In this document: positions 1 through 64,000 of the stretch, piece by piece
How the letters are laid out: each line of letters starts with the position of its first letter
Numbering within the stretch: position 1 is the first letter of the stretch
Assembly: GCA_016286035.1 (NCBI GenBank)
Contig: JAEERY010000020.1
Location: 124,001 to 188,000, forward strand
Source: Lachnospiraceae bacterium
GTDB lineage: Bacteria > Bacillota > Clostridia > Lachnospirales > Lachnospiraceae
Reading direction: 5' to 3'
DNA: 64,000 nt
Position numbers and translations under genes: made by a program
Notes under the pieces: generated by a model
The model's input: the letters and a program-made list of their open reading frames with translations, nothing else
Databases searched by the model: none
Told to the model about the DNA's origin: nothing

Positions 1-9
1 ATTTTTGCA

Positions 10-1080
10 ATGCGTGAGATTAATAATCAGTTATATATGTCATACAAACTTGATTTTGACTGTTTTGATGGATTAGATGAAAAGAATGTAGATGAAATAT
101 GTTCTATCGTAGAATTTATGCTTCCTATCTGGAAATGTAGCTTGGATAGAAGAAGTGGCTTAAAAACTGACAGCGAATTCTGGGCTATTTATGAGTATTT
201 CAAGTATGTTAATCGAGATACTATTATATCCAATACTCTGAAAGTTTTTTCTTCCTATCCCGAAGATTATAAAAAGGAGTTTACTACATTGCCATTGAGA
301 TATACTTTTCTTACTGGAAAGATAGATGTTGAAAAGGATGATTATTCATTAATTCCAATTTATGTAGATATGATGAAAAATGAAATTGATAATTTCAAAT
401 GGCTTTATGAGAGATTGGGTGATTATAGGTCTAAGAGTATACTGATAAGAATTGTAAGATTTTGGTTTGAATTGAATCTTTATGACCTTAGCGATTTACA
501 TGAAAACGTGTTCTGTGATTACTTTGATACGGATTTACTTCTTTGCGAAGAAGATGAAGTTTTAGTTGACTGTGGTGCTTATATTGGAGATTCTATACTA
601 CAATATATCCAAACGTATGGGGAGAAATATCGCACAATATACGGATACGAAATCAATCCGGATACGATGGAAAAAATGAAAAATAACCTGAAGGAATTTG
701 AGAGAATAAATTTTAAAAGGAAAGGTGTTGGAAAACGCAATGAGGTGATGTATCTAGATGATAATATGCACGATGCAGGTGCTAAAGTATCCGATACAGG
801 AACAAACGTTGTTGAAGTGGTCTCGTTGGATGACGATATAGATGAGCCGATAACTGTTATAAAAATGGATATTGAAGGCGCCGAACAGGATGCAATTAAT
901 GGTGCTAAAAGGCATATTGTTGAAGAAAAACCTAGATTACTAGTTTGTACATACCACAAGCCCGAAGATTTGTTTCAGATTCCTAAACTTATAGATAGTA
1001 TAAGAGATGATTATAAATTCTATCTTAGATTTAACGGAAGAGGAATTTGGCCATGCGATCATGTATTATTCGCTATATAG
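10..1080 (+). CDS. FkbM family methyltransferase
   Basis: Probable SAM-dependent methyltransferase of the FkbM type (usually O-methylation of a sugar or small molecule). The C-terminal half has the fold's signature: VDCGAYIGD at residues 186-194 as SAM-binding motif I, an acidic YEIN strand near 214, and IKMDIEGAE near 288, typical of FkbM proteins. The first 180 residues are an N-terminal region without a motif I recognise. The frame is open to the left edge of the window, so the ATG at 10 may be internal and the gene may be partial. It stands 11 bases before the DUF115/Maf-like gene, which suggests it modifies a sugar or protein in the same glycosylation pathway. Fold is clear; substrate unknown. 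Confidence 0.8.
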   Translation: MREINNQLYMSYKLDFDCFDGLDEKNVDEICSIVEFMLPIWKCSLDRRSGLKTDSEFWAIYEYFKYVNRDTIISNTLKVFSSYPEDYKKEFTTLPLRYTFLTGKIDVEKDDYSLIPIYVDMMKNEIDNFKWLYERLGDYRSKSILIRIVRFWFELNLYDLSDLHENVFCDYFDTDLLLCEEDEVLVDCGAYIGDSILQYIQTYGEKYRTIYGYEINPDTMEKMKNNLKEFERINFKRKGVGKRNEVMYLDDNMHDAGAKVSDTGTNVVEVVSLDDDIDEPITVIKMDIEGAEQDAINGAKRHIVEEKPRLLVCTYHKPEDLFQIPKLIDSIRDDYKFYLRFNGRGIWPCDHVLFAI

Positions 1081-1091
1081 GGGGATAAGAC

Positions 1092-2603
1092 ATGATCATT
1101 TCGAACATTATATTCCTTGCAGAAAGAATAATATATTATATTCGAATTCAGAACTATGCTGAAAGCAGGCTGATTCTATTTGAATTGTTGAAGAAAATTG
1201 AAGAAGCTGACGATTTGGCGGATGAGTTGTTGAATATAGATTCTACGCTTTATAGAATAATGCAATCAATGACAGCAGCACTTGAGGCAAATGATATGAT
1301 TTTGCTTTCGGATATACTTGATGATGCGTTCATTCCGGAACTAAAGGGATTTATTCATCATATGGATTCGATTGAAAATAGTATATATCGCATAGAATCG
1401 ACCTCGTCTGGTTTTCCGACGCTGTTCTGTAAAGAATCGAATAAGTATTTGCACTCAAATTCTAACCCTATGGAAGAAGCTAGAGTTTTAGCTGATCAGA
1501 TTTATAAACCAGAGTATGACGAATATGCTGTATGGGGATGTGGATTGGGATATCATATATACCAACTGTTTGAGACGGCTAAAAGAGCTATAAACATAAT
1601 AGTGTATGACTGGAATTCTTCGGTGTTTGAATTGGCTTCGAAGACGGGATTTACCAATCTTATACCAAAAGAAAGAATAAGATATGTGACAGATGTTACT
1701 GGAAAGGAATTTGTTGATAGAATCTCAAAAGGTAATATAGGTATTTTTATTCATTTTCCTTCGGTGTTGTCAATACATAACAAACAGCTTCGCGAAGCTT
1801 TTCAGAGCTTTTTTTCAGACTGGAACTCAACTGTTCAATTAGAACGGGATTTAGAGATTAACTTTCGTAACAATCAGAAACGTATTTCTAATTGCGTAGA
1901 TGATATTGAGGAGGAGTTTAAGAATAAAGAAGTTGTATTGGTAGCGGGGGGACCATCAGTAGATGAATGTATCGAGTGGCTAAGGGCCGTAAAAGGTCAC
2001 AGAACTATTATTGTAGTTACTCGAGTGCTAAAAAAAATGATCGATCTGGGAATAATACCGGATTATGCAGTATCCTTGGAAGCAAATAAAGCTGGTTATG
2101 AACAGTTACATGGATTAGATGATATAAGCGTCCCGATTATTATAGATTCAACCGCATATTGGGAGAATGCAGCAAGCTATAAAGGACAAAAGTATATTGC
2201 ATATCAGAAAGGTTATAAAGCGGCTGAACAATATGCAGAACAAAACAAAAAAAGATTGTATGAAACAGGCGGGTCTGTTATTACGTTAGCGATGGACATA
2301 CTACTTCAGTTTAAAGTTTCGAAAATCTTTTTGGTAGGTGCAGATATGGCCTATCCAGAGGGAGTAACGCACGCTTTAAATACTGATCATAGACAAATTC
2401 TAGATACGGATAATATGGAATTGGTTGAGTCTGTAACAGGTGGAATGGTACCTACTGATTTGAGTCTGAACAAATTTAGAAAGTGGATAGAACGAAAGCT
2501 GTTGGAACACCCTGAAGTGGAAGTATATAATTTATCAAATAAGGGTGCATATATTAAGGGAACTAAGCCGTATACTCATGTGATGGATTGGGTGGACAAA
2601 TGA
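1092..2603 (+). CDS. DUF115 / Maf-like motility-associated glycosylation protein
   Basis: A 503-residue protein of the DUF115 (6-hydroxymethylpterin pyrophosphokinase MptE-like) family. A Rossmann-like VWGCGLGYH lies at 148-156, and the DUF115 core begins with VLVAGGPSVDE near 284 and continues through a segment with V(S)LEANK and a GADMAYP motif near 418. In Campylobacter, Helicobacter, Aeromonas and Clostridium relatives, Maf proteins are thought to transfer nonulosonic acids to flagellin in the cytoplasm. The PseI- and PseA-like genes downstream in this window fit that role, though flagellin itself is not here. ATG at 1092 follows a GGGGATAAG site. Family call is firm; transfer to flagellin is inference. 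Confidence 0.82.
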   Translation: MIISNIIFLAERIIYYIRIQNYAESRLILFELLKKIEEADDLADELLNIDSTLYRIMQSMTAALEANDMILLSDILDDAFIPELKGFIHHMDSIENSIYRIESTSSGFPTLFCKESNKYLHSNSNPMEEARVLADQIYKPEYDEYAVWGCGLGYHIYQLFETAKRAINIIVYDWNSSVFELASKTGFTNLIPKERIRYVTDVTGKEFVDRISKGNIGIFIHFPSVLSIHNKQLREAFQSFFSDWNSTVQLERDLEINFRNNQKRISNCVDDIEEEFKNKEVVLVAGGPSVDECIEWLRAVKGHRTIIVVTRVLKKMIDLGIIPDYAVSLEANKAGYEQLHGLDDISVPIIIDSTAYWENAASYKGQKYIAYQKGYKAAEQYAEQNKKRLYETGGSVITLAMDILLQFKVSKIFLVGADMAYPEGVTHALNTDHRQILDTDNMELVESVTGGMVPTDLSLNKFRKWIERKLLEHPEVEVYNLSNKGAYIKGTKPYTHVMDWVDK

Positions 2604-3544
2604 TGAACTATGATGTACTGATCGTAGTAGCAGAAAAAGACTTCCTGCGTCTGAAAAATTTATATCACAGAGCGTGGGAACATTTGAAGTGCAATAAACT
2701 GATTTTTGTCGGGAATCGTGCTGTTGGAGAGATGACAAAAGAGCTTGATAACAGTAATGTTGGATGGTTGGATGAGGATAGTATCCTGCCATTTAATGAG
2801 GTGCATTCTGTTATGAAAAAATGTCTTGCACCTGTTTTGCAGGGGCAGGAGCTTCCAAGAGGAATAACCGGGTGGTATTATCAGCAGTTTTTGAAGATGC
2901 AGTATGCCACCATCTGTGAAGATGATTATTATATGACTTGGGATGGTGATACAGTGCCATGCAGAACGGTTAATATGTTCAAAGAGGGTACTGGAGAACC
3001 TTTCCTTGATTTGAAGACAGAATTGAAGAAAGAATACTTTGATACCATGGGAAGACTTATTCCGGGTATGCATAAGGCCATAGAAAAATCCTTTATATCT
3101 GAACATATGCTATTTCGAAAAGATATTATGAAATCTCTGATAAACAGAATCGAATCAAACGAAGACGTTGAAGGAAACACATTTTGGGATAAGATCCTTT
3201 ATTCTATTCCAGCAAACCTTATTCAAGAAGGTGTGTTCAGCGAGTTTGAGACATATGGTACATATGTGGCTTTAACTAATCCTATGGCTTATAGATTGAG
3301 AGAATGGCATTCCTTTAGGCTTGGAGCTGAATTCTTTGATCCGAATACTATTTCGGACAGGGATTTTGAATGGCTGGGCAGAAATTTTGATGCAATATCA
3401 TTTGAAAAGAATCAGAGTGTAAGAGAAGATCATAAGAATCTGTTTGATAATCCTAAATATCAGCAGAAACTTTCAGCTAAACAGATGTTGCAGGCAATTC
3501 AGTCTGAGTTCAATGGTGGATACGTCGAGGTTTGGGATACATGA
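2600..3544 (+). CDS. DUF6492 family protein, putative glycosyltransferase
   Basis: About 314 residues, resembling the DUF6492 family found in bacterial glycan loci. A central WDGDTVP segment looks like a DxD sugar-nucleotide-binding motif of a GT-A fold, and a downstream HMLFRKDIM region fits an acceptor-side histidine. I place the start at the ATG at 2600, which overlaps the upstream TGA stop (ATGA) and follows GGGTGG; a second ATG at 2603 and a TTG at 2588 are alternatives. The overlap with the Maf-like gene suggests translational coupling and a joint role. No signal peptide or membrane segment is visible. Activity is inferred only from motif and context. Confidence 0.65.
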   Translation: MMNYDVLIVVAEKDFLRLKNLYHRAWEHLKCNKLIFVGNRAVGEMTKELDNSNVGWLDEDSILPFNEVHSVMKKCLAPVLQGQELPRGITGWYYQQFLKMQYATICEDDYYMTWDGDTVPCRTVNMFKEGTGEPFLDLKTELKKEYFDTMGRLIPGMHKAIEKSFISEHMLFRKDIMKSLINRIESNEDVEGNTFWDKILYSIPANLIQEGVFSEFETYGTYVALTNPMAYRLREWHSFRLGAEFFDPNTISDRDFEWLGRNFDAISFEKNQSVREDHKNLFDNPKYQQKLSAKQMLQAIQSEFNGGYVEVWDT

Positions 3545-4713
3545 AGATACTGTTTCTTACATGGAAGAGCTTTGGCAATGATGATATGATATCTGCATTT
3601 CAAAGCCTTGGTCATACGGTTGTAACAAAAGAATATACGGATAAGGACGAACCGGATAATGAAGATGCTGTAAATCAGTTTGCATTGGAATTAAAATCTG
3701 CTGATGTAGATTGTGTTTTTTCATTTAATTTCTTTCCGTTGGTTGCTCTTGGGTGCAAAAACTTGGGTATGCCGTATTTATGCTGGATATATGACAGTCC
3801 ATATGTGAGGCTCTATAATTATTCTGTTGCATATCCTACAAATCATGTCTTTGTTTTTGACAGTTCGATTGCAACGGAATTTCAACAGGGTGGCATTAAC
3901 ACGGTTCATTATCTGCCGATGGCAGCAAATACAGACAGACTAAGTGCAATGACCGATTTTTCTTTGTATGAAAAATCTGAGTACAGAAATGACAAACCGG
4001 TTGCTTTCATAGGTTCTTTATATACTGAGAAACATACTTTTTATCAGCGCATTAGTGGTCTGAATGACTATACAAAAGGTTATCTGGAAGGCTTAATGGC
4101 TGCTCAAAAACAGATATATGGATATAATTTCATACAAAGCACTTTGAAAGAGCATCCAGAACTGATACAGGATATGCAGCGATCGCTCCCGATGAATCCA
4201 AGCGGAGATGGAGTGGAATCTATTGAGTATCTTTTTGCTCAGTATGTGATTAATCGTCAGATTACTGCAATTGAACGCAAAGAGTTATTAGAGGTTGTAT
4301 CAGGAAGATTCGGACTTGATCTTTATACACCGGATAAGGAATTTGGCATGGATGGATGCGTTAATCACGGTCCCATAGATTATTATGATTTTGCTCCTTA
4401 CGTTTTCAAAAGATCACCTATTAATCTGAATATATCCTTACGAAGTATCTTTGCGGGAATCCCACTAAGAGGATTCGATATTATGGGAGCAGGAGGCTTT
4501 TTGCTTACAAATTATCAAAGTGATTTTTTGAACTTCTTCGTTCCGGGAGAGGATTTTGATTATTTTGAGAGTAGGGATGATCTGTTAGATAAGATAGATT
4601 ATTATCTTAAACATGATGAAGAACGTCAGCAGATCGCAATAAACGGATTTAATAAGATATCTCAGAATCATACGTATAAACACAGAGCGGAAGAAATGCT
4701 GAGTTATTTGTGA
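3541..4713 (+). CDS. DUF3880/CgeB-type glycosyltransferase
   Basis: A cytoplasmic protein of about 390 residues with the two-part layout of the CgeB/DUF3880 glycosyltransferases: an N-terminal half with FSFNFFPL and WIYDSPY, and a C-terminal half (Glyco_trans_1_2 type) with SLRSIFAGIPLRGFDIMG, GAGGFLLTNYQ and a final helix typical of GT-B folds. The ATG at 3541 overlaps the stop of the DUF6492 gene by 4 bases; a TTG at 3532 is less likely. Such proteins are common in flagellin and spore-surface glycosylation clusters. It is clearly paralogous to the convergent gene ending at 4719. Sugar and acceptor are unknown. Confidence 0.75.
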   Translation: MKILFLTWKSFGNDDMISAFQSLGHTVVTKEYTDKDEPDNEDAVNQFALELKSADVDCVFSFNFFPLVALGCKNLGMPYLCWIYDSPYVRLYNYSVAYPTNHVFVFDSSIATEFQQGGINTVHYLPMAANTDRLSAMTDFSLYEKSEYRNDKPVAFIGSLYTEKHTFYQRISGLNDYTKGYLEGLMAAQKQIYGYNFIQSTLKEHPELIQDMQRSLPMNPSGDGVESIEYLFAQYVINRQITAIERKELLEVVSGRFGLDLYTPDKEFGMDGCVNHGPIDYYDFAPYVFKRSPINLNISLRSIFAGIPLRGFDIMGAGGFLLTNYQSDFLNFFVPGEDFDYFESRDDLLDKIDYYLKHDEERQQIAINGFNKISQNHTYKHRAEEMLSYL

Positions 4714-4718
4714 TGGTT

Positions 4719-5873
4719 TTAGACAGGACTGTTCAACATATGAGCAAGCCTGTCTTTCATATTGTATTCATAAAGTGTCTTTTTTCGGCCATTGAGTGCT
4801 ATTTTTGCCCTTTCATCCTCATGTGACAGATAGTAGCCTACCTTTTCCAAAGCGTCCGGCATACTGTCATACATGATCATTTCTGTTCCGTATTCAAACA
4901 ATTCCGCAAGCTCCTGCTGATAATTTGACAGAAGGAATCCACCACATCCCATTATATCAAGAGCACGCAGAGGAATACCGGTCTGGATCGCTCGTAAACT
5001 GGGATTAAGATTGATCTTGGATGCGGCAAAAATATAGGGCATCTCTGAGAAATAGTCTACAGCATCACATTTTTCAACACCTTTTATTATTGAGGAGTTG
5101 TTGTAGGAATAGAATTTAGTCTGAAATCTTGAACCGATAAGTGAAAGCAGAATAATCCTGTCCCTGCGAGTGATCTCACTGGAGAGCGCAAATATCAATT
5201 CATCCCGTTGCAGTACAAATTTCGTACCGGGAACTCTTTTTTGAAAACTCATATTGATCTTTTCGATGAATTCTTCTGTTATTGCCTGATCTATAAGATA
5301 TGCGCCGTAAAGATCCTGTTGGGCATTCATAACTGCCTGAAGGTATCCTTTGCAATAATCATCTGTGCTTGAAAGGATTGCATCAGCTGCAGATTCGTAC
5401 AGTTTTCCTATGAAACTTACCTGTGAACGGTATGGAATACATTTAGGGTCGGTATTGCTGATCTTCGATAATCTCTTTGAATTAACACCCAGGGTGAGAT
5501 GATAAACATTTTCAAAACCTTGTTTGCGGTAGCCTTCAACCTGCTTTTGATCAAAGCAGTATACGCGGTTGACGGAATTCCCAAGGGTCTTTTGGATATC
5601 ACGTACATTAAGCGGGTTATCATAACACCAAGCTATGTATGGAATATTTGCTTTTTGGCATATTTCTGATAAAAGCGGCCAGTAATTGACACTGAATAAT
5701 GCGTCATAATGCGTCATATCAACATTATGCTCTATGTGAAACAGAAATCTGTCATCATGGTTTTTATCTGTGAAATCCCATGTAAGGAAATCAAAGTTCA
5801 CACCTTCATCCTGTAATATCTCATGTATATCATTCTCAAAATATGATGCCCAGTGGTACAAGAGCAGTTTCAT
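4719..5873 (-). CDS. DUF3880/CgeB-type glycosyltransferase (paralogue, opposite strand)
   Basis: A second DUF3880/CgeB-type enzyme, 384 residues, with the same blocks as the gene it faces: FSVNYWPL, WCYDNPLNV, SLRAIQTGIPLRALDIMG and CGGFLLSNYQ. The two stop codons are only 5 bases apart and the genes are inverted relative to one another, so they look like a duplicated and inverted pair. The start is the ATG at 5873, which follows an excellent GGAGGA ribosome binding site about 7 bases upstream; the TTG at 5888 lies inside or before that site. A TATAAT-like box occurs upstream on the same strand in the 175-base divergent spacer. Likely glycosyltransferase of a surface glycan or glycoprotein. 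Confidence 0.75.
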   Translation of the reverse strand: MKLLLYHWASYFENDIHEILQDEGVNFDFLTWDFTDKNHDDRFLFHIEHNVDMTHYDALFSVNYWPLLSEICQKANIPYIAWCYDNPLNVRDIQKTLGNSVNRVYCFDQKQVEGYRKQGFENVYHLTLGVNSKRLSKISNTDPKCIPYRSQVSFIGKLYESAADAILSSTDDYCKGYLQAVMNAQQDLYGAYLIDQAITEEFIEKINMSFQKRVPGTKFVLQRDELIFALSSEITRRDRIILLSLIGSRFQTKFYSYNNSSIIKGVEKCDAVDYFSEMPYIFAASKINLNPSLRAIQTGIPLRALDIMGCGGFLLSNYQQELAELFEYGTEMIMYDSMPDALEKVGYYLSHEDERAKIALNGRKKTLYEYNMKDRLAHMLNSPV

Positions 5874-5959
5874 AAATATTTCCTCCAAATCACCTTTTTA
5901 TTATACTACAATTGGCGTAGATACCGCACTTTTTTGTTTAAAAACATCCTGTTTGATAG

Positions 5960-5965
5960 TATAAT
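5960..5965 (+). promoter_or_regulatory. Possible -10 box in the divergent spacer
   Basis: A TATAAT lies in the 175-base spacer between the divergent genes starting at 5873 and 6049. The expected -35 position (5937-5942) reads TTTAAA, a weak match, so this is only a -10 candidate. It would drive the operon beginning with the GNAT gene. The spacer carries no open reading frame I believe. Confidence 0.35.
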
Positions 5966-6048
5966 ATAAAGGATTATGAATATGATTTTAGGACATTGGT
6001 ATGTCTTAGGGTCTATTTATATTAATTTGGAGATTATGGGATATTAAT

Positions 6049-6579
6049 ATGCAGGAAGTAAAGCTAATCGGTGAGAATGTATATTTGAGACCGATCACAT
6101 ATGACGATACGGATCTTATAGTAAAGTGGCGTAATCAGGAGAATGTTATAAAATATTTCTTTTATCGAGGTGAGTTTACCAAAGAGAGTCACGAACGATG
6201 GATAAAAGAAAGGATAGAGACGGGAGAAGTTGTTCAGTTTCTGGTATGTTCAAAGGATAATGACAGACCTCTGGGTTGTACATATATCCGTGATATAGAT
6301 CACGATAATAGAAAAGCGGAATATGGAGTATTTATCGGGGAAGAGGATGCCAGAGGACATGGAATAGGCAAAGAGATACTTAAACTTACCGTGGATTATG
6401 CATTTAAGGAACTTAAACTTCACAGGATATATGCCAGGGTAAGAGAGACGAATATGCCGTCTTTATACAGTTTCCTGCATTGCGGATTTGAAAAAGAAGC
6501 ATTGCTTAAGGATTCGGTATATTGTGACGGAGAATATTTAAATGTTGTTATACTTGGTATATTAAATCCGGAAGATTAA
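6049..6579 (+). CDS. GNAT family N-acetyltransferase (PseH-like)
   Basis: A 176-residue GNAT acetyltransferase of the RimJ/RimL (Acetyltransf_3) group. It opens with LRPITYDDTDLIVKWRN, has the acetyl-CoA pyrophosphate-binding motif near residues 100-112 (EDARGHGIGKEIL, a variant of Q/RxxGxG/A), and ends with the NMPSLYSFLHCGFEKEA block seen in sugar amine acetyltransferases. PseH, which acetylates the 4-amino group of UDP-4-amino sugars in pseudaminic acid synthesis, has this length and layout, and a PseI-type synthase lies 4 kb downstream. It could equally acetylate another amino sugar, such as the WecE product, as WecD does. First gene of a long plus-strand run. Confidence 0.75.
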   Translation: MQEVKLIGENVYLRPITYDDTDLIVKWRNQENVIKYFFYRGEFTKESHERWIKERIETGEVVQFLVCSKDNDRPLGCTYIRDIDHDNRKAEYGVFIGEEDARGHGIGKEILKLTVDYAFKELKLHRIYARVRETNMPSLYSFLHCGFEKEALLKDSVYCDGEYLNVVILGILNPED

Positions 6580-6629
6580 TATGGCAAATGGCAAAGGCTG
6601 GGACAAAAGAGTTTAAAGGAGAGACGAAC

Positions 6630-7775
6630 ATGAAGATGAGATACTGTAAAAAATGTCTGCAACCCGATACCAGACCGGGAATAGTATTTGATGATGAACA
6701 GGTATGCTTCGCATGCAGGTATGAAGAATCAAAAGCTACAATAGACTGGGAAGCACGTGAAGCAGAATTGAGAGCCATAGCTGATGAGGCTATAGAAGAA
6801 AGCAAAAAGAGGGGAAATACCTATGACTGTATTATAGGCGTTTCTGGAGGAAAGGATTCTACTTTCCAGGCGGTATATGCCAAAGAGAAACTAGGATTAA
6901 ATCCGTTACTTATTAACTGCATGCCTGATGAGATAACGGAGATAGGTTTAAAGAATATCAATAATCTTAATAATCTGGGGTTTGATATCATTTCGATTAG
7001 ACCTAATCCGGTTGTTGCAAAAAAACTCGCAAGAAAGTCATTCTTTGAGCGTGGAAATATAATAGCTGCGTCGGAGTATTGCCTCTGGGCGTCATCATAT
7101 ATCATGGCTGATAAGTTCAACATACCTCTTATCATACAGGGTGAGAATGCAGCTTTGACTTTAGGTGCTGCAAAGAATCAGGACACATCGGGAGATGCGT
7201 TCAGTGTTGTTCAGCTGGATACGATAAGAGGTGCCAGTGTATCAAGCTTTGTTGATCTTTCAAACAATATCACGGAAAAAGATCTGTTCCTTTACAAGAT
7301 CCCGGATGTTGATGCAATGAAAGCAAAAGGTGTTAAAGCGATATTTCTTCAGTATTATGCAAAAGAATGGTCTCAGGTTTATAATGCGGATTTCTCTGTT
7401 GCAAGAGGTCTGACAGGACGTTCCGATGATCTTCATAATCTTGGAAGATATAGAAGATATACAGCACTTGACAGTGATCTTCAGATAGTAAATCAGATGA
7501 TAAAGTACCTTAAGTTCGGATTTGGTTATGCAACAGATGAGATCTGTTATGATATCCGTGAAGGAAGATTTACGAGAGAAGACGGTAAGTGGTATGTCAA
7601 TGAATATGACGGACTTTGCGGTCAGAAGTATATTGATGATGCATGCAGATATCTATCGATAACCGAGAGTGAGTTCTGGGATGTTGTTGACAGATATGTC
7701 AATACTGATTTGTTTGAAAAGAGAGACGGAAGATGGGTCAAGAGATTCACAGTCGGCGAGGATTATGAATGTTAA
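6630..7775 (+). CDS. N-acetyl sugar amidotransferase (PseA/WbuX/WbpG type)
   Basis: A 381-residue ATP-pyrophosphatase of the N-acetyl sugar amidotransferase family (WbpG/WbuX/PseA). A CxxC...CxxC zinc-finger-like pair (CKKC and CFAC) lies in the first 30 residues, and the PP-loop IGVSGGKDST follows near residue 70. Family members turn the acetamido group of a sugar into acetamidino; PseA does so on pseudaminic acid and WbpG on a ManNAc-derived uronate. The usual HisH- and HisF-like ammonia-channel partners are not in the window. Start at ATG 6630 is set by AAAGGAG 8 bases upstream; an ATG at 6588 has no such site. Context beside a PseI homologue favours a nonulosonate substrate, which is inference. 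Confidence 0.82.
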   Translation: MKMRYCKKCLQPDTRPGIVFDDEQVCFACRYEESKATIDWEAREAELRAIADEAIEESKKRGNTYDCIIGVSGGKDSTFQAVYAKEKLGLNPLLINCMPDEITEIGLKNINNLNNLGFDIISIRPNPVVAKKLARKSFFERGNIIAASEYCLWASSYIMADKFNIPLIIQGENAALTLGAAKNQDTSGDAFSVVQLDTIRGASVSSFVDLSNNITEKDLFLYKIPDVDAMKAKGVKAIFLQYYAKEWSQVYNADFSVARGLTGRSDDLHNLGRYRRYTALDSDLQIVNQMIKYLKFGFGYATDEICYDIREGRFTREDGKWYVNEYDGLCGQKYIDDACRYLSITESEFWDVVDRYVNTDLFEKRDGRWVKRFTVGEDYEC

Positions 7776-9574
7776 GAAGTGTCGAAGGTCATGATCTGTC
7801 CGACACAGGGAGTGGGAGATTGAAAGGATTAACGGAGAGTTTAAAGCAAAGATGGTATATATGGCTTGTGGCCTTTCTGTTTGGGCTGCAAGTGCTTGTT
7901 ATACTCATTTTCAGGGAAAACAGCTACATTCAGATACATGATAACCTGGATCTGTTTATGGCACATTATCAGATGATAAAGCTGAATCATGCCTTCTTTG
8001 CGCATGGTGTCACCATGCCGATGCTTCACGGTGTTGACAGGGATCTGTTGGGATCAGAATTCTTACTTTACAATCTTTTGTATGTTATATTTCCGAATAT
8101 AGTTGCGTATTTTATCGGATATCTGCTTAAGATCGCGATAGGTTTTTGCGGTTTTATATTACTTGCTAAAGAGGTATATGGCAACAGATATAAAGATATA
8201 CGCCCCATTGTCATTGTTTTGGCTGCGGCGTACGGTATGATACCGGTCTTTCCGACTTACGGTATAGCATTCACCTCCGTTCCGATAATAGTGTGGCTTT
8301 TGATAAGGCTTTACCGTACAGAGGATATCAAAAAAAGAATTGTTCTTTATCTGGGGGTTTTCTGTTACCCCCTGATATCTTATTTTTCTTATCATGGTTT
8401 CTTCATACTATGCTATATGGTGTGTGCTTTTATCATAGTATGGGCAGCAAAAAAGAGATTCCCCAAAACAATATTAACCTCAATATGTGTGTTATCGGCA
8501 GGATATATAGTGTGGGAATACCGTCTGTTTTCTGCCATGCTGTTTGATGATACGGTTACTATCAGGACAACAATGGATCATGGTCATCTGACTGTAGGAG
8601 AAGCTCTTAAAGCTGCCGCGGAAGAATTCTTCAGAACATCATTCCACAGCCAGGATAATCACGTGTATTTTGTTTTCTGGGTATGCATTACGGGTATCAT
8701 TATAGTAAATGCTATGCATATCAGAAAAAAAGAAGCAAAGAAGATACTTACTGACCCTGTAAATCTTATATTCTTATGGATGATCTTCAACTGTCTAATA
8801 TTCGGTCTATATGAGAACGAAGGTTTCAGGACATTTGTGGAGAGACTGGTACCTAAGCTTACAGGATTCGAATTTGCCCGTACAGCATATTTTAATACAC
8901 TTTTGTGGTTTGTTTTGCTGTTGGAGCTGATCAGAAGGTTGTACGAGACAGGAAAGTCAAACTACCGTGTGATATCAGGTATCATAGCGTCGATTACTGT
9001 GATCATCGTTATGTTTGTACCTGCGGTTTATAATGACTTTTATTATACCTGCTACAATCAGGCATATAAGATAATAAAACACTCTGATACCAGCTATGTG
9101 AATTACCGTGAATTTTATTCTACAGATCTCTTTGATCAGATAAAAGAAGATATAGGATATGACGGTGAATGGTCTGCAGCATACGGACTGCATCCGGCTG
9201 TTTTGCAATACAACGGAATAGCCTCAGTGGACGGATATCTCGGTATGTATCCTCAAGAGTATAAGGATAAATGGAGAAAGGTCATAGAACCTGCACTTGA
9301 TGGTTCGCCTTCACTTAAGGATTATTATGACGGATGGGGAGCCAGAGTTATCCTTTATTCGGGCAATGATGAAAACACATATGCACCTTTAAGAGTCATG
9401 CAGCTTGAAGATGAAAGACTTATGGTGAATATGAATGAATTAAAGAGTCTGGATTGCAAGTATATCTTCTCGAGAATAGATTTTACAAATGCTGAGGAAC
9501 TTGGGCTTATTTGTATCGGAACATATTCGGGGTGTGACAGTCCGTATACGATATATGTTTTTAAGGTTAATTGA
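7769..9574 (+). CDS. Polytopic membrane protein, GT-C-like (DUF6044-like)
   Basis: A 601-residue protein with about ten hydrophobic segments between residues 30 and 410 and a soluble C-terminal domain of about 190 residues that should lie outside the membrane. The first predicted loop carries DNLD at 58-61, the acidic pair position used by GT-C glycosyltransferases for the lipid-phosphate sugar donor. It resembles proteins annotated DUF6044. The ATG overlaps the upstream gene by 7 bases and has GAGGA in front. Its place between the amidotransferase and a GT52-like enzyme suggests it acts on the same glycan. Glycosyltransferase activity is inferred from architecture, not from a recognised catalytic motif. 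Confidence 0.62.
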   Translation: MLRSVEGHDLSDTGSGRLKGLTESLKQRWYIWLVAFLFGLQVLVILIFRENSYIQIHDNLDLFMAHYQMIKLNHAFFAHGVTMPMLHGVDRDLLGSEFLLYNLLYVIFPNIVAYFIGYLLKIAIGFCGFILLAKEVYGNRYKDIRPIVIVLAAAYGMIPVFPTYGIAFTSVPIIVWLLIRLYRTEDIKKRIVLYLGVFCYPLISYFSYHGFFILCYMVCAFIIVWAAKKRFPKTILTSICVLSAGYIVWEYRLFSAMLFDDTVTIRTTMDHGHLTVGEALKAAAEEFFRTSFHSQDNHVYFVFWVCITGIIIVNAMHIRKKEAKKILTDPVNLIFLWMIFNCLIFGLYENEGFRTFVERLVPKLTGFEFARTAYFNTLLWFVLLLELIRRLYETGKSNYRVISGIIASITVIIVMFVPAVYNDFYYTCYNQAYKIIKHSDTSYVNYREFYSTDLFDQIKEDIGYDGEWSAAYGLHPAVLQYNGIASVDGYLGMYPQEYKDKWRKVIEPALDGSPSLKDYYDGWGARVILYSGNDENTYAPLRVMQLEDERLMVNMNELKSLDCKYIFSRIDFTNAEELGLICIGTYSGCDSPYTIYVFKVN

Positions 9575-9594
9575 TTTTATTGGGAGTATAAAGT

Positions 9595-10668
9595 TTGACA
9601 AGAGCTTACATCTGCCATACTTTTTATCATGCATATGTGGCAACCATGAAAGAACTGAATAAAGGACCTTCTCACAGGAAAGAAGCCACGCTTATACTCA
9701 GCACCATGTCAAATGATTTCGGTACAATGAAAGACAGGGCAGAGTCATCGGGAATTTATAAGGATGTATATCTCTTTGATGAGAAGGAAGACGTATCGTC
9801 ACCTGAAGTAATGGCATACCATGAAGATAAAGGGAATATTGTCAGCAATCTCTTGCAGAGAATAAAGTATACAAGAATGCTTGCAAAACTCCAGGAGCCT
9901 TTTGTACCTGTTGATCTGTCCTCTTACGATGAGGTATACGTTTTTTGTGATTCGGATCCTATAGGTTATTATCTTAACTTTAAAAAGATAAGATACCATG
10001 CTCTTGAAGACGGACTGAATTCAGGAAAACTTGATAATCAGGCAATGCTTTCAAATAAAGGTGCATGGCCGCTTAAAAAGCTTATGGCCAGGATGGGTCT
10101 GATCTTTATTGAGAGCGGATACAGCAGATATTGCATAGACTATGAGGTGAATGATATAAGCGCCAATTATATGCCGCCTGACAATGTGATCGAATGTTCT
10201 TTTGACAGTATGTGGGAGAAACTTTCCAAGGAAGACCACGATATACTGGCATACATATTTGTGGAGAACATAGTTGAGATAAAGAAACAGCTGGAATCAG
10301 TATCGGAGCATAAGGAAAGAGTAATGATCCTTACCGAGCCGTTATGCGATTTCGAGACTCGTAAAAGACTGTTTGGAGATATTATTAAAGAGTATAAAAA
10401 TGATTATGATATACTGATCAAACCTCATCCCAGAGATCTTGTGGATTACAAAGAGGCTTTTCCGCAGGTTACTGTTTTACAAGGTAGGTTTCCGATGGAG
10501 GTCATCGCTGATATTGATGATCTGAAGGTTGAAAAGCTTGTTTCGGTCATCACACAGGTTGATAATGTGAAATTCGCCGAAGAGATCGTTTATCTCGGAC
10601 TGGACTTTCTGGATAAATATGAGGATCCTGCAATTCACAGAAAGATGGAGAATCTTATTAACGGATAA
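9595..10668 (+). CDS. Glycosyltransferase family 52 (sialyltransferase-like)
   Basis: A 357-residue protein resembling GT52 enzymes (bacterial alpha-2,3-sialyltransferases of lipooligosaccharide). Seen: an HALEDGLNSG block near residue 141, which matches the acidic-glycine motif of GT52, and LIKPHPRD near 278, the HP motif shared by bacterial sialyl- and polysialyltransferases. The start is TTG at 9595 with GGGAG upstream; no in-frame ATG is near. It lies next to a PseI-type synthase, so the donor is probably a CMP-nonulosonate, but no CMP-nonulosonate synthetase is in the window. Related proteins are best known from Gram-negative bacteria and host-associated species. Confidence 0.65.
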   Translation: MTRAYICHTFYHAYVATMKELNKGPSHRKEATLILSTMSNDFGTMKDRAESSGIYKDVYLFDEKEDVSSPEVMAYHEDKGNIVSNLLQRIKYTRMLAKLQEPFVPVDLSSYDEVYVFCDSDPIGYYLNFKKIRYHALEDGLNSGKLDNQAMLSNKGAWPLKKLMARMGLIFIESGYSRYCIDYEVNDISANYMPPDNVIECSFDSMWEKLSKEDHDILAYIFVENIVEIKKQLESVSEHKERVMILTEPLCDFETRKRLFGDIIKEYKNDYDILIKPHPRDLVDYKEAFPQVTVLQGRFPMEVIADIDDLKVEKLVSVITQVDNVKFAEEIVYLGLDFLDKYEDPAIHRKMENLING

Positions 10669-10719
10669 GCAGAAGGATAATGCGACAAGTTATTAAGCTT
10701 TGACGGGAGAAAACATAGA

Positions 10720-11772
10720 TTGAAAAAAGAATTCAAAATTGGAAATAAATATGTTGGACAGGGACATCCGTGTTTTTGTGTTGCAGAGCTGTCGGGTAAT
10801 CACAACGGTGATTTCGAACGTGCAAAAGAGATAGTATATGCTGCTCACGAAGCCGGTGCGGACGCAATAAAGCTTCAGACCTATACGGCAGATTCCTTGT
10901 CTATAGATTGTGATAATGAATATTTCAAATTAAAAGGAGGATTGTGGGACGGCATGAATCTTCACGGGCTCTATACCGAAGCATGTACGCCCTATGATTG
11001 GCAGCCAAAATTGATGGAACTGGCAAACAGCCTTGGGATGGAGTGCTTTTCATCACCGTTTGACCTTCAGGCTGTAGATCTGATGGAAGAGTGGGGAATG
11101 CCTGCATATAAGATAGCTTCCTATGAGATAAACGAGGTTCAGCTGATAAGAAAAGTAGCGTCAAAACATAAACCTATAATATTCGCATCGGGAGTAGCGC
11201 TTAAAGAAGATCTGGATCTTGCAATGAAGATATGTGAGGAAGAAGGAAATGATGAGGTATTCCTTCTTAAATGTGTATCGGCGTATCCTACCCCTTATGA
11301 GGAGATCAATCTTAATATGATCCCGACTCTTAAAGATATGTACGGATGTCAGGTAGGGCTTTCTGACCATTCCATGGGAAGTACCGTCCCTATCGGAGCA
11401 GCTGCTTTGGGTATAAAGATGGTAGAAAAACATCTTACGCTTAGGCGTTCAGACGGTGGTGTTGATTCCGCATTTTCCATGGAACCGCATGAGTTCAAAG
11501 AGATGGTGGACAGTATCCGCATAATAGAGAAAGCCCTTGGAGACAGAGATTACAGACTTACCGATAAACAGATGAGCGAGCGAAAGCTCACAAGATCATT
11601 GTTTGTTTCTGAAGACGTCAAGGCCGGTGATATTGTATCGGATGATAATATCAGATCCGTAAGACCGCATGCAGGTCTCCATACAAAGTATTATCCTGAT
11701 GTGATGGGAAAAACATTCAAAGAGGATGTAAAAAAAGGAGAACCGCTTTCTTTCGATATGCTGGACATGTAA
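10720..11772 (+). CDS. pseI: Pseudaminic acid synthase-like NeuB family enzyme
   Basis: A 350-residue NeuB-family synthase that condenses phosphoenolpyruvate with a 6-carbon sugar to give a 9-carbon nonulosonic acid. The TIM-barrel half shows AELSGNHNGD, IKLQTYTADSL, FSSPFD, YKIASYE, LLKCVSAYP and GLSDHSMG; the C-terminal antifreeze-like (SAF) domain runs from about residue 285 (RSLFVSEDVKAGD). The LQTYTADSL and LWDGMNL blocks resemble PseI (pseudaminic) more than NeuB (sialic) enzymes. Start is TTG at 10720 with GGGAGA 9 bases upstream. PseB, PseC, PseF and PseG are not in the window, so precursor and activation steps must be coded elsewhere. Family certain; product identity likely. Confidence 0.85.
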   Translation: MKKEFKIGNKYVGQGHPCFCVAELSGNHNGDFERAKEIVYAAHEAGADAIKLQTYTADSLSIDCDNEYFKLKGGLWDGMNLHGLYTEACTPYDWQPKLMELANSLGMECFSSPFDLQAVDLMEEWGMPAYKIASYEINEVQLIRKVASKHKPIIFASGVALKEDLDLAMKICEEEGNDEVFLLKCVSAYPTPYEEINLNMIPTLKDMYGCQVGLSDHSMGSTVPIGAAALGIKMVEKHLTLRRSDGGVDSAFSMEPHEFKEMVDSIRIIEKALGDRDYRLTDKQMSERKLTRSLFVSEDVKAGDIVSDDNIRSVRPHAGLHTKYYPDVMGKTFKEDVKKGEPLSFDMLDM

Positions 11773-11813
11773 AAGGTGTATTGAAAATACAAATATATTA
11801 AAAGGGACAGAGT

Positions 11814-12275
11814 ATGAAAAAACTATGGAATCTATATAAGAAACACAGAGAGGGGATAGAATATCTCTTTTGGGGAGGGATAGCGTTCCTGCTAAGTATG
11901 TTCCTATTTTGGCTTTTTGCCGATAAATGGGGCTGGCCTGCGGTTTTTGCGAATACGATAAACTGGATAATCTGTGTGATATTTACATTCTTTACAAACA
12001 AACTGTTTGTATTTAGGAGTAAGACTAGATCATTTTCAGCATTTGCAAAGGAATTCACGTCTTTTGTGGCAGCCAGGATCTTTACTCTTATTCTTGAGGA
12101 TATAATAATCTGGATAGGTTGTGATGTGATGGGATATGACGAAGGTTTGGGACAGATGGTTGTCAAGCTTGTAGGACAGTTTGTTGTTATTGTGACCAAC
12201 TATATCTTAAGTAAACTGTGGATATTTAAAAAACCTAAGGAAAAAGAAGATGGAAAAGAAAACACAGAAGGATAA
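11814..12275 (+). CDS. GtrA family membrane protein
   Basis: A 153-residue protein with four hydrophobic segments and the GtrA pattern: YLFWGGIAFLLSM, then FTFFTNKLFVFRS, and a C-terminal FVVIVTNYILSKLWIF. GtrA proteins are thought to flip undecaprenyl-phosphate-linked monosaccharides across the membrane for GT-C enzymes. A GGGACAG site precedes the ATG. Its end overlaps the acyltransferase start by 26 bases. The usual GtrB partner is not adjacent but two GtrB-like GT2 genes lie at 22792 and 29891. Family assignment is firm. Confidence 0.88.
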   Translation: MKKLWNLYKKHREGIEYLFWGGIAFLLSMFLFWLFADKWGWPAVFANTINWIICVIFTFFTNKLFVFRSKTRSFSAFAKEFTSFVAARIFTLILEDIIIWIGCDVMGYDEGLGQMVVKLVGQFVVIVTNYILSKLWIFKKPKEKEDGKENTEG

Positions 12276-13404
12276 AACGGAAAGAAAACCAGTCAGAATG
12301 GCAAATTTCGAATTACTGAGGATCATTGCCATGCTTATGGTCATAGTGCTGCATTATATTGTAAAAGGCAATATGTCAGCAGAACTGTACGATGACGGTT
12401 CGGCGGAGAATCATCTCTGGTGGCTTATAGAGGCTTTTTGCAATGTTGCAGTTAATGTATATGTGCTGATTAGTGGTTATTTTCTCGTGAATGCAAAATG
12501 GAAAGTAAGCAGACTGATAAGTCTGGTCTGTCAGGTGTTGTTTTATTCCATACTTACCGGCTTTGTTGCTTATATCCTGTTTTTTGTTGTTCAACCGGAT
12601 TTTGCACTGTCTGTATTAAATAAGGCAGGCATGACATATCAGTTTGGTCTTACGACCTGGCTTTATATTTTTCTGCCGATAGAGTATGAGCATTACTGGT
12701 TTGCGACTGCATATGTGATCATGTACATTCTAAGTCCCGTTTTGGCAATTGCGGTAAAGAATATGCCTCAAAAACAATTGCGAGTTGTTATAGTAGCATT
12801 ACTGTGTTTTTTCAGTATACCTAAATCAATTAATCCCTATCTTATTCCGACAGACAGTTACGGATATGATTTCGGGTGGTTTATATGCCTTTTCCTTATA
12901 GCGGGATATATAAGGCTGTATGGGATAAAGTTCTTTAATTCAAAGATAAAGGCTATCACCGTTTATGTTATATCCGTTTTGCTTAATTGGGGTGTTGCGT
13001 CCGTTACAGGAGCAATCTGTCGAGAGAGCGGAAAGCTTGATTATTATACGGATATGACTTATGCATACAACTATATCCTCGTGCTTATCAGTTCTGTTGC
13101 TTTTTTCTATATATTCACATATGTGAAGATCGAGGATGGCTTTATATCAAAGCTTGTTTGCAGAGTTGCTCCGTTCACATTCGGTGTATATCTGTTACAT
13201 GAGAATATCGGTATCAGATTTGTATGGCCCTATATGCTGGGGGCTCATACATCCGGCCTTTTTATGGTCAGTGTATGCAGGATGATCCTTGCTGTTGTAG
13301 CGGTATTTGTAATAGGATGTTTGGTGGACTGGTTAAGAAGCGGTATATTTTCACTTATCGGTAATCTGTTCATTAAAAGATTTGACAAGAAAACAGAAGC
13401 TTGA
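12250..13404 (+). CDS. Acyltransferase 3 family membrane O-acyltransferase
   Basis: A 384-residue polytopic protein with the start signature of the acyltransferase-3 family: NFELLRIIAMLMVIVLHY, in which the R and H residues are the conserved ones in the first helix. About ten hydrophobic segments follow and a late FTFGVYLLHENI block matches the family's C-terminal motif. Members such as OatA and WecH add acetyl or other short acyl groups to sugars from acyl-CoA. The start at 12250 overlaps the GtrA gene and follows AAGGAAAAAG; an ATG at 12298 is an alternative. Likely O-acetylates a lipid-linked or surface sugar of this locus. Confidence 0.85.
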   Translation: MEKKTQKDKTERKPVRMANFELLRIIAMLMVIVLHYIVKGNMSAELYDDGSAENHLWWLIEAFCNVAVNVYVLISGYFLVNAKWKVSRLISLVCQVLFYSILTGFVAYILFFVVQPDFALSVLNKAGMTYQFGLTTWLYIFLPIEYEHYWFATAYVIMYILSPVLAIAVKNMPQKQLRVVIVALLCFFSIPKSINPYLIPTDSYGYDFGWFICLFLIAGYIRLYGIKFFNSKIKAITVYVISVLLNWGVASVTGAICRESGKLDYYTDMTYAYNYILVLISSVAFFYIFTYVKIEDGFISKLVCRVAPFTFGVYLLHENIGIRFVWPYMLGAHTSGLFMVSVCRMILAVVAVFVIGCLVDWLRSGIFSLIGNLFIKRFDKKTEA

Positions 13405-13419
13405 ATCGGATAATGGATA

Positions 13420-15246
13420 TTGGATAAGAAGTATTTTATGAGTGTGTTTCGCAGATTTTATGACAGATATAAAAGAATAATCGAGAATGCGATCTATCCG
13501 CTGGCTCTTATCGTACTTCCGCTTATAAATTTTAATCAGGGAGTTGATATATCGGACAGTACATACAGTCTTGGCAATTATATGTTTGCTGACAGATTAA
13601 GCGGCATGTGGGTCATATCGACTTTTTTGTCAAATAAGATAGGTGCACTGATACTTAAGTTTCCGGGAGCCGATACTCTAAGGATGGCAAATCTGTATAC
13701 AGGCTTGGTTCTTTCCCTTATCGCGATTATTGTATATCTGGGACTAAAAAAAGACCTGGGGGCACCTGCGGTATTTCTGGGCGAGTTTGTCGCCGTATGC
13801 TTTTGCTGGATCCCTACAGGTATATTGTACAATTATCTCTCATACCTTTTTATGGTAGTGGGAGCTTTACTTTTGTATAAGGGAATAATAAAAGAGAATA
13901 ATAAACTGTTATTTGCGGCAGGATGTGTTCTTGGTGCAAATGTATTTGTCAGAATACCAAATATTACACAAATGGCTCTTGTGGCAGCTTTATGGGTATG
14001 GGCTATTGTATATAAACAGCCGGCAATTAAAAAGACTATAGTGTGCATCTGCGGTTACATATCAGGTTTTGGCCTTATCGGATTATGGGTACTCTCACAG
14101 TTTGGTATATCCGGTCTTTTGGATGCGATTAACGGATTAAAAGGGATAACATCGACTGATGAGACATATACTCCGTTAGCAATGATCACCGGGACTCTTG
14201 CAGATTACGCAAGAAGCTTTAAATGGATATTCATCATCCTGCTTGTTTGTGTAGCGGGCGTGATCCTCTTTAGAGTTTTTCATCTGATGAGTAAGAAAAA
14301 TGGTGGATCAACAAAAGAGCCTGAAACACTTAAGAAGACCAAGATATACATACTATCAGGGATTGTATTGTATATCGCTATTATAGCAGTTATGCTCAGA
14401 TTCTTCTGGGGACGCGGCATGTTCAGCTTCCGTTACTATGAAGACTATACCAGTATGTACGAATGGGGAATGGTCGCTTTATACATAAGCATAGTTACTG
14501 ATTTTTTTGTACTGTTTAGGAATGTAAAAAACAGAAAAAATATAGAAAAGATAAACAATTCCCATGTTATACTGGCTGTTATTTCGTTGGTAGTAATAGC
14601 GATAGCACCTCTTGGCAGCAATAACCATACATATCAGAATCTTAACAATACGTTTCTTGTGTTGCCGTTAACATTCTGTATGTTTTTTGATTGTGTCGGG
14701 ACTGCTTTTGTCGAAAAGAAAACCGAAAGATATCCTGTGAGCATTATGATGTTTGTATTGATGACGACAATCATAGTTCAGAGCTATGGTTTTCATTTAA
14801 ACTTCGTATTCAGGGATGGCATGAGGGGTGAAAAAAGGGATACAAAAGTTGGAGGCATAAGTTCACTGAAAGGTATGTATACCAACCAGAAAAATGCTGA
14901 TGAACTCGAAAAAGTCTGCGGATATATAATAAGCGGCAACCCGGATGAATTATTACTTTACGGAAACTGCCCTGGTCTGACATATGTCACGGGCATTCCA
15001 AGCGCCATGTCTTCATCATGGTCAGATCTTGATTCTAATCCTATGTCTCTGATCGAGGCAGATCTGACGGAACTGGAAGAAAAAATGAGAGCGGATAAAG
15101 AATACAGGCTGATAGCTGTAGTAAGAGAATCTCAGTCTGATTCTGTACTCTATACACAGAAAAAGGAAAGGATAGAAGATTTCCTAACAGACAACGGTTT
15201 TGTTACATCTTTGGAAACGGATGGTTTTACGGTATATGAGCGATAA
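13420..15246 (+). CDS. Large polytopic membrane protein, GT-C-like
   Basis: A 608-residue protein with some 11 hydrophobic stretches in the first 470 residues and a polar C-terminal domain. The first loop has an acidic D-x-x-D-S (residues 43-47), the expected place of the catalytic or metal-binding acid in GT-C enzymes. I do not recognise a named family. Start is uncertain: TTG at 13420 gives the length stated, ATG at 13438 gives 602 residues, and neither has a strong ribosome site. It overlaps the next gene by 11 bases, so the two are probably translationally coupled. It may transfer a sugar or phospho-sugar outside the membrane, which is inference. Confidence 0.6.
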   Translation: MDKKYFMSVFRRFYDRYKRIIENAIYPLALIVLPLINFNQGVDISDSTYSLGNYMFADRLSGMWVISTFLSNKIGALILKFPGADTLRMANLYTGLVLSLIAIIVYLGLKKDLGAPAVFLGEFVAVCFCWIPTGILYNYLSYLFMVVGALLLYKGIIKENNKLLFAAGCVLGANVFVRIPNITQMALVAALWVWAIVYKQPAIKKTIVCICGYISGFGLIGLWVLSQFGISGLLDAINGLKGITSTDETYTPLAMITGTLADYARSFKWIFIILLVCVAGVILFRVFHLMSKKNGGSTKEPETLKKTKIYILSGIVLYIAIIAVMLRFFWGRGMFSFRYYEDYTSMYEWGMVALYISIVTDFFVLFRNVKNRKNIEKINNSHVILAVISLVVIAIAPLGSNNHTYQNLNNTFLVLPLTFCMFFDCVGTAFVEKKTERYPVSIMMFVLMTTIIVQSYGFHLNFVFRDGMRGEKRDTKVGGISSLKGMYTNQKNADELEKVCGYIISGNPDELLLYGNCPGLTYVTGIPSAMSSSWSDLDSNPMSLIEADLTELEEKMRADKEYRLIAVVRESQSDSVLYTQKKERIEDFLTDNGFVTSLETDGFTVYER

Positions 15247-16924
15247 AAAATATGTATGCAATATAGCGATACCAGCAATCTGTTTTTTGTTCTTTATTTT
15301 TGCTCCGGTAGAATTGTTTCTGATGATCAAGCAGGATACGTGGATATCGCTTGGTGATTTTGGCGTATATCTTCTGGCTTTTTTTGTATGCTCTCTAATA
15401 TTTGGATTACTTGCCGATCTTATCTTTCAGAAGCTTTGTCCTAAGATATGGAACAGGGCCATATTTTTTATATTTGCTATATTTATAGCTCTTTACATAC
15501 AGGGGAATTTTCTGAATGCGGATTATGGTGTACTTAACGGAAAACCGATCGACTGGTCTTTATATCCGCATGAAGGAGTAAAGTCGGTTGTTTTATTTGC
15601 TATAATAATCGCTTTATATGTTTTCGTTACATTAAAGTTTTCAGTTGGTAAGATAAAACGCGTTGAAAACATAATAGCAATTTGTTTTATACTGCTTATG
15701 ACAGAGACACTTGTTGTAGCACTTATACAATATGACGGATTCGAGAGAAAAACGGATGTGGTATGTACTACCGAGAATGAGTGGGATTACTCCAAAGATG
15801 AGAATTTTGTCATAATGGTCCTGGATAGTTTTGACAGCAGGATGCTAACCGATCTTTTGGAAAGTGATCAAGGTTCGGAAGTGAGAGAAAAACTGCAGGA
15901 TTTTGTTTTCCTGAAAGACACAACATCATTGTATGGGATGACAGACTATTCGCTGTTACAGATAATGACGGGGAAAGAGTACCTGTGTGAAGGCGCATTT
16001 GACGATGTTTGTATAGATTTTTATCATAATTCGGATCTTTTAAACAGGCTTGAGCAACAGGATTATAAGATATCTGTATATGCAGCCAATGCTATACCTG
16101 ATGATCCTTCAATCTCTTCAAACTGGTATAAAGTTACATACGGAGTGGATTCACATTCAAAACTGTTAATCTACATATACAAGCTTGTTGGATTCAGATA
16201 TCTTCCTCAGCAGTTGAAGCAGCTGTGCTGGTTTTATCCTGATGATATGGATTGTATCAAACTTGTATATTTTACTGATGATGAAGGGCGTGAAAAGCAG
16301 GCCGAAAGATATGACTGGGCTAACTATATATTTTATTCCGATCTGGAGAGTATAGATACCAATGAACAAAAGAAGACATTTCACCTTTATCATCTTAAAG
16401 GGACTCATCCTTTAAAAGATTATGATAGGGATTTCAAACACTGTCCGGAAGGTGTAGGATTTGAAGAATCGGCTTTGGGATGTATAAACCTGTTAAAAAA
16501 GTATACAGATACTCTTAAGGACAGAGGTGTGTATGATAATACAACTATATTGGTTCTGGCTGATCACGGAGAAAACCTGTATGAAAATGATGAGAACAGG
16601 TTTGTAAACTCTCCGTTGGTTCTTTATAAAGGCAGAAGTGAAAAAGGGAATATGACAGTTGATGATACGGCATGCTCTTTCTCGCGTTTGAACGATCTGT
16701 ATGAAATGATCCTTAACAACGGATGTTCTAATGAGGATGCATCAGGTGCAATGGCCATGGATGAAAGATACACATATGAAATCATTTGGGCAGGACATCC
16801 GACTGTGGCACATAGCAGTGTCGGAGGCTTTGAGAGGATGGAAGTGAATGGGCCTGTCTATGATTTCGAGTCATACAAGCCAACCGGAGAAAAACATCTG
16901 TTAGATGAAAGTAGGAATAACTGA
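15236..16924 (+). CDS. Membrane-anchored alkaline-phosphatase-superfamily transferase (paralogue 1)
   Basis: About 562 residues: five N-terminal membrane segments, then a large extracytoplasmic domain of the alkaline phosphatase/sulfatase superfamily, the layout of lipoteichoic acid synthases and phosphoethanolamine transferases. Seen: VMVLDSFDSR with the first metal-binding Asp; GMTDYSLLQIMTG, which should hold the Thr/Ser nucleophile; and LADHGEN with the last metal ligands. In the membrane part, APVELF and YIQGNFLN match the same positions in the genes at 16924 and 56372. Start is the ATG at 15236, inside the end of the upstream gene; a TTG at 15200 is unlikely. Probably transfers a phosphoglycerol-like or similar group to a surface glycan; the substrate is unknown. 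Confidence 0.75.
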   Translation: MSDKKYVCNIAIPAICFLFFIFAPVELFLMIKQDTWISLGDFGVYLLAFFVCSLIFGLLADLIFQKLCPKIWNRAIFFIFAIFIALYIQGNFLNADYGVLNGKPIDWSLYPHEGVKSVVLFAIIIALYVFVTLKFSVGKIKRVENIIAICFILLMTETLVVALIQYDGFERKTDVVCTTENEWDYSKDENFVIMVLDSFDSRMLTDLLESDQGSEVREKLQDFVFLKDTTSLYGMTDYSLLQIMTGKEYLCEGAFDDVCIDFYHNSDLLNRLEQQDYKISVYAANAIPDDPSISSNWYKVTYGVDSHSKLLIYIYKLVGFRYLPQQLKQLCWFYPDDMDCIKLVYFTDDEGREKQAERYDWANYIFYSDLESIDTNEQKKTFHLYHLKGTHPLKDYDRDFKHCPEGVGFEESALGCINLLKKYTDTLKDRGVYDNTTILVLADHGENLYENDENRFVNSPLVLYKGRSEKGNMTVDDTACSFSRLNDLYEMILNNGCSNEDASGAMAMDERYTYEIIWAGHPTVAHSSVGGFERMEVNGPVYDFESYKPTGEKHLLDESRNN

Positions 16925-18894
16925 TGATATATTTAGTCTTGCTGATACTGGGGTTGGTATCGGCGCTTGCAGAAAGATTTATAAAAAAGCATAACGGGTT
17001 TCTTCTGGGATATGTTTTTTCATATTCAATAGTCTATTTCTGGGCAGTTAGTGTTATTCGTGCGATTACCAGTAATCCTAGAGAATATCTGAGTTATTCA
17101 TTTTCGGATAAAGGTATGGGAGCGTACATAAAGATATGCATATTTGCGACAGCGATATATGCTGTGATCACATTGATACAGTTGTTGATCTCTAAGATAA
17201 AGCCGGATATGAAATACTTTGTGGAAAACATCATAACAGAGTTTTCTGTCGTTTTCATCTTGATGTATTCGCTGTATGTTATATTAATAGGCTGGCCCAA
17301 TATTATGACAGTTGTTGTCATAGGAGTGATTTCGGCAATAGTATCATTAATATGTGTTCTCATCCAAAAGAAGGATGCTGATAAGGAGAAGAAAGAAAAA
17401 GATAAGTTAGATCTTGCATGTCTGATAGTTGCTCTTGTTACATTTGATCTTCTGTTCATTCTTGCCGGTCCTACGGAATTGATGGCATATAATGCGGGCG
17501 ATTTTGTCTATTCGTATGCCGATGTGGTTTTGTATCTTTTCATGGGAGCAGTTTTTGTCTCTTTTTTTGCTGTAGTACTCATCTACAGATATGCATCGAA
17601 AATAACAGTAAGACTTTATTCGGCTGTTATAATGCTCTATTGCATTCTCTGTTATCTGCAGTCAATGTTTCTTAATGGGAAGATGATGCTTGTTGATGGG
17701 GGCAAACAGAGATGGGACGGAAAACAAAGTATTATCAATATAACTGTTTGGATCGTTATATTTATTGCATTAATTATCTTATCCTATAAAACCAAGATCG
17801 GAAGAAAGATAATTCTGGCGGCTTGCGGATACATTGCCGCAATTCAGATGATCACTTTGATATTTATGCTGATGACTGCAGGTGATTTAAGAACAACAAA
17901 CAAGCACTTAACTCAGGAGAGTATATTTGATCTTTCAAAGGGTGATAATGTGATAGTTTTCATTCTTGATGCTTATGATGTTCAGATGCTTAAGACAGTT
18001 TATGAAGATGATCCTGATTACCTTGAGCCATTGCATGATTTTATATATTTTGACAACATGACAAGCAGATATCCCATGACGGACGGAAGTCTGCCTTATC
18101 TTCTTACCGGAGCAAATCTTGATGATCCTTTGATAGAAGAAGACCAGGATATATGGTATGAACAGGCACATTTTCTTGATGATATAAAAGAAGCGGGATA
18201 TGATATAAGGATTCTTACCTCGGATGAATATGTTAAAAAGATACCCGAAGGTATAATAGATAATTATTCCGAGGATAACTATTGCAGAATTGACTGTGAA
18301 AAAATATTGGAACTGTTCACTAGATGTATGAGATATAAATGTCTTCCTTTTGTAGTGAAGAATAAGTACGGATATGAAGCATATGATACGACAAATGTAA
18401 TAACAGATACCAATATATATGTATATGGAACCGATCCGGAAATCGATGATATGATACTGGATTATGGCGTTTCAGCAAATCGCTTTGATAAAGCATTCAG
18501 AATATATCATCTGTATGGAGCACATTCTCCGTATTATCTGAATGAAAATGCAGACAGGGATTATGGTTCTAATGCCATATCTCAGTGGAGAGGCAGTTTG
18601 AAAATTGTATATGATTTCATCGATTGCCTTAAGGAAGAAGGTATCTATGATAATACAACGCTTATAATAATGGCGGACCATGGATTTAATAATACCCAGA
18701 GAGCGTCGGTAAGAGAAGAAGGGATAGAATTTGATGAGGACAGATCCAATCCGATATTCTTCATTAAGAAAAAGGGTATGACCGGATCCGTACTTCAGAC
18801 TGATAGCAGAGAAACGTCTCATGATAAATTTTTTGATACAATTTATGAGAGCATGGATATCCCTCTTCAGTATTACGGAACTGTATTTGAGTGA
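16924..18894 (+). CDS. Membrane-anchored alkaline-phosphatase-superfamily transferase (paralogue 2)
   Basis: A 656-residue relative of the gene before it, starting 1 base inside its stop codon (TGATG). It has an extra block of four or five membrane segments ahead of the shared five-segment anchor (GPTELM and YLQSMFLN mark the shared part). The catalytic domain shows VIVFILDAYD, YPMTDGSLPYLLTG around the likely nucleophile, and MADHGFNN for metal binding; the Glu after DHG in paralogue 1 is Phe here. Tandem placement suggests a duplication, and sequence divergence suggests different acceptor or donor. Membrane-bound with the catalytic domain outside. Function as phospho-group transferase is inferred from superfamily. 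Confidence 0.73.
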   Translation: MIYLVLLILGLVSALAERFIKKHNGFLLGYVFSYSIVYFWAVSVIRAITSNPREYLSYSFSDKGMGAYIKICIFATAIYAVITLIQLLISKIKPDMKYFVENIITEFSVVFILMYSLYVILIGWPNIMTVVVIGVISAIVSLICVLIQKKDADKEKKEKDKLDLACLIVALVTFDLLFILAGPTELMAYNAGDFVYSYADVVLYLFMGAVFVSFFAVVLIYRYASKITVRLYSAVIMLYCILCYLQSMFLNGKMMLVDGGKQRWDGKQSIINITVWIVIFIALIILSYKTKIGRKIILAACGYIAAIQMITLIFMLMTAGDLRTTNKHLTQESIFDLSKGDNVIVFILDAYDVQMLKTVYEDDPDYLEPLHDFIYFDNMTSRYPMTDGSLPYLLTGANLDDPLIEEDQDIWYEQAHFLDDIKEAGYDIRILTSDEYVKKIPEGIIDNYSEDNYCRIDCEKILELFTRCMRYKCLPFVVKNKYGYEAYDTTNVITDTNIYVYGTDPEIDDMILDYGVSANRFDKAFRIYHLYGAHSPYYLNENADRDYGSNAISQWRGSLKIVYDFIDCLKEEGIYDNTTLIIMADHGFNNTQRASVREEGIEFDEDRSNPIFFIKKKGMTGSVLQTDSRETSHDKFFDTIYESMDIPLQYYGTVFE

Positions 18895-18933
18895 ACAGGC
18901 AAGCGCTGATTTATAAACAGGAGCATTTGATAA

Positions 18934-19749
18934 ATGTCAGAGAAAAAAGGTTTAACCAAATTAATTGAGAATATACCGGGGGTACCCGATTTTGAGAAGA
19001 CGGAATACGATCAAAAACAGAAGGAGTACTGTTTACTGATACCGATCATAAATGAAGGAGAGCGTATAAAAAAAGAACTTGAGCGCGCTGTAAGATTCAG
19101 TGTTTATGATCTTGTAGACATCATCATATGTGATGGAGATTCAACAGACGGATGTACTGATGAAGAAACGTTGAAGAGTCTTAAGGTTAATACCCTGCTT
19201 GTAAAAAAAGGTCCCGGAAAACAGGGAGCCCAGTTGCGTATGGGAATGTATTATGCTCTTAACAGGGGGTATAAAGGCATTATCACCATTGATGGAAATA
19301 ATAAAGACAGCATAGAGCATGTTGGAAGATTTATTGAAAAGCTTGAAGAAGGATATGATTTTGTTCAAGGTTCAAGATTTATAGAGGGAGGACATGCTGT
19401 AAGGACACCGCTGATAAGAAATATATCGGTAAGACTTATACATGCTCCCGTCATATCACTTACGGCGCACAAGAGATTTACTGATACGACAAATAATTAC
19501 AGGGCGTATTCGAGAAGATATTTAGAGAATGAAAAGGTTGAGCCGTTCAGAGACATCTTTTCGACTTATGAACTTCTGGCATATCTGTCATCAAGAGCTA
19601 CACAGATCGGACTTAAAGCATGTGAAGTACCGGTAGATCGCGTATATCCGAAATCGGGAAAAACACCGACTAAGATATCTGCTGTAAAAGGTAATGCCAA
19701 CCTCATGGGTATCCTGATCAAAAATGCTGCAGGAAAATACAATCCGTAA
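18934..19749 (+). CDS. Glycosyltransferase family 2 (DPM-like)
   Basis: A 271-residue soluble GT2 enzyme. Residues 32-42 (YCLLIPIINEG) begin the GT-A fold; IICDGDSTDG (65-74) is the nucleotide-binding acidic block; ITIDGNNKD has Asp120 at the metal-binding position, although the usual DxD is DGN here. The QGSRFIEGG block near 145 is typical of polyprenyl-phosphate glycosyltransferases, but no C-terminal membrane segments are present. GGAG precedes the ATG by about 8 bases. It could load a sugar onto undecaprenyl phosphate for the neighbouring membrane enzymes. Confidence 0.78.
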   Translation: MSEKKGLTKLIENIPGVPDFEKTEYDQKQKEYCLLIPIINEGERIKKELERAVRFSVYDLVDIIICDGDSTDGCTDEETLKSLKVNTLLVKKGPGKQGAQLRMGMYYALNRGYKGIITIDGNNKDSIEHVGRFIEKLEEGYDFVQGSRFIEGGHAVRTPLIRNISVRLIHAPVISLTAHKRFTDTTNNYRAYSRRYLENEKVEPFRDIFSTYELLAYLSSRATQIGLKACEVPVDRVYPKSGKTPTKISAVKGNANLMGILIKNAAGKYNP

Positions 19750-19878
19750 GCATTTGTGCAGTAGTCTATGGGTTGCAGGGATATAAAGACCATTTGTGGT
19801 AATTGAAGCTAAAATCTGATAAAATAATAAGATAGATTTTTTAAGACCGGGGTGAATCATCCCGGGATTGGATATGAT

Positions 19879-21009
19879 ATGAAGATCAATTTTAATGTTC
19901 CTCCCTTTACGGGAAAAGAATATGAATATATCAAACAGGCTGTCGATGCACAGAAGATCTGTGGCGACGGTCAGTTTACGCGCAATTGCAATAGCTGGAT
20001 AGAAGAGAATACAGGATGCAGTAAAGCGCTTTTGACAACATCATGTACTCATGCGACGGAACTTGCAGCGCTTTTGGCTGATATCAAACCGGGTGATGAA
20101 GTTATTATGCCTTCGTATACGTTCTGTTCAACCGCAGATGCATTTGTGTTAAGGGGAGCAACGGTAGTATTTGTTGATATCAGACCCGATACAATGAATA
20201 TGGATGAGAATCTTATTGAGGATGCCATCACTGAAAAGACAAGAGCAATAGTTCCTGTACATTATGCGGGTGTGTCGTGTGAGATGGACAAGATCATGGA
20301 AATAGCATCAAAACATGGTCTGTTAGTCATAGAAGATGCCGCGCAGGGAATAATGTCGGCTTATAAAGGAAAGGCTTTAGGGGCCATCGGAGATTTTGGA
20401 TGTTTCAGTTTTCATGAAACGAAAAACTTCTCAATGGGAGAGGGCGGAGCGATCCTTATCAAAGATGACAGTTATATAGAGAAAGCTGAGATCTTCAGAG
20501 AAAAAGGTACAGACAGAAGCAAGTATTATCGCGGACAGGTTGACAAGTACAGATGGCAGGACTTTGGATCGAGTTATCTTCCAAGTGAACTCAATGCAGC
20601 TTATCTGTGGGCTCAACTGGAGATGGCTGATATTATAAATGCTGACAGACTGGACAGCTGGAATCATTACAGAGACAGACTGTCGGTACTTGAATCTGCG
20701 GGAAAGATCGAGTGGCAGTTCATACCTGAATACTGTAAACACAATGCGCATATGTTTTATATCAAGCTTAAGGATGTTGACGAACGTACAAGGTTTATCG
20801 ATCATATGAAAAAGAATGAAATCCTTACGGTATTTCATTATGTACCTCTTCATAGTGCACCTGCAGGCCTTAAGTACTGCAGATTTAACGGAGAGGACAG
20901 ATATACGACCAGGGAAAGTGAAAGACTTGTAAGACTTCCCATGTATTACGGACTCAAGCCTGATGATATTGAATACATTTGTGATAAGGTTGAAGAATTC
21001 TTCAGATAA
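19879..21009 (+). CDS. wecE: dTDP-4-amino-4,6-dideoxygalactose transaminase
   Basis: A 376-residue PLP-dependent sugar aminotransferase of the DegT/DnrJ/EryC1/StrS family, very close along its whole length to enterobacterial WecE/RffA. Matching blocks include CGDGQFTR, PSYTFCSTADAFVLRG, RPDTMNMDE, VPVHYAGVSCEMD and SFHETKNFS, where Lys182 is the PLP-binding lysine. WecE converts dTDP-4-keto-6-deoxyglucose to dTDP-Fuc4N. I prefer the ATG at 19879 (GGATTGGAT upstream), which aligns with the E. coli start, over the GTG at 19852. RmlA, RmlB and the WecD acetyltransferase are not beside it; the GNAT gene at 6049 is a distant candidate for the last role. Confidence 0.92.
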   Translation: MKINFNVPPFTGKEYEYIKQAVDAQKICGDGQFTRNCNSWIEENTGCSKALLTTSCTHATELAALLADIKPGDEVIMPSYTFCSTADAFVLRGATVVFVDIRPDTMNMDENLIEDAITEKTRAIVPVHYAGVSCEMDKIMEIASKHGLLVIEDAAQGIMSAYKGKALGAIGDFGCFSFHETKNFSMGEGGAILIKDDSYIEKAEIFREKGTDRSKYYRGQVDKYRWQDFGSSYLPSELNAAYLWAQLEMADIINADRLDSWNHYRDRLSVLESAGKIEWQFIPEYCKHNAHMFYIKLKDVDERTRFIDHMKKNEILTVFHYVPLHSAPAGLKYCRFNGEDRYTTRESERLVRLPMYYGLKPDDIEYICDKVEEFFR

Positions 21010-21024
21010 TGTGAGCGTTTTGGA

Positions 21025-22791
21025 ATGAGCGTGGACAAGGAAAAAGAATACAGATATTCGATAATTTCATATATATGTGCTACTGTGATCACGACATTGC
21101 TTTATCTGATCGCAGGACATTTTTTCAGGTTCTATTATGACCTGAATGATGACGTGCTAATTAAGGACATCTTATCCGGTGCATACACAGGATCGCCGGA
21201 TGCTCATAACATACAGATGCTTTATCCTCTTGCGTGGATATTTAAGGTACTGTACGGTATCCATCCTAATGTACCGTGGTTTGGTATGCTGGAGATTGGC
21301 ATGATGTGGCTGTGTATCATTTTGCTGTTGGGAAGAACACAGTTTCTTTTGATGTGCAATATAGAACGCAGAGTATGGCGTATTTTAGCCATTATTGGGC
21401 TTTATATCTGTGAGACAGCATACGGAGTCGGAACACAGTTTTGGGAATTTTTCATGATACAGTATACCGTTGTGTGCGGAATGATGGTAACCACGGCGGC
21501 ATTTTTACTGTTTACAGGAAGAAACTTTGATATCTACGAAAATGTTATCCCGATAGTCCTGCTTTTGCTTGCTTTCAACTTAAGAAGCGAGATGTTTCTT
21601 CTGTTCTGCCCGTTTCTTGCTGTTGTGATCATTAGCAGATGGATATCTGAAGGATTTGAGGCTGATACCAATAAGAGAAATATTATATTTATCGCGGTGG
21701 TGGCTTGCGGACTTATCATATCTCTGATAATCAATTCTGCAGCATACAGATCAGACGACTGGAAAGAGTTCAACCGACTGTTTAAAGCAAGGACCACAGT
21801 CTATGATTTTACCGGTATACCGAGTTATGAGGATAATCAAACATTATATGACAGCCTGCATATGGACAAGGATGATCATGACCGGCTTGAAGATTATAAT
21901 TATGTTCTGACATATGCAGCTAACGCATCTTCGATGGAGAAGATAGCTCAGTATGCATCAGAACATAATCTAAAGAAGAAAACTGCAGGTTATGCGGTAT
22001 TTGAAGTATTGCTTGATATGATCAGATGGAAGACCCCGAGTCAAAAAGAGGCACTTACAGATCACGAAAGTGTTTTCCTTGAAGAGGGAGCAAAACTTCA
22101 TATACCAGGAAACATGATCATAATAGTTTTATATATATTGGCTGTAATAGCAGCGATATATGCAAAGGATATAAAGTGGGCATATACATTACCATTCTTT
22201 TTGCTGGTACGTATAGTTGACTGGGGCTATATAAGTTATAAAGACAGGATTAATGCGCGTGTGGCACATCCGTTATATCTCATGGAATGCGCAATGCTTG
22301 TCGGTGTATTGCTGGTCGCATGGGCAGAGAGCAATTATTCCAGTCAGACAGTCAGGAAACGCATATCGGTTTTGCTTGCAGTGGTGTTTGTTATTTCAGG
22401 ACTGATAAATACTCTGTTTATGCCTTCATCCATACATGATGTGAGGGATAAATCGGCATTAAGAGAACAGAAAAATCTGCTGGCTGATGCATTGTATAAT
22501 TATACATCTGAGAATCCCAGAACTTACTATCTGATCGATGTATATTCGACAGTGGATTTTACGGAGCAGATATTTGGTGATGACGAGCATAAAAAAGGAA
22601 ATACGCAGTTAGCAGGGGGGTGGGCAGCTTTAAGCCCTCTTGATACATATAAACAGAGTTATTATCAGGATACCGATGAGTGGATGTTTATAACAGCATT
22701 TGAAAACGAGGATGTAAAAACGGCAGATGAAATAAAGAATGAAAATGAAGATACGCTTTTCTATGTCTACTATGTCAAGGATATAAGGTAA
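21025..22791 (+). CDS. Polytopic membrane protein, GT-C-like
   Basis: A 588-residue protein with about eleven hydrophobic segments and a polar C-terminal tail of about 100 residues. The first loop contains NDDVLIKDIL (residues 41-50), an acidic motif in the position used by GT-C glycosyltransferases, followed by an SPDAHNIQ segment. A soluble-looking insertion lies around residues 240-350. I recognise no named family. Its stop directly abuts the ATG of the GtrB-like GT2 gene (TAAATG), so the pair probably forms a unit in which the GT2 makes the polyprenyl-phosphate sugar and this protein uses it. That pairing is inference. Confidence 0.62.
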   Translation: MSVDKEKEYRYSIISYICATVITTLLYLIAGHFFRFYYDLNDDVLIKDILSGAYTGSPDAHNIQMLYPLAWIFKVLYGIHPNVPWFGMLEIGMMWLCIILLLGRTQFLLMCNIERRVWRILAIIGLYICETAYGVGTQFWEFFMIQYTVVCGMMVTTAAFLLFTGRNFDIYENVIPIVLLLLAFNLRSEMFLLFCPFLAVVIISRWISEGFEADTNKRNIIFIAVVACGLIISLIINSAAYRSDDWKEFNRLFKARTTVYDFTGIPSYEDNQTLYDSLHMDKDDHDRLEDYNYVLTYAANASSMEKIAQYASEHNLKKKTAGYAVFEVLLDMIRWKTPSQKEALTDHESVFLEEGAKLHIPGNMIIIVLYILAVIAAIYAKDIKWAYTLPFFLLVRIVDWGYISYKDRINARVAHPLYLMECAMLVGVLLVAWAESNYSSQTVRKRISVLLAVVFVISGLINTLFMPSSIHDVRDKSALREQKNLLADALYNYTSENPRTYYLIDVYSTVDFTEQIFGDDEHKKGNTQLAGGWAALSPLDTYKQSYYQDTDEWMFITAFENEDVKTADEIKNENEDTLFYVYYVKDIR

Positions 22792-23730
22792 ATGAAAAAG
22801 ATTAGTTTTTGCATACCATGCTATAAAAGTGAACAGACATTACCCAAGGTGGTTGAAGAGATACGGGATACCATGTCAGGACTTTCTGACAGGTATGTTT
22901 ATGAGATCATACTTGTAAATGACGCTTCCCCCGATGCTACTTTTGCAAAGATAGAAGAACTGGTCGATAAATACCCCAATATCACAGGGGTTGATCTGGC
23001 AAAAAACTTTGGACAGCATGCTGCGCTTATGGCAGGGTTTGCTTATGTGAGCGGTGACATACTTGTTTGCCTGGATGACGATGGACAGACACCTCCTAAC
23101 GAAGTAGTCAAACTACTTGACAAGATAGAGGAAGGAGAAGATGTTGTTTATGCCAGATATGATCATAAGAAGCATTCTCTGTTCAGGAATTTTGGAAGCT
23201 TTATAAATGAAAAGATGACGGAATTCATGCTGGGCAAACCCAAGGAGCTTTATGTATCCAGCTACTTCGCTGCGAGAAGATTCATTGTTGATGAGATGTT
23301 AAAGTACGATAAGTCATATCCGTATGTGATAGGACTCGTATTAAGATCAACAAAACGTATCGCAAATGTGTCTATAGATCACAGAGAAAGAGAAGTGGGA
23401 AAATCCGGATATACATTCGGAAAACTGTTGGGATTATGGATGAACGGTTTTACCGCATTCAGTGTAAAACCTCTTAGGATAGCTACATGGTCAGGAGTAT
23501 TCTGTGCAGTACTGGGATTTTTGTATGGAATATATACCATAATCAAAAAGCTGGTTCTGGGAGACGTGGTTGTAGTAGGTTTCTCAGCGCTCATGTCAGC
23601 AGTTATGTTTTTGGGCGGTATGATACTGTTCATGCTTGGAATGCTTGGAGAGTATATAGGCAGGATGTATATGGGCATGAATAATGCACCGCAGTATGTG
23701 ATAAGAGAAGTTGTCAAAAAAGATGAGTGA
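22792..23730 (+). CDS. GtrB-like glycosyltransferase family 2 with C-terminal membrane segments
   Basis: A 312-residue GT2 enzyme of the bactoprenol glycosyltransferase (GtrB/DPM1) type. Seen: SFCIPCYKSE at the start, LVNDASPD near 41, KNFGQHAAL near 71, and LDDDGQTPP (Asp95-97) at the metal-binding position. Two hydrophobic segments at about 230-258 and 265-295 anchor it, and the tail EYIGRMYMG is typical of the family. It transfers a sugar from its nucleotide to undecaprenyl phosphate on the inner face of the membrane. It sits between two GT-C-like genes, one of which overlaps its stop, so it likely feeds them. Confidence 0.88.
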   Translation: MKKISFCIPCYKSEQTLPKVVEEIRDTMSGLSDRYVYEIILVNDASPDATFAKIEELVDKYPNITGVDLAKNFGQHAALMAGFAYVSGDILVCLDDDGQTPPNEVVKLLDKIEEGEDVVYARYDHKKHSLFRNFGSFINEKMTEFMLGKPKELYVSSYFAARRFIVDEMLKYDKSYPYVIGLVLRSTKRIANVSIDHREREVGKSGYTFGKLLGLWMNGFTAFSVKPLRIATWSGVFCAVLGFLYGIYTIIKKLVLGDVVVVGFSALMSAVMFLGGMILFMLGMLGEYIGRMYMGMNNAPQYVIREVVKKDE

Positions 23731-25534
23731 TCAGTCTGATATAACCAAAAAAAAGAATATCAGTGACAATACGTATGCTGTGATGGTTTCATTTGCGGGT
23801 ACGGTGGGAATGACAGACATTATGGCTGTAGTGGGTAATAGTATTACTTACACTAACAGCTTTTTTGCGTTTATTGTGTTTGGATTGAGTGTGTATGTTC
23901 TAAGTCATATCTGTCCATCATTCAGATGTTCCATAAAAAGAAATAAGTTTTTTTCCTATATTTCTTCTATATTGCTTTCATTTGCTCTTCACATGGGAGC
24001 GTCATTGGAGAGCACTGCAAATGTGAATTTTAAAGATATCAGATTTTATCTGTTTTCGGTTTTACTGGCTGTTTATTTTGCACCGATCATATCATGGTTA
24101 TGGAAGGCAGCGTCAGACTGCATAAGCAGGCTTTCAGTAAAAAAAAACGATGAAAAGGCCTTGGATTTCAGACAAATATGGGCTGTGATATTCATATTGT
24201 GGCTGCCGGTTTTCTTTGCGATGTACCCGGGAGCTTTTGTATATGATGCGACGGAAGAGTATATTCAGGTCATATCAAGAAGCTTTAGCATGCATCATCC
24301 TCTTTTTCATGTTCTTATGTTAGGCGGGATAGTACATCTTGCCGAATATCTTGGACTTGGTGCAAACCTGGGTATAGCTGTATACACGATATTGCAGATG
24401 ATTGTTTTTTCGGCTGTTCTTGCATATGCTGTTTTCAGGCTGGCAAAAAAAGGATTGAATAAAAAATTTCAGCTGGCGGTTATACTTTTCTTTGGACTTT
24501 TTCCTGTATTCCCGATGTATGCTGTATGTTCGGCAAAAGATACTCTTTTCACGGCCAGCGTCCTGGTTGTGGTCATGCTTCTTATCGATCATATGGAGGA
24601 TGCCGGAGAATTTTATGCGAAAAAAAGAGTACTGTTTGTGATCGCATCGGTCTTTGTGATGCTGTTTAGGAATAACGGAGTATATGCATATGTCATTGCG
24701 ATACTGGTAATAGCTGTTATTGGTCTGTGCGTACGTTTTGACAGGAAAAACCTTGCCAGACTGATGGTGCTAATGTTGCTGTCGGTTGTACTTTATAAGG
24801 GAACAGATTATTGTTTAAAGCTTGCAACCCATGCTACCGGTGGCGAATATCAGGAGAAGCTGACGGTTCCCATTCAGCAGCTTGCAAGAGTATATAAGTA
24901 TGCACCTGAGACATTTTCTGATGAAGAACGCAAACAGTTATATGAGATATTACCTGAAGATTATCTCATAACATACAATCCGAGGATATCTGATGTATTA
25001 AAGTCAGGCTTTAATAATGAAGCATATGCGAAGGATAAGGAAAAATACAACAGCCTGTGGTTTCATATAGGAATGAGAAAGCCATATATATATCTTAATG
25101 CATGGCTGGTAAACAGTTACGGATACTGGTATCCGGATATGATCATAAATGTATATGGCGGAAATCAGATGTATACTTTTATGTATAAAGACAGTTCCTA
25201 TTTTGGATTTGAAACGGAACCGCCGGGGGAGCGACACAGTTTGTTCCCGTTACTTGAAAGATTCTACAGGAATATATCTTTGGAACTATATCAGCAGAAG
25301 GTACCTGTTATCAGTATGCTTTTTGCACCGGGATTTGTTTTTATACTTTTCGCAGGTCATCTGTTAGGTCTTATGAAGGATAAAAAGTGGATTACTGTGG
25401 CAGCATACAGTCCGGTGTGGCTTTTATGGGCGACTGTACTTTTAGGCCCGACGGTACTGGTAAGATATGTATTGATATTATGGTGCATACTCCCGGTGAT
25501 GTTATGTGACAGGCCGGAAAAGATAAAGGTTTAA
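23723..25534 (+). CDS. DUF6020 family membrane protein, GT-C-like (paralogue 1)
   Basis: About 603 residues with roughly a dozen hydrophobic segments. The block MYPGAFVYDATEEYIQ followed by HHPLFHVLMLGG is the hallmark of DUF6020 proteins and gives a conserved Asp in the first large loop, as in GT-C enzymes; SAKDTLF and MLFRNNGVYAY are further shared blocks. The minus-strand gene at 38787 has the same blocks. The ATG at 23723 overlaps the stop of the GtrB-like gene by 8 bases; TTG at 23711 is unlikely. Role in sugar or polymer transfer across the membrane is inferred. Confidence 0.72.
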   Translation: MSDQSDITKKKNISDNTYAVMVSFAGTVGMTDIMAVVGNSITYTNSFFAFIVFGLSVYVLSHICPSFRCSIKRNKFFSYISSILLSFALHMGASLESTANVNFKDIRFYLFSVLLAVYFAPIISWLWKAASDCISRLSVKKNDEKALDFRQIWAVIFILWLPVFFAMYPGAFVYDATEEYIQVISRSFSMHHPLFHVLMLGGIVHLAEYLGLGANLGIAVYTILQMIVFSAVLAYAVFRLAKKGLNKKFQLAVILFFGLFPVFPMYAVCSAKDTLFTASVLVVVMLLIDHMEDAGEFYAKKRVLFVIASVFVMLFRNNGVYAYVIAILVIAVIGLCVRFDRKNLARLMVLMLLSVVLYKGTDYCLKLATHATGGEYQEKLTVPIQQLARVYKYAPETFSDEERKQLYEILPEDYLITYNPRISDVLKSGFNNEAYAKDKEKYNSLWFHIGMRKPYIYLNAWLVNSYGYWYPDMIINVYGGNQMYTFMYKDSSYFGFETEPPGERHSLFPLLERFYRNISLELYQQKVPVISMLFAPGFVFILFAGHLLGLMKDKKWITVAAYSPVWLLWATVLLGPTVLVRYVLILWCILPVMLCDRPEKIKV

Positions 25535-25538
25535 TTAT

Positions 25539-26693
25539 ATGGGAATCGTTACTACAGACAAAATAATAATAGGAGCAGGTCTTTACGGACTTTATTCGGC
25601 TTTATTCTGCGCGAAGCAGGGCGAGAGTGTTGCGATAATAGAATGTGATCCCAAGCCTTTCATGAGAGCAACGTATATAAATCAGGCAAGAGTGCATATG
25701 GGATATCATTATCCCAGATCCCTGTCAACTGCTGTAAAAAGTGCAGGATATTATGAAAGGTTTCATGAGGATTACGGTTTTTGCATCCATGATTCATTTG
25801 ATCAGATATATGCGACTTCAAAACAGTTTTCCTGGACAAATGCAAATGAGTTTAAGAAGTTTTGTGAAGCTGCCGGTATATTCTGTGAACAGATAGATGA
25901 GGCTGCGTATTTTAACCCGGGATATTGTGATGGTGCATTCAGGACTAAAGAGGATACATATGATGCTCTGATATTGCGTGATCATCTTTTAAAAGAGATA
26001 GGGCACTGCAATAACGTATGGATGAACTGCGGAGCAAAGATAGATTCGATCATTCGCAAACCTGATCATTATGAGATAAAGCTTATAAATGGGGACATAT
26101 ATTCATCGGATTTTGTACTGAATGCAACTTATGCGTCTACAAATCAGATACTGGCAATGATAAAGGATGAAGAAGATGTTGCATTAAAGCCTGATCTGTT
26201 TAAGATCAAGTATGAATTATGCGAGATAATACTCTGTGAGATAAACGACAGATTAAAAGGTATCGGTATAACTGTTATGGATGGACCTTTCTTTTCAATA
26301 ATGCCGTTTGGAAAGACCGGATTGCATTCATTGACAAGCGTCACGTTTACTCCTCATGATACGAGCTATGATGATGTGCCACGTTTTAAATGTCAGGAAA
26401 GATCAGAAGGATACTGTGATATAAACAGGCTGGGAAACTGCAATGAATGCCCGGCAAAACCCGAAAGTGCATGGCCTTATATGTCTTCGCTTGCGAGAAA
26501 GTATATGAAAGACGATTTTGGATTCTCATATAAGGGTTCATTATTCTCTATGAAACCGATTCTTAAGACAACGGAGATAGATGATTCAAGACCGACAGTT
26601 GTGAGCACTTTCTCTAATGAACCGACATTTGTAAGCGTATTGTCAGGAAAGATCAACACCGTATATGATCTGGATGATATTCTTAGAAAATAG
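25539..26693 (+). CDS. FAD-dependent oxidoreductase (DAO type) with a cysteine cluster
   Basis: A 384-residue flavoprotein. IIIGAGLYGLYSAL near residues 10-23 is the dinucleotide-binding loop, with the ribose-binding Glu at the end of VAIIEC; NQARVHMGYHYPRS near 48-61 resembles the active-site-side block of D-amino-acid-oxidase-like enzymes in surface-glycan loci. Near residues 286-310 are four cysteines (CQE...YCD...CNEC), unusual in this family and possibly metal-binding. A GGTTTAATT-type site precedes the ATG. It begins a four-gene set with a GT2, an SDR and a TIM-barrel isomerase, so it probably oxidises a sugar or amino sugar. Substrate unknown. Confidence 0.75.
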   Translation: MGIVTTDKIIIGAGLYGLYSALFCAKQGESVAIIECDPKPFMRATYINQARVHMGYHYPRSLSTAVKSAGYYERFHEDYGFCIHDSFDQIYATSKQFSWTNANEFKKFCEAAGIFCEQIDEAAYFNPGYCDGAFRTKEDTYDALILRDHLLKEIGHCNNVWMNCGAKIDSIIRKPDHYEIKLINGDIYSSDFVLNATYASTNQILAMIKDEEDVALKPDLFKIKYELCEIILCEINDRLKGIGITVMDGPFFSIMPFGKTGLHSLTSVTFTPHDTSYDDVPRFKCQERSEGYCDINRLGNCNECPAKPESAWPYMSSLARKYMKDDFGFSYKGSLFSMKPILKTTEIDDSRPTVVSTFSNEPTFVSVLSGKINTVYDLDDILRK

Positions 26694-26743
26694 TATGAGA
26701 ACGAATTAAATATATCAGATGAATGTGTTCAGAAAGGATTCAT

Positions 26744-27691
26744 ATGAACAGTAACGAAAAACTGGATAAGAATTTTATATCGGCAGTAGTATATATCAAT
26801 ACTGCGGATTCGGCTCAGAGTCTAAAGGATTTCATAGAAAAACTGGATTTATGGCTGAAAGGCAGTTTTGTCAAATATGAAGTCATCTTTGTTGATGATG
26901 ATTCTAAGGATGAATACCAGGAGATCATACGTGATTACAAGAAGGAACATGATGATGTCATGATGACGATCCTACATATGAGCGGTCGTCAGGGCATGGA
27001 AAAGAGCATGAATGCCGGTCGTGATATGGCCATCGGCGATTTTGTTTTTGAGTTTGATGAATGCGTATTTAATTTCAAAGAAGACCAGCTTGAGCTGGTT
27101 TATAAAACATGCCTTAAGGACTATGATATAGTGAACTGTTCGGATGAAAAGAAAAACAGTGCAGGATCAAATCTGTTTTATGTATTGTTCAATAAGTATT
27201 CGGATGTAGATCATAAACTGGAAAGTGATAATTTCAGGATATTATCAAGAAGAGGCATAAACAGAATACAGTCGCTGAATCGTGCAATACCGTACAGAAA
27301 AGCCTTATATGCAAGTTGTGGTCTTAAAATGACAAATCTTACATATAAACCGGAAAGCGACAGTGATTATTCGCATGATAAGAGAGAGAAGAAAGAACGC
27401 AGACAGCTGGCATCGGATGCACTGATCTTATTTACTCAGGTTGGTTATAAGGCAGCTCTTTCACTGTCGGCGCTTATGGCTGTTCTGATGGTGTTCAGTG
27501 CTGTTTATGCGATTATCATGTATATCAACAGGATAGCCATAGAAGGATGGACGACCACCATGTTGTTTTTGAGTTTTGCTTTCTTTGGTCTATTCATGAT
27601 ACTTACGATCATCATAAAGTATCTTTCTTTATTGCTTGAACTGAATTTCAAAAAACAGAGATATATGTTTGAAAATGTGGAGAAATTATGA
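26744..27691 (+). CDS. Glycosyltransferase family 2 with C-terminal membrane segments (atypical)
   Basis: A 315-residue GT2-like enzyme. VIFVDDDSKDE near residue 47 is the acidic nucleotide-binding block and MSGRQGMEKSMNAG is the usual following helix, but the DxD position reads FEFDE, so the metal site is not canonical. Two hydrophobic segments at about 235-262 and 270-295 fit the GtrB-like membrane anchor. The ATG at 26744 has AGAAAGGA 6 bases upstream and is preferred to the earlier in-frame start at 26723. It overlaps the SDR gene by 4 bases (ATGA). Probably makes a polyprenyl-phosphate-linked form of the sugar produced by its neighbours. Confidence 0.7.
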   Translation: MNSNEKLDKNFISAVVYINTADSAQSLKDFIEKLDLWLKGSFVKYEVIFVDDDSKDEYQEIIRDYKKEHDDVMMTILHMSGRQGMEKSMNAGRDMAIGDFVFEFDECVFNFKEDQLELVYKTCLKDYDIVNCSDEKKNSAGSNLFYVLFNKYSDVDHKLESDNFRILSRRGINRIQSLNRAIPYRKALYASCGLKMTNLTYKPESDSDYSHDKREKKERRQLASDALILFTQVGYKAALSLSALMAVLMVFSAVYAIIMYINRIAIEGWTTTMLFLSFAFFGLFMILTIIIKYLSLLLELNFKKQRYMFENVEKL

Positions 27692-28614
27692 ATTACGAAA
27701 CATCTATGCTGGTAGGTTATACCGGATTTGTAGGATATAACCTGGATAGCAGCAATAACTTTACCTACAGGATAAACAGTAAAAATTATAAAGAAGCGGA
27801 AGGTAAAGCTCCGGATCTTTTGATATTTGCGGGGTTAAGAGCTGAGAAATATCTGGCTAATAAAGATCCCCAAAAGGATTTTGAGGAAATAAAGAGAGCA
27901 TTTCAACAGATAAAAGATATAAATGCAAAAAAGGTTGTTCTTATATCGACTGTGGATGTATATAAGAGACCTGTAGACGTTGATGAAAACACAGTTATAG
28001 ATACTGACGGTCTGAATGCTTACGGACTGAACCGTTACAGGCTTGAACAGATGGTCAGGGAAGAGTATCCGGATTCATTGATAGTCAGATTGCCCGGATT
28101 ATTTGGAAAAGGGCTTAAAAAGAACTTTATATATGATTATATCCATGTGATACCGACCATGCTAAAAGCGGAAAAGTATAAAGAGTTGTCAGCTAAAAGC
28201 AGTATCATAGAAAAATCATATGAACTGCTAGATAACGGCTTTTACGGGTGTATTGATAAAGAGAATTCATTTCTAAAAGAAGAGTTTAAAAGGGTTGGTT
28301 TTACTGCTCTCAATTTCACGGATTCAAGGGGAGTGTTTCAGTTTTATTCTTTGAGTCGACTATATGATGATATCAAGACTGCGCTGGATAATGATATCAA
28401 GATATTGAATATTGCGACCGAACCGGTTTCGGTTTCGGAAGTGTACGAGTTTGTTACGGATGGTAAAGAATTCATAAATGAGATAAGTGAAAATCCTCCC
28501 GTATATGATTACAAGTCTGTCCATTGTGATCTGTTTGGCGGACAGAATGGATATTTTTATGATAAGTCTAAAGTCCTTGAACAGATAAAAGAGTTTGTTG
28601 CTTCTCAAGTTTGA
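27688..28614 (+). CDS. NAD-dependent epimerase/dehydratase-like (extended SDR)
   Basis: A 308-residue extended short-chain dehydrogenase. The N-terminal VGYTGFVGYNL is a GxxGFxG NAD(P)-binding motif; LISTVDVYKRP is the strand before the active site; and YGLNRYRLEQ occupies the YxxxK position, with Arg in place of the catalytic Lys. A normal sugar-nucleotide epimerase or dehydratase needs that Lys, so the reaction may differ or the protein may bind without turnover. It is coupled to the GT2 gene by an ATGA overlap and followed 32 bases later by the isomerase. Fold certain, reaction not. Confidence 0.72.
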   Translation: MNYETSMLVGYTGFVGYNLDSSNNFTYRINSKNYKEAEGKAPDLLIFAGLRAEKYLANKDPQKDFEEIKRAFQQIKDINAKKVVLISTVDVYKRPVDVDENTVIDTDGLNAYGLNRYRLEQMVREEYPDSLIVRLPGLFGKGLKKNFIYDYIHVIPTMLKAEKYKELSAKSSIIEKSYELLDNGFYGCIDKENSFLKEEFKRVGFTALNFTDSRGVFQFYSLSRLYDDIKTALDNDIKILNIATEPVSVSEVYEFVTDGKEFINEISENPPVYDYKSVHCDLFGGQNGYFYDKSKVLEQIKEFVASQV

Positions 28615-28646
28615 TTATTACGAATTTATGAAGAAATGGAAAGTAT

Positions 28647-29438
28647 ATGAAGATATCTGCATCTAACATTGGATGGAAAAAAGAATATGATGAACAGATG
28701 TATATCTGGATGCGAAACAACGGCCTGTCGGGACTTGAGATCGCACCTACACGTATATTTACTGAGAAACCATATGACAAGTGCAAGGAAGCAAGGATAT
28801 GGGCTGACAGATTGAAGGATGAATATGGTCTTGAGATTTCCTCCATGCAATCGATATGGTATGGGAGAAATGAGAATATCTTTGTATCAAAAGATGAACG
28901 GGAGTCTTTGATTGAGTATACAAAAAAGGCAATTGATTTTGCTAAGACCATAGATTGCAACAATCTTGTGTTTGGATGCCCGAGAAACAGAAATGTCCCC
29001 GAAGGGGCGGATATTTTAATCGCAGAGGAGTTTTTTTCTATATTGGGTGAATATGCATGCAATGCAGGTACAGTCATCGCTATGGAGGCAAACCCACCAA
29101 TATACAATACAAATTATTGCAACACGACTCGTCAGGCTATAGAACTTGTAAAAAGAGTAGGCAGTCCCGGATTCAGATTAAATCTTGATATAGGAACGAT
29201 GATAGCAAATGATGAATCGATAGATGATCTTGATGGAACTGTCGATATCATAAATCATGTTCATATCAGCGAACCCGGACTTGCTATGATTAAAAATAGA
29301 GCAATGCATAGTGAATTGAAAACTTTGCTTAAAGAATCGGCCTATGATAGATATGTTTCGTTAGAGGTTAAAACACAGGAAGATATACAGGATATCAAAG
29401 AGCCGATCTTGTATATCAAAGAATTGTTTGCTGATTAG
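28647..29438 (+). CDS. Sugar phosphate isomerase/epimerase (TIM barrel, AP_endonuc_2)
   Basis: A 263-residue xylose-isomerase-like TIM barrel. Metal-ligand candidates occur in the expected order: AMEANP (Glu), NLDIGT (Asp), HVHISEPG (His/Glu) and SLEVK (Glu). Such enzymes isomerise or epimerise keto-sugars and inositols. It is the last gene of the four-gene set from 25539 and is followed by a hairpin terminator at about 29450. GGAAAG precedes the ATG. Association with an FAD oxidoreductase and an SDR suggests a multistep rearrangement of one sugar; substrate unknown. Confidence 0.78.
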   Translation: MKISASNIGWKKEYDEQMYIWMRNNGLSGLEIAPTRIFTEKPYDKCKEARIWADRLKDEYGLEISSMQSIWYGRNENIFVSKDERESLIEYTKKAIDFAKTIDCNNLVFGCPRNRNVPEGADILIAEEFFSILGEYACNAGTVIAMEANPPIYNTNYCNTTRQAIELVKRVGSPGFRLNLDIGTMIANDESIDDLDGTVDIINHVHISEPGLAMIKNRAMHSELKTLLKESAYDRYVSLEVKTQEDIQDIKEPILYIKELFAD

Positions 29439-29442
29439 AAAT

Positions 29443-29482
29443 AAAAAATAAGCCAAGCTTGAATAAACAGGCCTGGCTTTTG
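29443..29482. terminator. Bidirectional intrinsic terminator
   Basis: Stem AGCCAAGC at 29451-29458 pairs with GCCTGGCT at 29471-29478, with one G-T wobble, across a 12-base loop. A T run follows on the plus strand and an A-rich AATAAAAAATA precedes it, so it can end transcription from both sides. It sits between the convergent isomerase gene (ends 29438) and the small YIDP gene (ends 29499). Confidence 0.8.
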
Positions 29483-29498
29483 TAATGTCTGAAAATCA

Positions 29499-29756
29499 TT
29501 AAGCTTCCGTATTATCGTCTTCGAAATGGATTTCCTTCTTCTCTTCTGTACCTTTGCCCTTTTTGAAGAAAGAAACGATCTTATGTCTGAATACTGTAAG
29601 AACGGCACCTAAGGCTATTATAACAGCTCCGACTGCCTGTATAACATATGTTGTTGCAGACGGATCAATATATGCCTGTGAGTAAAATGACATCATGACA
29701 AACATTGCACTGAAAAAATACATGAATTTTGCCATTCTCAATAATGCTTTTTTCAT
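29499..29756 (-). CDS. Small membrane protein with YIDP motif
   Basis: An 85-residue protein. Residues 1-28 look like a signal peptide or first membrane segment (basic start, then FMYFFSAMFVMM), then comes YIDPSATTYVIQ and a second hydrophobic segment (AVGAVIIALGAVLTVF), and a highly charged tail ending in acidic residues. Small proteins with YIDPGTGS followed by a membrane segment recur in Firmicute surface-glycan loci; here GTG is replaced by SAT. GGAGGA lies upstream of the ATG. It is third in the minus-strand run after the DUF6056-like and GtrB-like genes. Function unknown; it may be an accessory subunit of a membrane glycosyl- or phosphotransferase. Confidence 0.65.
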   Translation of the reverse strand: MKKALLRMAKFMYFFSAMFVMMSFYSQAYIDPSATTYVIQAVGAVIIALGAVLTVFRHKIVSFFKKGKGTEEKKEIHFEDDNTEA

Positions 29757-29890
29757 AATTATGAAATCCTCCGTATATTTGAATTTATTATTTTGCTAAA
29801 TGGGTTTATAAAATCCAACCTGTAAATTCTACCATAATAGTGACTAAAATAAAAGCAGATCGAAAAATGAAAGTCCAGTTCGGAAATCGA

Positions 29891-30835
29891 TCAGTCGCAT
29901 TCTTTGGTTTCCTCATCCACAATCTCTTCTATAAGGAAGGGCGGTCTGTTACTGCTGGCATCCAGTGCTCTCCATACATATTCGCCCAGCATTCCGAGCA
30001 TCAGCATCATAACTCCGCTGGAGAATAGCAGAACAGTCATAAGAGAAGCCCAGCCGACTGTCCTTACACCTGAAACCACGATCTCTGAGATACACATTAT
30101 TATACCGACAAAAGAAGCAAGGGAAAAGATTATTCCCATTACAGACATAAGGCGTACAGGAAAATATGAGAAACTCATTACAGAATCGACAACAAGCTTG
30201 ATCTTCTTACCCATTGTCCAGCGGCCTTTTCCTTTTTCTCTTGCCTTTCGGCTGAAGTAGATCTTTTCTGATTTAAATCCGACCCAAAGAACCTGAAGCG
30301 TAAGTGCGGAATTCTTTTCATCAAGCATTTTTATGACTTCTATGACTTTTCTGTCCAGTAAATAACAGTCGAATCCGCCTTTTGGCATTTCGGGATTTAC
30401 TATTTTCCGCATGAGTTTGTAATAAAGGCTGGCGAATATTTTATATATTTTGCCGTCATCTCTGTCTTCTCTGACGGCAAGAACGACTTTGTTTCCGTTT
30501 TTCCAGCTTTCATACATGCGGAGTATCAGTTCGGATTCCTCCTGCATATCGGCCTGCTTGGTGACTGCGCAGTCTCCCGTGCATACATTAAGTCCGGCAA
30601 GAATGGCAGAATGTTCACCGAAATTTCTGGAAAGGTGTACACACTTGACATGAGAAGGATCTTTTTTATGTATTTCGTTCATGACCGTCCATGATGAGTC
30701 TTTTGAACCGTCATCTACCATAACGATCTCATAGTCATCGAGTTTATCAAGAACTTTTTCACACAGATCGTCATAAAGATCGGATAAGGTATCTTCGTTG
30801 TAATATACCGGTATTATTATGGAAAGTTTTTTCAT
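29891..30835 (-). CDS. GtrB-like glycosyltransferase family 2
   Basis: A 314-residue bactoprenol-phosphate glycosyltransferase. SIIIPVYYNED opens the GT-A fold, MVDDGSKDSS lies at 39-48, SRNFGEHSAI near 69-78, and QADMQEE at 94-100 is the metal-binding position, where the first Asp of the usual DxD is Gln. SRKAREKGKGRWTMGKK near residue 200 and two C-terminal membrane segments (about 232-258, 268-292) are typical of GtrB. It is in the same direction as, and 16 bases after, the DUF6056-like membrane gene, which is the likely user of its undecaprenyl-phosphate sugar. Confidence 0.85.
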   Translation of the reverse strand: MKKLSIIIPVYYNEDTLSDLYDDLCEKVLDKLDDYEIVMVDDGSKDSSWTVMNEIHKKDPSHVKCVHLSRNFGEHSAILAGLNVCTGDCAVTKQADMQEESELILRMYESWKNGNKVVLAVREDRDDGKIYKIFASLYYKLMRKIVNPEMPKGGFDCYLLDRKVIEVIKMLDEKNSALTLQVLWVGFKSEKIYFSRKAREKGKGRWTMGKKIKLVVDSVMSFSYFPVRLMSVMGIIFSLASFVGIIMCISEIVVSGVRTVGWASLMTVLLFSSGVMMLMLGMLGEYVWRALDASSNRPPFLIEEIVDEETKECD

Positions 30836-30851
30836 ATGTTTTACCTGTCTG

Positions 30852-32306
30852 TTAATCTATTCTTTGAATCCTTACTGTATCATGTCCGTAAAAAGTTGCC
30901 ATTGATGTGTTAATCCAGCTTGTTTCGTCTTCTTGTATCATAACTCTGTCTATAATGCATTCTCTGTCAAGATATTCTCCATCAACTTTGATTACCAGAT
31001 TTCTTTCCGGAGAATTTTCTACTTCGTGCAATACATTTCTCCAGTAATCTGAATAATCCTTGATGCTTCCGTTTGCCAATCCTGCAGTACACTGCAACAC
31101 AGGAATATCGGATATCTCTACGTTATCAAGTGCTACCGTTGAAAACATCAGCAATGAAACGAGTGCTGTTACGATTATTGATTCCCTGGATAAGTGTATA
31201 TCTTTTGATAACAGATAGTTTACAATGCTGCAAAGGAATAGTACCCCCCATATCACTATCATAAGATCCATCATCTCATAACCTCTGGATGCCATGGTTG
31301 ATTCTCCGTATCCGTAACAAACAGGGAATGAAGAACCGACTATGCAGGCTATACCACAGAAACCGACAACCAGAGGATGAAGTTCTTTATTTGTTTTTGC
31401 CTGTTTGATGATAAAGAACAGGGTTATGAATATGATCAAAAAGACATATGGAAGAAAGGTTTCTGTACACAATCTTTTGATCTCGTTATATACACAGGTC
31501 ACAGTGTATACAACACCCTGTATAAGAGAGACCGATTCATAATCTCCTTTTCTGACACGATGGCCCGGAGCGGCAACGTTGACAACTGTAAAAAGAAAGA
31601 TGCTGGCAAAAAGAATGGCAGCTTTGAGCCAGTCTTTTTTTCTGTATATCGTCCAAATAAGCAATAAAAGAACTACCCAGCACAGAATGGCTGAAACATG
31701 AAGTGTACCGCCGGCTCCGATCAATTCAAATATACAGGCAACAGTAAGGATTATAATATCTTTTGCCTTCTTTTTTCCTTTTTGTTCATTTGTGATCAGA
31801 CCATATACCATGAATAATCCCAAGGTTCCCAAAAGTAACTGCAGAATATAGTACATATATCCTGTATACCAGCCAAGTGTTTCCCTCATGAATCTGCAGT
31901 TCATGGATATGATGAGCACAGCGAGAGTAAGGACTTTTTTATTGTTATCTTGTATATCAAAAAAAGAAAGCGATCTGTATATTATATATGACCATCCAAG
32001 AATAAATCCCGCAAAGCATATAAGATTCATAAAGTGAACAGTAGAATCGGAATTGCCGATTATTATGGGATTCAGCGCAGAATAGATAAACACACCCGAA
32101 TAATTGCCTTCCCATTCCATATAATTCGATACAACGAAATTAACAAGGGTAGAAAGAGAGTATCCCCCTCTTTTGATAATTCCGTAAGCACAGGCAAATT
32201 CATCGTTTCTAGGTAGAGTATGGTATATAACACCCATATACGGAAGTATGAAAACCATAGCTATGAATATGATGATTATCTTTATTAAAAGATCTTTTTT
32301 CTTCAA
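30852..32306 (-). CDS. Polytopic membrane protein, DUF6056-like, GT-C-like
   Basis: A 484-residue protein with about ten hydrophobic segments and a short soluble tail. The first loop has LPRNDEFACAYG, an acidic pair in the position expected for GT-C glycosyltransferases, followed by a WEGNYSG block; this resembles DUF6056 proteins. The start appears to be TTG at 32306 with AAGGAAAC about 10 bases upstream. It begins a minus-strand run with a GtrB-like GT2 and the YIDP protein, a set that looks like a complete lipid-phosphate-sugar-dependent modification unit. Sugar and acceptor unknown. Confidence 0.65.
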   Translation of the reverse strand: MKKKDLLIKIIIIFIAMVFILPYMGVIYHTLPRNDEFACAYGIIKRGGYSLSTLVNFVVSNYMEWEGNYSGVFIYSALNPIIIGNSDSTVHFMNLICFAGFILGWSYIIYRSLSFFDIQDNNKKVLTLAVLIISMNCRFMRETLGWYTGYMYYILQLLLGTLGLFMVYGLITNEQKGKKKAKDIIILTVACIFELIGAGGTLHVSAILCWVVLLLLIWTIYRKKDWLKAAILFASIFLFTVVNVAAPGHRVRKGDYESVSLIQGVVYTVTCVYNEIKRLCTETFLPYVFLIIFITLFFIIKQAKTNKELHPLVVGFCGIACIVGSSFPVCYGYGESTMASRGYEMMDLMIVIWGVLFLCSIVNYLLSKDIHLSRESIIVTALVSLLMFSTVALDNVEISDIPVLQCTAGLANGSIKDYSDYWRNVLHEVENSPERNLVIKVDGEYLDRECIIDRVMIQEDETSWINTSMATFYGHDTVRIQRID

Positions 32307-32498
32307 TATGTTTGTTTCCTTAATCTAGTAGTATGATGATGTATTATTTAATCATGCAACTATGTATTTTAACATATTTTTATTCAGATTAGAATGCATA
32401 TCGTGAATATCTGTATATGTTTAAAAATATGAAAGAATATGATACAATTTGGAAAGTTGTAGTGTGGGTTTTACTTGGGTTTATTGAGGTAGTACTTA

Positions 32499-34916
32499 AT
32501 GGAATGCTTATTAAGCAGAAGAAAAGCTATTATATATACTTTAATATCCGTATCGGTACTTTTGTTTGTGCTGATATGGCCTTTAAAGATCTTGCGTTTG
32601 CCTTATACAGCAAAATCGAATGAGATTATGGCAAAAGAATCTGATCCCATAAGCGTTGAATACAACATGACTCAGATGTTTGAAGGTAAAGCCGGTAACC
32701 TTACGAGTGTGGATCTTTTGGTATGTAATGATATGGCAGGCCAGATCATTACTTTTAGGCTGTATGATGAAAATCATGCGCAGATATTCGAAGTGTTTTA
32801 TACGGTTCCGGATGAATTTATTGCACCTAATTTCGTTAGGATTCCGGTACGTTTTGATTTGGAAGATAAAAAAGAGTATTCATTCATCATAGAGGGTCTT
32901 ACAACAGACCTTTATTGTGCATATGAAGACAGAGATACTACAACGTCACCCGTAAATTATCTTATGGCATATGGCGGTGCTGAATTACCGGGATATGATC
33001 TTATTGTAAGGTACAATTATTCCTGTCCTTTTTTATGGTGGCAGATTGCAATATTTGCTGTGTTCATGTGTGTACTGTGCGTAATATTGGATTATTGCTT
33101 GAAAAAGAAAAAAGACAAGGAGATATCACTTAAAAAACTGCTTTGTATCGTAGCAGATCCGATCATAATAATTTCTGCTATAGTTTCATTTTACCTGATT
33201 ATGATCAAAAAGATCTTTGGCATAGATACGAAGAACAATGCATTTTTAATGATGGGCATTTCATTGCTTCTTTTTATCCCGTTTTATGTGATCAATTTTA
33301 CTGATTTTTCATTTATAAAACGCTTGAAGGATCATATAGAGGTTAAAAAACTAAGCAGATATGTAAGGATTATAGCAATAGCAGTTACTTTATGGTACTG
33401 CTATGAATATATGAACGGACTTTATGATATTTTCCATTATTACAGCATAAGCAAGATTGTTATAGCTTTTGCTGTAGTACTGATATCAACATTTGACCGT
33501 AAGGAGTTGCTTAATCTGGCAAATGCCATATGGCTTATTGCAGGACCTGTTTTAGGATATCTCTATTATCTTCCTCAAAAAGGAGTAGAAGAGCTGGGAG
33601 AACTGTATCGCCTGAACGGAATTGTCATTGCTGTTGGTGGTTTTGTTGTCATAAATATAGTTTATACAGTGATAAGACTTTTAAGGCATGAACTTAAAAC
33701 AGCACCTGTTGATAAGAGATTTGCAATACCATTTATGGTTTTTGCTGTGTTTATATGTATTCTGGCAAACGGAAGGTACTGGCCGTTTATGTTGGTTGGT
33801 ATATGCCTTTTGCTTATATACAGACTTCTTGTGGTGGGAGAAAGAGTAACCTTTTCACAGGATCTTTGTCTGGGTATAATACTCAACTTCTATATGATGG
33901 TATGTTTTTCTGTCAGACACAGACCGTATTATTTCTATAAATACTACAGATATAATATGGGCTTTCATACCGTAACAATGACTGCGTATTATCTTGCGAT
34001 GGTAGTAAGCGCCGCATGGATGAAACTGTATGCTCGTTTTAAAAACAGTGATCGGTTGAGCGGTGTTATAGGACCGATGTTTACATTTGGGATGTCTTCT
34101 TCATACCTGATCTTTACGATGTCAAGGACGGGCTTCCTTTCTGCTTCAGTGATGATCTTGTTTGCTCTGTTTGTCTGTGCCCTGTTAAGCAAAGAAAAAG
34201 ATGCGGTAAAGAAGTCGGCAAAACAGGTTCTGTTCATGGTGATTGCGGTTATATATATGTTTCCGGTCACATTCTTTTTAACGGATGTTGTTCCAAGGAT
34301 TGCGAACGATCCTGTAGTATTTGAATACGAAGAATGGGAATACAGTTTTCATAAAGGCATGCCATATGCCGATTTTAAATATATGACCATTGAGCAGTTC
34401 GTTTCTGAATTCGGCAAGAAGGTTCTAGGTATGGAGAATGATGATGAGACTGCTCAACATATGGCTTTGCCATGGGTGATACAGGCATATGCGGCAGAAT
34501 CGGAAGGCGTCGAACAGGAAGATGTTACAGATATGTCCAATGGACGATTTGATATATTTAAGAGTTATATGAATGTATGGAATCTTTGGGGACATGATGA
34601 TATGGGAGCTCCGCTTCCAAACGGTGAGACGGCAGTTCATGCTCATAACTCATTTCTTCAGGTCGCGCATGATCATGGAATCATATTTGGTATATATTTT
34701 GGATTATTCATCGGATATGTGATAATATTATCATTGATAAGAGCCTACAGGTCAGGAAAAGTATATGATATGTTCTGCCCTGTACTTTTGGTGTGCTTTT
34801 GTATGGCCAGTCTGGTTGAATGGATCATGCATCCGGCAAACCCCTTTGGCTTATCGATCTTTCTGGCTATGATGCCATTATTTATAAAGGAAAACGCTAA
34901 TGAAAAAAGTGATTAA
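32499..34916 (+). CDS. O-antigen ligase/polymerase-like (Wzy_C) membrane protein
   Basis: An 805-residue protein. An N-terminal membrane segment is followed by a roughly 150-residue extracytoplasmic beta-rich domain (residues 35-180), then about twelve membrane segments. FTMSRTGFLSA and, in the last big loop, HAHNSFLQVAHDHG are the Wzy_C/WaaL hallmark (conserved Arg and His) of enzymes that polymerise or transfer undecaprenyl-diphosphate-linked glycans outside the membrane. GAGGT is 9 bases before the ATG. The extra N-terminal domain makes it much longer than normal polymerases (about 400 residues) and may bind acceptor. Upstream 192-base spacer holds no gene. Confidence 0.78.
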   Translation: MECLLSRRKAIIYTLISVSVLLFVLIWPLKILRLPYTAKSNEIMAKESDPISVEYNMTQMFEGKAGNLTSVDLLVCNDMAGQIITFRLYDENHAQIFEVFYTVPDEFIAPNFVRIPVRFDLEDKKEYSFIIEGLTTDLYCAYEDRDTTTSPVNYLMAYGGAELPGYDLIVRYNYSCPFLWWQIAIFAVFMCVLCVILDYCLKKKKDKEISLKKLLCIVADPIIIISAIVSFYLIMIKKIFGIDTKNNAFLMMGISLLLFIPFYVINFTDFSFIKRLKDHIEVKKLSRYVRIIAIAVTLWYCYEYMNGLYDIFHYYSISKIVIAFAVVLISTFDRKELLNLANAIWLIAGPVLGYLYYLPQKGVEELGELYRLNGIVIAVGGFVVINIVYTVIRLLRHELKTAPVDKRFAIPFMVFAVFICILANGRYWPFMLVGICLLLIYRLLVVGERVTFSQDLCLGIILNFYMMVCFSVRHRPYYFYKYYRYNMGFHTVTMTAYYLAMVVSAAWMKLYARFKNSDRLSGVIGPMFTFGMSSSYLIFTMSRTGFLSASVMILFALFVCALLSKEKDAVKKSAKQVLFMVIAVIYMFPVTFFLTDVVPRIANDPVVFEYEEWEYSFHKGMPYADFKYMTIEQFVSEFGKKVLGMENDDETAQHMALPWVIQAYAAESEGVEQEDVTDMSNGRFDIFKSYMNVWNLWGHDDMGAPLPNGETAVHAHNSFLQVAHDHGIIFGIYFGLFIGYVIILSLIRAYRSGKVYDMFCPVLLVCFCMASLVEWIMHPANPFGLSIFLAMMPLFIKENANEKSD

Positions 34917-36780
34917 TGCAAAGCTTCTCTACAGAAGGACTTTTCTGATCATATATGACATTATAAGTGTTATAGCAGCAAGCTATATTGCTATTCTTAT
35001 CAGATACGAATTTGAGTGGTCGGCTATACCTAGCCATTTCATGAACACGATCACCAGATATCTTCCGATCAATATATTACTCACCATCGGAATCTTTTTC
35101 CTGTTCAAATTATATAGCAGCCTATGGGCTTTTGCGGGTGAAACAGAATTGCAGAACCTTGTTTTTGCTTGTATAGTGTCTGCGGGAGTTGGAGGAATTG
35201 GCCTTCATTTAATGAGAGAGAGTACTCAGGGCGTTCCAAAGAGCTATTATTTCATGTATGCATTTACCCTTATTGCAATGGTTTTCGCGAGCAGGTTTTC
35301 ATATCGATTTTTGCGAAATCAGAAGCATAAGTACATGAACAGGGACAATGCTATAAGGGTTATGATCGTCGGAGCCGGAGATGCGGGCAATTCGATCATA
35401 AGAGAGATAAAGACCAGTAATTTTTCCACCATGAATGTAACATGTCTTATTGATGATGATAAGACAAAATGGGGTAGCTATATACAGGGAATAAAGGTTG
35501 AAGGCGGACGAGAAAAGATTAAGGAGTGCGTCGATACTCATTCCGTTGATGAGATATTTATAGCAATCCCCAGTGCCAGCAGGACAACGATAAAGGAATT
35601 ACTTGATATATGTAAAGATACCGAGTGTAAACTACGAGTACTTCCAGGTATTTACCAGCTTGTAAATGGTGAGGTAAGTGTCAGCAAGTTAAGAGATGTA
35701 GAAGTTGAAGATCTTTTGGGAAGGGAACCTGTTTCGGTAGATCTTGATGCTATTATGGGATATATCACCGGAAAGACGGTAATGGTAACCGGTGGCGGAG
35801 GTTCAATTGGAAGTGAGCTTTGCAGACAGATTGCAGGTCATAATCCAAAGAAACTAATAATAGTTGATATATATGAGAACAGTGCATATGAGATTCAGCA
35901 GGAATTATTGTATAAATATCCCGACATGGATCTCCTTGTATTGATTGCGTCTGTAAGAAACACAAACAGAATAAACTCAATATTTAAAGAGTATAAACCG
36001 GATATCGTTTATCATGCAGCTGCACATAAGCATGTTCCGCTTATGGAGATTAGTCCGAATGAAGCTATTAAGAATAATGTGTTCGGCACATGGAAGACGG
36101 CTCAGGCAGCAGCAACTTACGGGACAAAGAAATTTGTTCTTATCAGTACGGATAAGGCTGTTAATCCGACAAATATTATGGGGGCCAGCAAGCGTATCTG
36201 TGAGATGATAGTTCAGAGTTTTGACAAGCATTATGATACTGAATTTGTCGCAGTACGATTCGGTAACGTACTTGGAAGTAACGGTTCTGTTATCCCATTG
36301 TTTAAAAAACAGATTGCTGCGGGAGGTCCGGTAACGGTCACTCACCCTGACATAATAAGGTATTTTATGACAATACCTGAGGCAGTATCGCTTGTTCTTC
36401 AGGCAGGGGTATATGCTCACGGAGGAGAGATATTTGTTCTTGATATGGGTGAACCTGTCAAGATACTCGATCTTGCCAAAAACCTTATAAGACTTTCGGG
36501 ATATAAGGTCGGGGAAGATATAGAGATTGAGTTTACGGGACTCAGACCGGGTGAAAAACTTTATGAAGAACTCCTTATGGATGAGGAAGGGTTACAGGAA
36601 ACCGATAATAAACTCATACATATAGGAAAGCCCATCGAGATAGATGAAATGAAGTTTTACGGTCAGCTTAAAGCACTTAAGGAAGAATCAAAGAATGAGT
36701 GCTCAGATATAAGATCAATGATTCACGAGATCGTTCCTACATATGTCTATAATGGTGATGGAAAGACTGATGGATGTTAG
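34900..36780 (+). CDS. UDP-sugar 4,6-dehydratase, CapD/PglF/WbpM type
   Basis: A 626-residue membrane-bound nucleotide-sugar dehydratase. Four N-terminal membrane segments lie in the first 135 residues, then a CoA-binding-like Rossmann domain (MIVGAGDAGNSI near 152), then the catalytic SDR domain with VTGGGGSIGSELCRQI near 298. The active-site segment STDKAVNPTNIMGASKR has Met in place of the usual catalytic Tyr, as in PglF, WbpM and FlaA1-type enzymes. The reaction makes UDP-4-keto-6-deoxy-HexNAc, precursor of bacillosamine, FucNAc or QuiNAc. It overlaps the polymerase gene by 17 bases and has AAAGGAAAA upstream. Confidence 0.92.
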   Translation: MKKVINAKLLYRRTFLIIYDIISVIAASYIAILIRYEFEWSAIPSHFMNTITRYLPINILLTIGIFFLFKLYSSLWAFAGETELQNLVFACIVSAGVGGIGLHLMRESTQGVPKSYYFMYAFTLIAMVFASRFSYRFLRNQKHKYMNRDNAIRVMIVGAGDAGNSIIREIKTSNFSTMNVTCLIDDDKTKWGSYIQGIKVEGGREKIKECVDTHSVDEIFIAIPSASRTTIKELLDICKDTECKLRVLPGIYQLVNGEVSVSKLRDVEVEDLLGREPVSVDLDAIMGYITGKTVMVTGGGGSIGSELCRQIAGHNPKKLIIVDIYENSAYEIQQELLYKYPDMDLLVLIASVRNTNRINSIFKEYKPDIVYHAAAHKHVPLMEISPNEAIKNNVFGTWKTAQAAATYGTKKFVLISTDKAVNPTNIMGASKRICEMIVQSFDKHYDTEFVAVRFGNVLGSNGSVIPLFKKQIAAGGPVTVTHPDIIRYFMTIPEAVSLVLQAGVYAHGGEIFVLDMGEPVKILDLAKNLIRLSGYKVGEDIEIEFTGLRPGEKLYEELLMDEEGLQETDNKLIHIGKPIEIDEMKFYGQLKALKEESKNECSDIRSMIHEIVPTYVYNGDGKTDGC

Positions 36781-37822
36781 ATACTGTTATCGATTAAGAA
36801 AAGCTTTAATTGAGTATCATAGATTTATAAAAGATACAAAGGGTAAAAAAAGATGTGTTTTTATGGCAACACCAAGACATAAAAATCTTGGAGATCATGC
36901 CATAGTCAGAGCACAATATAAGTTTTTACGGGATATTGAGCCGGACATCAAGATCTTTGAGTTTAGTCTTCTGGAGTTTGAAACATACAGACGAATCATT
37001 CGAATGATGACACCGAAAGACATTCTTATAGTGGCGGATGGTGGAGGAAATCTCGGAACTCTGTGGCCGAACGAAGATAAAGCGATAAATAATATAATTA
37101 CCGATTATCGATACAATCCTGTGATCATTTTCCCTCAAACAGCATACTATAGTGGGGATAATGCGGATGAACATATAAAGGGATTTGCTGATAATGTGAA
37201 TTCTCACAGATCAATCCTTTTTATGGTCAGGGACACAAAAAGTTATGAACTGTTTAGAGACAGGATAAAAGCGGACAAGATATTATTGTGTCCGGATATT
37301 GTTCTCTATACCAATGATGCAATTGATAGAAGAAAGATCATTGTTGAAAACACTGTTGGATTATGTATAAGAGATGACAAGGAAAGCAATGTCTCGGTAG
37401 AGCAAAAAGGAACTATTCCGACATTACTGGAAAACAAAGGGTTATCATATCGATCTTTGACTACGATCTCTGAAAAGAATATATATCCTGCTGAAAGAGA
37501 AGAAGTGTTGAAAAAAAAGTGGGATGAATTTGCAACCTGCAGACTTATAATTACCGACAGATTACATGGAATGATCTTTTCTGCCATCACAAGTACTCCA
37601 TGTATTGCTTTGGATAATCTGAGCAATAAGGTGTCAGGCGGATATGAATGGATAAAAGCTTTAGATTATATTTCTTTCTGCAAAGAAGCAGATTCATTGA
37701 ATGACATAATCGATGGAAAGCTTAAAGAGCAGGAAAATGATAATGAACACTATGACAGGGATATGGTGGTATCCGATAAATTCGTGAAATGTAAAATGTT
37801 TTTGGAGAGCATTTGGCAATGA
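36770..37822 (+). CDS. Polysaccharide pyruvyl transferase family protein
   Basis: A 350-residue protein of the polysaccharide pyruvyl transferase family, which adds ketal-linked pyruvate to sugars from phosphoenolpyruvate. HKNLGDHAIVRAQ near residue 42 is the family's opening motif, VADGGGNLGTLWP near 92 the second, and ITDRLHGMIFSAI near 260 the conserved histidine block close to the C-terminus. The best start is ATG 36770 with GGAAAG just upstream, inside the end of the dehydratase gene; ATGs at 36743, 36752 and 36758 are alternatives. It is coupled to the GT10 gene by an ATGA overlap. Confidence 0.85.
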   Translation: MDVRYCYRLRKALIEYHRFIKDTKGKKRCVFMATPRHKNLGDHAIVRAQYKFLRDIEPDIKIFEFSLLEFETYRRIIRMMTPKDILIVADGGGNLGTLWPNEDKAINNIITDYRYNPVIIFPQTAYYSGDNADEHIKGFADNVNSHRSILFMVRDTKSYELFRDRIKADKILLCPDIVLYTNDAIDRRKIIVENTVGLCIRDDKESNVSVEQKGTIPTLLENKGLSYRSLTTISEKNIYPAEREEVLKKKWDEFATCRLIITDRLHGMIFSAITSTPCIALDNLSNKVSGGYEWIKALDYISFCKEADSLNDIIDGKLKEQENDNEHYDRDMVVSDKFVKCKMFLESIWQ

Positions 37823-38775
37823 AAACATATTTGATTGGTTTTTGTGATATGGGCAGGGATTTTGATGAGTATGATAACATATTTGTCAATGCATTAAAGA
37901 AAGCAGAAATATCATATGAACTATCCGAAAAACCCGAAGTATTGTTTTATTCGGTTTTTGGAAATCGACACAATTTGTATAGAGATTGCATAAAAGTTTT
38001 TTTTATAGGTGAACCTATTGCTCCGGATTTTAATGAGTGTGACTATGCGATAGGCTTTGATAAAATGGTATTCGGAGACAGGTATTTAAGAAGACCGTTA
38101 TGGTTTCCTGACAGATGTAATATTCCTCAGATGGACATATCTGATGAGGAAGCATTAAATCGAAAATTCTGTAATTTTGTCTATTCAAATGATAAAGACG
38201 GAAATGCTGTTGAATTAAGGACCAAATTCGCCAAGCTTCTTATGGAGTATAAACATGTGGACTGTCCTGGGAGAGTTCTTAATAATATGACATCAGATCT
38301 TCTTGCGCGTGAAGACAGAGACTGGGTAAGAAGCAAAGTAGACTTTTTGAAAGGTTATAAGTTTACGATCTCTTTTGAGAATTCAAAATACAACGGATAT
38401 ACTACCGAAAAGATGCTTAATCCTTTATCTGCCAGATCCATCCCAATCTATTGGGGCAACCCGAAAGTAGAGGAGGACTTCAATCCTGATGCATTTGTTA
38501 ATGCTAACGGATATGAGGACAGACTTGAGGAGATAGTCAAGAAGATAATAGAATTAGACAATGACGACGATGCTTATTTAAGGATGCTTCATGCAAATCC
38601 GATGAAATCAGACTATGATCCCAAAGAGGATAGAGATAAGTTTGATCGATTTATTGTTGATATTGTCACAGGCGATAAAACTCCCTTTGCCAAGGATCCG
38701 CTTAATTTCAGGCGCAGAATGACATTTATGAATATGTCCCGTAAAGAGAAAATCATGTTTTTTTTGAAGAAATGA
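37819..38775 (+). CDS. Glycosyltransferase family 10 (fucosyltransferase-like)
   Basis: A 318-residue GT10 enzyme, the family of alpha-1,3/4-fucosyltransferases that use GDP-fucose. The C-terminal donor-binding domain shows FTISFENSKYNGYTTEKMLNPLSARSIPIYWGNP, split here as FENS, YTTEK and IPIYWG, the family signature, with the conserved Glu and Lys. The N-terminal half has the shorter acceptor domain with FIGEPIAPDFN. GGAGAG precedes the ATG at 37819, which overlaps the pyruvyl transferase stop; the TTG at 37813 is unlikely. No GDP-fucose pathway genes are in the window. Its stop is 11 bases from that of the convergent DUF6020 gene. Confidence 0.87.
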   Translation: MKTYLIGFCDMGRDFDEYDNIFVNALKKAEISYELSEKPEVLFYSVFGNRHNLYRDCIKVFFIGEPIAPDFNECDYAIGFDKMVFGDRYLRRPLWFPDRCNIPQMDISDEEALNRKFCNFVYSNDKDGNAVELRTKFAKLLMEYKHVDCPGRVLNNMTSDLLAREDRDWVRSKVDFLKGYKFTISFENSKYNGYTTEKMLNPLSARSIPIYWGNPKVEEDFNPDAFVNANGYEDRLEEIVKKIIELDNDDDAYLRMLHANPMKSDYDPKEDRDKFDRFIVDIVTGDKTPFAKDPLNFRRRMTFMNMSRKEKIMFFLKK

Positions 38776-38786
38776 TTTAGACGTTC

Positions 38787-40154
38787 TTATTTTTGCGTGA
38801 GCGAGGCAGGTTTTTTGAATAATTGCATTATTGCTACAGGAACTGATAAGAAGAAGAAATATCCGTAGCGGATGATCGCACCGGGCCCAAGCAGCAATGT
38901 GCATAAATATAGCAGAAAGAATAAATAAGCAAACCCTTCCTTGCGATGATGTTTAAGACCGATTAGGCAAGCAATGATATTCAACCAGATATAAAGTCCC
39001 ATATTAAGGAATAATGAATACGGCTTTGAGGGATCGTTAAAATAGAATAACGATATGTATAGATCGCATAATTGAGGGATTTTAGATTCCTGTTCTGCAT
39101 CACCGCGGTAGTCTCGCCTTGCAAGGAAGAATACATTGTATGAATAAGGTTGATGAAAAGGATCAATAAATCCTTGAATATTATACCAGACAGCCTGTGT
39201 GCTTATAACTGGGTGCTTAAGGGCGATTATGGTTGAATCAAGCAGAAAATGCTTGCATTTTGATTCCCAGATTTCAAAAGGAAGGTATTTTTTCATGGGA
39301 TCGGCAAGACAATAATTATATTCATCGGCATTGGGTATATATTCTTCTATAAGAGCTTTTTCCTCATCAGTAGCTACAGTGTTGTATACTCTTCCCATTA
39401 TCTGACCGGGAATGCTCATCATTTCTTTTATTGATCCGGGATAAGCACCGGTAGCAAATACCAGGGATTTATTCACAGTAATAGCTAGAACGGTAACCGC
39501 TATCATATACTTTGCGTATTTAGTGATTGTTTCAACATTATGATTTTTCTTTTTGAGTATTAATATGGTAAGTATAAGCAGCAGTGAAGTTGCTATAATA
39601 GCGTGGACGGCATTGTTTCTGAAAAGTAGCATAAGAACGGCATTTAATATCATGCGAATGAGTCGAATATATTTTTTTTCATTCTTTTGTGATTCCAAAA
39701 GTGTTAAACTGTCAATAAAGAATATCAGTCCAAAACCGGCAAACAGAATATCTTTTGTATGTGAGATTGCTAACAGTGAATTGACTGGAAAAACAGCATA
39801 GAATACTACTGCGATGTAGATTGGGATATGGTTTTTTAATCGTTTATGTAAATAACTGACAGCATAAGTCATTGCACCATCTATAACAAACAGTTGAATT
39901 ATGGTAGCACATGCATATCCGAGATTATAATTGAAATTATATTTGGCATTACCAAACAGATTATGAAAGAAACCGATAAAAAGCGTATGCAGTAACGGGT
40001 GATTTGTATAGAATGCGTGCTCATTGTACTGAGTGATCTGAACATTGAGATCATAAGCGCAAATTCCCGGATAAAATGCCAAGAATACGATAAAATGACA
40101 TATGAATATAATGCAGAACACTATTATGGTTGACAGGATCTCTTTCTTCTTCAT
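38787..40154 (-). CDS. DUF6020 family membrane protein, GT-C-like (paralogue 2)
   Basis: A 455-residue polytopic protein related to the one at 23723. Shared blocks: FYPGICAYDLNVQITQ then NHPLLHTLFIG, SHTKDILFAG, MLLFRNNAVHA, and a mid-protein IPGQIMGRVYN. It is about 150 residues shorter, lacking part of the N-terminal membrane region. The start ATG at 40154 lacks a ribosome binding site and sits 6 bases after a TATAAT on its own strand. It is a lone minus-strand gene between two plus-strand blocks. Probable lipid-linked sugar transferase or related; not demonstrated for the family. Confidence 0.7.
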   Translation of the reverse strand: MKKKEILSTIIVFCIIFICHFIVFLAFYPGICAYDLNVQITQYNEHAFYTNHPLLHTLFIGFFHNLFGNAKYNFNYNLGYACATIIQLFVIDGAMTYAVSYLHKRLKNHIPIYIAVVFYAVFPVNSLLAISHTKDILFAGFGLIFFIDSLTLLESQKNEKKYIRLIRMILNAVLMLLFRNNAVHAIIATSLLLILTILILKKKNHNVETITKYAKYMIAVTVLAITVNKSLVFATGAYPGSIKEMMSIPGQIMGRVYNTVATDEEKALIEEYIPNADEYNYCLADPMKKYLPFEIWESKCKHFLLDSTIIALKHPVISTQAVWYNIQGFIDPFHQPYSYNVFFLARRDYRGDAEQESKIPQLCDLYISLFYFNDPSKPYSLFLNMGLYIWLNIIACLIGLKHHRKEGFAYLFFLLYLCTLLLGPGAIIRYGYFFFLSVPVAIMQLFKKPASLTQK

Positions 40155-40160
40155 GATGTC

Positions 40161-40189
40161 ATTATAATGTTTTGTTTGAGAAAATTAAA
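40161..40189 (-). promoter_or_regulatory. Possible promoter of the DUF6020 gene
   Basis: On the minus strand TTTAAT (40189-40184), 17 bases, then TATAAT (40166-40161). The -35 is weak. The palindromic ATTATAAT also offers a TATAAT at 40163-40168 on the plus strand, so divergent start points for the PglC-like gene at 40192 are possible. If the minus-strand use is right, the DUF6020 message would start at or beside its ATG. Confidence 0.35.
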
Positions 40190-40191
40190 GT

Positions 40192-40857
40192 ATGAGTATA
40201 GACAACAACAATGATATAAATATAAAAGAAAATGGTATATATGGCAGATATATAAAGCGTCTCTTGGATATAATACTTGCATTGCTGATACTTGTTGCAT
40301 TTTGCTGGCTATATCTTATAGTTGCCATACTTGTCAGAGTAAAACTGGGAAGTCCGATACTGTTCAAACAACCAAGACCGGGAAAAAATGAAAAGGTCTT
40401 TGACATGTACAAGTTCAGAACGATGACCGATGAAAGAGATGCGGACGGAAATCTGTTGCCTGATGAGGTTCGTCTTACGAGATTTGGAAATATGTTAAGA
40501 AAAACAAGTCTTGATGAACTTCCCGAGCTTTTCTGCATTCTTAAAGGGGATATGTCTTTTGTCGGACCAAGACCGCTTTTGGTCAAATATCTGCCTTACT
40601 ATAATGAGAGAGAGAAACTTCGTCACAGCGTTCGCCCCGGACTGACGGGATATGCTCAGGCGCATGGCAGAAATGCGATCTCATGGGAAAAGAAGTTTGA
40701 GTATGACGTTTATTATGTTGAGCACCTGAGTTTTTTAATGGATATCAGGGTGATAATAGATACAGTAAAAACAGTTCTTTCACATGATGGTGTTGTACTA
40801 AACGCATTAGAGGATTTTGATGTTTACAGAAAACATCAGATGGAGGAAAATGGTTGA
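40192..40857 (+). CDS. Initiating sugar-phosphate transferase (PglC-like, monotopic)
   Basis: A 221-residue polyprenyl-phosphate phosphoglycosyl transferase of the small PglC type: one N-terminal hydrophobic re-entrant helix (about residues 24-50) and the catalytic domain. FKQPRPGKNEKVF, YKFRTM, the catalytic TSLDELPEL (Asp108-Glu109) and FVGPRPLL are the family's invariant blocks. It transfers a sugar 1-phosphate from a UDP-sugar to undecaprenyl phosphate, the first membrane step of a lipid-linked oligosaccharide. The PglF-type dehydratase at 34900 could supply its substrate. It is the only initiating transferase in the window. Overlap with the next gene depends on that gene's start. Confidence 0.92.
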   Translation: MSIDNNNDINIKENGIYGRYIKRLLDIILALLILVAFCWLYLIVAILVRVKLGSPILFKQPRPGKNEKVFDMYKFRTMTDERDADGNLLPDEVRLTRFGNMLRKTSLDELPELFCILKGDMSFVGPRPLLVKYLPYYNEREKLRHSVRPGLTGYAQAHGRNAISWEKKFEYDVYYVEHLSFLMDIRVIIDTVKTVLSHDGVVLNALEDFDVYRKHQMEENG

Positions 40858-40858
40858 T

Positions 40859-41806
40859 ATGAGATCATCAGATGGATTTTATCCTAGTCCTGTCATATGT
40901 CTGAACGATAAAGAGATTCCGGGATTGTATGTAAAACGTGAAGATATGATCCCGTATTCGTTCGGTGGAAATAAAGCAAGGAAAGCCTTGCTTTTCTTTA
41001 AAGAGATAGATGAGGGTGATTACGATTGTGTTGTAACCTATGGCAGCAGTCATTCGAATCACTGCAGAGTTATCGCAAATATGTCAGCAGCCCGAAAAAT
41101 GCCGTGCTATCTGATAGGTCCTGCTGAAGTAAGTGACACAACATTTAACAGCAGACTGATGGATATTTTGGGAGTTGAGCAGACAATCGTACCTGTAGAA
41201 GAAGTAAGCGATACAATAGATAAAAAACTCGCAGAACTTAAATCTGCAGGGAAAAAACCATATTTCATCGCAGGCGGTGGACATGGTAATACAGGAACCC
41301 AGGCCTATGTCGATTGTTATGAAGAGATAAGAGAATTTGAGCAGACCAATGGAATTAAATTTGACTATATATTCTTTGCGAGCGGAACAGGAACGACTCA
41401 GGCAGGATTGGTATGTGGACAGCTTCTTAATAATGATTACAGAAAGATCGTTGGTATAAGTATTGCAAGGAAAAATCCCAGAGGAAGAGATGTTGTCCTT
41501 TCGAGTATAAAGGAGTATTTTAACGAGTGTTACCCTGAAAAAGGCATAACATCTGAACAGATTGAAGAGAAAACGATATTTCTTGATGATTATACCGGTG
41601 ACGGATACGGTAAAGACAGTAACGAGATCAAAAGCATAATAAAGGATAGTCTTATAAGATATGGAATGCCGCTTGATGCGACATATACGGGAAAAGCTTT
41701 CTTTGGTATGAAAGAATATATTCAAAAAGAAGGTATTGAAGATAAGAATATCCTGTTTATACATACAGGCGGAACACCATTGTTTTTTGATGAGATAATA
41801 GGTTAG
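40859..41806 (+). CDS. PLP-dependent ACC deaminase/D-cysteine desulfhydrase family protein
   Basis: A 315-residue fold-type II PLP enzyme. The YSFGGNKARKA block near residue 36 holds the PLP-binding Lys in the same context as ACC deaminase and D-cysteine desulfhydrase; YGSSHSNHCR near 65 is the active-site Ser/His block; FASGTGTTQAG near 170 binds the cofactor phosphate. GGAGG at 40842-40846 fits either ATG 40859 (12 bases) or ATG 40850 (3 bases), neither ideal. It lies between an initiating transferase and an ATP-grasp ligase, 2 bases from the latter, so it may make a non-standard or D-amino acid destined for the glycan. Reaction not determined. Confidence 0.75.
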   Translation: MRSSDGFYPSPVICLNDKEIPGLYVKREDMIPYSFGGNKARKALLFFKEIDEGDYDCVVTYGSSHSNHCRVIANMSAARKMPCYLIGPAEVSDTTFNSRLMDILGVEQTIVPVEEVSDTIDKKLAELKSAGKKPYFIAGGGHGNTGTQAYVDCYEEIREFEQTNGIKFDYIFFASGTGTTQAGLVCGQLLNNDYRKIVGISIARKNPRGRDVVLSSIKEYFNECYPEKGITSEQIEEKTIFLDDYTGDGYGKDSNEIKSIIKDSLIRYGMPLDATYTGKAFFGMKEYIQKEGIEDKNILFIHTGGTPLFFDEIIG

Positions 41807-41808
41807 AG

Positions 41809-42792
41809 ATGAATATACTTATATTGAGCGCGGGAACACGCGATAAAGTAGTACAGTTTTTTAAAAATGAACTGCGTGGAGAAGGCAGGGTGATAGCAAC
41901 TGATTGCAGTAATCTGGCACCAGCGGCCTACGAGGCAGACAAGTTCTGTCTTGTTCCGAGGATCAATGCGCCGGGATATATGGACGGTATTTTAGATATA
42001 TGCAGACAGGAAGGTGTTGATGCAGTATTTTCACTGATCGATCCGGAACTCAGTATGGTAGCGGACTATGCTGAAAGATTCAAAGAGATGGGCGTGACAC
42101 CGATCATATCTGACAAAGACCTGGTAGACAAATGCTTTAATAAATTTGAAATGGCTAAAGAATTTGAAAAGCACGGCCTGAAAACAGCACTTTGTTATCT
42201 TTCTATAGATGAATTTAATGCAGCGCGTAAAGAAGGTAAGATAGATTATCCTGTTTTTGTTAAGCCGGTATGCGGAAGCGCAAGTCTCCATATCAACAAA
42301 GTTACATCGGATAAGGAACTTGAGGGACTGTTTTCGATGTATGATGATCTGATGATCCAGGAATATATGAACGGACAGGAATACGGCGCAGATGTTTATA
42401 TTGATATGCTCAGTGGAAAATGCACTTCCATATTTATAAAAAAGAAGATAAAGATGCGTGCGGGAGAGACGGATAAATCCGTATCGGTTCATATCCCCGA
42501 GTTATTTGATCAAATATCCTCCTTTGTTGAGAACGAAGGCTTTAGAGGTATCATAGATATAGATATCTTTGAAGTAAACGGAGAATACTATTTCTCAGAG
42601 ATCAATCCCAGATTTGGCGGTGGATATCCTCATGCCTATGCGTGTGGAGTGAATGTACCTGCACAGATAATAAATAATCTCAAAGGAAACAAGAATCCCG
42701 TAACAATAGGAGATTACAAAGACGACATCGTAATGATGAAATATAATGAGATCATGATAAGAGATATGAGCGGTACAGAACTTGTGCCATAG
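41809..42792 (+). CDS. ATP-grasp ligase (carbamoyl-phosphate-synthase-like fold)
   Basis: A 327-residue ATP-grasp protein. The N-terminal Rossmann-like part (NILILSAGTRDKVV) is followed by YPVFVKPVCGSAS near 147 (ATP-binding Lys), MIQEYMNGQEYGADVYID, and FSEINPRFGGGYPHAYACG near 264 with the Mg-binding Glu and Asn. Relatives form amide or peptide bonds through acyl phosphates. Only 2 bases separate it from the PLP enzyme and 9 bases follow it to a PglA-like glycosyltransferase, so it could link an amino acid to a sugar carboxylate or amine, or join two small acids. Substrate assignment is inference. Confidence 0.8.
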   Translation: MNILILSAGTRDKVVQFFKNELRGEGRVIATDCSNLAPAAYEADKFCLVPRINAPGYMDGILDICRQEGVDAVFSLIDPELSMVADYAERFKEMGVTPIISDKDLVDKCFNKFEMAKEFEKHGLKTALCYLSIDEFNAARKEGKIDYPVFVKPVCGSASLHINKVTSDKELEGLFSMYDDLMIQEYMNGQEYGADVYIDMLSGKCTSIFIKKKIKMRAGETDKSVSVHIPELFDQISSFVENEGFRGIIDIDIFEVNGEYYFSEINPRFGGGYPHAYACGVNVPAQIINNLKGNKNPVTIGDYKDDIVMMKYNEIMIRDMSGTELVP

Positions 42793-42801
42793 GATGAAAT
42801 T

Positions 42802-43884
42802 ATGCCAAAAGTATTGATACTTGCCAATTCATCGAGCGGGCTTTACGGATTCAGAAATGAATTGGTATTAGAACTTCTAAAAGAATATGAGGTCTATGCA
42901 TCCCTACCGGATAAGACAAATAATGCAGAGCTTGAACAAGAGGGATGTCATATCATAGAGACTCCCATAAATCGCAGAGGAGTCAATCCTGCCGAGGATT
43001 TCAAACTGTTCAGATCTTATCTGAAACTTCTGGATACCATTAAACCTGATGTTGTGCTTACATATACCATAAAGCCTAATGTCTACGGCGGATATGCATG
43101 CAGAAAAAAGAAGATCCCGTATATAGCGAATATCACAGGACTGGGATCAGCACTTGAGAATCCTGGCATCCTTCAAAAGATAACAAAGATCCTGTATAAA
43201 GCAGGACTTAAGAAAGCAAATACCGTTTTTTTGCAAAATCCTTACAATCTGGATTTCTTTGAAAAGAATAGAATAACAAATGCGCCAAAGGTTTTACTGC
43301 CGGGTTCGGGAGTAAATGTAGACAGATTTAGAGCCTGTGAGTGGCCAAAAGAAAAAACTGCATTTGTATTTGTTTCTAGAGTTATGAGAGAAAAGGGAAT
43401 AGAAGAATATCTGGCATGTGCAGAAAAGATCCGTGCGGAAAGACCGGATGTTGAGTTTCATATCCTTGGTTATTGCGAAGAGGAATATGAAGAAAGACTG
43501 CGAGACCTGGAAAAAAAAGGCATCATTCGTTATCATGGAAATGTATTGGATGTCAGACCTTATCTTTCGGAAGTGAAATGCTTGATCCATCCTTCATTTT
43601 ATCCTGAAGGAATGTCAAATGTATGTCTGGAAGCTGCAGCCAGTGCAAGAGCTGTTATAACTACCGACAGACCGGGTTGCAGAGAAACGGTAATGGATGG
43701 ACAGACCGGATTTATAGTTCCCGTACAGGATAAAGATGAGCTTATTTCGGCTGTAAGAAAATTCCTGGCAATGACGGATGAAGATCAGCAGGCTATGGGA
43801 ATGGCAGGGCGCAAATATGTTGAAGAGTATTTCAACAGACAAAAAGTCGTTGATGCATATATGGCAAGGATACATGAGATATGA
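42802..43884 (+). CDS. GT4 glycosyltransferase, PglA-like
   Basis: A 360-residue GT-B glycosyltransferase. It resembles PglA and similar enzymes adding the second sugar of a lipid-linked glycan: VLILANSSSGLYGFRNE at the start, VLTYTIKPNVYGG and NITGLGSALE in the acceptor domain, LPGSGVNVDRF near 168, FVSRVMREKGIEEYL, HPSFYPEGMSNVCLEAAA and GCRETV in the donor domain. The retaining-GT4 Glu pair (EGMSNVCLE) is present. It follows the PglC-like transferase module and overlaps the next GT4 by 4 bases. Likely UDP-HexNAc donor, by analogy only. Confidence 0.85.
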   Translation: MPKVLILANSSSGLYGFRNELVLELLKEYEVYASLPDKTNNAELEQEGCHIIETPINRRGVNPAEDFKLFRSYLKLLDTIKPDVVLTYTIKPNVYGGYACRKKKIPYIANITGLGSALENPGILQKITKILYKAGLKKANTVFLQNPYNLDFFEKNRITNAPKVLLPGSGVNVDRFRACEWPKEKTAFVFVSRVMREKGIEEYLACAEKIRAERPDVEFHILGYCEEEYEERLRDLEKKGIIRYHGNVLDVRPYLSEVKCLIHPSFYPEGMSNVCLEAAASARAVITTDRPGCRETVMDGQTGFIVPVQDKDELISAVRKFLAMTDEDQQAMGMAGRKYVEEYFNRQKVVDAYMARIHEI

Positions 43885-45092
43885 AGATTCTTATCGTAAA
43901 CAAATTTTTATATCCTAACGGAGGTTCTGAGACCTATATATTTGAGATAGGAAAACAACTTGAAAAACTGGGCCATGAAGTCCAGTTTTTTGGTATGGAA
44001 CACGAAGGACGCGTGGTAGGGAATAATGTCGGTGCTTATACTTCTGACATGGATTTTCATACCGGCAAGATGGACAAACTGCTGTATCCTTTCAAGATAC
44101 TCTATTCGTTTGATGCAAAAAAACAGATTCGCAAAGTCCTAAATGACATGCAACCGGATGTTGTGCATCTGAATAATATCAATTTTCAGATTACACCTGC
44201 TGTAATAGATGAGATATACAGCTTCAGAAAAAGAAGCGGAAAAAATATAAAGATAATCTCAACGGCACATGATTATCAATGGATATGTCCGAATCATATG
44301 ATGAGGATACCCTCAAAAGACTGCAACTGTGACAAGTGTTTTGGTGGACATTATACTAACTGTACAAAGAATAGATGCATACATGATTCTTTAGTTAAGA
44401 GTTTGCTTGGCAGTGTTGAAGCAAAGCTCTACAGAATGAAAAAAACATACAGCCGTGTTGATACTATTATTTGTCCAAGCGCATTTTTGTATGAAAGATT
44501 TAGTAAGGACAGCATATTAAGTAAAACCAATCTGATTGCAAAGCATAACTTCTTTATAAAGAGTGAAGATCATGAAGAGATATTAAAGCTTACTAAGAAG
44601 GATTACGTATTGTACTTTGGGAGATACTCAAAGGAAAAAGGGATAATGACTCTTATCAATGCGGTGAAGCAATTACCGGAGATACCGTTTGTCTTTGCCG
44701 GAAAGGGATCGTTAGAGTCTGAACTGTCCGGAATAGAGAATATAGAAAATAAAGGATTCCTAACCGGATATGAATTGAAGAAACTGATAAGAGAAGCAAG
44801 ATTTGCGATATATCCATCGGAATGGTATGAGAATTGTCCGTTTGCTGTTATGGAAGCCATATCCTACGGAACCCCTGTTATAGGTGCTCGTATCGGTGGA
44901 ATTCCAGAACTTATAGGAGAAAACAGGACGGGACTCGAATTTGTCAGCGGGGATGTAAAATCTCTGGCTGATACGATCCATAGATTGTGGAATGATGAAG
45001 ATAAGCAGAACGCAATGGAAAAGTTTTGTTTGGAAGCAAGATTTGATACCGTGGAAGACTATGTTGACTGGCTGATTAAGGAAGTATATTAA
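43881..45092 (+). CDS. GT4 glycosyltransferase with internal cysteine cluster
   Basis: A 403-residue GT-B enzyme. NKFLYPNGGSETY at the start and YPSEWYENCPFAVMEAISYGTPVIG in the donor domain are typical GT4 blocks (quoted in parts: PSEWYENCPF, VMEAISYGTP). Near residues 145-170 is a cysteine cluster, CNCDKCFGG followed by NCTKNRC, that occurs in a subgroup of GT4 enzymes and may bind a metal. The start ATG overlaps the previous stop (ATGA). It ends the operon from 40192 and is followed by a hairpin terminator at 45110-45145. Confidence 0.84.
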   Translation: MKILIVNKFLYPNGGSETYIFEIGKQLEKLGHEVQFFGMEHEGRVVGNNVGAYTSDMDFHTGKMDKLLYPFKILYSFDAKKQIRKVLNDMQPDVVHLNNINFQITPAVIDEIYSFRKRSGKNIKIISTAHDYQWICPNHMMRIPSKDCNCDKCFGGHYTNCTKNRCIHDSLVKSLLGSVEAKLYRMKKTYSRVDTIICPSAFLYERFSKDSILSKTNLIAKHNFFIKSEDHEEILKLTKKDYVLYFGRYSKEKGIMTLINAVKQLPEIPFVFAGKGSLESELSGIENIENKGFLTGYELKKLIREARFAIYPSEWYENCPFAVMEAISYGTPVIGARIGGIPELIGENRTGLEFVSGDVKSLADTIHRLWNDEDKQNAMEKFCLEARFDTVEDYVDWLIKEVY

Positions 45093-45109
45093 ACGTATTG
45101 TTTTAAATA

Positions 45110-45145
45110 AAGAAAAGTATCCAATGATAGATACTTTTTTCTTTA
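45110..45145. terminator. Bidirectional intrinsic terminator
   Basis: AAAGAAAAGTATC on the left pairs with GATACTTTTTTCTTT on the right (core GTATC 45117-45121 with GATAC 45130-45134, extended by A-T pairs), loop of 8 bases. A and T runs on both sides let it serve the plus-strand operon ending at 45092 and the convergent minus-strand epimerase gene ending at 45143. Confidence 0.8.
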
Positions 45146-46117
45146 CAGATTCTCTTTATACCAGTCTATTGCCAGTTTGATACCCGCTTCGAAATCATAA
45201 TCGGGATCATAACCTAACATCTTTTTAGCTTTGCTGATATCTGCATTGGAATGCTTGATATCTCCGGGTCTGTCAGGACCGAAGTTAGGTTCACGCTCAA
45301 TGTTAAGAGCACGGCACAGATCATAATATATATCGATCAGATATTCTCTTCCGCCATAAGCTATATTGAAAGCATTGCCTGCGGATTCTGAAGAAGCAAG
45401 ACAGGCTTTAAGGTTGGCTTCGATGACATTATCGATATAAGTGAAATCACGTGACTGTTTTCCGTCACCGTTTATGGTCGGTGTCTCGCCGTTAATGAGC
45501 ATTTTTAAAAACTTGGGTATTACAGCGGCATAAGCGCCGTCAGGATCCTGACGTCTGCCAAATACATTGAAGTATCTCAAGCCATAGGTATCAAGACCGT
45601 AAAGCTTATGATAAAGCTTGCCGTATTCTTCAGTCACACGCTTTGTAAGCGCATAAGGAGAAAGAAGATTGCCCTCCTGCCCCTCTACTTTAGGTAGAAT
45701 GGGATGGTCACCATATACGGAGGAGCTTGAAGCATAAATAAACTTCTTCACACCGGTCTGTCGTGCTGCTTCCATCATATTGAGGGTACCGCCGATATTG
45801 TTTTCATTGTAAAAGAGCGGCATCTCTATGCTTCTCGGAACGCTTCCCCATGCGGCCTGATGGAGTACGAAATCCTTTCCAGTACATACTTCCTTGCACA
45901 GATCAAGATCACGTATGTCTCCTTTGATAAATGTATATCGAGGATTGTCTAAAAATGGATCCACATTGGCCTGTTTACCTGTTGAAAGGTTATCTAAACA
46001 GGTAACCTCATATCCGAGATCAAGTATAGCCTCACAGAGGTTGGAACCTATGAAACCGGCACCGCCTGTTACCAGAAATTTTGTGTTGTTTGGAAATAAT
46101 AATTCTTTATAACTCAT
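45143..46117 (-). CDS. wbpP: UDP-N-acetylglucosamine 4-epimerase (WbpP/TviC type)
   Basis: A 324-residue SDR sugar-nucleotide epimerase. VTGGAGFIGSNL (16-27) binds NAD, ASSSSVYGD precedes the active site, and Tyr155-x-x-x-Lys159 (YALTK) is catalytic. HQAAWGSVPRSIEMP is characteristic of WbpP/TviC enzymes, which act on N-acetylated UDP-hexosamines and their uronic acids, as distinct from GalE. It is divergent from a WbpO/TviB-type dehydrogenase, the same pairing as in Vi-antigen and P. aeruginosa O6 loci. The ATG at 46117 is the only sensible start, since the longer frame to 46255 would put a 46-residue non-conserved extension in front and cross the promoter. Confidence 0.88.
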   Translation of the reverse strand: MSYKELLFPNNTKFLVTGGAGFIGSNLCEAILDLGYEVTCLDNLSTGKQANVDPFLDNPRYTFIKGDIRDLDLCKEVCTGKDFVLHQAAWGSVPRSIEMPLFYNENNIGGTLNMMEAARQTGVKKFIYASSSSVYGDHPILPKVEGQEGNLLSPYALTKRVTEEYGKLYHKLYGLDTYGLRYFNVFGRRQDPDGAYAAVIPKFLKMLINGETPTINGDGKQSRDFTYIDNVIEANLKACLASSESAGNAFNIAYGGREYLIDIYYDLCRALNIEREPNFGPDRPGDIKHSNADISKAKKMLGYDPDYDFEAGIKLAIDWYKENL

Positions 46118-46127
46118 AACGAGGCAA

Positions 46128-46156
46128 ATTATAGCATAGATGAGTGGAAGGCTCAA
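46128..46156 (-). promoter_or_regulatory. Promoter of the WbpP-type epimerase gene
   Basis: On the minus strand: TTGAGC (46156-46151), a spacer of exactly 17 bases, and a perfect TATAAT (46133-46128). The predicted transcription start is near 46121, about 4 bases before the ATG at 46117, and no ribosome binding site lies between. This supports the short start and suggests a leaderless or nearly leaderless message. Confidence 0.7.
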
Positions 46157-46267
46157 GGAATACTTGTCTAAACACTGCAAATGGAGTAAAATATCACTGT
46201 TTAACAAATAAATAAGAAGAACTTGCCGGGGGGAAGAATGACCGGTTACAGTCAATTGGAGGACATG

Positions 46268-47584
46268 ATGAGCTTATATGAGAAGATAGTTGCGGGTGAA
46301 GAGAAGATAGCACTTGTAGGTCTTGGTTATGTCGGCATGCCTATAGCGGTTGCATTTGCCAGAAAAGTCAAGGTTATTGGTTTTGATCTTAATGCCGCAA
46401 AGATAGATTTATATAAAAAAGGGATCGATCCGACAAATGAGGTCGGAAATGATGTGATAAAGAATACAACGGTCGAGTTTACCGCAGATCCTGCGAAACT
46501 TAAAGAAGCCAAGTTTCATATAGTGGCTGTTCCGACTCCCGTTAATGATGATCATACTCCGGATCTTACTCCTGTAGAAGGAGCAAGCCGTATACTTGGT
46601 CAGAATATAACAAAGGGTTCGATCGTAGTCTTTGAATCGACAGTATATCCGGGAGTAACTGAGGATATCTGTGTACCGATCATAGAGAAGGAATCCGGAC
46701 TTAAGTGCGGCGTTGATTTTAAGATCGGATACTCTCCGGAGCGTATCAATCCCGGTGATAAGGTTCACAGACTTGAAACTATTACCAAGATCGTTTCAGG
46801 TATGGATGCGGAGACACTTGAAGAAGTAGCAAATGTATATCAGCTTGTTGTAGAAGCCGGTGTACATCGTGCCGAGTCGATAAAAGTTGCTGAAGCAGCA
46901 AAAGTTATTGAAAACAGCCAGAGAGATATCAATATAGCATTCATGAATGAGCTTTCCATCATTTTCCACAAGATGGGAATTGACACAAAATCCGTACTTG
47001 AGGCTGCGGGAACAAAGTGGAATTTCTTAAAGTTTTTCCCGGGTCTGGTTGGCGGTCACTGCATAGGAGTAGATCCGTATTATCTTACATATAAAGCAGA
47101 ACAGCTTGGGTATCATTCTCAGATCATCCTTTCAGGCAGACGAATAAATGATGACATGGGTAAATATGTGGCAGAGAGTGTTGTGAAGAAGCTTATAGCA
47201 GCCGATCTTGCCGTAAGAAATGCAAAAGTAGCAATACTTGGATTTACGTTTAAAGAGAACTGCCCCGATACAAGAAATACCAAGGTTATCGATATATATA
47301 ACGAGCTTAAGGAGTATGGCATAACACCTATGGTGGTTGATACGACCGCTGATGCTGACGAAGCTAAGAGGTTATATGGCATAGAGTTTGCATCGATGTC
47401 TGATATCAAAAACATGGATGCTGTAATTGTTGCCGTTGCTCATGATGAGTTCTTAAAGATATCAAAGTCTGATATAGATGGTTTCTTTAATCCTGCGAAT
47501 AAGATCAAAGTGTTTGCGGACATTAAGGGATTGTATAATAAGAATGATTTTGCTGCCACAGATTATATATACTGGAGATTATAA
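46268..47584 (+). CDS. wbpO: UDP-N-acetylhexosamine 6-dehydrogenase (WbpO/TviB type)
   Basis: A 438-residue nucleotide-sugar dehydrogenase that oxidises C6 of a UDP-HexNAc to the uronic acid. GLGYVG (18-23) binds NAD; SPERINPGDK near 156 and IENSQRDINIAFMNE near 214 are family blocks; GGHCIGVDPYYL holds the catalytic Cys265; CPDTRNTK near 338 is the C-terminal substrate-binding motif. The pattern fits the WbpO/TviB subgroup making UDP-GlcNAcA or UDP-GalNAcA. I prefer ATG 46268 with GGAGG 5 bases upstream; ATG 46238 with GGGGGGA is possible. Divergent from the WbpP-type epimerase. Confidence 0.9.
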   Translation: MSLYEKIVAGEEKIALVGLGYVGMPIAVAFARKVKVIGFDLNAAKIDLYKKGIDPTNEVGNDVIKNTTVEFTADPAKLKEAKFHIVAVPTPVNDDHTPDLTPVEGASRILGQNITKGSIVVFESTVYPGVTEDICVPIIEKESGLKCGVDFKIGYSPERINPGDKVHRLETITKIVSGMDAETLEEVANVYQLVVEAGVHRAESIKVAEAAKVIENSQRDINIAFMNELSIIFHKMGIDTKSVLEAAGTKWNFLKFFPGLVGGHCIGVDPYYLTYKAEQLGYHSQIILSGRRINDDMGKYVAESVVKKLIAADLAVRNAKVAILGFTFKENCPDTRNTKVIDIYNELKEYGITPMVVDTTADADEAKRLYGIEFASMSDIKNMDAVIVAVAHDEFLKISKSDIDGFFNPANKIKVFADIKGLYNKNDFAATDYIYWRL

Positions 47585-47587
47585 CAG

Positions 47588-48358
47588 TTGAAGACTGCTG
47601 TACGTTTGGATGATATCACTCCTGATATGGATCATGACAAATTTGAAAAAGTAAGGTCGATCTTGGATGAGAACGGGATCAGACCTTTGATAGGTGTGGT
47701 TCCGTACAGCAAGGATGAAACCCTAAGGATCGAAAAGCCTGATGATGATTTTGATAAACTCATCAAAGAGCTTCAAGATGCAGGATGGATAATTGCACTG
47801 CATGGTTATAATCACCTCTATACGACTAAAAGCAAAGGAATATTTCCGATAAACAGTTTTTCGGAATTTGCCGGTGTGGATTACGATAAACAGGAAGTTA
47901 TGATCAGACAGGGACTTGCCCAGTTAAGAGAATGGGGTATAGAACCAACAGTGTTCATGGCACCGGGACATACTTTTGATGCAAATACCATTAAAGCTCT
48001 TAAGGCAAACGGGATTGAAAAAATAACTGATGGGTTTGGAAACAGACCGTATATCAGAGATGGTATAACATTTTATCCTATCAGCAGCCGAAGATCTGAT
48101 TGCATAAGTGATAAGGAAGGCTACAGTACCTATGTCCTTCATACAAATACTATGTCTGATAAAGGTATTGAAGATTTCGCTGATATGATCAAAAATCACA
48201 TGGACTGTTTTATCTCATATGACGAGTATATAAAGGTAACACCGGAAGAGCGAGGATTCTTAGGAAATTTAAAAGAGTATATGATGGCAACGGCCAAGCA
48301 TATACTTATAAGTAAAAGAGCCAGTAAGGGAACGATCATACATAGTGGGGACACATAA
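47588..48358 (+). CDS. Polysaccharide-deacetylase-like protein (DUF2334-like)
   Basis: A 256-residue protein with the divergent deacetylase layout of DUF2334: VRLDDITPDM at residues 4-13 (catalytic/metal Asp pair), IALHGYNHLY near 70 with the metal-binding His pair, and MAPGHTFD near 120. It lacks a signal peptide, so it would act in the cytoplasm on a soluble or lipid-linked sugar, removing an N-acetyl group. The TTG start at 47588 is preceded by GGAGA. It follows the dehydrogenase by 3 bases and overlaps the next GT4 by 1 base (TAATG), in a run that seems to build one oligosaccharide. Confidence 0.65.
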   Translation: MKTAVRLDDITPDMDHDKFEKVRSILDENGIRPLIGVVPYSKDETLRIEKPDDDFDKLIKELQDAGWIIALHGYNHLYTTKSKGIFPINSFSEFAGVDYDKQEVMIRQGLAQLREWGIEPTVFMAPGHTFDANTIKALKANGIEKITDGFGNRPYIRDGITFYPISSRRSDCISDKEGYSTYVLHTNTMSDKGIEDFADMIKNHMDCFISYDEYIKVTPEERGFLGNLKEYMMATAKHILISKRASKGTIIHSGDT

Positions 48359-49536
48359 TGATAAGAGTTTTACAGGTGCTTGGAAGTACGACATTGGGCG
48401 GAGCCGAGAGCAGAGTTATGGATCTGTACAGGCATATGGATAAAGACAGGATTCAGTTTGATTTCCTTGTAACCCGTGGACATACAGGACACTTTGACGG
48501 TGAGATAGAGAGTCTTGGCGGACATGTTTATACTGTTTCGCCTTATAGGATATATAATCATAAACAATATGTGACCGAGGTTAGTGATTTTTTTAAGGAA
48601 CACTCGGATTATAAGGCGGTGCACGGACATATGACGAGCACCGCATCTATATATCTGCCGATAGCAAAAAAGGCGGGCATTCCGCTTACTATCGCACATG
48701 CAAGAAGTGCCGGTGTAGATAGCGGGATAAAAGGCAGACTGACAAATATGCTCAGAAAGAAATTGCCTGAGAAATGTGACAAGATGATCGCATGTTCTGA
48801 TCTTGCCGCAGAGTCTGTATTTGGAAAACATAACTATGTTGACGGTAATGTTAAGATAATGCCCAATGCCATAGAGACAAAGGATTATGCCATAAATCCG
48901 ACAGAAAGAGATCGAATCCGACAAGAATATGGCGTAGAAGACAGATTTGTTATCGGGCATACGGGAAGATTCCATGAAGCAAAGAATCATCGTTTTCTGA
49001 TAGATGTTTTTTCGACATATCTCAAATACAGAAAAGATGCTGTACTCATGCTGGTGGGAGACGGTCCTTTGAGATCTGAAATCGAATCATATGTGAAGGA
49101 AATTGACAGGGAAAACTCTGCAAAAGGGCTGCCTGGGATCAGTGACAAAGTCATATTTACCGGAAATCAGACTCCGGTGCATCCGTATTATCAGGCTTTT
49201 GATTCTCTTTTATTTCCATCAATATACGAAGGAATGCCGGGGACGGTAATAGAAGCTCAGGCTTCGGGACTTAAATGCCTGGTTTCCGACAGCGTAACAA
49301 GACTTTGCAAGGCAACCGAACTTGTTGAGTTTGAAAGTTTGGATAATTCGAAAGTTAAATGGGCAGAAAAACTCAATTCCATATACGGGCAGTTACCGGT
49401 TGATTCACTATGGGATGAGAGAGTTAAAGACAATCAGTATATACAGAAAATGATGGCCGAGAGCGATTATGATGTTAATAATCAGGTCAATTATTACACG
49501 GCTCTTTATGAAAACGGTTTTGATGAAAATCAATAG
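48358..49536 (+). CDS. GT4 glycosyltransferase
   Basis: A 392-residue GT-B enzyme. LGSTTLGGAESRVMDLYRH is the opening acceptor-side block (in part GGAESRVM), VHGHMTSTASIYLP and AHARSAG follow, and the donor domain has IGHTGRFHEAKNH, FPSIYEGMPGTVIEAQASGL and a LVSDS end. The Glu pair in YEGMPGTVIE is the retaining-GT4 signature. It overlaps the deacetylase-like gene at TAATG. Sugar not predictable. Probably adds a residue to the lipid-linked glycan of this operon. Confidence 0.84.
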   Translation: MIRVLQVLGSTTLGGAESRVMDLYRHMDKDRIQFDFLVTRGHTGHFDGEIESLGGHVYTVSPYRIYNHKQYVTEVSDFFKEHSDYKAVHGHMTSTASIYLPIAKKAGIPLTIAHARSAGVDSGIKGRLTNMLRKKLPEKCDKMIACSDLAAESVFGKHNYVDGNVKIMPNAIETKDYAINPTERDRIRQEYGVEDRFVIGHTGRFHEAKNHRFLIDVFSTYLKYRKDAVLMLVGDGPLRSEIESYVKEIDRENSAKGLPGISDKVIFTGNQTPVHPYYQAFDSLLFPSIYEGMPGTVIEAQASGLKCLVSDSVTRLCKATELVEFESLDNSKVKWAEKLNSIYGQLPVDSLWDERVKDNQYIQKMMAESDYDVNNQVNYYTALYENGFDENQ

Positions 49537-49555
49537 ATTCTGATGAGGAATATTT

Positions 49556-50659
49556 GTGAAGATACATGTCTTTATAGCACATATGGGAATCGGCGGTTCC
49601 GAGAGAGTATGTGTGAATCTGGCAAATGAATGGGCAAAAAACCATGAAGTACATATCATAGTTTTAAACCTCGATAATGATGTGAATACGCATCTTCTTG
49701 ATAAGAGAGTGCAGGTCCATGAACTGGGGGTAAGCAGACTTAGATATGCTGCTTTGCCTATGCTTAAATACATAAAGAAGAATAAACCGCAGTTCATTCT
49801 GATATTTGGAATGGAAATGGCTGTAATACTTAATAAGCTTAAAAAGCTAAGACTTATTGATGTCAGACTGGTTGTTAGGGTACTTAACAATATAAACATA
49901 TCTCTGGCAAAAGAAGATAATGTCTCACCTGTTGTTGAAAACTATCTTAAAAGATCCCAGAAAGAACTTGCTTATATGGATGCCGTTGTTGCACAGTGCA
50001 GGGACATGGGAAAGATGCTGACTGAAGCGGGGGTTATCTCGAGGGAAAAACTAAGAGTCATATATAATCCTGTCAGCGTAGATATACTTAATCGGGTTAA
50101 TGAAATCACAGGTGGTAATAAGGATTTCGAGTGCGCAAGGAACAGGATAACTTTTATTGGCAGAGTGGATGCACAAAAACAACCGGATCATCTTATAAAA
50201 GCATTTAAGCTCATTCATGATAAGAGAGAAGATGCTGTTTTAAGAATAGTAGGTGACGGGAGTCTTATAGAACGGACTAAGGAAGAAGTTAAGAAACTCA
50301 AACTTGATGATTCTGTCATATTTGACGGTGTTCGAAAGGACATGGAAAGAGTATATGCTGAATCAGATGTGGTAATACTGACCTCGCAGTATGAAGGCAT
50401 GCCCAATGCGCTTATAGAGGCAATAGGCTGCGGTATACCGGTTGTTTCATATGATTGTCCCATTGGGCCGTCAGAGATAATAGAAGACGGTGTTAACGGT
50501 TTTTTAGTCAGTCAGGATAACATTGATGAGATGGCTCAAAAGACGATCCTTGCTCTTACACAGAGCTGGGACGGCGAGATTATAAAAGCAACATGTAAGA
50601 AATTTGATGTATCATCAATAGCTAAGCAGTATTTAGAAATATTCGAAGAGATAGAATAA
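49556..50659 (+). CDS. GT4 glycosyltransferase
   Basis: A 367-residue GT-B enzyme related to PglH/PglJ-like transferases. HMGIGGSERVCVNLAN near residue 8 is the acceptor-domain glycine loop; ITFIGRVDAQKQPDHLI and SQYEGMPNALIEAIGCGIPVVSYD form the donor domain, with the paired Glu. Start is GTG at 49556 with GAGGA 6 bases before it. Twelve bases separate it from the asparagine-synthetase-like gene. It resembles the enzymes at 52563 and 61863, so the three may be duplicates with different sugar specificity. Confidence 0.85.
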   Translation: MKIHVFIAHMGIGGSERVCVNLANEWAKNHEVHIIVLNLDNDVNTHLLDKRVQVHELGVSRLRYAALPMLKYIKKNKPQFILIFGMEMAVILNKLKKLRLIDVRLVVRVLNNINISLAKEDNVSPVVENYLKRSQKELAYMDAVVAQCRDMGKMLTEAGVISREKLRVIYNPVSVDILNRVNEITGGNKDFECARNRITFIGRVDAQKQPDHLIKAFKLIHDKREDAVLRIVGDGSLIERTKEEVKKLKLDDSVIFDGVRKDMERVYAESDVVILTSQYEGMPNALIEAIGCGIPVVSYDCPIGPSEIIEDGVNGFLVSQDNIDEMAQKTILALTQSWDGEIIKATCKKFDVSSIAKQYLEIFEEIE

Positions 50660-50671
50660 GGACTAAATTAA

Positions 50672-52573
50672 ATGTGCGGGATATGCGGATTTGTATCCAA
50701 AGACAGAATAACAACTGAACAGCTGACTGTCATGAATGACACAATGATACACAGAGGACCGGATGATTCAGGTGTCGAGATATATGATCTTAATGATGGA
50801 TACAGTGTCGGATTTGCCCAAAGAAGACTGTCCATAATGGATCTGTCACAACTTGGACATCAACCAATGCATTCAGCCTTACAGTCAGGAACAACCGTTC
50901 CGAGAGTGAGTGTCGTGTATAATGGCGAGATATACAATTTCCTTGAGTTAAAGAAAGAAATCCCTGAATACGAATTCAAAACCGGATGTGATACAGAACT
51001 ACTGATAGCTGCCTATATTAAATGGGGAAAGAAATGCTTTGATAAGTTCAACGGTATGTTTGCTGTTGCCATTTTTGACAGAGAAACAAACGAGATCATT
51101 CTTGCAAGAGACAGGATCGGAAAAAAACCGCTTTACTATTGGTATGAGGATGGGAATATCGTATTTGGTTCTGAACTCAAACCCATAATGAACTATCCGG
51201 GATTCAAAAGAATGATAGACAGGAAAGTCCTGGCAAGATTTCTGATGCAGCAGTATATAGTTCATCCGGAAACCATATTTGAGAATGTTTATAAGTTGGA
51301 ACCGGGGACTATTTTGACATTCAAGGATGGCAATATCACCACCGAGAAATACTGGGATATAAGCAGTGTTTACAGTGAAAATGTAAAAAAGCCAGTCAGA
51401 GGTTACGAAGAAGCAAAAGCTCAGCTAAAAGCTTCTTTGATTGAAGCTGTAAAAAGAAGGATGATAGCTGATGTACCGCTCGGAACATTCTTAAGCGGGG
51501 GTTATGATTCAACGCTTGTGACTGCTATTGCAGCAACTTTAAGCGAAGAGCCGGTTAAAACGTTTACGATAGGATTTGATAATAAAGAATATAATGAAGC
51601 AGAGTATGCAGCTGAAGTAGCCGATTATCTGGGCACAGATCATACAGAGAGATATATTTCGGAAAAGGATATGTTTGATATGGTCGAGAGCCTGCCGAAA
51701 TACTTTGATGAGCCCATGGCGGATTCTTCACAGATCCCAACCATGCTTGTGTCCATGCTGGCTAAAGAGAAAGTCACTGTAGCACTTTCGGGTGATGGGG
51801 GTGATGAATTCTATTGCGGCTATAACAGCTATAAGAGCGTTGGACAGGCACAGAAACTTGATATTGCAGGAAAGGCTGTTCATGATATAGCCGGACTTCT
51901 TCACATAAAAAACAGCAAAGCATATGAAAAACTTCCGATTAAGGTAAGAACGATAGCTGATAACAGAAACAGACAGACAAAGACTCAGCTGAGTTCTGTT
52001 AAATATATCGATGCAGCCAACAATATGTCTCTTTGTAAAGAATCACTTCCTTGTAAATACGAGATGGAAGGAAGATATGATTCAAAAAACTGGCAAGTAA
52101 TAAGGATGCTTCTTGATATGGATACTTATCTGCCGGGAGATATCCTGTGCAAGGTTGACCGTGCATCCATGAAGTACAGTCTCGAGAGCAGATGTCCGAT
52201 CCTTGATAAGGATGTTATGGAACTCTCATTCAGGATACCTCATGAATATAAGTATAGAAATGATGTTAAGAAATACATTCTCAGGGATATAACGCATGAT
52301 TTTGTTCCTAAGGAGATAATGGACAGACCCAAAAAAGGATTTAAGGTACCGCTTGATACCTGGATGAGAGGACCTTTAAAAGATCAGCTGATCGACTATA
52401 CAAATGAGACCTTTGTTAAGAATCAGGGATTGTTTGAAGTGGGATATGTCAAAAGTGTTGTAGAGGAATATCTTAAAAACGGAGATGCCGGTCCGATGAG
52501 CGGTAAAAATTTCTCAAGACTGTGCTGGGCTTATTTTGTGTTCCAGCAGTGGTATAAAGAATATGCAGGATAA
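50672..52573 (+). CDS. asnB: Asparagine synthetase B-like glutamine amidotransferase
   Basis: A 633-residue glutamine-dependent amidotransferase. MCGICGF places the nucleophilic Cys at residue 2 of the glutaminase domain after Met removal; VYNGEIYNF and FDRETNEIILARDRIGKKPLYY complete that domain; FLSGGYDSTLV is the ATP-pyrophosphatase loop (usually SGGxDS, so intact) and LSGDGGDEFYCGY the second synthetase block. Typical AsnB proteins make asparagine, but homologues in O-antigen loci (WbpS, WbtH) amidate the carboxylate of GalNAcA. Its position downstream of the WbpO dehydrogenase and among GT4 genes favours the sugar role; that is inference. Confidence 0.88.
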   Translation: MCGICGFVSKDRITTEQLTVMNDTMIHRGPDDSGVEIYDLNDGYSVGFAQRRLSIMDLSQLGHQPMHSALQSGTTVPRVSVVYNGEIYNFLELKKEIPEYEFKTGCDTELLIAAYIKWGKKCFDKFNGMFAVAIFDRETNEIILARDRIGKKPLYYWYEDGNIVFGSELKPIMNYPGFKRMIDRKVLARFLMQQYIVHPETIFENVYKLEPGTILTFKDGNITTEKYWDISSVYSENVKKPVRGYEEAKAQLKASLIEAVKRRMIADVPLGTFLSGGYDSTLVTAIAATLSEEPVKTFTIGFDNKEYNEAEYAAEVADYLGTDHTERYISEKDMFDMVESLPKYFDEPMADSSQIPTMLVSMLAKEKVTVALSGDGGDEFYCGYNSYKSVGQAQKLDIAGKAVHDIAGLLHIKNSKAYEKLPIKVRTIADNRNRQTKTQLSSVKYIDAANNMSLCKESLPCKYEMEGRYDSKNWQVIRMLLDMDTYLPGDILCKVDRASMKYSLESRCPILDKDVMELSFRIPHEYKYRNDVKKYILRDITHDFVPKEIMDRPKKGFKVPLDTWMRGPLKDQLIDYTNETFVKNQGLFEVGYVKSVVEEYLKNGDAGPMSGKNFSRLCWAYFVFQQWYKEYAG

Positions 52574-53657
52574 GAAAACAATTGCATTTTATATAGGGAG
52601 TCTGGCAAGAGGCGGAGCAGAGCACGTCATGGTAAACCTGGCGGAATATTTTTATTCTCAGGGATATCAGGTTTATTTGGTGACTAAACTTGAAGATCCT
52701 CCAGAATATGATGTTCCAAAAGGTGTGACCAGAATTTTAGCTGATATCACCGGAAATGAGATAAGTTCATCGCGTGTTAAGAATCTTGTCGGGCGCATAG
52801 GAAAACTGAGACGTATTTGGAAAGAAACAAAGCCTGATATAATAGTATCTTTTATCAGGAAAAACAATCTTATGGCAATAGCTTCGTCAAGAGGACTGGG
52901 GATACCTGTTGTTGTAAGTATTCGGAGTAACCCGGCTAGAGAACTGGCTGGTGGTCTGTTCAGACGTCTGAGTTTTTTTATGTTCAGATTTGCTGATGGT
53001 ATAATCATGCAGACAAGCAGGGGTGTGGAGTTTCTTCCTAAGTATCTAAGACGTAAAGCGGTCATTATGCCAAACTCTATAGACCGGCGATTTATGGATA
53101 CAACTATTTGTGAAGAACGTAAGCATCAAATTGTTTGTGTTGGCAGGATAGATGACAACAAGAATCAGAAGATGCTCTTGGAAGCGTTTGATCGTATAAA
53201 GGAGGAGTATCCGTTATGGAGCCTTCATTTGTACGGAGATGGTGAGCAAAAAATCAAACTGGAAGAAGCCTATGGCTGTGAACAGATCATATTTCACGGT
53301 CAGGTCAGTGATGTTGAGAAACATATCAGAGACGCCGCTGTATTTGTGCTACCGTCAAAGCAGGAAGGTATGCCGAATGCGCTTATTGAGGCAATGGCTC
53401 TGGGACTGGCATGTATATCGACAGACTGTCCCTGCGGAGGTCCGGCTGATCTTATAGAACAGAAAAAAAACGGAATCCTTATCCCGGTAGATGATGTTAA
53501 AGAACTTGAGAATCATTTAAGGCTACTCATGGATGATGAAGAATTAAGAAAAAGACTGGGAAGCGAATCAGCTAGGATAACAGGAACTCTGTCACCTGAT
53601 CTGGTTAATTCAAAGTGGAAAGACTATATTAACAGGTTCGTTTCGAAAGGAAACTGA
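52563..53657 (+). CDS. GT4 glycosyltransferase
   Basis: A 364-residue GT-B enzyme. IGSLARGGAEHVMVNLAEY near residue 10 is the acceptor-domain loop; IVCVGRIDDNKNQKML and LPSKQEGMPNALIEAMALGL with STDCPCGGP form the donor side. The ATG at 52563 overlaps the AsnB gene by 11 bases; the earlier in-frame start at 52536 would overlap far more. Its donor domain is strikingly like that of the gene at 61863 (both have STDCPCGGP and a following LI...NG(I/L)L(I/T)PV), so the two are close paralogues. Confidence 0.85.
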   Translation: MQDKKTIAFYIGSLARGGAEHVMVNLAEYFYSQGYQVYLVTKLEDPPEYDVPKGVTRILADITGNEISSSRVKNLVGRIGKLRRIWKETKPDIIVSFIRKNNLMAIASSRGLGIPVVVSIRSNPARELAGGLFRRLSFFMFRFADGIIMQTSRGVEFLPKYLRRKAVIMPNSIDRRFMDTTICEERKHQIVCVGRIDDNKNQKMLLEAFDRIKEEYPLWSLHLYGDGEQKIKLEEAYGCEQIIFHGQVSDVEKHIRDAAVFVLPSKQEGMPNALIEAMALGLACISTDCPCGGPADLIEQKKNGILIPVDDVKELENHLRLLMDDEELRKRLGSESARITGTLSPDLVNSKWKDYINRFVSKGN

Positions 53658-53658
53658 A

Positions 53659-55542
53659 ATGAGATTTGACAAGACACGATCATTTCGATTTGTTATATCG
53701 GTAATTTTATTGAGCATTATAATTGCCTATGTTGCAGGAGGGATATGTTTTTATTTCAATGACAGCAAATATGTGCTGTTTGAAAACATATATAAGTCCA
53801 TTGCTGTTCTCATGATGGGTTCTCTTTTGGTATCATTTATTGCAATCTTTTTGGCTTTCAGAAATACCAGGATAAGCGAATCCTTGAATAATACCTACGA
53901 GTCGCTGAGAATTAAGAACTGGAAGAACGATTTTATCAGTTTTTACTATATCAATAGAATAGATATCATAATACTGATCTGCTGTATAATGGCTGGATTG
54001 ATATTAAGGATCATCGGATATGATTGGGGACTTGTAGCAAGCTGGCAGCCTGATGAATGCAAACTTGTGGATCCTGCGATAAGAATGGCAGATTCCAAAA
54101 TACTGTATTCTGATTATGTGTATTATCCGGATCAGTTTGTTTCAAAGATTGTAGCGGTCGTACTTTTCTTTGTTTCCAAATTAAAAGGCATATCCCTGGA
54201 TTGTTCAACTATGGCAGAAGCGTATTTTTGTTTCAGGATAGTTGTGGCTTTCTTTGGGACAGCAACGCTATATACGCTTTTTCTGATAGGCAACAGATTA
54301 AAAAAACATCTTGGAAGCATCTGCTGTATTGTGGCTGCTTTCTATCCGTATTATCTGAGTCTGGCAAAACAGGTCACAGGTGATGTTACCGCATTGTTTT
54401 TCCTGTCACTTACCATACTTTTTTCTTTAAGATATATAGATGGCCGAAAAAACAGATATCTGGTTCTTATGACCATGGGAGCGGCTATGGCTACTCTCGA
54501 AAAGTGGCACGGAGCTGTGGGAATAGGCTATGTAGGAATCCTTTTGATGTTCTGTAATGATGGATTTAAGGATTTTGTTAAGAAAGGATTTCAGGCGGTC
54601 TTTTATTATATCATATGGCTGTTTGTACTTACGCCCAATATATGGGTCAATCCGGTCAAGACAATTGTTGACGGATTTATTAACATCGCTGTTTATGATG
54701 GTGCAGAAGGCTCTTCGTATGGGACTCTGTTGTTGAATTATATTAAATACGGATTTTTGAATCTGGGTGGGATAGTCTATCTGATAGTCTTTGCTGTTGG
54801 TATCATTTTCGTGGTAAAAAACATATCGAAGGAATATTATGTCCTGAGCATGGGAGTACTTAAGACACTTATACTGTGTTTGTTGAACAGACAGTATTCT
54901 AGATGGGGAATGGAACTGTATTTTACGGAGATAATCATATTATCAGCAGGAATATATCTGCTTATGTTCTCGTCAAGAAAGGTCATAAAAATATGCGGAT
55001 ATCCGATACTCTGTGTATTTGCGGCCGATCTGTTAAGCGCATCTTTACTGGTAACAGTTGTAGCAAATATCGGTGAAAAAGATGATCGGCTTGTGCAAAG
55101 AGTGGAATGCAAAGAAAGAGGAATCACTCCTGAAAATATGACTTCTCAGTATTATACGGGATTCGGACCATCTTCTTGGTGTGACAGTCAGTATCCGGGG
55201 ACGGTAATACGTATAAAGGATTGGTCAGAGTATTTTGTCGTCGAAAGTGATAATGTGTATCGGACAGAAAAGCAGCCTGATTATGTATGTTTAAATCTTT
55301 CCAGATATGATATCGACAGAGAACTGGCAGATATACTTGAAAAGAACTGTAAAAAGGAACTCGAATATACGGCTGTAGCCAAAGATACATTCTGTATTCC
55401 TTTTGAAGAAACAAAAACATCTTTCAATGATATTAAGGTGATCATGCAGAATATAAAACTGATCACAGATATCAAAAAAGGAGGTTTTGTAGGTGAAGAT
55501 ATGGTAGTGTATTATGTCGGGGATCTTAAGTCGGTGAACTGA
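53659..55542 (+). CDS. GT39/ArnT-like membrane glycosyltransferase
   Basis: A 627-residue polytopic GT-C protein with about twelve hydrophobic segments. The first large loop has SWQPDECKLVDPAIRM, with the Asp-Glu pair that defines the catalytic acid of protein-mannosyltransferase/ArnT (GT39/GT83) enzymes, and a TGDVTALFFL block in a later helix. Such enzymes use polyprenyl-phosphate sugars outside the cytoplasm. It begins 1 base after the GT4 stop (TGAAATG) and ends exactly where the convergent rfbF gene ends. Acceptor may be protein, glycan or lipid. Confidence 0.75.
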   Translation: MRFDKTRSFRFVISVILLSIIIAYVAGGICFYFNDSKYVLFENIYKSIAVLMMGSLLVSFIAIFLAFRNTRISESLNNTYESLRIKNWKNDFISFYYINRIDIIILICCIMAGLILRIIGYDWGLVASWQPDECKLVDPAIRMADSKILYSDYVYYPDQFVSKIVAVVLFFVSKLKGISLDCSTMAEAYFCFRIVVAFFGTATLYTLFLIGNRLKKHLGSICCIVAAFYPYYLSLAKQVTGDVTALFFLSLTILFSLRYIDGRKNRYLVLMTMGAAMATLEKWHGAVGIGYVGILLMFCNDGFKDFVKKGFQAVFYYIIWLFVLTPNIWVNPVKTIVDGFINIAVYDGAEGSSYGTLLLNYIKYGFLNLGGIVYLIVFAVGIIFVVKNISKEYYVLSMGVLKTLILCLLNRQYSRWGMELYFTEIIILSAGIYLLMFSSRKVIKICGYPILCVFAADLLSASLLVTVVANIGEKDDRLVQRVECKERGITPENMTSQYYTGFGPSSWCDSQYPGTVIRIKDWSEYFVVESDNVYRTEKQPDYVCLNLSRYDIDRELADILEKNCKKELEYTAVAKDTFCIPFEETKTSFNDIKVIMQNIKLITDIKKGGFVGEDMVVYYVGDLKSVN

Positions 55543-56316
55543 TCACCATACTTTCCACGGCGCGTCACCGTTATTCCACATTGCATCAAGCATGTCTTTT
55601 TCGCGCTTGGTATCCATGCACTGCCAAAAACCTTTGTATTTGTATGCTTTAAGCTGTCTTTCTTCGGACAATCTGGCTAATGGTTCCTTCTCAAATACAG
55701 TAGTGTCATCTTTGATATAATCAAAGATTGAAGGCTCCATGATCATGTATCCGCCGTTAATATAGCTGCTGTCAAGTTCACTCTTTTCACGAAAAGCGGT
55801 TATATCATCTGTTTCATCGAGGGTAAGCACACCAAAACGCTGTCCAACGGGAACAGCTGTAATAGTGGCGGTCTTTCCGTGTGATTTATGGAATTCCAAT
55901 ACCTTGTTTATATCTACATCACATACGGCATCTCCGTAAGTGAGCATAAACGTCTCGTTTCCGACATATTTCTGTATTCTTTTTATTCTTCCGCCGGTCA
56001 TGGTATCCAGTCCGGTATCGACAAGGGTTACTTCCCATGGTTCTGATACATTCTGATGGACTGTCATCTCATTATGCTTTGCAAAATTGAATGTAACATC
56101 ACTGTTATAGAGATAGTAATCCGCAAACCATTCTTTTATCACATGCTGTTTGTATCCGCAACAGATAATAAACTCATTAAAGCCGTAATGAGAGTATTCT
56201 TTCATGATATGCCACAGTATGGGTTTATCACCAATCTCTATCATTGGCTTTGGTTTAAGATGACTTTCTTCACTTATTCTTGTTCCATATCCGCCTGCAA
56301 GGATAACAACCTTCAT
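55543..56316 (-). CDS. rfbF: Glucose-1-phosphate cytidylyltransferase
   Basis: A 257-residue nucleotidyltransferase that makes CDP-glucose from glucose 1-phosphate and CTP. VVILAGGYGTRISEES, KPKPMIEIG and PILWHIMK are the RfbF/AscA start, IICCGYKQHVIKEWF the second block, LTYGDAVCDVD holds the metal-binding Asp, and QRFGVLTL and GFWQCMDTKREKD complete it. CDP-glucose feeds 3,6-dideoxyhexose and related sugars, but RfbG and RfbH are not in the window. Minus strand, with 55 bases to the broken gene upstream on the same strand. Assignment is firm. Confidence 0.95.
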   Translation of the reverse strand: MKVVILAGGYGTRISEESHLKPKPMIEIGDKPILWHIMKEYSHYGFNEFIICCGYKQHVIKEWFADYYLYNSDVTFNFAKHNEMTVHQNVSEPWEVTLVDTGLDTMTGGRIKRIQKYVGNETFMLTYGDAVCDVDINKVLEFHKSHGKTATITAVPVGQRFGVLTLDETDDITAFREKSELDSSYINGGYMIMEPSIFDYIKDDTTVFEKEPLARLSEERQLKAYKYKGFWQCMDTKREKDMLDAMWNNGDAPWKVW

Positions 56317-56371
56317 ATTAGACCTCCGAATACTGATTAACTAATGATAGTTTATCATGTTTGGATAGAAG

Positions 56372-58077
56372 TTAAAAGTATGAATCAATCATAGGAATTA
56401 TTACCGACGGCTTTTCAAACAGCAGATCCAACAGATCATCTTCATCTCCGGTATATGTATATCCTACATATACATTAGCGTAACCCATTCTGCTTCCATC
56501 ATAATACGGGACTCCGGGATATTCGTCACGATAATCCCATACATAGAGAGTTCGTTTTCTTTGATCTTCAGGGCTGTATGAAAAGATAGTCTCACCGATC
56601 GGTTGAGGATCTATCCCTGCTTCGTAGGCCGGGGTCGGAAGAAGCTCATGGAATGAGACTGGTGAGGCATTGTCGATGATATCATCCTGAGTAATGTTTT
56701 TTTCTTTTATGAAGAATATGGGTTGCTGGCCATATTCCCATCCGTGATCAGCAGTGATTATAATGGTTGAACTGTCATATACTCCCAGTCTTTTCATAAG
56801 AGATATGTACTCGCTTACTATATAGATAAATCCGAGGGCCGTTTCTTCTTCACCGGCATTTTCTTTATATATTCCGAAGGAATCGTTTTTATGAAGGTGT
56901 GTTCCCATAAGATGCTGTACGATAAACATCTTGTCTTTGCTGCCTTTAGAAAGACCGTTTTCAAGCAGACCCTCGTAGAAATCATAATTCTCATGCATTA
57001 TCGGATCATCAATCGTTCTTACAACATCCGAATAATCGCTCATATCAACATAGGAAACGTTTTTTGCAAGCTTTGGCATTGCTCTGTATAGTGCCATTTT
57101 TATCATGGTCTTTTGAATGCCGATGGAATCTGTTTCACGTTTCAATGCTGCATCTGTAAAATTATCCCATTTGCGGGCTAGGAGTTTATCATACTCATTA
57201 TCTCCACATAGAATATTAAGATCGAGAGTGTATAAGTTGCATACATATCCGCTGTTATGCATCTCGTCATAGAAGTATCTGCATTTTTCGCTGTTCCATG
57301 AATCATAGCTCCAGGTATTGATACCAGCTTCAAAGTCCAGTTCATTGTTGGTCAGCATATGGATCATTGACGGATATGTTCCGCAGTAGCAGGAATCCAT
57401 GTTGGTATAGAATGTAAAATCCGAAAAAGATGATATGGCATCAGGGATCAGATTAAGCGCATCTTCCAAAGCTTTGTCGCTGAATGAATCAAGAAAAAAT
57501 ACAATAATGTTCTCTTTGCTTGATACGGTGTATTGTTCCGCTCCCGATAAGTGATACTCGACTTTCGGATATTCAAAACAATTTGTATCGGCTTTGGATA
57601 TTATGGAAATGAGAGCCAGTAATTGTATGCTTAACAGAAAAATGAACCGAATAGTATTATTTTTGTTTTCTCCCCCAGGCGGGTTACGATTAATATAAGG
57701 GCAGTTATTATCAGCCAGATGATGAGATTGAGCGCAAGGCTTTTTACATCGGTTTTGTACCCGTCAGGATTGACTCCCATCATATCGAGTCCCTTGTTCA
57801 AAAACATGTATTGAACATAGATGCATACACATATGCAGAAAAACAGGGCTAATATAAAACCATGTATTTTTCTATTAAATGCTGCTGAGATGACGGACAG
57901 AGCAAACGTCACTATCAGAAAAATGACTATCAGTCCCGGAACAAAGTCTTTAAAAACAAATTGAAATTCCGAAGAATTTGACAGAAAAGTTTCGATAGGA
58001 AGAAAAATAACAAGAACAAATGCTAAGGTTCCCGTTACGCAGAATGATACTCCCCATCGTTTGATATAATCCAACAT
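56372..58077 (-). pseudogene. Alkaline-phosphatase-superfamily membrane transferase (paralogue 3), frameshifted
   Basis: Two minus-strand frames together make one protein like those at 15236 and 16924. The first (58077-57631, 148 residues) holds the membrane anchor with LPIETFL and YVQYMFLN; the second, open from before 57720 to 56372, holds IIVFFLDSFSD, YCGTYPSMIHMLTN around the likely nucleophile, and TADHGWEYGQQ. The first frame ends at a TAA just after a run of five T on the coding strand (57642-57638). One added T would join both into 568 codons, matching its relatives. This may be a true inactivation, a phase-variable tract or a sequencing error. Catalytic motifs are intact, favouring a recent event. 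Confidence 0.8.
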
Positions 58078-58170
58078 AAAAAATCTCCCCTTTTATGAAT
58101 TTGAATCACCAAGAAAACGTATTATCATAAATGATTATGTTTAACAAATCATATTCTTTGAACTCGCTTA

Positions 58171-58199
58171 TTGAATGATAACGATCTTTCATCTACAAT
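58171..58199 (+). promoter_or_regulatory. Promoter upstream of the WCxDS membrane protein gene
   Basis: TTGAAT (58171-58176), 17 bases, TACAAT (58194-58199), followed by GGAAG at 58210-58214 and GTG at 58222. The position places transcription start near 58206, which argues against the ATG at 58171 as the start of the gene. The 144-base spacer from 58078 also contains the divergent start of the frameshifted gene. Confidence 0.6.
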
Positions 58200-58221
58200 A
58201 GATTCGATTGGAAGTTTGTAT

Positions 58222-59610
58222 GTGATAATAACGATTATGAAAAAAAACAGACTGATAGAAGATAAAATAGATATTGCCGTGCTGATCATACTTATCATAC
58301 TGTTTGGCTTCTTTGCGTTTTTCTGTGAGGTTTCCTGGTGTGGTGACAGCTATCAGTATGAGAATCAGTTTCCGATGAGAGAACCTGTTTATTCTCTGAT
58401 CCTTCAACTCCTTAAGTTTTTGGCCGGTGAAGCTTATATGTGCATTCTGGGCATTATCCAGAATCTGTTGGCGTGTGTTTGTATTTATTGGACATATAAA
58501 AAGCTTTCAGATATATGGCATTTTGGAATACTCGGAAGAGCGGCAACTCTGATATGCCTTTTAGCTCCTCATATTGTGACCCCGCTTGCATCAAAAACCC
58601 ATCTGATCATAACGAATACTGTAATGACAGAAGGTATCACGCTTTCTTTGTACTATATATGGTTTATATATTCTGTCAGGCTGATAGTGGGTCAGCCTGT
58701 TATAGAGAAAAAGACATCGTACATGATAAGAATGACATTGCTTGCTTTGATCCTTGCGATGACAAGAGGTCAGTTAATCCTGTGTGTGTTGATGTCATTT
58801 GTGTTATATATTGTCAAGGCATTAATTGATAAAGAAGAAAACAACAAGATAAAGAAGATCATAGTTTACGTTTTGTTATTTATGGTTGTTATGCTGTCCA
58901 AAACCCAGCTTACAAAATGGTACAATCTTATAGAGTCAGGTAACTACGTTAATACTATATCATCAAAACCAATGCTTCTTGCTAACATAGCATATGTTTG
59001 TGATGAGTCTGATGCCAAATACATTAAGGATGAAGATCTGAGGCAGGCATTTATCGGAGTGATCCGTTTGATAAATGAAAATTCAATATCATATGAGGAT
59101 GCTGAAGGAGGTATCATATCAAAAGCCAGATTTCATGAAGCTGGTCATGAAACCATCAATTTCGATATCATAGACCCTGAGATACGAAAAGTTATCTATG
59201 AAAGATATGGTATAGATGAGAGCGAGTTCTTTAAACTCATGATAAATGAAGATGAACTTTGCGGGACTATAGCTAAACAGATTCTCCCCCACATTACAGG
59301 TAAGTATTTTAGAAACTATATGATTATATCGGTGCTCGGTTTTGTTAGAAGCATTGCAGTGGAGAAATCCATACTTCCCGTTTATGCACTGCTTATGTAT
59401 TTATTCTCCATAGCCCTTACGATAGTCCTGTTAAGAAAGGATAAGACAAATCGTCGCGCATGGTGCATGGTATTTACATTGATCATGATATGCGGAAATG
59501 TTCTGGGAACTGCACTTGTCATACAGTGCATAACCAGATATATGATATATAACCTTCCGTTCTTTTATATAACCGGTTTGTCCATGATCGGTTCACTGAA
59601 AGAAAGTTAA
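58222..59610 (+). CDS. Polytopic membrane protein of the WCxDS type (paralogue 1)
   Basis: About 462 residues with ten or so hydrophobic segments. The first loop shows SWCGDSYQY then REPVYSLIL; NTVMTEGITLSLY lies in a later helix region; TRGQLILCVL follows. The same three blocks occur in the gene at 62951, so the two define a family I cannot name. The acidic residue in the first loop fits a GT-C-like fold. Start: GTG 58222 has GGAAG 7 bases upstream and lies downstream of a good promoter; ATG 58237 is an alternative. Function unknown, probably surface-glycan related. Confidence 0.62.
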   Translation: MIITIMKKNRLIEDKIDIAVLIILIILFGFFAFFCEVSWCGDSYQYENQFPMREPVYSLILQLLKFLAGEAYMCILGIIQNLLACVCIYWTYKKLSDIWHFGILGRAATLICLLAPHIVTPLASKTHLIITNTVMTEGITLSLYYIWFIYSVRLIVGQPVIEKKTSYMIRMTLLALILAMTRGQLILCVLMSFVLYIVKALIDKEENNKIKKIIVYVLLFMVVMLSKTQLTKWYNLIESGNYVNTISSKPMLLANIAYVCDESDAKYIKDEDLRQAFIGVIRLINENSISYEDAEGGIISKARFHEAGHETINFDIIDPEIRKVIYERYGIDESEFFKLMINEDELCGTIAKQILPHITGKYFRNYMIISVLGFVRSIAVEKSILPVYALLMYLFSIALTIVLLRKDKTNRRAWCMVFTLIMICGNVLGTALVIQCITRYMIYNLPFFYITGLSMIGSLKES

Positions 59611-59691
59611 TAAAATCTTAAGCATTTACTCAATATATCATCATAAATCCCGTATAGCATAATATGTAAGATGATAAGAAAGGGGAATGAT

Positions 59692-60831
59692 ATGAAAGAA
59701 TGGTTGATAAGGATAGGGTGTGTGCTGCTTGGTGTTGTACTGACACTTGGGACCATGCATCTGACAGATCTGATAAAAAGTTTTAATAATGATAAAGTCA
59801 GTGTTGAAGCAGAAATAAAGGAGGATGCACCTGAAGAAGTAAGTAATAATACTGAAGAATCAAAAGAGGACTATGACCTTGAAGCAAAACTTAAGTACCA
59901 GGATATGGTAGATAAGTTAAAAGAGGAAACTTCAAAAGATAAGACCGAACAGCAGGATAAAGAACCAGAAGAAGTAAAGCAGGAGGATGCAGCTCCCGGG
60001 AGTATAGAATCTGCTCCGGTAAAATGGATAAAGGATTATCCTTCGGTAAATTCTGACAGCACTATAGAGGACAAATTATCACAGAGATCTTCCTATGATG
60101 AGACAATGGCTGTAAACGCTTTTGACAGAATGGTAATAAGTGAAAGCAAGGTTGACTTTTCTAATGTGAAGATAACTATTATGGGAGACAGTCTTACTGC
60201 AGGAAGCAATCTTGATGAAAGCGAGCGAGAATTATATAACTGGCCTACGCAGTTAAAAGAGATATTAGGATGCAAGGAAGTTGTTAATCTTGGCATAGGC
60301 GGATCAACTGTAAGCAGCTGTGTGGATCATTATCCTATGTGCAACAGGTGGAGTGAGATAGAAAAAGACAGTGATATCATAATTATCATGGGCGGAAGCA
60401 ATGATATGCTCTTTGAGGATAAGTGGCAGTTTGGTGAGCTTGAATACGAAAAAAGAATGACAGCAAACACATTCTGCGGTGATCTTGATGAAATGCTAAG
60501 TCGTATGGAATGGAGTTACAGAGATCATAATGATGAGCATTATTGCAAACTCTTATACATAAATCCGCCGTCGACCATATTGAATGATGCCGTTTATGCC
60601 TTGGATCCGGGAAATATGGTGCATCAAAGAAGTTTTGCGGAGGCTATAAATACTATAGCACCCGCATACAGTTTTGAAGTCATAGATATGTATAATAACA
60701 ATATATTAAACTCACATGATCCCGATGTGAATTCACAGTTTGTTTATGACGGTATACACTGTAACAAAGAGGGATACAGGATAATGGCTGAACACGTGGC
60801 AAGTCAGATAATCCAAAGGATAGAGCAATAA
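59692..60831 (+). CDS. Membrane-anchored SGNH/GDSL hydrolase
   Basis: A 379-residue protein. A single N-terminal hydrophobic segment (about residues 4-22) acts as a signal anchor, then comes an 80-residue linker very rich in Glu, Asp and Lys, then an SGNH domain: IMGDSLTAGS (block I, Ser near 167), GIGGST (block II Gly), MGGSNDM (block III Asn), and DGIHCNKEGY (block V Asp and His). All four catalytic positions are present. SGNH enzymes outside the cell remove or transfer acyl groups on glycans. Start is ATG 59692 with AAAGGGGA 6 bases upstream; ATG 59671 is too early. Followed by a strong terminator. Confidence 0.82.
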   Translation: MKEWLIRIGCVLLGVVLTLGTMHLTDLIKSFNNDKVSVEAEIKEDAPEEVSNNTEESKEDYDLEAKLKYQDMVDKLKEETSKDKTEQQDKEPEEVKQEDAAPGSIESAPVKWIKDYPSVNSDSTIEDKLSQRSSYDETMAVNAFDRMVISESKVDFSNVKITIMGDSLTAGSNLDESERELYNWPTQLKEILGCKEVVNLGIGGSTVSSCVDHYPMCNRWSEIEKDSDIIIIMGGSNDMLFEDKWQFGELEYEKRMTANTFCGDLDEMLSRMEWSYRDHNDEHYCKLLYINPPSTILNDAVYALDPGNMVHQRSFAEAINTIAPAYSFEVIDMYNNNILNSHDPDVNSQFVYDGIHCNKEGYRIMAEHVASQIIQRIEQ

Positions 60832-60848
60832 CATCGCTGTAATGTACA

Positions 60849-60897
60849 AAAAAGCCTTGATGTGGTACACTAATATGTACTGTGTCGAGGTTTTTTC
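60849..60897. terminator. Bidirectional intrinsic terminator, long wobble-rich stem
   Basis: A 15-base stem at 60855-60869 pairs with 60876-60890 around the 6-base loop CTAATA; on the plus-strand RNA five of the pairs are G-U. A run of A precedes it and a run of six T follows. It ends the SGNH gene and separates it from the TupA-like gene at 60938. Confidence 0.82.
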
Positions 60898-60937
60898 TTG
60901 TTTAAAAACCTGATTTTATAAGAGAGAATAAGAATAA

Positions 60938-61855
60938 ATGTCAAAGCTGGGAGAGTTTATCAAAAATCCTGAATACTTCATAACTTCACCTGCAGCCAAG
61001 GGCTATCTTGACTGGATACCGGATGAATTGTATCTGAAGCTTTTTTACAGGGCTAAGTTAAAGAAAAAATGCGATTTGAAGCATCCTGTTCTATACAATG
61101 AAAAGATGCAGTGGTTAAAGCTTTATGACAGAAAACCGGAATATGCATCCATGGTAGATAAGTATGAAGTAAGACAGTACATTGCAGACAAGATAGGTGA
61201 AGAATATCTTATCCCGTTTTATGGTGTATATGAAAGATGGGAGGATATTGATTTTGATAAGCTTCCGGATCAGTTTGTAGTCAAATGCACACATGATTCG
61301 GGCAGTGTGGAGATATGTACGGATAAAGCAGCATGGGACAAGGACAAAGCAGCGGAACGCATTAAGGCTGCGATGTCAAGGAATTATTATAAAGCCTATA
61401 GAGAATGGCCTTATAAAGATGTTCGCGCCCGTATAATAATTGAAAAGTACATAGTGGATGAATCGGGAGAGGACCTTAAGGATTATAAGGTGATGTGCTT
61501 TAACGGCAGAGCAGAAGTCGTGGAAGTTCATGAGAACAGATTTGTAAAAGGGAAAGAACATACACAGACTTTCTATGATCGGGAATGGAATGTACTTCCG
61601 ATAGTTCAGTTTTGCCTCAATCCATGCAACGAACACAGAGAAAAACCTGAGTATATGGATGAACTGTTCAGGCTTTCGGAACAGATATCAGCAGATATGT
61701 ATCACGCAAGGATAGACTGGTATCTGTTAAAGGATAAGATCTATTTTGGTGAGATAACATTTTATGACGGTTCGGGCTTTGAGATCTTTGCAGATGAAGC
61801 CCAGGAAAGATTTCTGGGTGATATGATCCATCTTCCTACAGATGATAAGAAATGA
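60938..61855 (+). CDS. TupA-like ATP-grasp protein
   Basis: A 305-residue protein of the TupA-like ATP-grasp family, named after an enzyme of teichuronopeptide synthesis. LYNEKMQWLKLYDR near 48, DKYEVRQYI near 79, FVVKCTHDSGSV near 110 (ATP-binding Lys), EKYI with KDYKVMCFNG near 180, and DWYLLKDKIYFGEITFYDGSG near 265 (metal-binding Glu) are its blocks. Members are often annotated as glycosyltransferases, but the fold suggests an amide or ester ligase acting on a polysaccharide uronate. It is separated from the upstream gene by a terminator and begins a run with a GT4 and a membrane protein. Confidence 0.85.
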   Translation: MSKLGEFIKNPEYFITSPAAKGYLDWIPDELYLKLFYRAKLKKKCDLKHPVLYNEKMQWLKLYDRKPEYASMVDKYEVRQYIADKIGEEYLIPFYGVYERWEDIDFDKLPDQFVVKCTHDSGSVEICTDKAAWDKDKAAERIKAAMSRNYYKAYREWPYKDVRARIIIEKYIVDESGEDLKDYKVMCFNGRAEVVEVHENRFVKGKEHTQTFYDREWNVLPIVQFCLNPCNEHREKPEYMDELFRLSEQISADMYHARIDWYLLKDKIYFGEITFYDGSGFEIFADEAQERFLGDMIHLPTDDKK

Positions 61856-61862
61856 TGAATAT

Positions 61863-62948
61863 ATGAAGAAAATACTTTTTTACATTCATTCATTGAATAA
61901 AGGCGGAGCAGAGAGAGTGCTGCTGACTCTTGCAGAGAAACTGAATACAGACTCAAACATCGAAGTCGTTGTTATGACAGATACTGTCGATGATCTGGAA
62001 TATGAATTACCTGATGGTTTAAAACGTATCAACCTGAAAGACAGGATGAAAAAGAATAACGCTCTGTCACGCATATCCGCTATAAGAGCGTGTGTAAAAG
62101 AGGAAAGACCTAACAGGTTTGTTGCATTTATGCTGTCAAGTGCAATAAGGGCTGTAATAGCAACACTTCTTAGCGGGTATAAAGTAATCGCGGCAGTAAG
62201 ATCCAATCCTTACGATGATTACAGCAGCGGTATCAACAGGGTAATCCTTCTTTTTACAATGACTTTTGCCGAAAGAATAGTGTGCCAGACAGAATATCAG
62301 GTTGAATTCTTTCCCGAAAGCATGCAGAAAAAATGCGTTGTGATCTCAAATCCGATATTTAAAGAGTTTGTTCTAAAAGCACAGGAATTATCAGGAACAA
62401 GAGAAGAAAACACTGGGAAAAAGCGGATAGTTGCAACGGGCCGTTTGTACGATTACAAGAATCATAAATTATTAATAGAAGCTTTTTCGGGTATTGCCAA
62501 AGAGTATCAGGATATAGATGTAGTTATATACGGAGAAGGTCCTTACAGAAAGGAACTGGAAGATACCATATCTGAATTAAAACTGTCAGATAGGGTATTC
62601 TTACCCGGTGATAGTGAACATGTGGCTGAAGATATAGCTGACGCTTTCATTTATGTACTTCCGTCGGATACAGAGGGGCTTCCCAATGCTCTTATGGAAG
62701 CGATGGCGTTGGGACTTCCTGTAATATCTACGGATTGTCCGTGCGGAGGCCCTAAAAGCCTTATTAAGGATGGGGAAAACGGTCTGCTTACACCGGTAGG
62801 AGATGTATCAGCCATGCGAGAAAGCTTAAAGCGTCTTATCACGGATGATGTTTTAAGAATGAGTATATCTGAAAAGGCAAAGGATATTCTGATCTCAAAT
62901 GATGCAGATCATATTACTGATCAGTGGAAGAAGACTTTATCGATATAA
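61863..62948 (+). CDS. GT4 glycosyltransferase
   Basis: A 361-residue GT-B enzyme close to the one at 52563. IHSLNKGGAERVLLTLAE is the acceptor-side loop; IVATGRLYDYKNHKLL, LPSDTEGLPNALMEAMALGL and STDCPCGGP mark the donor domain. The chosen ATG at 61863 is 7 bases after the upstream stop; ATG 61842, overlapping that gene, would add seven non-conserved residues. Two bases separate its stop from the next ATG, so it belongs to the same operon as the partial WCxDS membrane gene. Confidence 0.84.
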   Translation: MKKILFYIHSLNKGGAERVLLTLAEKLNTDSNIEVVVMTDTVDDLEYELPDGLKRINLKDRMKKNNALSRISAIRACVKEERPNRFVAFMLSSAIRAVIATLLSGYKVIAAVRSNPYDDYSSGINRVILLFTMTFAERIVCQTEYQVEFFPESMQKKCVVISNPIFKEFVLKAQELSGTREENTGKKRIVATGRLYDYKNHKLLIEAFSGIAKEYQDIDVVIYGEGPYRKELEDTISELKLSDRVFLPGDSEHVAEDIADAFIYVLPSDTEGLPNALMEAMALGLPVISTDCPCGGPKSLIKDGENGLLTPVGDVSAMRESLKRLITDDVLRMSISEKAKDILISNDADHITDQWKKTLSI

Positions 62949-62950
62949 TT

Positions 62951-64000
62951 ATGAGTTCGAAAAGATTAAAAGTAAATAACAGGGTGTTCTGGATATCGTT
63001 ATGGGTGATACCCTTGGTGTTCTATGTTATTTTTGCATTAACAGACGGTGTGGCATGGTGTGCTGACAGCAACAGTTATCTTGAGATGCATGACTGCAGA
63101 GAGCCTCTTTATCCGACTATGCTTGCTTTGTTTAGGCTGATATTTCGTATCGGACCGGATGCTGATCCGCATTCGAATATAAGCTTAAATGCAGTTGTAA
63201 TGATACAGAGTATTCTGGCGGCTGTTGCTTCATCAAGTCTGTCAGTATATCTGATCAAAAAATACATAATAAAAGTAACTGAAGAAAACATATCCATAAA
63301 AGAATATCTGTACTCATATCTGCTAGCAGTGATCCCGCTTATGGTTTCGATGCTTAACAGATTTACTGCAGGAAGAGCTTCAATGTATTCAAACAGTATA
63401 ATGACTGAAGGCCTGACTATAAGCTTTTATTTGCTGACTTTCAGATTTTTGCTTGAATATGTCGATTCTAAGAGCAGATATTCCTATATGATAAGTTGCC
63501 TTTTTGTTTTTCTGGGAATAGCTACCAGAAAACAAATGTATATACTGCTTTGTCTTTTGGCTATTGCTGTCTTTTATGTGGATATCTTAAAGAAGCTGAA
63601 GAAAAACGGCGAGAAATCTAAAATTGCGGTCATCACAAAAGGGTTTGCGAGATTAACAATAACTCTTATTGCAATAGTAGGACTGGTTTTTTTGTTTGAC
63701 TGTTTATATAACAAAGCTGTTAGGGGGGTGTTTGCTCCGCATACGGAAGATAATCGTTTTGTTTCGACGATGGCCTTCTATACGGCTGAAAGATCCTATA
63801 GCGAATATATAGATCCTGAACTTAAAGATATATATTTGCAGATTTATGATGAATGTGATGCAAACGGCTGGCTCATGCATGATGCGCCGACGAAATGGAA
63901 TGATGCAGTGGATCATTTTTCGGATAGTTATGATCTTATACAGCTGAATACCATGCAGTTAATGCTTGAAGATTATGTGGATAATGCTGATTTCAGCGGA
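62951..64000 (+). CDS. Polytopic membrane protein of the WCxDS type (paralogue 2), cut by window end
   Basis: The frame from ATG 62951 stays open for 350 codons to the last base, so the gene is partial at its 3' end. AWCADSNSY with REPLYPTML near residues 36-57 matches SWCGDSYQY and REPVYSLIL of the gene at 58222; NSIMTEGLTISFYLL and ATRKQMYILLCLL match further blocks. Several hydrophobic segments alternate with short loops, then a polar region begins near residue 255. It starts 2 bases after the GT4 stop. Probable GT-C-like membrane enzyme; function unknown. Confidence 0.72.
   Translation, partial: MSSKRLKVNNRVFWISLWVIPLVFYVIFALTDGVAWCADSNSYLEMHDCREPLYPTMLALFRLIFRIGPDADPHSNISLNAVVMIQSILAAVASSSLSVYLIKKYIIKVTEENISIKEYLYSYLLAVIPLMVSMLNRFTAGRASMYSNSIMTEGLTISFYLLTFRFLLEYVDSKSRYSYMISCLFVFLGIATRKQMYILLCLLAIAVFYVDILKKLKKNGEKSKIAVITKGFARLTITLIAIVGLVFLFDCLYNKAVRGVFAPHTEDNRFVSTMAFYTAERSYSEYIDPELKDIYLQIYDECDANGWLMHDAPTKWNDAVDHFSDSYDLIQLNTMQLMLEDYVDNADFSG

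Follow-up and report, generated by a model that had tools for sequence, protein, structure and literature searches.

Five genes that are conserved as a set in gut and environmental bacteria probably make an unusual sugar, which would be assembled on a lipid carrier and then exported to the cell surface. As a whole, a reading of the set as surface glycosylation of the three-component type with its own sugar-tailoring enzymes is assigned a probability of roughly 0.55, and it is quite likely that a lipid-linked sugar is involved with tailoring by the cassette at some level. The reactions, the sugar, the lipid level and the role of GT2e are inferred, on the basis of which genes are present, how they are linked, fused and exchanged, and what their motifs and predicted folds look like.

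The gene set and its surroundings

Four of the genes were verified as open reading frames at 25539 to 29438 of the window, which is the whole stretch of 64,000 nucleotides analyzed from Lachnospiraceae bacterium contig JAEERY010000020.1; the fifth (X4) is located 5.8 kb upstream of FAD. The features are:

25539..26693, plus strand: FAD-dependent oxidoreductase (FAD), DAO fold, 384 aa (Pfam DAO, 4e-11), a putative sugar-alcohol oxidase
26744..27691, plus strand: GT2e, GtrB/sll0501-like, two C-terminal TM helices, no DxD, a putative membrane platform
27688..28614, plus strand: SDR with invariant Tyr-xxx-Arg, RmlD-like fold, a putative keto-sugar reductase
28647..29438, plus strand: TIM-barrel isomerase/epimerase (TIM), AP_endonuc_2 (Pfam, 2e-17), E147, D181, H206 and E240 in 76/76
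18934..19749, plus strand: X4, soluble DPMS/AglJ-like GT2, 271 aa, no TM helix, fifth cassette member (71/80 SDR-seeded loci; Pfam GT2, 1e-7)
29450..29479, plus strand: terminator-like hairpin on the 3' side of the unit (fold z -3.5)
21025..22791, plus strand: 9-TM protein, GT-C candidate by TM count, no Pfam family above cut-off
23711..25534, plus strand: 11-TM DUF6020 protein, GT-C candidate (Pfam DUF6020, 2e-38), ending 4 nt before FAD
11814..12275, plus strand: GtrA-like putative flippase (Pfam GtrA_DPMS_TM, 5e-21), link to the cassette unproven

The GT2e frame extends from 26723 to 27691, but the ATG at 26744, preceded by AGAAAGGA, is preferable as its start; the end of the frame overlaps the start of SDR as ATGA. 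None of 200 shuffles is as stable as the hairpin after TIM, which is one of 12 terminator-like sites found by a consensus scan of 12.5 kb, for which shuffles give 5.6. Promoter-like sites (51 found, 46.4 expected) are uninformative. The DUF6020 gene abuts FAD at the end of a run of genes on the same strand, with gaps of at most 102 nt, that goes back to 11814, the first gene measured. The earlier note was right to describe a compact unit in its reading frames, packing, ATGA coupling and 3' hairpin, but the 5' side of the unit is open, and four genes as an isolated operon are ruled out. Nor is the unit self-contained, as had been proposed: the GT-C candidates and the sole flippase candidate found in the window (GtrA, 6.7 kb before X4 and on its strand) lie upstream. 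TM helices were counted by hydropathy rather than by a trained predictor. By tblastn, the DUF6020 protein has relatives of 67-70% identity in the same place in two loci (L023, L024) and weak matches (22-28%) in three others (L037, L042, L086), and the 9-TM protein has no relative at E 1e-4 in the 80 loci described below.

Conservation of the five genes

The window SDR was used alone to fetch the best 80 of the 97 relatives that it found. All five families occur together in 65 of these 80 loci; in 64 of the 65 they share a strand, and the median span is 5.4 kb. The count was made in stop-to-stop frames, is unchanged with a stricter GT2e threshold, and uses HMMs built from the very loci in which the proteins were counted. 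Taken singly, FAD is present in 73/80, GT2e in 72-73/80 depending on the threshold, TIM in 78/80 and X4 in 71/80, whereas the next commonest neighbor family reaches 20/80, a ranking that depends on the linkage thresholds chosen. Chance clustering is ruled out by this difference. The co-occurrence of four genes suggested by the earlier note therefore recurs, but as part of a set of five that includes X4. Divergence is correlated among the families, with r between 0.65 and 0.89 and 0/1000 permutations for each of the ten pairs, to which shared ancestry contributes. FAD lies beside GT2e in 92 of 93 FAD loci, which are not 93 independent cases because some genomes are in both collections (for example L031/L127 and L098/L129). 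A survey of 295 genomes of the order at E 1e-20, with the window's own genome counted, found FAD in 21, X4 in 13, SDR in 14 and all three in 12. Members are missing despite room on the contig in several loci (X4 in L084, L089, L092, L095 and L102; GT2e in L051; FAD and GT2e in L054), and one genome (G304) has X4 with neither FAD nor SDR. Viral contigs scanned with FAD and X4 contained no relatives, in single-protein scans that reach close relatives only. One short, unverified scaffold labeled as phage carries an X4 relative (64%).

The two glycosyltransferases

Residue conservation was read from alignment columns that include the window copy (FAD 70, GT2e 71, SDR 79, TIM 76 and X4 71 sequences), leaving out members whose length is far from that of the window copy. 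GT2e has a GT2 domain (Pfam Glycos_transf_2, 7e-11; sll0501 in the PDB, 1.7e-12) with C-terminal TM helices. The first Asp of its DxD motif is kept in 71/71, and Asp at the third position is outside the six commonest residues, which cover 68/71; D-x-D occurs in 0/10 divergent members, in which the C-terminal TM helices are retained. Because the metal-binding DxD is missing, GT2e is probably not the active polyprenyl transferase, and its reading as a plain transferase of this kind was rejected; the protein looks like a membrane platform, a role suggested by its motif state and helices.

The window copy of X4 is 68-74% identical to its 20 best relatives in the SDR-seeded loci. It matches the AglJ model at 7e-13, far under the cut-off of that model, and DPMS (5mlz) at 7e-6. 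Its motif DGNxKDSIE has DGN and K where DAD and Q are expected from the DPMS counterpart, which we take to be DADLQDPPE; DADLQD is also present in GtrB-like relatives. With this departure X4 may not be an ordinary polyprenyl transferase, but it is a better candidate than GT2e for the active one. The earlier note had cast the membrane-anchored GT2 as the transferase of the route, an assignment that would shift to X4, outside the four genes considered there.

The three putative tailoring enzymes

The AlphaFold model of FAD (pLDDT 89.6) is closest by Foldseek to GlpD (2r45, TM 0.74), D-arginine dehydrogenase (6p9d, 0.68) and L-2-hydroxyglutarate dehydrogenase (8w78, 0.66). The DAO fold is accompanied by the nucleotide-binding glycines (G12, G14 and G17, invariant in 34 sequences). 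FAD of the window type also has a four-Cys motif. It could be asked whether FAD is instead a redox-neutral mutase or epimerase like UDP-galactopyranose mutase, with no net oxidase activity: its profile reaches that enzyme (1i8t, 5e-4) over the nucleotide-binding stretch only, and most bacteria that carry the window clade are anaerobes, in which oxygen is no ready electron acceptor. This is improbable given that the best folds are DAO-family oxidases and dehydrogenases and that the aminotransferase swap described below fits a free ketone.

SDR is matched by Pfam RmlD at 3e-4 only, under the Pfam cut-off, and its model (pLDDT 95.6) has an RmlD-like fold, nearest to dTDP-4-dehydrorhamnose reductases. 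The GxxGxxG glycines, Ser/Thr and Tyr are in place (G10, G13, G16, S87 and Y112 in 36/36). The active-site motif is Y112-G-L-N-R116, with Y112 and R116 kept in 79/79 and, with plasmid-borne relatives, in 36/36, which bears out the earlier remark that the YxxxK lysine is replaced by Arg. The TIM barrel is matched by D-tagatose 3-epimerases of the PDB at 0.004 and by the IolO model at 3e-7, below the cut-off of that model; its four invariant acidic and histidine residues are presumably the metal ligands, as judged from what is known of the AP_endonuc_2 family.

Plasmid loci, fusions and exchange of partners

Both gut Lachnospiraceae and plasmids of Pseudomonadota carry the cassette. X4 accompanies FAD in at least 10 of the 12 plasmid records with FAD; its absence from the two Mesorhizobium records is established solely for the stretch examined in one of them. 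Eight of the 12 were examined for arrangement, and SDR, TIM, FAD and X4 form a single block in 7/8; blocks with X4 include GtrA in 5/7 and SMR in 1/7. X4 matches 42 plasmid records, 20 of them among the matches listed. On a Psychrobacter plasmid of 10.8 kb, the five parts are accompanied by a membrane protein and an SMR gene. In five plasmid loci (L104, L105, L107, L108, L109) the GT2e counterpart was assigned by place, length and TM helices, and its HMM score is weak (L105) or does not reach the threshold; the counterparts in L117 and L118, at 80-90 bits, do no better than an ordinary GtrB-like protein of the window (87 bits). Three fusions were found, each in one case: GT2e with X4 in one open frame (L106), X4 with a PMT_2 domain (1.3e-6) in one frame (L107), and SDR with a 14-TM region (L125).

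Separate pathways that merely share a glycan gene cluster would be compatible with the window, a long cluster with many further sugar genes, and with the fact that cassette partners do swap; such a coincidence is highly improbable in view of the joint occurrence of five families against 20/80 for the next, the compact blocks on unrelated plasmids, the three fusions and the correlated divergence, shared ancestry notwithstanding.

Among 21 genomes with FAD, 12 have X4, SDR and TIM; six have a soluble DxD-bearing GT2 and a DegT aminotransferase in fixed order; one has an aldo-keto reductase and TIM; and two have SDR and a protein weakly like GT8. Of the six loci with DegT and the soluble GT2, all six went into the HMM of DegT and four into that of the soluble GT2. 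A keto-sugar intermediate predicts that reductase and aminotransferase can be exchanged, as is seen in these loci. An intermediate at the nucleotide level would mean that an NDP-sugar is processed by FAD, TIM and SDR in the cytoplasm and that X4 and GT2e are both active polyprenyl transferases, acting on the product. The SDR fold nearest to dTDP-4-dehydrorhamnose reductases, the DegT proteins nearest to nucleotide-sugar aminotransferase models (below their cut-offs) and the lack of any predicted TM helix in FAD, SDR and TIM of the window are in its favor, but FAD accompanies a membrane protein, GT2e, in 92/93 loci, a fusion joins one SDR to a 14-TM region and GT2e is without DxD, so that this alternative is considered rather unlikely.

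Candidate flippase and GT-C partners

Flippases were searched as the GtrA and SMR families. They occur anywhere in 26 of the 80 SDR-seeded loci (SMR 21/80, GtrA 5/80) and at a distance of 2.5 kb or less from the cassette genes in 14/80. A large multi-TM protein (at least 400 aa and at least seven hydrophobic stretches) is near in 54/80 loci; except in L107, GT-C candidates were assigned by TM count, and of eight such proteins compared with Pfam, seven had no match and one had a weak irrelevant match. The gene after X4 in Ruegeria is annotated as an exosortase. The lipid-linked sugar that the earlier note proposed finds partial support in relatives beside a flippase and in one PMT_2 fusion; the product itself is deduced from gene content and fusions.

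Proposed pathway

In the proposed pathway for tailoring on the lipid, X4 would be anchored at the membrane by GT2e, which has the GtrB fold with its DxD site lost, and would load a common sugar from a nucleotide donor onto polyprenyl phosphate. FAD, traveling with GT2e, would turn one ring hydroxyl of this lipid-linked sugar into a ketone; TIM would epimerize the carbon adjoining the ketone by metal-dependent enolization; and SDR would reduce the ketone to yield the new epimer. A GtrA or SMR protein would flip the lipid-linked donor, and a GT-C enzyme would transfer the sugar to a glycan outside. The route at this level of detail, including an inactive GT2e that serves as platform, is tentative. 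More speculative is a generalization across phyla, in which a plasmid-borne system for sugar diversification on the lipid carrier, undescribed before, would have a flavoprotein docked on a pseudo-glycosyltransferase oxidize polyprenyl-phosphate sugars, and swappable partners (TIM and SDR, TIM and aldo-keto reductase, or aminotransferase) convert the keto intermediate that they share into a variety of rare sugars. In agreement with the earlier note, which recognized no known pathway, no description of the block and no matching route were found in the open-licence literature.

Comparison with known systems

To our knowledge, few systems epimerize a sugar while it is attached to the lipid carrier, namely DprE1/DprE2 and ORF13 of Citrobacter youngae. 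DprE1 uses FAD. Its FAD domain is, we assume, of the FAD_binding_4 type and the SDR domain of DprE2 of the adh_short type; the cassette FAD has the DAO fold and is matched by Pfam DAO, FAD_binding_4 being absent from the matches at E of 1 or less, and for the cassette SDR only RmlD and Epimerase are listed, with RmlD indicated by PDB sequences and folds. Since the domain types differ, direct membership in DprE1/DprE2 is ruled out. The likeness is that mycobacterial decaprenyl-phospho-ribose is epimerized by oxidation followed by reduction, as proposed for the cassette; the difference is that the cassette has a TIM-barrel epimerase and a DPMS-like loader, and none of its five families is a phosphoribose synthase. 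According to a 2024 paper, DprE1/DprE2 oxidize and then reduce a polyprenyl-phosphate sugar for which SMR-type export is proposed and which a GT-C enzyme uses (PMC11127046). The three-component system of C. youngae, as given in the same paper, makes a pentofuranose, with a phosphoribose synthase as loader and a single SDR with YxxxK (ORF13) as epimerase, and the authors state there that they are unaware of other epimerases in O-antigen side-chain glycosylation systems (PMC11127046). The cassette resembles this system in its candidate loader, flippase and GT-C and in an auxiliary epimerase that would set sugar identity, but differs in its DPMS-like loader and in tailoring by FAD, a TIM barrel and an SDR with YxxxR. 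GT2e is related to GtrB/sll0501 over most of its length and shares the C-terminal TM helices, but GT2e lacks the DxD metal motif and X4 has a changed form of it. Like D-tagatose 3-epimerase and IolO, the cassette TIM barrel is an AP_endonuc_2 protein with E, D, H and E ligands, but its similarity to them is low and it is located in a glycan block. If the proposed explanation is true, the cassette would be a further kind of on-lipid epimerization, modular in that one oxidation feeds several products, and it would predict new surface sugars and a non-catalytic role for a GtrB-fold protein.

Gene content and boundaries of the cassette

The window comes from a draft genome (3.0 Mb, 95 contigs) and contains a long glycan gene cluster, in which the four ORFs claimed by the earlier note are confirmed. 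A fifth gene, X4, belongs with them in the cassette described below, and an aminotransferase gene follows X4 directly:

18934-19749, X4, soluble GT2 with similarity to AglJ and dolichol-phosphate mannose synthase
19852-21009, directly 3' of X4, WecE-type dTDP-sugar aminotransferase (TIGR02379, 633 bits, above cut-off)
25539-26693 (+), FAD oxidoreductase (FAD), DAO-family flavoprotein
26744-27691 (+), GT2e, membrane GT2 related to polyprenyl transferase sll0501, two C-terminal TM helices
27688-28614 (+), SDR, remote relative of RmlD
28647-29438 (+), TIM, last of the four genes, AP_endonuc_2 TIM barrel

The coupling and terminator reported for the four genes were found as an ATGA overlap of GT2e with SDR and a terminator-like hairpin 3' of the unit. 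The 5' limit given for the unit is not a boundary: only 4 nt separate FAD from the end of the upstream gene, and closely packed genes on the same strand continue as far back as the first one measured, at 11814. Elsewhere in the window, positions 9595-11772 encode a GT52/polysialyltransferase-like protein and a NeuB-family synthase, and possibly a nonulosonic acid is made in the same cluster; positions 37813-42792 encode a FucT-like GT10, a bacterial sugar transferase, a PALP enzyme and a PylC-like ATP-grasp protein.

Co-occurrence of five families

Loci were fetched using SDR alone (the best 80 of 97 relatives) and all of their ORFs were clustered, whereupon five families were prominent, in 78, 75, 72, 70 and 70 of the 80 loci, the next family being in 20. 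The fifth is X4, the window copy of which has 68-74% identity to its 20 best relatives. With stop-to-stop frames, all five families are present in 65 of the 80 loci, on one strand in 64 of these 65 and spanning 4.2-11.4 kb; the four genes suspected of forming a self-contained route do recur together, but the set is one of five genes, X4 having been overlooked. Eight of the 15 incomplete loci have a contig edge near the absent gene (L023, L024, L025, L028, L053, L063, L066, L099), and seven are without a member although the contig runs on (L051, L054, L084, L089, L092, L095, L102), L092 being also cut at one side. Across the 65 loci, pairwise divergence is correlated for every pairing of the five proteins (ten in total), most strongly for FAD and GT2e (r 0.89), which common descent as a block explains, leaving interaction unproven. 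Six more families (c8, c9, c10, c12, c13, c14), each following X4 in 10 to 13 loci, form a run in L043, L047 and some of L080-L101; on visual inspection they include a sugar transferase and a WecG/TagA-type protein.

Among 295 genomes of the order, including the window's own, matches at E 1e-20 were found for FAD in 21, X4 in 13 and SDR in 14, with all three in 12; one genome (G304) has X4 without FAD or SDR. FAD, GT2e, SDR and TIM had no match in a 19-kb stretch of the G304 locus, where X4 has 48% identity and two SMR genes lie about 6 kb off. An earlier survey of 195 relatives, at E 1e-3, found SDR matches in 19, including the window's own genome, and 14 of the 19 were strong.

Predicted structures and motifs

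The FAD model (pLDDT 89.6, pTM 0.89) has the DAO fold, and its top TM-score among the matches listed is 0.74, to glycerol-3-phosphate dehydrogenase GlpD, which oxidises a secondary alcohol. FAD residues 285-304 (window 26391-26450) form a four-Cys motif, C-x7-C-x7-C-x2-C, a possible metal or iron-sulphur site; all 30 window-type sequences of alignment A1 have it, and none of the 4 plasmid-borne ones. The SDR model (pLDDT 95.6) has its nearest matches, at TM about 0.6, in RmlD and sugar epimerases; its GxxGxxG, Ser87 and Tyr112 are intact, and the YxxxR first read in the window is a fixed family trait, since Arg116 replaces Lys in 79 of 79 sequences and is also found in 36 of 36 in a set including four plasmid-borne relatives. 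Four loci (L103, L106, L117, L118) carry a short SDR form, with about 55 residues fewer than the long form (HMM positions about 150-205). The TIM ligands E147, D181, H206 and E240 are invariant (76/76), as is D120-G-N122-x-K124-D-S of X4 (71/71). At the site that reads DAD-LQ or DDD-GQ in GtrB-like relatives, GT2e has FD followed by residues that vary; in its divergent members D-x-D is absent from 10 of 10 and D112 itself is gone from 9 of 10. The window also encodes a second GtrB-like GT2 (29891-30835, -), in which the DxD region reads KQADMQ, the first Asp being replaced.

Fusions and exchange of partners

Three fusions, one case each, tie parts of the cassette together: GT2e-X4 (L106; 592 aa without a stop, the record's annotation covering the X4 part only), X4 with a PMT_2 domain (L107) and SDR with a 14-TM region (L125). 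In all but one (L051) of the 93 FAD loci examined, FAD and GT2e share a strand and are no more than 300 bp apart, and the partners around this pair vary. Among the 21 genomes with FAD in the order survey, twelve have the window-type set (one, G227, with SDR on another contig); six have the fixed order FAD, GT2e, a soluble GT2 (about 240 aa, no TM, DIDL motif kept in 6/6) and a DegT aminotransferase (Pfam 3e-117 for the one scanned); one has an aldo-keto reductase (5e-62) and TIM; and two have SDR and a low-scoring GT2e, the one scanned also encoding a protein weakly like GT8, under the Pfam cut-off. At L114 a GNAT acetyltransferase is next in line. The simplest common intermediate of these sets would be a ketone, open to transamination or to reduction by one or other of the two types of reductase. 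The window's WecE-type aminotransferase has only 29% identity to DegT from one of the swapped loci and, judging from the name of its model, more likely serves a dTDP-Fuc4N-type sugar.

Spread beyond Clostridia and plasmid-borne blocks

By title, the 80 loci are mostly from Lachnospiraceae and other Clostridia, with one from Erysipelotrichaceae and one from a Treponemataceae MAG, a kind of bin that can err. FAD relatives of 28-33% identity are on 12 plasmid records, at least 10 of which also carry X4 (46-52%); eight of the 12 were opened, and SDR, TIM, FAD and X4 form one block in seven. Sagittula, Ruegeria, Cereibacter, Roseobacter and Sphingomonas share the order SDR, TIM, a protein of 331-350 aa (two or three TM stretches), FAD, GtrA and X4. 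In Sagittula, Roseobacter and Sphingomonas, X4 is followed by a gene for a protein of 527-563 aa that has 8-12 hydrophobic stretches. The gene in this place carries the annotation exosortase XrtD in Ruegeria, and in Cereibacter it is fused with X4. Psychrobacter pA22P4 (10.8 kb) has SDR, TIM, SMR, FAD, a GT2e-X4 fusion and a 479-aa membrane protein, adjoining replication and mobilisation genes. The Azospirillum plasmid has SDR, TIM, X4, FAD and GT2e, with no match to GtrA or SMR in a 19-kb stretch. The eighth record, Mesorhizobium p_3, has FAD, SDR and TIM amid transposases and lacks X4 in a 13-kb stretch, perhaps as a decaying or split block.

Proposed function and comparison with known systems

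Our preferred reading is a system of the three-component type: X4 would put a sugar on a carrier, GT2e would serve as a platform at the membrane, and the sugar would be altered by FAD, TIM and SDR before GtrA or SMR exports it and a GT-C enzyme transfers it. The five conserved families include no kinase or nucleotidyltransferase, in keeping with the idea that a common activated sugar is tailored. Action on the lipid-linked sugar is the least-supported part of the three-component proposal; tailoring at the nucleotide-sugar level instead is a less likely rival. DprE1/DprE2 and C. youngae ORF13 (PMC11127046) belong to protein families that differ from those of the cassette, and for that reason the cassette is not a member of either system; its likeness to both is one of function.
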